Origin: Candidatus Woesearchaeota archaeon
GTDB taxonomy: Archaea; Nanobdellota; Nanobdellia; Woesearchaeales; UBA12501
Assembly: GCA_026394915.1 (NCBI GenBank)
Contig: JAPLZS010000003.1
Coordinates: 1 to 17,047, forward strand
Length of the DNA: 17,047 nucleotides
Reading direction: 5' to 3'
In this document: positions 1 through 17,047 of the stretch, one piece after another
Layout of the letters: every line of letters starts with the position of its first letter
How positions within the stretch are numbered: the stretch's first letter is position 1
The notes under the pieces: model-generated
Databases searched by the model: none
The model's input: only the letters and a program-made list of their open reading frames with translations
Told to the model about the DNA's origin: nothing
Translations under genes and position numbers: made by a program

Positions 1-2489
1 TCTATAAATATCCTTTTTATCCTGAATACATCATCTCCTTGGTAATTTGCGCCGTCTTCAACAGTCAGCAAACCCTGATAACCCGCGTCTTTTGCAATAG
101 ATATCAACTTGTCATTATACCATCCTACTGGCCATGCGAAATATTTCACATCCTTCCCTATCTTTTCTTCCAGTATCCTCTTGGATTCCTTTATCTCTTG
201 TTCTGCATCTTTTTCTGTCTTGCCAGCTGTCTTGCCGTCTACCCATGTCACAAGATTGTCCTGCTTGTCCCATGGATGAGTCATGCTGTGAGAGCCTATC
301 TCAAAATTAGGATTTTTTGATATATCTATTATATCATTCCAGCCCATGTACGGTCCGCCTATGCCTGTTCCAGGGAATATCCAGAATGAGGCCTTGAAAC
401 CGTATTGGTTCAATATAGGAATAACATCTTTTATGCTGATCCATCCATCATCGAATGTGAGCACAATCGCTTTTTCAGGCACAGCAGCTCCTGTTTTCAT
501 GAAATTGACAAGATCTGTGATGCTTATTGTCTTATATCCCTCGTCATTTAGGTATTTCATCTGCTCAGAGAACTTCTCAACAGAGATTATAGTCTCTCCT
601 GGTTTTCCATCCTTGACTGCATGGTATATTAATACAGGAACGCCTTTGCCTGAGTTTACGCTTTGCTGACTATATGCGTTGATTCCTGTGCTTGTTGCTG
701 TTTTTGGAGCATCTAATGTCTGAGTTTGACTACTTTTTGCGTTTGATGTAAGGTATTCATTTATGTCAACAGGCCCTCTCTCAAAAATGACTTTTGTGCC
801 CACTTCAATTGCCTTGTAAAGCTCTCTCGCTTCTGGAGGGTTCATCCTTACACATCCAGCAGAGTCTTTGCCTGTTGTCTGCAGCTTTGATGCATGGATC
901 TCAATGCAGCTGCCAGTATATCCTTTTGCCCGGTCTTCTGAATTAGGATAATCTATTCCCATCACAACAGCACTCTCCCCTCCATATCCAGGTTGCCAGA
1001 GGCTTTCGCTTTTGAAGCCCACATTGGGATCTGTTGTGAAAATGCTTCCTGGTCCGCAGAATGCCTTGTTAGGCAGTATCTTGTTCCCCCCATCCTCATC
1101 AGAGAAGACTGACGCTTTCCATTTTATTTTATAGGTCCCTATAGGAGTTTTATGATCGTTTTCTTTTGTCTTTCCCATCCCATTCTCACCTATTGCAACT
1201 TCATATGAATGGACTATCTTCCCTCCTGAAATAAGGTATAATATGTTCTTGCTTCCATCATCTCTTCCATCAATCACGATGAATGTCTCCCCAGAAACTG
1301 CTGATGAAGATTGAGTGTCCTGAGCTGACGAACCTTGTCCTGCTCCTGTTGAGGTTTCTCCTGATGAGCCAGTCATGCCATTGATGAATATCTCCTCAAG
1401 GCTGTTCACTCTTGCAAAGCCGATATTGAATCCAGGTTTCTCTTCCTGCTGTTTTTTTCTGTATGCGATAAATTCAGAATAAGCAGTGTCTTTTAGGTGG
1501 CTTCCTCCGCTTGATTCAGAAACCCACAACTGATCTCCTTTCTTGTATACCATAGCTATATGATCCCATGTACTTGTTGTCATCCAGTTGCCTGTTCCTC
1601 CATATGGCCTGTCAAGAAGTATAATATCTCCTGGCCTAAGTTCTGATTCAGATATCATAGTTGTGTACTTAGCGCTTCCCCATTGTTCTGCTATAGGCCC
1701 ATGTCCTTTGCTTATGGGATCAAGCCCATTCTGGGCTCTTATATAATTGACAAGGTAAGAGACCCATCCAGAGCAGTCAATCCCCGTCTCAACATCGCTT
1801 CCACCAATCACATAAGGAGTATCATAATATTTTTGAGTCTGTTCCTCAATCATCTTTGAGACTGCAGCTTCAACCTCAGAACTGCTCTTCTTCAGCTCTT
1901 CCTGCTTCTGCTCATCTGCCTTTTGTGTTATATCTGCTTTTTTCTCAACAACTATATCAAACTCAAGAGGATTTGCGGCAATCCCTCTTATCTGATCGCC
2001 TTCTGATATAAATGTGTAATCTATATCATATTTATTCAGCTCCTGTCCAGGATACTTGCTGAACTGGTTTGCCAGGGATTCGCTTACAGCAGAGCTCATC
2101 ATAGAGCTTATGTCATCAGGATAACATCTCTTTAATACCCCATTCTCTGTGACCTGCCAGAAATTATATCCATAATAATCATTGCAGGGAGAGACCTCAG
2201 AATCAAAATAATACATTCCTCCCTGTCTTGATAGCTGGCTTGCAGCAGAGTCAACAGCAATCTTTGCTGCGCTGTCCACAAAAAGAAGCGCTTTCTCTGC
2301 CTTTGCAGCTGTCTGGAGTATGGCAAGCTGGTTCTCTCCTACATAAGCCTGCTGGACCTCTGGCGCGTTTATCTCAGCATACCACATATATATTATGAAT
2401 GCGAGTATTATACCCCCTATTATTATAGTGTCTGTTATCTGGGCCTTTTTCCCTATTCTCGTTTTGTAAACGTTTGTTATCATTCTCAT
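1..2489 (-). CDS. Giant anchored enzyme: NlpC/P60 + YkuD L,D-transpeptidase + NodB deacetylase, partial (3' end outside window)
   Basis: The frame is open for 829 codons from ATG 2489 (ATGA overlap with the preceding stop) to the left edge. KKAQITD (14-20) and one helix (about 21-37) anchor it. A helical region follows, then three enzyme domains. NlpC/P60 peptidase (about 215-335): Cys239 in DCSGW, His310 in WDHIAMVY, with Glu325 a possible third residue. YkuD L,D-transpeptidase (about 400-572): His532 in EIHAS and Cys546 in SAGCVRM. NodB polysaccharide deacetylase (from about 615): Asp680-Asp681 in TFDDGW and His734/His738 in SHSMTH, then FAWPVGWY. A Ser/Thr/Gly-rich linker joins the first two and a similar one precedes NodB. 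These families normally cut, cross-link and deacetylate bacterial peptidoglycan. Key residues look intact. Together with the amidase three genes upstream this forms a wall-directed operon. Confidence 0.9.
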   Translation of the reverse strand, partial: MRMITNVYKTRIGKKAQITDTIIIGGIILAFIIYMWYAEINAPEVQQAYVGENQLAILQTAAKAEKALLFVDSAAKIAVDSAASQLSRQGGMYYFDSEVSPCNDYYGYNFWQVTENGVLKRCYPDDISSMMSSAVSESLANQFSKYPGQELNKYDIDYTFISEGDQIRGIAANPLEFDIVVEKKADITQKADEQKQEELKKSSSEVEAAVSKMIEEQTQKYYDTPYVIGGSDVETGIDCSGWVSYLVNYIRAQNGLDPISKGHGPIAEQWGSAKYTTMISESELRPGDIILLDRPYGGTGNWMTTSTWDHIAMVYKKGDQLWVSESSGGSHLKDTAYSEFIAYRKKQQEEKPGFNIGFARVNSLEEIFINGMTGSSGETSTGAGQGSSAQDTQSSSAVSGETFIVIDGRDDGSKNILYLISGGKIVHSYEVAIGENGMGKTKENDHKTPIGTYKIKWKASVFSDEDGGNKILPNKAFCGPGSIFTTDPNVGFKSESLWQPGYGGESAVVMGIDYPNSEDRAKGYTGSCIEIHASKLQTTGKDSAGCVRMNPPEARELYKAIEVGTKVIFERGPVDINEYLTSNAKSSQTQTLDAPKTATSTGINAYSQQSVNSGKGVPVLIYHAVKDGKPGETIISVEKFSEQMKYLNDEGYKTISITDLVNFMKTGAAVPEKAIVLTFDDGWISIKDVIPILNQYGFKASFWIFPGTGIGGPYMGWNDIIDISKNPNFEIGSHSMTHPWDKQDNLVTWVDGKTAGKTEKDAEQEIKESKRILEEKIGKDVKYFAWPVGWYNDKLISIAKDAGYQGLLTVEDGANYQGDDVFRIKRIFI

Positions 2490-3058
2490 TTCAATTCAGT
2501 CACTAAAGTGTTCTTTATCACATTCCCATCTGATGATGAGATGAATGACTCTGAGCTTATCCTTTCTGTTCTTGTTATCACATTCAATGTGCTGAAGCTT
2601 CCGAAAGAAAGCTGGCTTCCTGCAGGCACCTTAAACGGCATATTGACTACAATGTGCCAGCTTCCTTCTCCATAAGCAGCATCCATCAACGGGACAATCC
2701 TTTTCTCAAGAGCATCATTGTAGGCCTTCTGCTTCTCTTGATCTGTTTCTGTAAAATACCTGCTTATAAGCTCGGATATTGTCATCTTCTTGAAAGAAGC
2801 ATCAATCTGATTCAGTGTCTCTGAATTCACTGGCGTGTTAAGCAAGGCATTTAATGCAGCATCGTTCTTCAATGTTTGCCCTTTTTCTTCTATATCCTTC
2901 TTATCATTTGAGTTGCCTCCGAACAGAAGCCATCCAAAAACAAGGGTTATGAATATGAACCCAAGTATTATGAACAATGCTTCTTTCATTGGAGGGGCCC
3001 AGCTCCCTCTTTTGCCTTTGCAAATCTGAATCTTGTTTTTTGCGGCCATCTTTTTCAT
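2486..3058 (-). CDS. Membrane-anchored extracytoplasmic protein (190 aa)
   Basis: A basic N-terminus (KNKIQICKGKRGSW) and the W-x-x-x-M-K-E-A-L motif lead into one hydrophobic helix (about residues 26-46). The outer part has an Asn/Lys/Glu-rich linker, then a helical stretch with NALLNTPVN, ISELISRYF and YNDALEKRI, then a beta-rich C-terminal half. No Cys occur in the outer part, unlike most neighbours. I do not recognise a named family. The ATGA overlaps with both the preceding gene and the following large enzyme gene point to coupled translation, so it is a good candidate for a partner of that enzyme. Confidence 0.8.
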   Translation of the reverse strand: MKKMAAKNKIQICKGKRGSWAPPMKEALFIILGFIFITLVFGWLLFGGNSNDKKDIEEKGQTLKNDAALNALLNTPVNSETLNQIDASFKKMTISELISRYFTETDQEKQKAYNDALEKRIVPLMDAAYGEGSWHIVVNMPFKVPAGSQLSFGSFSTLNVITRTERISSESFISSSDGNVIKNTLVTELK

Positions 3059-3615
3059 CCTGCCCTTGATTCAATCAACATGAGCCCTGCAAATCTTTCG
3101 TCGCTATCCCCTGATTTCAATACTACATAATATGGGTCTTTCCTTATCTGATAATTTGTTATGCACTTGCCGAAGTTCTTTGATTCGACAGAACCTATAA
3201 TCTTGTTTGTGTCCAGATTTTTTAGTTGAATCCTGAAACAGCCTGAAATATAGTTCTCAGGCACTTCATAACAGAGATCCATCCTTTCCTGGCCGAATTT
3301 TGAAAGATCTATGATGCCAGGATATACTCTGTTGGTCGCAGTGTCCTGGTAAGCAAAACACAGAGGTGAATTGAAGAATCTGCTTTGTATGACCACATTC
3401 TCTGAGTTGCCCAGGAAAGAATTCTCCTGCACTTGGTATCCTGTCACGAATATGGCGAACACCATGGCTGCCAAAGGGATTATTATAGCAAGCACCGCAA
3501 CCAGAGGGAATTCATGGGTAAAAGCATATGCATCTTCTTCTCCCCCCTCTTCTTCATCATCTTCTGAGCTGCCGGTCTGCGCCTTTTTTGAATTAAACAG
3601 TTCTTCCCAGATCAT
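3055..3615 (-). CDS. Anchored protein with SKKAQ motif and acidic segment before the helix (186 aa)
   Basis: The N-terminus carries SKKAQ (residues 9-13), but unlike its neighbours an acidic stretch (about 15-28, SSEDDEEEGGEED) separates it from the hydrophobic helix (about 36-58). The outer domain has four Cys (PLCFAY, DLCYEV, SGCFRI, GKCITN), probably two disulfides, and is otherwise unknown to me. The ATG has GGGAG 4 bases upstream and lies 10 bases after the amidase stop. It overlaps the next gene as ATGA. It may be a partner of the amidase or of the large enzyme in the same unit. Confidence 0.8.
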   Translation of the reverse strand: MIWEELFNSKKAQTGSSEDDEEEGGEEDAYAFTHEFPLVAVLAIIIPLAAMVFAIFVTGYQVQENSFLGNSENVVIQSRFFNSPLCFAYQDTATNRVYPGIIDLSKFGQERMDLCYEVPENYISGCFRIQLKNLDTNKIIGSVESKNFGKCITNYQIRKDPYYVVLKSGDSDERFAGLMLIESRAG

Positions 3616-3625
3616 TTGTCTCCCA

Positions 3626-4666
3626 TCATTTGTAATACTCCTCTATTGCAGCGATTATGTCTGATGCTGCTTTGTTCACATTATCAGGATTGCTGAAGAA
3701 CTTCTCCTTTACATTGTCATTGATATTGCCCATCTCAAGGCTCAATGCAGGACCAGGCGATGCAGAGCCAAGCACTTTAAGAGGGTCTTCATCTTTTATG
3801 CTATTAATGTCAATGCTATTGGCAGTAACTGAATAAAAATCAGGCCGCAGCTTGTTTGCCATGATACATGAGAGTTTTGATGACTTCTCGTCAGAAGAAG
3901 GGAATCTGATAATCGCTTCATTCTGTCCTGATTCAGATGAGCCTATATGGATGCTTATAATCATGTTCTTATTGGTATCTTTTATCTCGCTTATCTTTGC
4001 AGAAAGTTCCTGCTGCTGCACAGCCCTGCATTGGTATCCCTTTGCTTTGCATTGCATCACTGCGCTGTCCGCTATCTGCTTTGTAATCCTGTACTCCTCA
4101 AGGCCCATTCCTGTATTGCCCTTATCTGATGCATAGTGGCCAGGTTCAAAAAGTATAATCTGCTGAGTGATATCTGCTGATGTCTGTATCTGGGTGCATC
4201 CTGTCTCTATGATCTCCCGTTTTGTAACAACATCTATCTTTCCATTGGATAGTATGAATGCAAAATAAGAAGGAGCCTGGAGGCTTATCATAAGCGGATA
4301 GGCAGAACTTCCCCCATAAGGATATGTAGATTCTAATCCTTGCACAGATTCTGCCGGAAAAGCCCCAACATAGTTTCCTGCATTCTCTGAATGCCTTGAG
4401 ACATGCACAAGATAAGGGATAACAGAGATATCATATCTGTTCTTGAACTGCTGGATATATTTGTTGTCATAATCAACGATTGCATTCCCAGGGATTCCAT
4501 GAAGAGCATCTATTGTCAGCGCAACATCATGCGCAAGATAGACCTTCTCAAAATCAATCTGACTTCCTTTCTCTTTCGCAAACCACAACAGAAGAAGAGC
4601 AAAGCTGACGCTCACTACAATCTTTATTATGCTATATACTATAACTCCCTTTTTTTTGACCTTCAT
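3626..4666 (-). CDS. Membrane-anchored Amidase_3-type N-acetylmuramoyl-L-alanine amidase (346 aa)
   Basis: The C-terminal half (about residues 168-346) matches the zinc amidase family Amidase_3 (AmiC/CwlC-like), which cleaves the bond between N-acetylmuramic acid and L-alanine in peptidoglycan. Visible landmarks, counting from ATG 4666: EPGHY with His177, Glu191 in GLEEY, His240 in ISIHIG (the three Zn ligands) and the catalytic Glu311 in LSLEMGN, in the right order and at family-like spacing. The N-terminus KVKKKGVIV leads into one hydrophobic helix (about 10-29), so the enzyme is anchored outside. Residues about 35-165 are an additional domain I cannot name. The start at 4666 fits a leaderless mRNA. 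It heads the unit that also contains the NlpC/P60-YkuD-NodB gene. Catalytic residues appear intact; the true substrate in an archaeon without murein is open. Confidence 0.85.
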   Translation of the reverse strand: MKVKKKGVIVYSIIKIVVSVSFALLLLWFAKEKGSQIDFEKVYLAHDVALTIDALHGIPGNAIVDYDNKYIQQFKNRYDISVIPYLVHVSRHSENAGNYVGAFPAESVQGLESTYPYGGSSAYPLMISLQAPSYFAFILSNGKIDVVTKREIIETGCTQIQTSADITQQIILFEPGHYASDKGNTGMGLEEYRITKQIADSAVMQCKAKGYQCRAVQQQELSAKISEIKDTNKNMIISIHIGSSESGQNEAIIRFPSSDEKSSKLSCIMANKLRPDFYSVTANSIDINSIKDEDPLKVLGSASPGPALSLEMGNINDNVKEKFFSNPDNVNKAASDIIAAIEEYYK

Positions 4667-4687
4667 GAGCATTTTAAAGAAGTATTC

Positions 4688-4696
4688 ATTTATAAA
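4688..4696 (-). promoter_or_regulatory. Archaeal TATA box for a leaderless transcript of the amidase unit
   Basis: The coding strand reads TTTATAAAT, the same nine bases as the box at 8469-8461. Its first T is again exactly 30 bases before an ATG, here at 4666. This supports a leaderless start at 4666 and argues against the ATG at 4672, which would lie upstream of the transcript. The box is in the 80-base gap 4673-4752, which holds no gene and no clear terminator. Confidence 0.75.
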
Positions 4697-4752
4697 TGTT
4701 TTTTATATTATCCCTATATTATACTTGGGTTGTGTTTATGCTATGCCGCGTG

Positions 4753-6033
4753 TCAACTGGCTGAAACACACATATCCTTCTCTTCATCCCATCTGCATCC
4801 AGGCGAAAGTTTGCACGGATTATCATCCTCACAGAACTCTTTCTTGCCGACATACCCTCCCAGGACATTGTTATAATCAGAACACTGCTTTATCTCACTG
4901 CAGGACTGGCATGGGGTTGTAAATCCCTTGAATATGCCGCAGTTAAGAGTGCTTTTTTCACAAAGATCAAAAGCATCGCTTAGATAACAAGGGCAGCTTT
5001 TTTCGATGAATTCGCACTGTATATACTGCCTTTCTTTTGTGAATGTATCATAGAATTCAGAACCTTCACCAGTCATTGGCAACTCTTTAAGCCCTTCATC
5101 AAGAAGCTTTACAGCATTGTCATAATTCTTAAGCCTGTACTGCACCATTGCCCTGTTGAAATATACCTGTTCCATCAATGTCGCCTTATTCAGGGCATCA
5201 ATATAGCCTGGATTAGCCACAATGCTGTCATAATCCTTGCCTGCGCTTGCCAGGCTTTCAGGAGTGTTCTCTTTGAATGAGTCAAATGCGCTGTTGTAGA
5301 GTTTTGTAGCTTCTATCCTGTTCTTCTCTAGCTGGTCTGCATTCTGGTCAATGCATCCGTCTCTATTCAGGCATACTGCAACAAACTGAGAAGATCCTTT
5401 CTCAACCCACACCTGAATGTTATCTTCTGGCATGCCAAAGACTTTGCTGTCAAAGGCTCCTTCTGATGTAGTGGCTCTTCCCATGAAAAATCCTCCCTCG
5501 CTCCCATAATCTACATAATTAAGGCCTTTTGCAAAATCATCTTTTTTGATAGAATATTGGATGTCAACACCAAGATCTTTTTCGCACTCCATATACTTCT
5601 TTTTAGGATCAATTTCCCCAGGTTCTGAAGCCTTGCAGTAATATGCTTCTTTTCCGAACACAGTTGTGTGTTCAATCTGCCTGCAGAGGCATACGCATGA
5701 TGATGGTCCGCATTCAGGAGGCCTTGGAAACTCAAAATCCATGCCCCAATCCCTTATTATCTTTATGCCCTGGCTTCCTGATGAGAATCCCAGTATCGCA
5801 GAATCTGAATCCATCTTTATCAGCAAAGCCTGGGTTCTTGTCCCCTGGCCTTTCTGGCCAGTCTCTCGTATCTGTTCTGCAATCTTGACATAAGCATCTT
5901 CTGTGTTCTTGGCAGAGATCCAACCAAATTGCCTTGCAATGGATGTTGCAGGCACAAAAACTGTTATCAGCATTATGATGATTCCCATTATGACGACAAT
6001 CATCACAGTTACTGCTGCTTTTTTTTGGTTCAT
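4753..6033 (-). CDS. Membrane-anchored protein with TPR and Cys-rich C-terminus (426 aa)
   Basis: MNQKKAAV precedes a hydrophobic helix (about residues 7-29). Residues about 108-150 hold a Cys cluster (CGPSSCVCLC). Residues 288-320 match a tetratricopeptide repeat (YFNRAMVQYRLKNYDNAVKLL, spread of consensus Y, A, Y, A positions), with helical sequence before it from about 235. The last about 85 residues contain about 13 Cys (CPC, CQSC, CKLSPGC and others), so disulfides and an outer location are expected. A TPR on the outside of an archaeal cell is not common and suggests protein-protein contacts in an assembly. It starts 10 bases after the preceding stop (AGGATGA upstream) and is the last gene before a new promoter. 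Confidence 0.8.
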   Translation of the reverse strand: MNQKKAAVTVMIVVIMGIIIMLITVFVPATSIARQFGWISAKNTEDAYVKIAEQIRETGQKGQGTRTQALLIKMDSDSAILGFSSGSQGIKIIRDWGMDFEFPRPPECGPSSCVCLCRQIEHTTVFGKEAYYCKASEPGEIDPKKKYMECEKDLGVDIQYSIKKDDFAKGLNYVDYGSEGGFFMGRATTSEGAFDSKVFGMPEDNIQVWVEKGSSQFVAVCLNRDGCIDQNADQLEKNRIEATKLYNSAFDSFKENTPESLASAGKDYDSIVANPGYIDALNKATLMEQVYFNRAMVQYRLKNYDNAVKLLDEGLKELPMTGEGSEFYDTFTKERQYIQCEFIEKSCPCYLSDAFDLCEKSTLNCGIFKGFTTPCQSCSEIKQCSDYNNVLGGYVGKKEFCEDDNPCKLSPGCRWDEEKDMCVSAS

Positions 6034-6042
6034 TTTATATGA

Positions 6043-6594
6043 TCATCCTACTGGGTTCACTATGTTCTGCTGCACCTGATTGCTGCATGCCACTCCGATG
6101 TCTGCATCGCATTTTGTAGGAATCTGGTTTGCAGCGCATCCGCATCTTGTTCCTACCGGAGTCTTTGTGCAATCAACAGTATTTACCTCTTCTCCATCTG
6201 CTGGCGCACACTGTGGGGCGCAGCATTGATCAATCTTATTGAGTATCTTATCATGGTCAAAATCAAGATTGCATACACTGCTTGAGCAGTTTGTGTATCC
6301 TTGCAGAGCTGTGCATCCGCACCACTCTCCTGGGCATTCTCCTATCTCAAAACCAGCTGGATTGCATGCAGCAGCGCAGCATTTGTCATCCTTGTTTGTT
6401 GCATAGTCGCCGTCATAATCTCCTACCCAATTTATTTTATCAATAGTACTCTGTCCTGCTCTTGGATACAAAACAATGAAAAGCAAGCCTGCTATAACAC
6501 TTACAGCCAATACGGTCAGCAGGGCGCTCTTCATGTCATCCCATCCCTGCGCTTTCTTGTTCATTGATAAATTCCTGAATAATCCTACCATCAT
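6043..6594 (-). CDS. Anchored protein with two thrombospondin type 3-like Ca-binding Cys repeats (183 aa)
   Basis: MNKKAQGWDDMK (residues 11-22) is a class III-like signal with the W-D-D-M-K motif, followed by a helix (about 23-43). The outer part is a tandem duplication. Unit 1 (about 59-108) starts DYDGDYATNKDDKCC and unit 2 (about 111-170) starts DFDHDKILNKIDQCC. The D-x-D-x-D-x-x-x-N-x-x-D-x-C spacing is that of thrombospondin type 3 repeats, which bind Ca2+. Each unit then has C-x-P and a CGC motif. Start: the double ATG at 6594/6591 has GAGGTG just upstream and overlaps the preceding stop; a later ATG (residue 11) is possible. Likely a Ca-stabilised spacer or adhesion module at the surface (inference). 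Confidence 0.85.
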   Translation of the reverse strand: MMVGLFRNLSMNKKAQGWDDMKSALLTVLAVSVIAGLLFIVLYPRAGQSTIDKINWVGDYDGDYATNKDDKCCAAACNPAGFEIGECPGEWCGCTALQGYTNCSSSVCNLDFDHDKILNKIDQCCAPQCAPADGEEVNTVDCTKTPVGTRCGCAANQIPTKCDADIGVACSNQVQQNIVNPVG

Positions 6595-7409
6595 CCCACC
6601 TCACATGAGCTTATCGCTCCTATCTTCTCCCTATAATCAGTTATCTGCCATGAATAGAGGCCAGAGAGCCAGCTTCCTGTGTCATCTCCATCCCTTGCAA
6701 TTATGAAACATACATGGCTGCTGTCTGCCCTATAAAGTTTGAATTCTTTATCTCCTGCATCAAACTGCTCTTTTGTTCCTAATACATTAAATCCTTTATA
6801 ATCTTTAGGATATCTTATCTCAAATGATCTTTTGAATGGGGAATTAGAAAGGCCACTCCATTTTAGCTGGAACATATCTTCTGAAACATATTCTTCCTGA
6901 TCTGCCTCTTTTTTATTCCTTAAATCCCTTGATGTGCATAACTGCAGGCCAGACACCTCAAATATGCTTAAAGTCTGTCCCGGTACTTCTCTTCCTATAC
7001 TGTTTGATGGCTCTGATGAATTAAAAATGTATGCGATAATCTTTCCGTTCCCATTCTCAAAATTTATTGTGTAATCTGGAGAAAATGTTGGTCTTTCAAT
7101 ATTGCATGTGCATTTTTCTTTTGTCATCTGCTTGCATTCCAAGAAGCTTTTTTTGATTGATTCAAGCGCAGCAACTGCTTCTTTTTCTTGTTCTGTCTTT
7201 GGCGTTACTACATTAAGATCTGATGATTTTGGTATTTTTGTTTCCTCTATAAGCCCCATTTTCTGCATTATAGTTATCACTCCTGGAAGCGAGGTATAAA
7301 AAAGGAAACCAAGTATTGCAATAAGCCCGAATATGATTATGCTCCATTCAAGCAGGATATTCCATATCCCTTTTTTGTTATTAAGACTCATCTTTAGATG
7401 GTTCATCAT
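6591..7409 (-). CDS. Membrane-anchored extracytoplasmic protein (272 aa)
   Basis: The start is a double ATG (7409 and 7406) that overlaps the preceding TGA, with GGAGGG just upstream; the spacing of 5 bases favours the second ATG, which would give 271 residues. LNNKKGIWN precedes a hydrophobic helix (about residues 17-40), then an outer domain with CTCN near residue 110 and two more Cys. Segments such as KRSFEIRYPKDYKGFN and VCFIIARDGDD look like strands of a beta-rich domain. No named family is recognised. It overlaps the next gene as ATGA. Confidence 0.8.
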   Translation of the reverse strand: MMNHLKMSLNNKKGIWNILLEWSIIIFGLIAILGFLFYTSLPGVITIMQKMGLIEETKIPKSSDLNVVTPKTEQEKEAVAALESIKKSFLECKQMTKEKCTCNIERPTFSPDYTINFENGNGKIIAYIFNSSEPSNSIGREVPGQTLSIFEVSGLQLCTSRDLRNKKEADQEEYVSEDMFQLKWSGLSNSPFKRSFEIRYPKDYKGFNVLGTKEQFDAGDKEFKLYRADSSHVCFIIARDGDDTGSWLSGLYSWQITDYREKIGAISSCEVG

Positions 7410-7573
7410 AGCCCTCCTGGAGTTGAGCAGCTCTTGAAGAATAATGCTATCTTTGTGTCTCCTGTTTTCCAGAGAGCGTACAATACCCCCAATACAACTA
7501 CAAGGAATATCAATCCGATTATGAGTGTCCTGAGGAAACCCAAGTCTCCTTTTTTATGATTTAGCAGTTTCAT
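7406..7573 (-). CDS. One-helix membrane microprotein (55 aa)
   Basis: I choose ATG 7573: a GAGGAT Shine-Dalgarno lies 7 bases upstream. An upstream in-frame start at 7663 would add 30 residues that overlap the coding part of the preceding gene and would put a non-hydrophobic tail before the signal. The product starts MKLLNHKKGDLG, again KKG before a hydrophobic helix (about residues 14-36), and ends with a short tail with one Cys (FFKSCSTPGGL). It overlaps both neighbours (20 bases upstream, ATGA downstream), so it is part of a tightly coupled unit. Function unknown. Confidence 0.75.
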   Translation of the reverse strand: MKLLNHKKGDLGFLRTLIIGLIFLVVVLGVLYALWKTGDTKIALFFKSCSTPGGL

Positions 7574-8309
7574 CTTTTGTATCCTCGCTCTCTGTGAAAT
7601 CTCCGCATTGGCTTGCTTTGTTAAGATCAACCAAAAATATAGCATCTGCATCGCTTCTCTCAATGAAAAGCGACGAAACAGAGTCTCTATATGTAATCGC
7701 GTAGTATGTACCTGGAATTATATCATCTAATACCATATTCAGTCCTGAGAGAACTGTCTGGTCAGGTTTGATACTTGCATCTGCAGGCGTCATATAATTC
7801 CAATAGGTTGGTTTGGCGGTGTCATAATCAAGATAATTCAGCTTCAGCCATTGGTTGAAATCATCTTTTTTTATGATCTTGTCCACATTGTTTACTTTAT
7901 TGACTTTGAATGTAAAACAGTTATAGCATTCCATCTGACCAAACTTCATCTTGAATGGATCAAACTCTTTTCCGCCTTGGCCAAGAGCCCACCAGCAATT
8001 CCTCATGTTCTCTGCTATATTTCTCATTATCTCTGAATCTGTTTTCCCTTCTATTGTCAATGGGCCTACTGTCTTGCATGTCACAGGCCATGGCCTATTC
8101 ACATCTGCAAGACTAGTAACAACTGAGACTTCACTTATCTTTTTATATAGGATACTCTCTCCAAGAAGAGTGTCATGGCATTTCCTGATGTCAAATGTCT
8201 TTTCGCAGCCCCTCAATGCAGTGCCTGTCAATGATATCAGAAGTGTAAGCGTGGCAAGTGCAAGAAGTATGTAGATAAGTGTCATTGTCTGCCCTTTTTT
8301 GTTTGTCAT
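7554..8309 (-). CDS. KKGQ pilin-like anchored protein (251 aa)
   Basis: The start MTNKKGQTMT is a textbook archaeal class III (prepilin peptidase) signal, with cleavage expected between Gly and Gln at residues 6-7, followed by a hydrophobic helix (about 8-30). The outer domain is about 220 residues and contains CEKTFDIRKC, a CYNC motif near residue 128, and an acidic C-terminal tail (ESEDTKDETAK). The helix-strand segment KKDDFNQWLKLNYLDY resembles IKKDDFAKGLNYVDY in the TPR protein of this unit, which suggests a shared fold. An AGGT with suitable spacing precedes the ATG. The 3' end overlaps the next gene by 20 bases. Family not recognised by name. Confidence 0.8.
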   Translation of the reverse strand: MTNKKGQTMTLIYILLALATLTLLISLTGTALRGCEKTFDIRKCHDTLLGESILYKKISEVSVVTSLADVNRPWPVTCKTVGPLTIEGKTDSEIMRNIAENMRNCWWALGQGGKEFDPFKMKFGQMECYNCFTFKVNKVNNVDKIIKKDDFNQWLKLNYLDYDTAKPTYWNYMTPADASIKPDQTVLSGLNMVLDDIIPGTYYAITYRDSVSSLFIERSDADAIFLVDLNKASQCGDFTESEDTKDETAKS

Positions 8310-8310
8310 T

Positions 8311-8439
8311 TTAGACCTGGCCTGAAAGATATCCCTTTGCCTTGATCAGAGCATATACTAATGATACTAACAATATTATTGCAAGTAACCAAAGCACTAT
8401 CTTCATAATCTGCGCTCTCTTTTTAACTCGCCAAAGCAT
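8311..8439 (-). CDS. One-helix membrane microprotein with KKRAQ signal (42 aa)
   Basis: This 42-codon gene begins with MLWRVKKRAQIM, then a single hydrophobic helix (about residues 13-31) and a short polar tail ending GYLSGQV. The KKRAQ motif before the helix is the same class III-like signature seen in the other products of this cluster. Two further facts support it: the TATA box at 8469-8461 is placed as for a leaderless start at this ATG, and its TAA is one base from the next ATG (TAAAATG), as in an operon. It would be easily missed because of its size. Role unknown; possibly a minor subunit or helper of a membrane complex. Confidence 0.7.
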   Translation of the reverse strand: MLWRVKKRAQIMKIVLWLLAIILLVSLVYALIKAKGYLSGQV

Positions 8440-8460
8440 ATCAGAACATATATAAAAGAT

Positions 8461-8469
8461 ATTTATAAA
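8461..8469 (-). promoter_or_regulatory. Archaeal TATA box for a leaderless transcript
   Basis: The coding strand reads TTTATAAAT here, a near-perfect archaeal TATA box, with A-rich bases (CAAAAGC) just upstream as in a BRE. Its first T is exactly 30 bases before the A of the ATG at 8439. At the usual spacing, transcription would start at or next to that ATG, so the mRNA would be leaderless. The box lies in the 98-base gap 8440-8537, which holds no gene. Confidence 0.75.
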
Positions 8470-8537
8470 GCTTTTGAAACAATAAGGGGTATATCATATA
8501 ATGATTACATAATCTAGTATCCGCAGAAGCATATTGA

Positions 8538-8888
8538 TCAATCAAGAACTCCTGTTGTCTGGGGCTGGTCATAGATGAGGTTCATGCAGCATTGAGCTCC
8601 TCCTGTGCAGTCTCCATAGCTCTCCCCTTTGTATTTCTCCTTGCCGAGCTTCTGATTGACCTCTTCGCATGTCCCAAGGCTTGTATAGCTGCCATCTTTT
8701 TCTTTGACAATCTGGTTTGAGCATATTCCTTGACATGCGCTTAATGCTTTTTTGCCCCCGCCAAAAACAGCCATGTATATGACTATCACGACAAAAATCA
8801 ATACAAGGAAAAGAACTATCACCTTAAATTCTTCCCATGTTCCTTGCGCTCTTTTTGAATCATATACCCTCATTTTAATCATTCTCAT
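8538..8888 (-). CDS. Small anchored protein with six-Cys module ending in Cys-Cys (116 aa)
   Basis: I choose ATG 8888, which overlaps the preceding stop as ATGA; ATGs at 8882 and 8873 are alternatives, and a longer reading from 8900 is less likely. DSKRAQGTWEEFK (residues 10-22) is a class III-like signal with the W-x-x-x-K motif, followed by a hydrophobic helix (about 23-43). The outer part has six Cys (52, 56, 74, 94, 100, 101), the last two adjacent, with DCTGGAQCC near the end. It is the third six-Cys protein of this unit. After its TGA comes a 98-base gap with a promoter for the next block. No named family is recognised. Confidence 0.8.
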   Translation of the reverse strand: MRMIKMRVYDSKRAQGTWEEFKVIVLFLVLIFVVIVIYMAVFGGGKKALSACQGICSNQIVKEKDGSYTSLGTCEEVNQKLGKEKYKGESYGDCTGGAQCCMNLIYDQPQTTGVLD

Positions 8889-9160
8889 CCTGAACAGCAT
8901 ATCGTGCCCATTGTGCAGTCAAGGGTTCCATAATCTATTCCGCCTGCATCATCACATTGTACTTTGTATTTGCATGTTCTTCCAAGGCTAGGCATATCAC
9001 ATTTATCTCCTGAATATGTTGCTCCTGTCTTGTTCAAGGCAAACCTTGCCTTTCCTATCTGTCCCGTGAATATAAGTATCAGCACAATCAATATTATTAG
9101 CGCCAGTGCAGCAACTATAATAAGTTCGATTGACATATCCATTCCTTTCTTTGATCTCAT
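8885..9160 (-). CDS. Small anchored protein with six-Cys module ending in Cys-Cys (91 aa)
   Basis: The product starts MRSKKGMDMSIE, a class III-like signal with Glu after the Gly, followed by a hydrophobic helix (about residues 12-32). The outer part carries six Cys (54, 63, 69, 82, 88, 89) and ends in ICCSG. It is paralogous to the 92-residue protein at 10236-10514. The start is well supported: AAGGAGGAT, a strong Shine-Dalgarno, lies 5 bases upstream of the ATG, 11 bases after the preceding stop. Its own TGA overlaps the next gene as ATGA. Function unknown; likely a minor pilin-like or anchored disulfide-stabilised domain. Confidence 0.85.
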   Translation of the reverse strand: MRSKKGMDMSIELIIVAALALIILIVLILIFTGQIGKARFALNKTGATYSGDKCDMPSLGRTCKYKVQCDDAGGIDYGTLDCTMGTICCSG

Positions 9161-9171
9161 TTTTATCCTCC

Positions 9172-10194
9172 TTATCCTATATTTATGATGTACTTATCTC
9201 CATAAAGCTTCCAATCTGCGCCTTCTCTGTACATCAATGTGAATGTGTATACTCCATTGGTCAACAGCTCGTATGTTCCGCCTTTAACGTTTTCTTCTGT
9301 CTTAGAGGGGTTTACAGCCGGGTCTGTATCATAAATAGTGGACTCTTTTCCTGTCTTCTCTTCATTTACTATCATCTTCCATGCACCAGCATATTTGACA
9401 ACATAATCCACAAATTGTGTTGGTATTCCTGAGGTTGAGGTATACTGAGAATTTTTAGTAATCTTTTCACTCATATCCGTATACATGTCAAAGGAAATCG
9501 TTTGCGCTGCTGCTTCTTGTCCAGCTCCTGTTGATGTTCCTGTATCTGCCCCTCCTGCTGCATTCACCTTTGCTTTTATGGACATTGAGCTTATCTGATC
9601 TTCATTTGAATTATACCTCACTATATTCATTATATACTCTTTTGTTATGTCTGCATTAGCCTCAGTGCCAATCTTGCTCAGGATGAAAGTAAGTTCTTGG
9701 CATGCTGCCTTATCTTTAATGCTCTTAGAAGCGGTCTTTCCATCTTTCAATGGCATTATCAGATCTACACTGCACTTCTTTATGTCTCCTGTTCCCTTAA
9801 GAATGAATTTAGCATCCTCCCCTTTAGTTAACGTAATCTCTTCACTTACCTCTGCTCCATCTTTTGTTATGGTGATATCTCCTGTCTTGCCGGCTCCTGC
9901 TGATATTGACCCCCCTTTGCAGCATGTCCTGTCTCCGCTGCTTTCAGAGAATATTGACCAGAATGCGACATTAGAGGCGTCAACACTGCCTCCTGAGCAG
10001 GTCTTCATACACTTGAATTCACCTTTGCCGAGCAATCCTGTGACAACCCCTTCACAGCCGATACCTTTCTTGAATATCATAACTGCCATTATTACTATCC
10101 CAACTAAAATCGCTATGAGAACAAGAGTAAGCACTGCTTCTTTTATGTCGCTCCAGGCTAATGCTTTCTTTGAATCAAATAATCTGTTTTTCAT
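9172..10194 (-). CDS. Membrane-anchored Cys-Cys protein with beta-rich C-terminal region (340 aa)
   Basis: The N-terminus has DSKKALAWSDIKEA (residues 7-20) and a hydrophobic helix (about 21-43). Cys 47, 62, 66, 91 and 92 follow, again with an adjacent Cys pair, close to the module of the flanking small proteins. A long beta-rich part follows, with a Gly/Ala/Thr-rich linker near residues 213-230 (GGADTGTSTG) and an Ig-like end (GTYELLTNGVYTFTLMYREG). The W-S-D-I-K motif is shared with three other proteins in the window. The start ATG has AGGT at good spacing and lies 41 bases after the preceding gene. Probably an extracytoplasmic structural or binding protein; no named family recognised. Confidence 0.8.
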   Translation of the reverse strand: MKNRLFDSKKALAWSDIKEAVLTLVLIAILVGIVIMAVMIFKKGIGCEGVVTGLLGKGEFKCMKTCSGGSVDASNVAFWSIFSESSGDRTCCKGGSISAGAGKTGDITITKDGAEVSEEITLTKGEDAKFILKGTGDIKKCSVDLIMPLKDGKTASKSIKDKAACQELTFILSKIGTEANADITKEYIMNIVRYNSNEDQISSMSIKAKVNAAGGADTGTSTGAGQEAAAQTISFDMYTDMSEKITKNSQYTSTSGIPTQFVDYVVKYAGAWKMIVNEEKTGKESTIYDTDPAVNPSKTEENVKGGTYELLTNGVYTFTLMYREGADWKLYGDKYIINIG

Positions 10195-10235
10195 ATTCAG
10201 ACCTGGCGTTTACAAAAGAATAAAAATATCAATAA

Positions 10236-10514
10236 TCATGTTGAAGCGACAGCAATGCAGCACACACCATCAATCAGCTTGCCTTCATTGTATTTTGCAT
10301 TTCCATTGAGGTCGCATGAATACTCTGACTTTTCAATCTCATATGTTCCTGAGCATCCCTCTTTTGTGCAAGTCCCTTTGTAAGATGAGCATTTCTCGAT
10401 AGAGCCTCTGAATATGCCCATCCTTCCTGAGAATATCACAACCAGCACCACAAATATAACCATGAGTATTGCCGCAACTATTATTAGATTAAGAGACATA
10501 TCTCCTTTTTTCAT
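10236..10514 (-). CDS. Small anchored protein with six-Cys module ending in Cys-Cys (92 aa)
   Basis: The N-terminus is KKGDMSLN followed by a hydrophobic helix (about residues 8-28). A short extracytoplasmic domain has exactly six Cys (42, 49, 54, 67, 85, 86), the last two adjacent. It is a clear paralogue of the 91-residue protein at 8885-9160: both have KKG-x-DMS, then LIIVAA, and a helix ending in IF-x-G-x-x-G. Start choice: GAGGTG lies 6 bases before the ATG at 10514, which is preceded directly by another ATG (10517). A longer form from ATG 10541 is possible if the transcript is leaderless from the TATA-like stretch near 10571. It heads a four-gene unit whose members share the Cys-Cys feature. 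Function unknown; the disulfide pattern suggests a small stable outer domain. Confidence 0.8.
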   Translation of the reverse strand: MKKGDMSLNLIIVAAILMVIFVVLVVIFSGRMGIFRGSIEKCSSYKGTCTKEGCSGTYEIEKSEYSCDLNGNAKYNEGKLIDGVCCIAVAST

Positions 10515-10517
10515 CAT

Positions 10518-10655
10518 TTTCACCTCATTTATCAAAATCAATCATATCTATATGGTCTATCTATATTATAATACAATGACTGATATCTTTGTATTATATA
10601 GCTCTATATATAAAATTTTCGGTAATTTTAATCTTAAAACCAGCACCTAATCTGC
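10518..10655 (-). promoter_or_regulatory. AT-rich intergenic region with candidate TATA boxes
   Basis: This 138-base gap separates the pilin-like block from the Cys-Cys block. On the coding strand it holds two TATA-like stretches: TTTATATAT at 10614-10606 and TTATAATAT at 10571-10563. With the usual 25-30 base spacing, the second would start a transcript near 10541, giving a leader of about 25 bases that contains the GAGGTG Shine-Dalgarno at 10526-10521. The first would give a leader of about 65-70 bases. No convincing terminator hairpin is seen; a short T-run after the preceding stop is weak. Confidence 0.5.
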
Positions 10656-11210
10656 TTAATAGGGCCTTGAGCATATTTCTAACATCACTTTGACATCTCC
10701 GTTTGTCACAGGTATTATCCACCAGCCAGGCCTTTCTTTTATGACATAATATCCCCTATCCAAAGAAGTTTTATTGCAGCCATTGTACTCCAGGAAAATG
10801 CCTGATATTGCCTCGCCTTTGTCTTTTGGTGGATCAGGCCCTTCATATGCCCTGAATCGGTAAGGCAGTTTCTGCACTTCAAGTGTTGATTTTAGCAATA
10901 TATCTACAGAATCCTTAAAAACTATGCATGGCTTTCCGCATTCAACCTCAGTCTCTCCTTCAACGCAGGCCTTGAGGAGCTCTGTCATGTCCATGCCTCC
11001 GCAGTTTGCGTCTGATATGCTTATTGCATTGAGAACATCCTGGGCAATGTGCGCTCTTACAAAGCTTGCCTGAACACTTGAAGGGGAGGTTGACATCGCC
11101 TTTATCACAAAAAGGAATCCTAGGACTATTATGACAACAACTATTGCTATCCCAATAATCTCAAGCTGGGATTTCTTTGATCTATTCATGCGCTTTATTG
11201 GGATGTCCAT
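10656..11210 (-). CDS. Pilin-like anchored protein with class III-type signal (184 aa)
   Basis: I choose ATG 11210: it overlaps the preceding stop as TGATG and has GAGGTG 8 bases upstream; a TTG one codon earlier (11213) is possible but less likely. RSKKSQLE at about residues 10-17 is a good class III (prepilin peptidase) signal, with Glu near the conserved place, followed by a hydrophobic helix (about 18-36). The extracytoplasmic part has five or six Cys, including CGG, ECGKPC and a C-terminal EICSRPY, which suggests disulfides. It is the last gene before a 138-base AT-rich gap, so it may end the first transcription unit. No named domain is recognised. Confidence 0.8.
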   Translation of the reverse strand: MDIPIKRMNRSKKSQLEIIGIAIVVVIIVLGFLFVIKAMSTSPSSVQASFVRAHIAQDVLNAISISDANCGGMDMTELLKACVEGETEVECGKPCIVFKDSVDILLKSTLEVQKLPYRFRAYEGPDPPKDKGEAISGIFLEYNGCNKTSLDRGYYVIKERPGWWIIPVTNGDVKVMLEICSRPY

Positions 11211-11740
11211 CAAGGGAACACCTCTATGCTTAATATTCCGATAGAGTACTGCGCATATCTCTTTATAGGATCCTTCAATGAAACTGGAATTTCCATGATC
11301 ACAGAACTTTTCTTATCTCTATTTTCAGGAGGATTGTTGTATATGGTCCACTTTCTCAGGCCGACAGCAGGATCAGTTGACGCAGGGAATATCTCTGTGA
11401 TATTCACAACACTGCTTCCAAAATCCCTCTGGTAAAACAGGAAAGCTTCCTTGTCCTGCGCCTGATCAACCAAGGAAGAGAAAGCATCAAGCTTGTAGAC
11501 ATCAAAGCAGACATCGATAAGGACGCTCTTCTCGCTGCACTGCAGCTCAGGCATATAAAGCATGTTCTCTGCAGTTGCGACAGCATCCTGTTCAAATCTT
11601 GTCCTCTGCAGTTCATTTATGGAGCTTTCCTGTATCTTTGAGTAGAACATGAATCCTATGACGACTATTATGAAGAAGATGAACAATACCATTATTGTCT
11701 CCATCATGTTTATCTGGGATCTTTTTGAAATTATATTCAT
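11210..11740 (-). CDS. Pilin-like anchored protein with class III-type signal (176 aa)
   Basis: The product starts with a short basic segment, SKRSQ at residues 5-9, then INMMET and a hydrophobic helix (about 15-33). Lys-Arg-Ser before Gln fits the archaeal class III (prepilin peptidase) signal, with the Glu at residue 14 close to the usual Glu position. The rest is a soluble extracytoplasmic domain with two Cys (C-S-E-K and D-V-C-F) that could pair. An AGGGA Shine-Dalgarno lies 6 bases upstream of the ATG. The gene is 31 bases after the preceding one and its TGA overlaps the next ATG by one base (TGATG), so translation is probably coupled. Exact family not recognised; a minor pilin or pseudopilin-like role is inferred. 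Confidence 0.8.
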   Translation of the reverse strand: MNIISKRSQINMMETIMVLFIFFIIVVIGFMFYSKIQESSINELQRTRFEQDAVATAENMLYMPELQCSEKSVLIDVCFDVYKLDAFSSLVDQAQDKEAFLFYQRDFGSSVVNITEIFPASTDPAVGLRKWTIYNNPPENRDKKSSVIMEIPVSLKDPIKRYAQYSIGILSIEVFP

Positions 11741-11771
11741 TTTATTCCCTTTTTCTGCATAATACTGATAA

Positions 11772-12884
11772 TCAATATATCCTAGGGCATGAATTTATTA
11801 TTGCGCCGTCGTTCCATGTGCTGAGCATGCTTATTGAACTGTAAAGGCCAAATACTTTACCTGTATCTGAGACATCATCCTCGTTTATATCAAATCCATT
11901 GAAGTATCCTGTTGAGTAATATATGCTGCATCCCTGGAATATCTCTCCTGATACTGCCTTTTCGCTCAATATATTCGACCTTTCTTCATACACGCCCGAA
12001 ACAAGATTCAGCCTCTTTACAGCATCATCCATGTTGCACTTGAAGTTCTGGAAGCTGTCTGAGTACACTGCGCCATAGGCTGACTGTATCCCCAGCGCAG
12101 GATAGCTGTTTGATATGCCTTCTTCATCATTGTCCAGGACAAAATCAGTCTTGCTCTTCTTGTAGAAATTCAATTCCGCTTTTCCGTCAGGCCATTTTGA
12201 GCTGTCTACCGGGTCAATCACAAGTGCGGTTATGGCAGGATCGCTCACTTTCTGCAGATTAGCAGGCACAACACCATTAAAATCTAAAACAGAGAAGAAC
12301 ACCAGCCTTATCCTCTGTTCGCCTTTATATTGTATGCTATCAGCAGAATCCACAATCTCATAGCTTAGATTTACAGGAAGATTGCTTATGAATTCAGTCT
12401 TGATTGATTCAGGCAGCGCAGAAGATGTGGAAGGCACAATGAAATAATATTTTATCTCAGGCACTGTCATATAGATAAAATTAGTCACCCTGAAGGGCAT
12501 GTCCCAGCTCTGAGTCCATGTGAGAAGCCTGTCGCTCCTCATCTCAGACGGAGCGAACAAGACGACATTTCCCTTGCTCTTTGACATTCCTCCGAGAGAG
12601 ATTGCGCAGTCGCAGCCTCCGCATGAATATGACATGGATGTTTTGAACATGTCGATCACATCCTGCCTGTTCTCGCTTGTCTTCTGGCCTGACATTATCT
12701 GGTCAATAGAATTGAGTATATCGACTGAAAGCTTCTTGTCAGAGACCGCCTTCTGCTTGCTTATTATTATGATGAAGAACGCAAGGATAAGCGCGCCTGC
12801 TATCAGGATGAATATCCAGTTGAACTGGACCTCGACAACAGCGTTCTTGTTTTTCTTTATTGTGCTTTTATTTGCCTTGTTCAT
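11772..12884 (-). CDS. Membrane-anchored pilin-like protein (370 aa)
   Basis: The N-terminus is Lys-rich (KSTIKKNKNA) and is followed by V-E-V-Q-F-N-W-I-F and one strong hydrophobic helix (about residues 22-42). A long extracytoplasmic region follows, with a compact Cys cluster CGGCDC near residues 88-93 and more Cys near the C-terminus (C-x-I-Y-Y; SCPRIY end). I do not recognise a named domain. The V-Q-F-N-W-I-F start resembles, from memory, anchored proteins found in DPANN genomes beside the next two genes; this is recollection, not a search result. The start ATG lies 7 bases after the TAA of the preceding gene, which itself contains an AGAAGGAAA stretch that may serve as a Shine-Dalgarno. 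Likely co-transcribed with its neighbours. Confidence 0.8.
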   Translation of the reverse strand: MNKANKSTIKKNKNAVVEVQFNWIFILIAGALILAFFIIIISKQKAVSDKKLSVDILNSIDQIMSGQKTSENRQDVIDMFKTSMSYSCGGCDCAISLGGMSKSKGNVVLFAPSEMRSDRLLTWTQSWDMPFRVTNFIYMTVPEIKYYFIVPSTSSALPESIKTEFISNLPVNLSYEIVDSADSIQYKGEQRIRLVFFSVLDFNGVVPANLQKVSDPAITALVIDPVDSSKWPDGKAELNFYKKSKTDFVLDNDEEGISNSYPALGIQSAYGAVYSDSFQNFKCNMDDAVKRLNLVSGVYEERSNILSEKAVSGEIFQGCSIYYSTGYFNGFDINEDDVSDTGKVFGLYSSISMLSTWNDGAIINSCPRIY

Positions 12885-12891
12885 ATTCTTG

Positions 12892-15800
12892 TTATTTCCT
12901 TCTTTTTGTCTTCATACTCTTTTTATTTTCAGGCTTTCCATATCTTTTCAGCTCATCATAGATATCCTTGTCCTTTGACCCGATATCCCCAAGAGCATCA
13001 AAAGCACCACTTTCCCCCTTTTTTTTGATAGCATCAAGTCTCATGTATATATTTTTTGTATCTCTCTCTGCACTCTCTTTCTCTCTTCCAGACCTTGCGC
13101 CCATGCCTGATCCTATAGTGCCTTCTCTTCTTGCTGGCTGGACCTTTCCGCCAAATGCTCCAAAAAGCTTAGCTCTCTCATCTGCTTTCTTGCTTTCTGC
13201 TTCATCAAGTCTTTTTCTTGCGATCTCATCCCTTTTTCTTTGCTCTTCAAGCATCCTTCTTTGCATCTCTGCCTGGGCTCTTCTCTGATCTTCCATCCTT
13301 CTTTCTCTGATTGCCTCTTCTTCCCTCTTTTCAGGAGTCAGAGGGGCAGGTTTTGCGGGAGGGAGGAATATCTTCTTATAAGCGAGATATCCGCTTCCAC
13401 CAAGCATCATCAGTATTCCGAATATTATCAATATGAGGCCAAAAGGAGATTTATTCCCAGATAGCGTTAAGGTCACTTTTTCCTTGCATGTTCCTGCAAT
13501 GCAGTTTCCTGTCAGGCAGTCATCATTTATGATGCAGCCTGAATCTATGCTGCATTTCTCAAGGCATGTGCCTCCGCAGTCAACATCCCCTTCATCCGGC
13601 CCCTTCAATCCGTCTGTGCATGTTGATTCAGCGCATTTTCCAATGTCAGGATTGCAGAATCCTGTCTTGCAGTCATCATCCATCCCGCACTCTTTTCCAG
13701 GATCGCATTTGAAGCCAAGAACAGAGCAGTATCCTCCGCAGTCAATATCGCTCTCTATCCTGTTAAGAGGCCCATTCTTTATTGCATCAGTGCACGTAGT
13801 CTCCTTGCATATGCCCCCACTGCAATAGTTTGACTTGCAGTCTGAATCCCCAATGCAGGCCATTGTCAGTTCACAGGGCGAGCATGAGCCTCCGCAGTCA
13901 AGATCAGTCTCATCGCCATTCTTCTTCAGGTCAGAGCATGATGATGCAAATTCTATCTCTATGAGCTTTGCTCCCGTTGCATTGTTTCCTACTTTGTCAT
14001 AAGCAATATAACAGACATATTGGGTGTCAGTTATCTCTAAACTGAAAGGAGGGCCCTGCAGAAGGATGTCTGCTGTGCAGTTCTTCTCTGCTTCCCCTGT
14101 TCCATAATAGAATTTTGACTCATCACAGCCAGATTCATCCTCGCATACCAGCTCAACAAAGGTCTTTCCGGTTGTCTTGTTCTCATTTATTGTCACAACA
14201 GGAGGATTCTTCTCAAGGCATGCCTGATCAGCCGGATCATATTTGACAGAGAATGATTTCGGCGATGCAGACTCAAGGCCCACACCATTGACAGCCTTTA
14301 CATCAAATGTGTACGTTGTTGAATTGTCAACTGCGATTGATTCTCCATCGCTGCCTTCGTTTATCTCTGATATCGAACTTCCAACATTTGTCCAGTTGAG
14401 GATCTGGGTTGTTCCGCTCTTTATCTCAATCATGAAATGATCTATGCCGGATTCCTTGTCTTCTGCGCTCAGGACCAAAGCAGGAGAGAATACAAATCCG
14501 TCATTTGAGCATGTGACAGGAGTTCCTGTTATATTGGGAGAGCCTGGCTTTGAGTTGTCTATTGTGAATGTGTAGCTGTATGTTTGCTCCTGCCTGATTG
14601 CTGCTGCAACGCTAACGCAATCTATATCATAAGTATAAGATCCATCCCCTAATGTTCCGAGATTGTATGAATAAGTTTTCTGGTCTGATTCATAAACAGC
14701 CATATTTGCGTAAGAACTTATGCTTCCCCCTTCTATCTGGCATGCTGACCTCTTGTTTGTGGCAGCAATCAGGTTTATTGTCTTGTTTGTGGTGTATCTT
14801 GGAGGGTATGTCACGCTTATGCCTAGGCCTTCTGATAGGTCAACTTCAAGTATTGCGCTCTGCTTTCCTGTTGTCCAGCCTGCCTTGTCCTCGCATTCAA
14901 AATATACTGTGTAAGATGCTTTTGCATCAGAAGGGACTATCTGTTTCTGGGTATTCTCTGTTTTGTATGTGTCAACATCATACCTATCAAAGTTCGAGAA
15001 AGCAGTCATATCATCATAATTCTTATCTTCATTGAAAGAATACCTGCATATCACTGGCTCATTAGTCGTTATATCGAGCAGCGCAGAGATCTCATTGCCT
15101 GACTCAGGATACTCGACAATCTTAGGCGGCACAAATACTGCGCTGTTCACCAAAGGGGGGACAGTATCGACTCCAACATCAAATCTTTTCTGGGAAACCC
15201 TTCCTTGGGTCTGGTCCTTGCAGAGTATGTAGAACTGGCCAGATGTTCCGAGTCCGAATATTCCGAATACATTGTCTATTGTGTGCTGCGGTTTCATGAC
15301 AGCAGGGCTCTCAAATGGCTTCAGTGTCGGGCTGTCAAAATTGTAAAAAGGATTTGCAACGCCTATCTTGCATACGGTGTTCTCCGCAACTCCATTCCTT
15401 GTTGTCCTTATTGTGAGATTGTTTACAGGCTGATTGGATATGCCCAGCCTAGGTTCTGTTATCATCATCTCTGTCTCTGTTATATCAAGATAGAAGAATT
15501 CATATGCAACAGCCGGATTTCCTGCAAGGTCTTCTACGCTTAGCTTAAGGATATAATATCCATTGAATAACGGATTCAGCGGAGTTATGCTCACTTTTGA
15601 TCCTGCTGTCTGATTCTTGACAGGCACATCAACAGGGTTCATGCGAAGAATGTAGAAATCATCTCCTGTTGCCACGAATTGCCTGAACGAATAATTATTC
15701 TCTTTCATGACATCAGTGCCTATGCCATAAAGATGCGCGTCATCAAGGATGACAGAATCATCAAAAACAACATCTATGGTAGGTATGACTTTGCTGACAG

Positions 15801-15936
15801 ATGTGCTGAACTTCTGCCGCAGCAGCTCTTCAAATGTAAGCTTCGGGGCCGCAGCAGCTGCATTGCAGAAAGATACATTGGCAAATACAAAGAGAACAAG
15901 AACTGCTGTTATAATCAACCCCTTTTTTAATCTCAT
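12892..15936 (-). CDS. Large type I surface protein: Ig/FN3-like domains, Cys-rich repeats, membrane helix, cytoplasmic coiled coil
   Basis: The 1014-residue product begins with a Sec signal peptide (about residues 1-28: LKKG, a hydrophobic stretch, then an Ala-rich end). Residues about 50-660 are beta-rich; one unit near 50-155 contains KLSVEDLAGN, and one near 465-567 looks FN3-like (SGIDHFMIEI, TYTFDVKAVN). Residues about 666-821 hold three copies of a unit with the core DCGG-x-C followed by C-x-C/DC-x-x-x-x-C spacing; these should form disulfides outside the cell. One helix lies near 831-851. The last about 155 residues are Arg/Glu/Lys-rich with a predicted coiled coil (about 869-925) and should be cytoplasmic. 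The layout suggests a receptor or scaffold linking outer contact to the cell interior. The ATG has no clear Shine-Dalgarno. It follows the Ig-like gene by 15 bases. Confidence 0.85.
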   Translation of the reverse strand: MRLKKGLIITAVLVLFVFANVSFCNAAAAAPKLTFEELLRQKFSTSVSKVIPTIDVVFDDSVILDDAHLYGIGTDVMKENNYSFRQFVATGDDFYILRMNPVDVPVKNQTAGSKVSITPLNPLFNGYYILKLSVEDLAGNPAVAYEFFYLDITETEMMITEPRLGISNQPVNNLTIRTTRNGVAENTVCKIGVANPFYNFDSPTLKPFESPAVMKPQHTIDNVFGIFGLGTSGQFYILCKDQTQGRVSQKRFDVGVDTVPPLVNSAVFVPPKIVEYPESGNEISALLDITTNEPVICRYSFNEDKNYDDMTAFSNFDRYDVDTYKTENTQKQIVPSDAKASYTVYFECEDKAGWTTGKQSAILEVDLSEGLGISVTYPPRYTTNKTINLIAATNKRSACQIEGGSISSYANMAVYESDQKTYSYNLGTLGDGSYTYDIDCVSVAAAIRQEQTYSYTFTIDNSKPGSPNITGTPVTCSNDGFVFSPALVLSAEDKESGIDHFMIEIKSGTTQILNWTNVGSSISEINEGSDGESIAVDNSTTYTFDVKAVNGVGLESASPKSFSVKYDPADQACLEKNPPVVTINENKTTGKTFVELVCEDESGCDESKFYYGTGEAEKNCTADILLQGPPFSLEITDTQYVCYIAYDKVGNNATGAKLIEIEFASSCSDLKKNGDETDLDCGGSCSPCELTMACIGDSDCKSNYCSGGICKETTCTDAIKNGPLNRIESDIDCGGYCSVLGFKCDPGKECGMDDDCKTGFCNPDIGKCAESTCTDGLKGPDEGDVDCGGTCLEKCSIDSGCIINDDCLTGNCIAGTCKEKVTLTLSGNKSPFGLILIIFGILMMLGGSGYLAYKKIFLPPAKPAPLTPEKREEEAIRERRMEDQRRAQAEMQRRMLEEQRKRDEIARKRLDEAESKKADERAKLFGAFGGKVQPARREGTIGSGMGARSGREKESAERDTKNIYMRLDAIKKKGESGAFDALGDIGSKDKDIYDELKRYGKPENKKSMKTKRRK

Positions 15937-15951
15937 TTTGATAATTCTAGC

Positions 15952-16209
15952 TTATTTTACTTCTGTGCCGACAACATAAGGCGCCTGCAGATCAGCTATC
16001 ACACTGAGGCGTCTTGACGCGACATATCCTGCATCATCTTCTATTTGGACAGTCATCCTGTTTACGAAAGACATATTGAACTCTCCTATCAGCGTTGTGC
16101 TTAGCTCGAATTTATTTCCACCGTATATGCCTGCTATCTGGGGCGCTTTTTCCACTTCATCAGCATTAGGGTTATCCATATCTTTTGGCGGCACATAATC
16201 ATCAAACAA
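15952..16209 (-). CDS. C-terminal part of the Ig-like protein, in the shifted frame
   Basis: This 85-codon frame can only start at a TTG (16209) that overlaps the stop of the preceding frame. It has no Shine-Dalgarno, no signal peptide and no membrane helix, so it makes little sense as a separate protein. Its sequence looks like the second half of an Ig-like unit: a strand around NKFELSTTLIGEFN, then QIEDDAGYVASRRLSVIADL, then QAP, which resembles the DLTPP boundary in the preceding frame. I read it as the 3' end of the same gene. It ends with TAA 15 bases before the next gene. Independent translation by termination-reinitiation at the overlapping TTG is the alternative. Confidence 0.55.
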   Translation of the reverse strand: MFDDYVPPKDMDNPNADEVEKAPQIAGIYGGNKFELSTTLIGEFNMSFVNRMTVQIEDDAGYVASRRLSVIADLQAPYVVGTEVK

Positions 16210-16221
16210 TAGAGACTGATT
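16202..16221 (-). other. Apparent frameshift junction inside the Ig-like gene
   Basis: The upstream frame stops at TGA 16204-16202. The downstream frame is closed by TAA at 16224-16222, so a switch must happen within these 20 bases. Reading one fewer T in the TTT at 16206-16204 joins the two parts as V-S-I-V-D-D-Y without loss of sense. The local order GTT TGA also resembles the CTT TGA type of +1 slip known from bacterial prfB, but no Shine-Dalgarno-like stimulator is visible upstream. Sequencing error, a real mutation, or programmed slippage are all possible. Confidence 0.6.
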
Positions 16222-17047
16222 TTACATCTGTGTCTTTCTCTGCAAAAGTGCCTTTTATGATTATCTCTGTCTCTTTTGTGGTGTAATTGCCTATTGCTAT
16301 TGTCCTTGTTGGCATTACCTCAAGGTTTATATCCTCTATCTTTGGAGGAGTGAGGTCAAGATAAGTTGTGGTATCATACGTGTCAGAGTTTCCTGCATAA
16401 TCTGCCACCTTTATGCTTATCTTCTTATCTCCCTCTGCAAGCTTTGACTCTATCCTATTACATGCAGGTATCTCCCATTTGAAATAATAATCAGTCCCGT
16501 CTTTTGCAACCTGCGTCAGCGGATAATTGTTTTCACTCAGGCAGGCATCAGGAGGATAGATCAATGTTGCATTTAGATCATGGGCTTCATTCAATACCTT
16601 TACCTTGAATATCTTGTCATAATTCTCCCTTATCTTTTCAAGATCCTGTACAGATTGTATATCCGGGGTTATATTGTCTATTATGACTGGATCAAGATAT
16701 ATCGGAGAAGCAGGCCCGTAGATATTGCCATTCAGGACTTTTCCTGCCATGACAACAATCTGGTGCACATCCTCTACTGTGCTTCCTATTGGAGTTGATG
16801 TTATAGAGGGATTGAAAGTGCATCCATCAAAGAAATTGCTGTCTTTTGTTCCGACGCAGTTTGAGCTGAGGTAATCAAAGTTATTCGGATCAACATAATT
16901 TTTCACATAAGACCATATCTTCACAGGCTCGCTGAAGAATAATGTGAACTGAGGAGACTCCTTGACATACCATATACCGTCATGCAATACTCCTCCGATC
17001 ACATTGAAAATCGGCCTCGAAGGAGCGTCCTTGTTCACTATGAAGAC
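16202..17047 (-). CDS. Ig-like surface protein, partial (5' end outside window)
   Basis: The frame is open from the right edge of the window. A GTG at 17038 could be read as a start, but codons for V-F-I precede it in frame, no Shine-Dalgarno is possible to judge there, and the protein begins in mid-domain, so I take this as the middle of a larger gene. The visible 282 residues are beta-rich, with repeated units that end in D-(N/L)-(I/T)-(T)-P and motifs such as KVADYAGNSD and DLTPPKIEDI. These are typical of Ig-like or cadherin-like domains of archaeal surface proteins. No membrane segment is seen. The frame stops with TGA at 16204-16202, in the middle of such a unit, and the rest of the unit continues in the +1 frame (next entry). 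Function is probably adhesive or structural at the cell surface; exact family not recognised. Confidence 0.75.
   Translation of the reverse strand, partial: VFIVNKDAPSRPIFNVIGGVLHDGIWYVKESPQFTLFFSEPVKIWSYVKNYVDPNNFDYLSSNCVGTKDSNFFDGCTFNPSITSTPIGSTVEDVHQIVVMAGKVLNGNIYGPASPIYLDPVIIDNITPDIQSVQDLEKIRENYDKIFKVKVLNEAHDLNATLIYPPDACLSENNYPLTQVAKDGTDYYFKWEIPACNRIESKLAEGDKKISIKVADYAGNSDTYDTTTYLDLTPPKIEDINLEVMPTRTIAIGNYTTKETEIIIKGTFAEKDTDVKSVSIV

Follow-up and report, generated by a model that had tools for sequence, protein, structure and literature searches.

A prepilin-like anchor protein carrying wall-directed enzyme modules, from a type-IV-filament-like operon of Woesearchaeota

Introduction

Modular type IV pilins, of which PilB from Streptococcus sanguinis is an example, have been described in bacteria; in the accessible text of that account (PMC8179133), a functional module is borne on a pilin module with a class III signal, the architectures are many, display at the filament tip is thought likely, and the word archaea is absent. 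The protein reported here shares the principle of a functional module behind a signal-bearing pilin-like part. It differs in belonging to an archaeal order, in having an anchor that forms a family of its own, and in carrying payloads that are mainly peptidoglycan directed and mostly precede a second conserved domain.

Woesearchaeota are widespread uncultured archaea. From them and from Pacearchaeota, Castelle et al. 2021 (PMC8204110) reported fam00969, murein-like lytic transglycosylases of up to 3,000 aa, which the accessible sections present as extracellular and propose to attach to bacterial walls. Like the enzyme-bearing anchors described below, these are large extracellular wall-lytic proteins from the same archaea, and fam00969 may overlap those of our anchors that bear SLT domains; as set out in those sections, however, fam00969 has one domain type, with no fixed insertion site, no exchange, no NlpC-YkuD-NodB fusion and no operon. 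Vigneron et al. 2022 (PMC9723730) described vampiristic Woesearchaeota whose GH23 transglycosylase was read as a means of attack on bacteria, the available text making no reference to a carrier domain or filament machine. According to the accessible parts of two further papers, a murein-like transglycosylase is present in three DPANN genomes from oxygen-deficient zones (PMC10936187), and archaeal peptidoglycan hydrolases, prominent in Nanoarchaeota and shown to kill bacteria in the case of haloarchaeal enzymes, are likewise wall hydrolases of archaea, modular and equipped with wall-binding domains, an anchored filament-type carrier not being described there (PMC12352652). As for machinery, the archaeal type IV pilus systems surveyed by Makarova et al. 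2016 (PMC4858521) share a secretion ATPase, a TadC-like platform and prepilins; the accessible text reports that, for one clade of nanoarchaeal ATPases, the matching pilins escaped identification, and it mentions neither amidase nor transglycosylase. Wall-lytic proteins in these archaea are already known, whereas a carrier, an exchange of its enzymes and an NlpC-YkuD-NodB fusion were not found described in the literature searched, most of which lies outside subscription journals.

Results

One frame joins an anchor to three enzyme domains

The window, that is, the whole stretch of 17,047 bases analysed here, is a complete contig of archaeal origin, belonging to the order of Candidatus Woesearchaeota. 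The draft genome of which it is part amounts to 1.25 Mb in 225 contigs, with a completeness of 76% and a contamination of 0.17%. The gene under study, which we call armed because it carries enzyme domains, occupies 3..2489 on the minus strand as a single uninterrupted frame of 829 codons. It starts at the ATG at 2489, overlapping the end of the preceding gene (2486..3058), and runs off the 3' end of the contig, so that the C-terminal end of the protein is lost. An earlier note made from this DNA had claimed that one frame joins a KKAQ class III-like anchor to NlpC/P60, YkuD and NodB domains; this is borne out, all three domains scoring above their curated Pfam cut-offs and the catalytic residues lying at the positions it gave. 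The NlpC/P60 domain (1530..1820, residues 224-320) has its Cys/His pair, C239 and H310; it scores 25.6 bits with Pfam NLPC_P60 against a cut-off of 23, a thin margin of 2.6 bits, and gave weak NLP/P60 matches among PDB chains (best E 0.0062). The YkuD L,D-transpeptidase-type domain (786..1253, residues 413-568; 67.2 bits against 23.4) has the catalytic H532 and C546 together with S534 and R548, in a motif that reads SAGC where SHGC is customary. The NodB/Polysacc_deac_1 domain (75..482, residues 670-805; 83.5 bits against 23.1) keeps the CE4/NodB metal motif DD...HxxxH with D680, D681, H734 and H738.

The view that all three enzymes are murein directed needs amending for the deacetylase. Its top NCBIfam match is the PgaB PNAG deacetylase model TIGR03938 (91.5 bits against an equivalog cut-off of 321.9), and the murein deacetylase PgdA (NF045820) reaches 19.4 bits against a cut-off of 800, which places PgaB/IcaB-type poly-GlcNAc deacetylases far above the PgdA type, every score being below its equivalog cut-off. 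On these scores, the domain resembles PNAG deacetylases more closely than it does murein deacetylases.

Three matches above curated cut-offs in one frame, together with wall-directed domains behind the same anchor in many relatives, argue that the fusion is not due to chance. A draft assembly of 225 contigs could hold a mis-binned bacterial contig or a chimera of unrelated enzymes, and no second protein with the NlpC, YkuD and NodB trio was found in a full-length search, among the 8000 candidates listed. We nevertheless regard such an artefact as very improbable because many genomes of the order have matches to the anchor and operon families, NodB recurs in front of a conserved C-terminal domain, marked by a PSF motif, in protein P0003 (67% identity over 26% of the query), and an anchor is joined to YkuD in another family of the order (locus L219). 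In a metagenome protein, P0004, a deacetylase is joined to an SLT domain and SLBB polysaccharide-export domains.

The anchor defines a family that extends beyond the order

The earlier note had described the N terminus as a class III-like anchor. The signal itself stands, as KKAQ precedes a hydrophobic helix in the manner of type IV pilins; the anchor goes beyond a signal, however, and forms a conserved domain some 205 residues long. This domain (1875..2489, residues 1-205) comprises KKAQ, the membrane helix and a long second helix, with G51, G90, C102, W111, C122 and P124 invariant in an alignment of 16 rows, and its predicted structure is a long N-terminal helix with a small beta sheet. When the whole protein was searched against 60 genomes, host included, 38 matched, many through residues 1-205 only, and an anchor profile was built from an alignment of 16 such domains. 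Of 352 genomes of the order, 271 have the family thus defined, as do 145 of the 180 that are of good quality. A sample of 279 genomes from across the phylum yielded 177 with the family, 40 of these belonging to other orders of the class.

Frame lengths differ between these groups. Anchor frames of the order reach 1,770 aa; 24 of the 25 frames listed for the 40 other-order genomes span 150-309 aa, and the remaining one, of 467 aa, carries a Metallophos insert. Since the other-order frames are mostly short, the base protein looks both old and short, and the insertion of enzymes looks to be mainly a feature of the Woesearchaeota order, as judged from these frames. A calcineurin-like phosphoesterase is inserted in the anchor at an other-order locus (L240, G379:C60, 9747-11138), which implies that the slot is not restricted to wall enzymes.

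Payloads occupy a common slot and are exchanged between relatives

Payloads were surveyed in 101 anchors: 62 from fetched regions, chosen partly by length, 38 from named loci, and that of L219. With profiles seeded from Pfam matches for nine enzyme families (SLT, M23, NlpC/P60, M15, Amidase_2, Amidase_3, M74, YkuD and NodB), 56 of the 101 are armed with at least one family; a less biased set of 62 named loci with an anchor, selected via the RPA gene, has 28 armed members. Nine of the 101 carry two or more payload families. The fusion can no longer be seen as the stand-alone oddity for which it was first taken, being one payload within an order-wide modular family. The exact NlpC-YkuD-NodB order, which the earlier note had suggested seeking in other DPANN genomes, occurs in one of the 101, the window's own.

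Among the 25 Pfam families listed for the 62 fetched anchors, SLT was found 15 times, M23 14, NlpC/P60 eight, M15 five, and Amidase_2 and VanY four times each, with others including VgrG3-like_C, YkuD, NodB, C39_2, CHAP, TPM_phosphatase and PGA_cap once each; the 38 named-locus anchors gave SLT 4, VanY 4, M15 3, M23 2, Amidase_2 1, Phage_lysozyme 1 and three more. VgrG spikes with lysozyme domains are machine parts that bring wall-cutting domains to a neighbouring cell. The T4SS wall hydrolase PrgK is likewise such a part, judging from the accessible text of PMC11323569. No relation of either carrier to the anchor was seen. One anchor (L094) does carry the VgrG3-like C-terminal domain. Among the 25 families listed for the 62 anchors and those listed for the 38, there is no VgrG core domain.

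The first enzyme starts a median of 39 residues past the end of the anchor profile, and at 60 residues or fewer in 46 of the 56 armed members. A second conserved domain, detected with a profile seeded on the PSF motif, is present in 68 of the 101 anchors. It starts at a median residue of 185.5 in unarmed members (30 of 45 have it) and of 412.5 in armed ones (38 of 56), and in 34 of these 38 the enzyme precedes it. In eight of 47 loci tested, the domain lies in the next gene; the window's frame meets the contig end before it would come.

A quick tree built on the anchor domain places the window in one group with its two genus-mates (SH-aLRT support 98). The anchor protein of one is cut by a contig end. 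The other, the 1,770-aa protein, with both ends open and an anchor 40% identical to the window's, has Amidase_3, C39_2, VanY and NlpC/P60 over cut-off, and Glucosaminidase and M15_3 slightly under it. Changes between armed and unarmed states number at least 29 on a tree of 98 rows, close to the mean of 31.9 for shuffled labels, and first-domain labels change 42 times against 51.5 when shuffled. These counts point to labile payloads, on a tree most of whose deep branches are without support. Mixed payloads, phosphatase-like domains among them, and the PNAG-type likeness of the deacetylase would both suit tethered scavenging enzymes that digest wall debris and biofilm polymer of dead bacteria while sparing living cells. 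We think this unlikely because the gene belongs to a filament-type operon rather than to a set of free secreted enzymes.

The armed gene closes an operon of prepilin-like proteins

That the protein is anchored in the manner of a pilin, as had been supposed, gains support from its surroundings, since the armed gene comes last in a conserved operon whose genes encode prepilin-like proteins. All of the following genes lie on the minus strand. Directly upstream is a gene for 190 aa with a prepilin-like start (2486..3058), a position that, over 61 loci, is less conserved than families K0 and K2. In 56 of the 61 loci, family K0 (186 aa in the window, 3055..3615) is represented no more than four genes upstream of the anchor, and the Amidase_3-related family that comes before it, K2, in 47. 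The K2 protein of the window (3626..4672) is a membrane-anchored Amidase_3, identified with Pfam, with H179, E193, H242 and E313. This H, E, H, E set is kept in four of 48 aligned members, the window included; 12 of the 48 have no Amidase_3 domain, and the others are altered at one or more of the four positions. With its place in the operon kept and the catalytic set retained in so few, this wall enzyme may have turned into a structural part.

Further upstream come the K10 gene (426 aa, 4753..6033), with TPR-like matches under cut-off, and seven more prepilin-like genes of 183, 272, 251, 120, 91, 340 and 101 aa (6043..10541), among them that of family K3 (7554-8309). These are preceded by K6, K8 and K11 (185, 176 and 370 aa, 10656..12884), with prepilin-like starts, and by a gene for a 1014-aa protein (12892..15936) whose Ig-like domain is barely over cut-off (27.9 against 27 bits) and whose start also resembles an ordinary secretion signal. 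A [KR][KRN][AGS] start followed by a membrane helix is present in 16 of the 18 frames of the window, the exceptions being the broken frames at 15952-17047. By this simple pattern, 461 of 553 operon frames carry such a start over the 61 loci, against 13 of 263 frames downstream. The broken frames overlap one another (85 and 281 aa) and resemble one long surface-protein gene disrupted by a frameshift or an assembly error. Very long surface proteins are encoded upstream in the operon elsewhere. The longest in the piece read reaches 5,744 aa, a minimum length for this frame (L117, 1-17232, genome G048), which is adhesin-like by eye.

Assembly functions were sought in other orders and in the host. 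At nine of nine other-order loci, the anchor lies behind K0 and K2. The operon is preceded by genes for a secretion ATPase and for a protein with 8-9 predicted membrane spans in three of these (L237, L238 and L239), and by the gene for the 8-9-span protein in two more (L234 and L236). The ATPase was identified by Pfam T2SSE in L237 and L238 and, in L239, by a FlaI/TadA likeness in NCBIfam that falls under the equivalog cut-offs; the spans were counted by a hydropathy script in all five loci, and the three scanned with Pfam gave no platform match. On another contig, the host has a relative of this ATPase, which scores 1134 bits against the other-order ATPase profile and matches FlaI/TadA/VirB11 families below cut-offs, and the start of a relative of the multi-span protein. 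Over 60 genomes, T2SSE is present in all 60 and Peptidase_A24 in 57, host included, making cleavage of the anchor signal by a prepilin peptidase possible. By its gene content, this is a type-IV-filament-like system that would be expected to assemble a filament.

What lies downstream raises a different function. An RPA-like gene follows the anchor on the same strand in 47 of the 61 loci, and a RadA-like gene in 25; by NCBIfam, this follower resembles replication factor A, under equivalog cut-offs, and the next conserved gene is RadA, over cut-off. A scan of named genomes for the RPA-like gene gave 80 loci, 61 from Woesearchaeota, 11 from Nanoarchaeota, two from Nanoarchaeia and six from others. 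A filament for DNA uptake could be read from this linkage, its enzymes opening neighbours or loosening debris while replication factor A and RadA handle incoming strands. RPA and RadA are housekeeping genes, however, and at three of the nine other-order loci (L232, L233 and L240) the sequence read beyond the anchor contains no RPA-like gene, so that we give this explanation a low probability.

Discussion

We propose that the protein is probably an enzyme-bearing subunit of a type-IV-filament-like surface machine that presents interchangeable enzymes against bacterial walls, a reading built on domain content and gene order. After cleavage by a prepilin peptidase, the subunit would enter a short filament or a filament tip, and its payload would be pressed onto the wall of a contacting bacterium. 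There, NlpC/P60 and the neighbouring Amidase_3 could cut peptide or amide bonds, and NodB, going by its PgaB/IcaB likeness, could deacetylate poly-GlcNAc of the surface (biofilm) or a glycan. YkuD might cleave cross-links or fasten the apparatus to the peptide stem, as LdtA/B/C in E. coli, according to the accessible literature, fasten Lpp. The outcome would be a local opening or gripping of the wall, for feeding, DNA uptake or episymbiosis.

The choice of a bacterial target depends on what the host itself makes. The earlier note had supposed a DPANN archaeon without murein, and had named a bacterial contig with a full murein pathway as one finding that would overturn its account. The host genome, that of a DPANN archaeon and 76% complete, gave 0 matches to Mur_ligase_M (PF08245) and 0 to the penicillin-binding transpeptidase family PF00905, in keeping with the supposition. 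Murein enzymes would be of little use to an archaeon that has no murein of its own, which makes a contacting bacterium the likeliest target and a bacterial target the most economical reading. In the order at large, Mur_ligase_M matches occur in 129 of 336 genomes, mostly one and never more than three per genome, and the one single-match case examined is FolC. SLT lytic transglycosylases are present in 110 of 193 genomes, YkuD in 31 and PF00905 in 10, so that genomes of the order often have lytic domains and seldom have penicillin-binding transpeptidases. By eye, from the match list, many of the order's SLT domains lie outside the anchor gene.

These ten genomes with PF00905, the four YkuD frames of the host genome, and homologues of MurA, MurB, MurG, MraY, MurF and MurC in genome G014 (L224, G014:C2, 420-10196; three of the six over curated cut-off, on a contig that is possibly a contaminant) could mean that the envelope of the archaeon itself contains a polymer, murein-like or of another kind, which these enzymes remodel. 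Against this stand the host's lack of Mur_ligase_M and PF00905 matches, the scarcity of Mur_ligase_M per genome, the FolC identity of the one single-match case examined, and the difference in payload between genus-mates, which would be odd for a maintenance enzyme; we therefore consider remodelling of the own envelope improbable.

Under the reading that enzymes are presented to bacteria, the modular-pilin idea would extend to archaea and to enzymatic payloads. Whether Woesearchaeota live on bacteria could then be approached through concrete proteins, since the conserved carrier supplies candidates for expression and assay as well as a marker with which cells could be labelled in natural samples. 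The chemistry of the payload may also give a clue to the bacterial partner. Much more tentatively, and with the balance of our judgement tilting the other way, the order could have evolved a contact-dependent wall-breaching machine of its own, with a terminal subunit that holds exchangeable bacterial-wall enzymes like cartridges and with payloads that track bacterial hosts or prey. Such a type-IV-filament-like device would correspond, among archaea, to a phage tail tip or T6SS spike, and the window's polypeptide alone would cut, unmask and covalently fasten.

The genus also has further YkuD proteins, of 348-1003 aa (L220, L221 and L004, on G001:C4, G000:C73 and G000:C49, respectively), some of which are adjacent and some of which apparently have a membrane span ahead of the YkuD domain.
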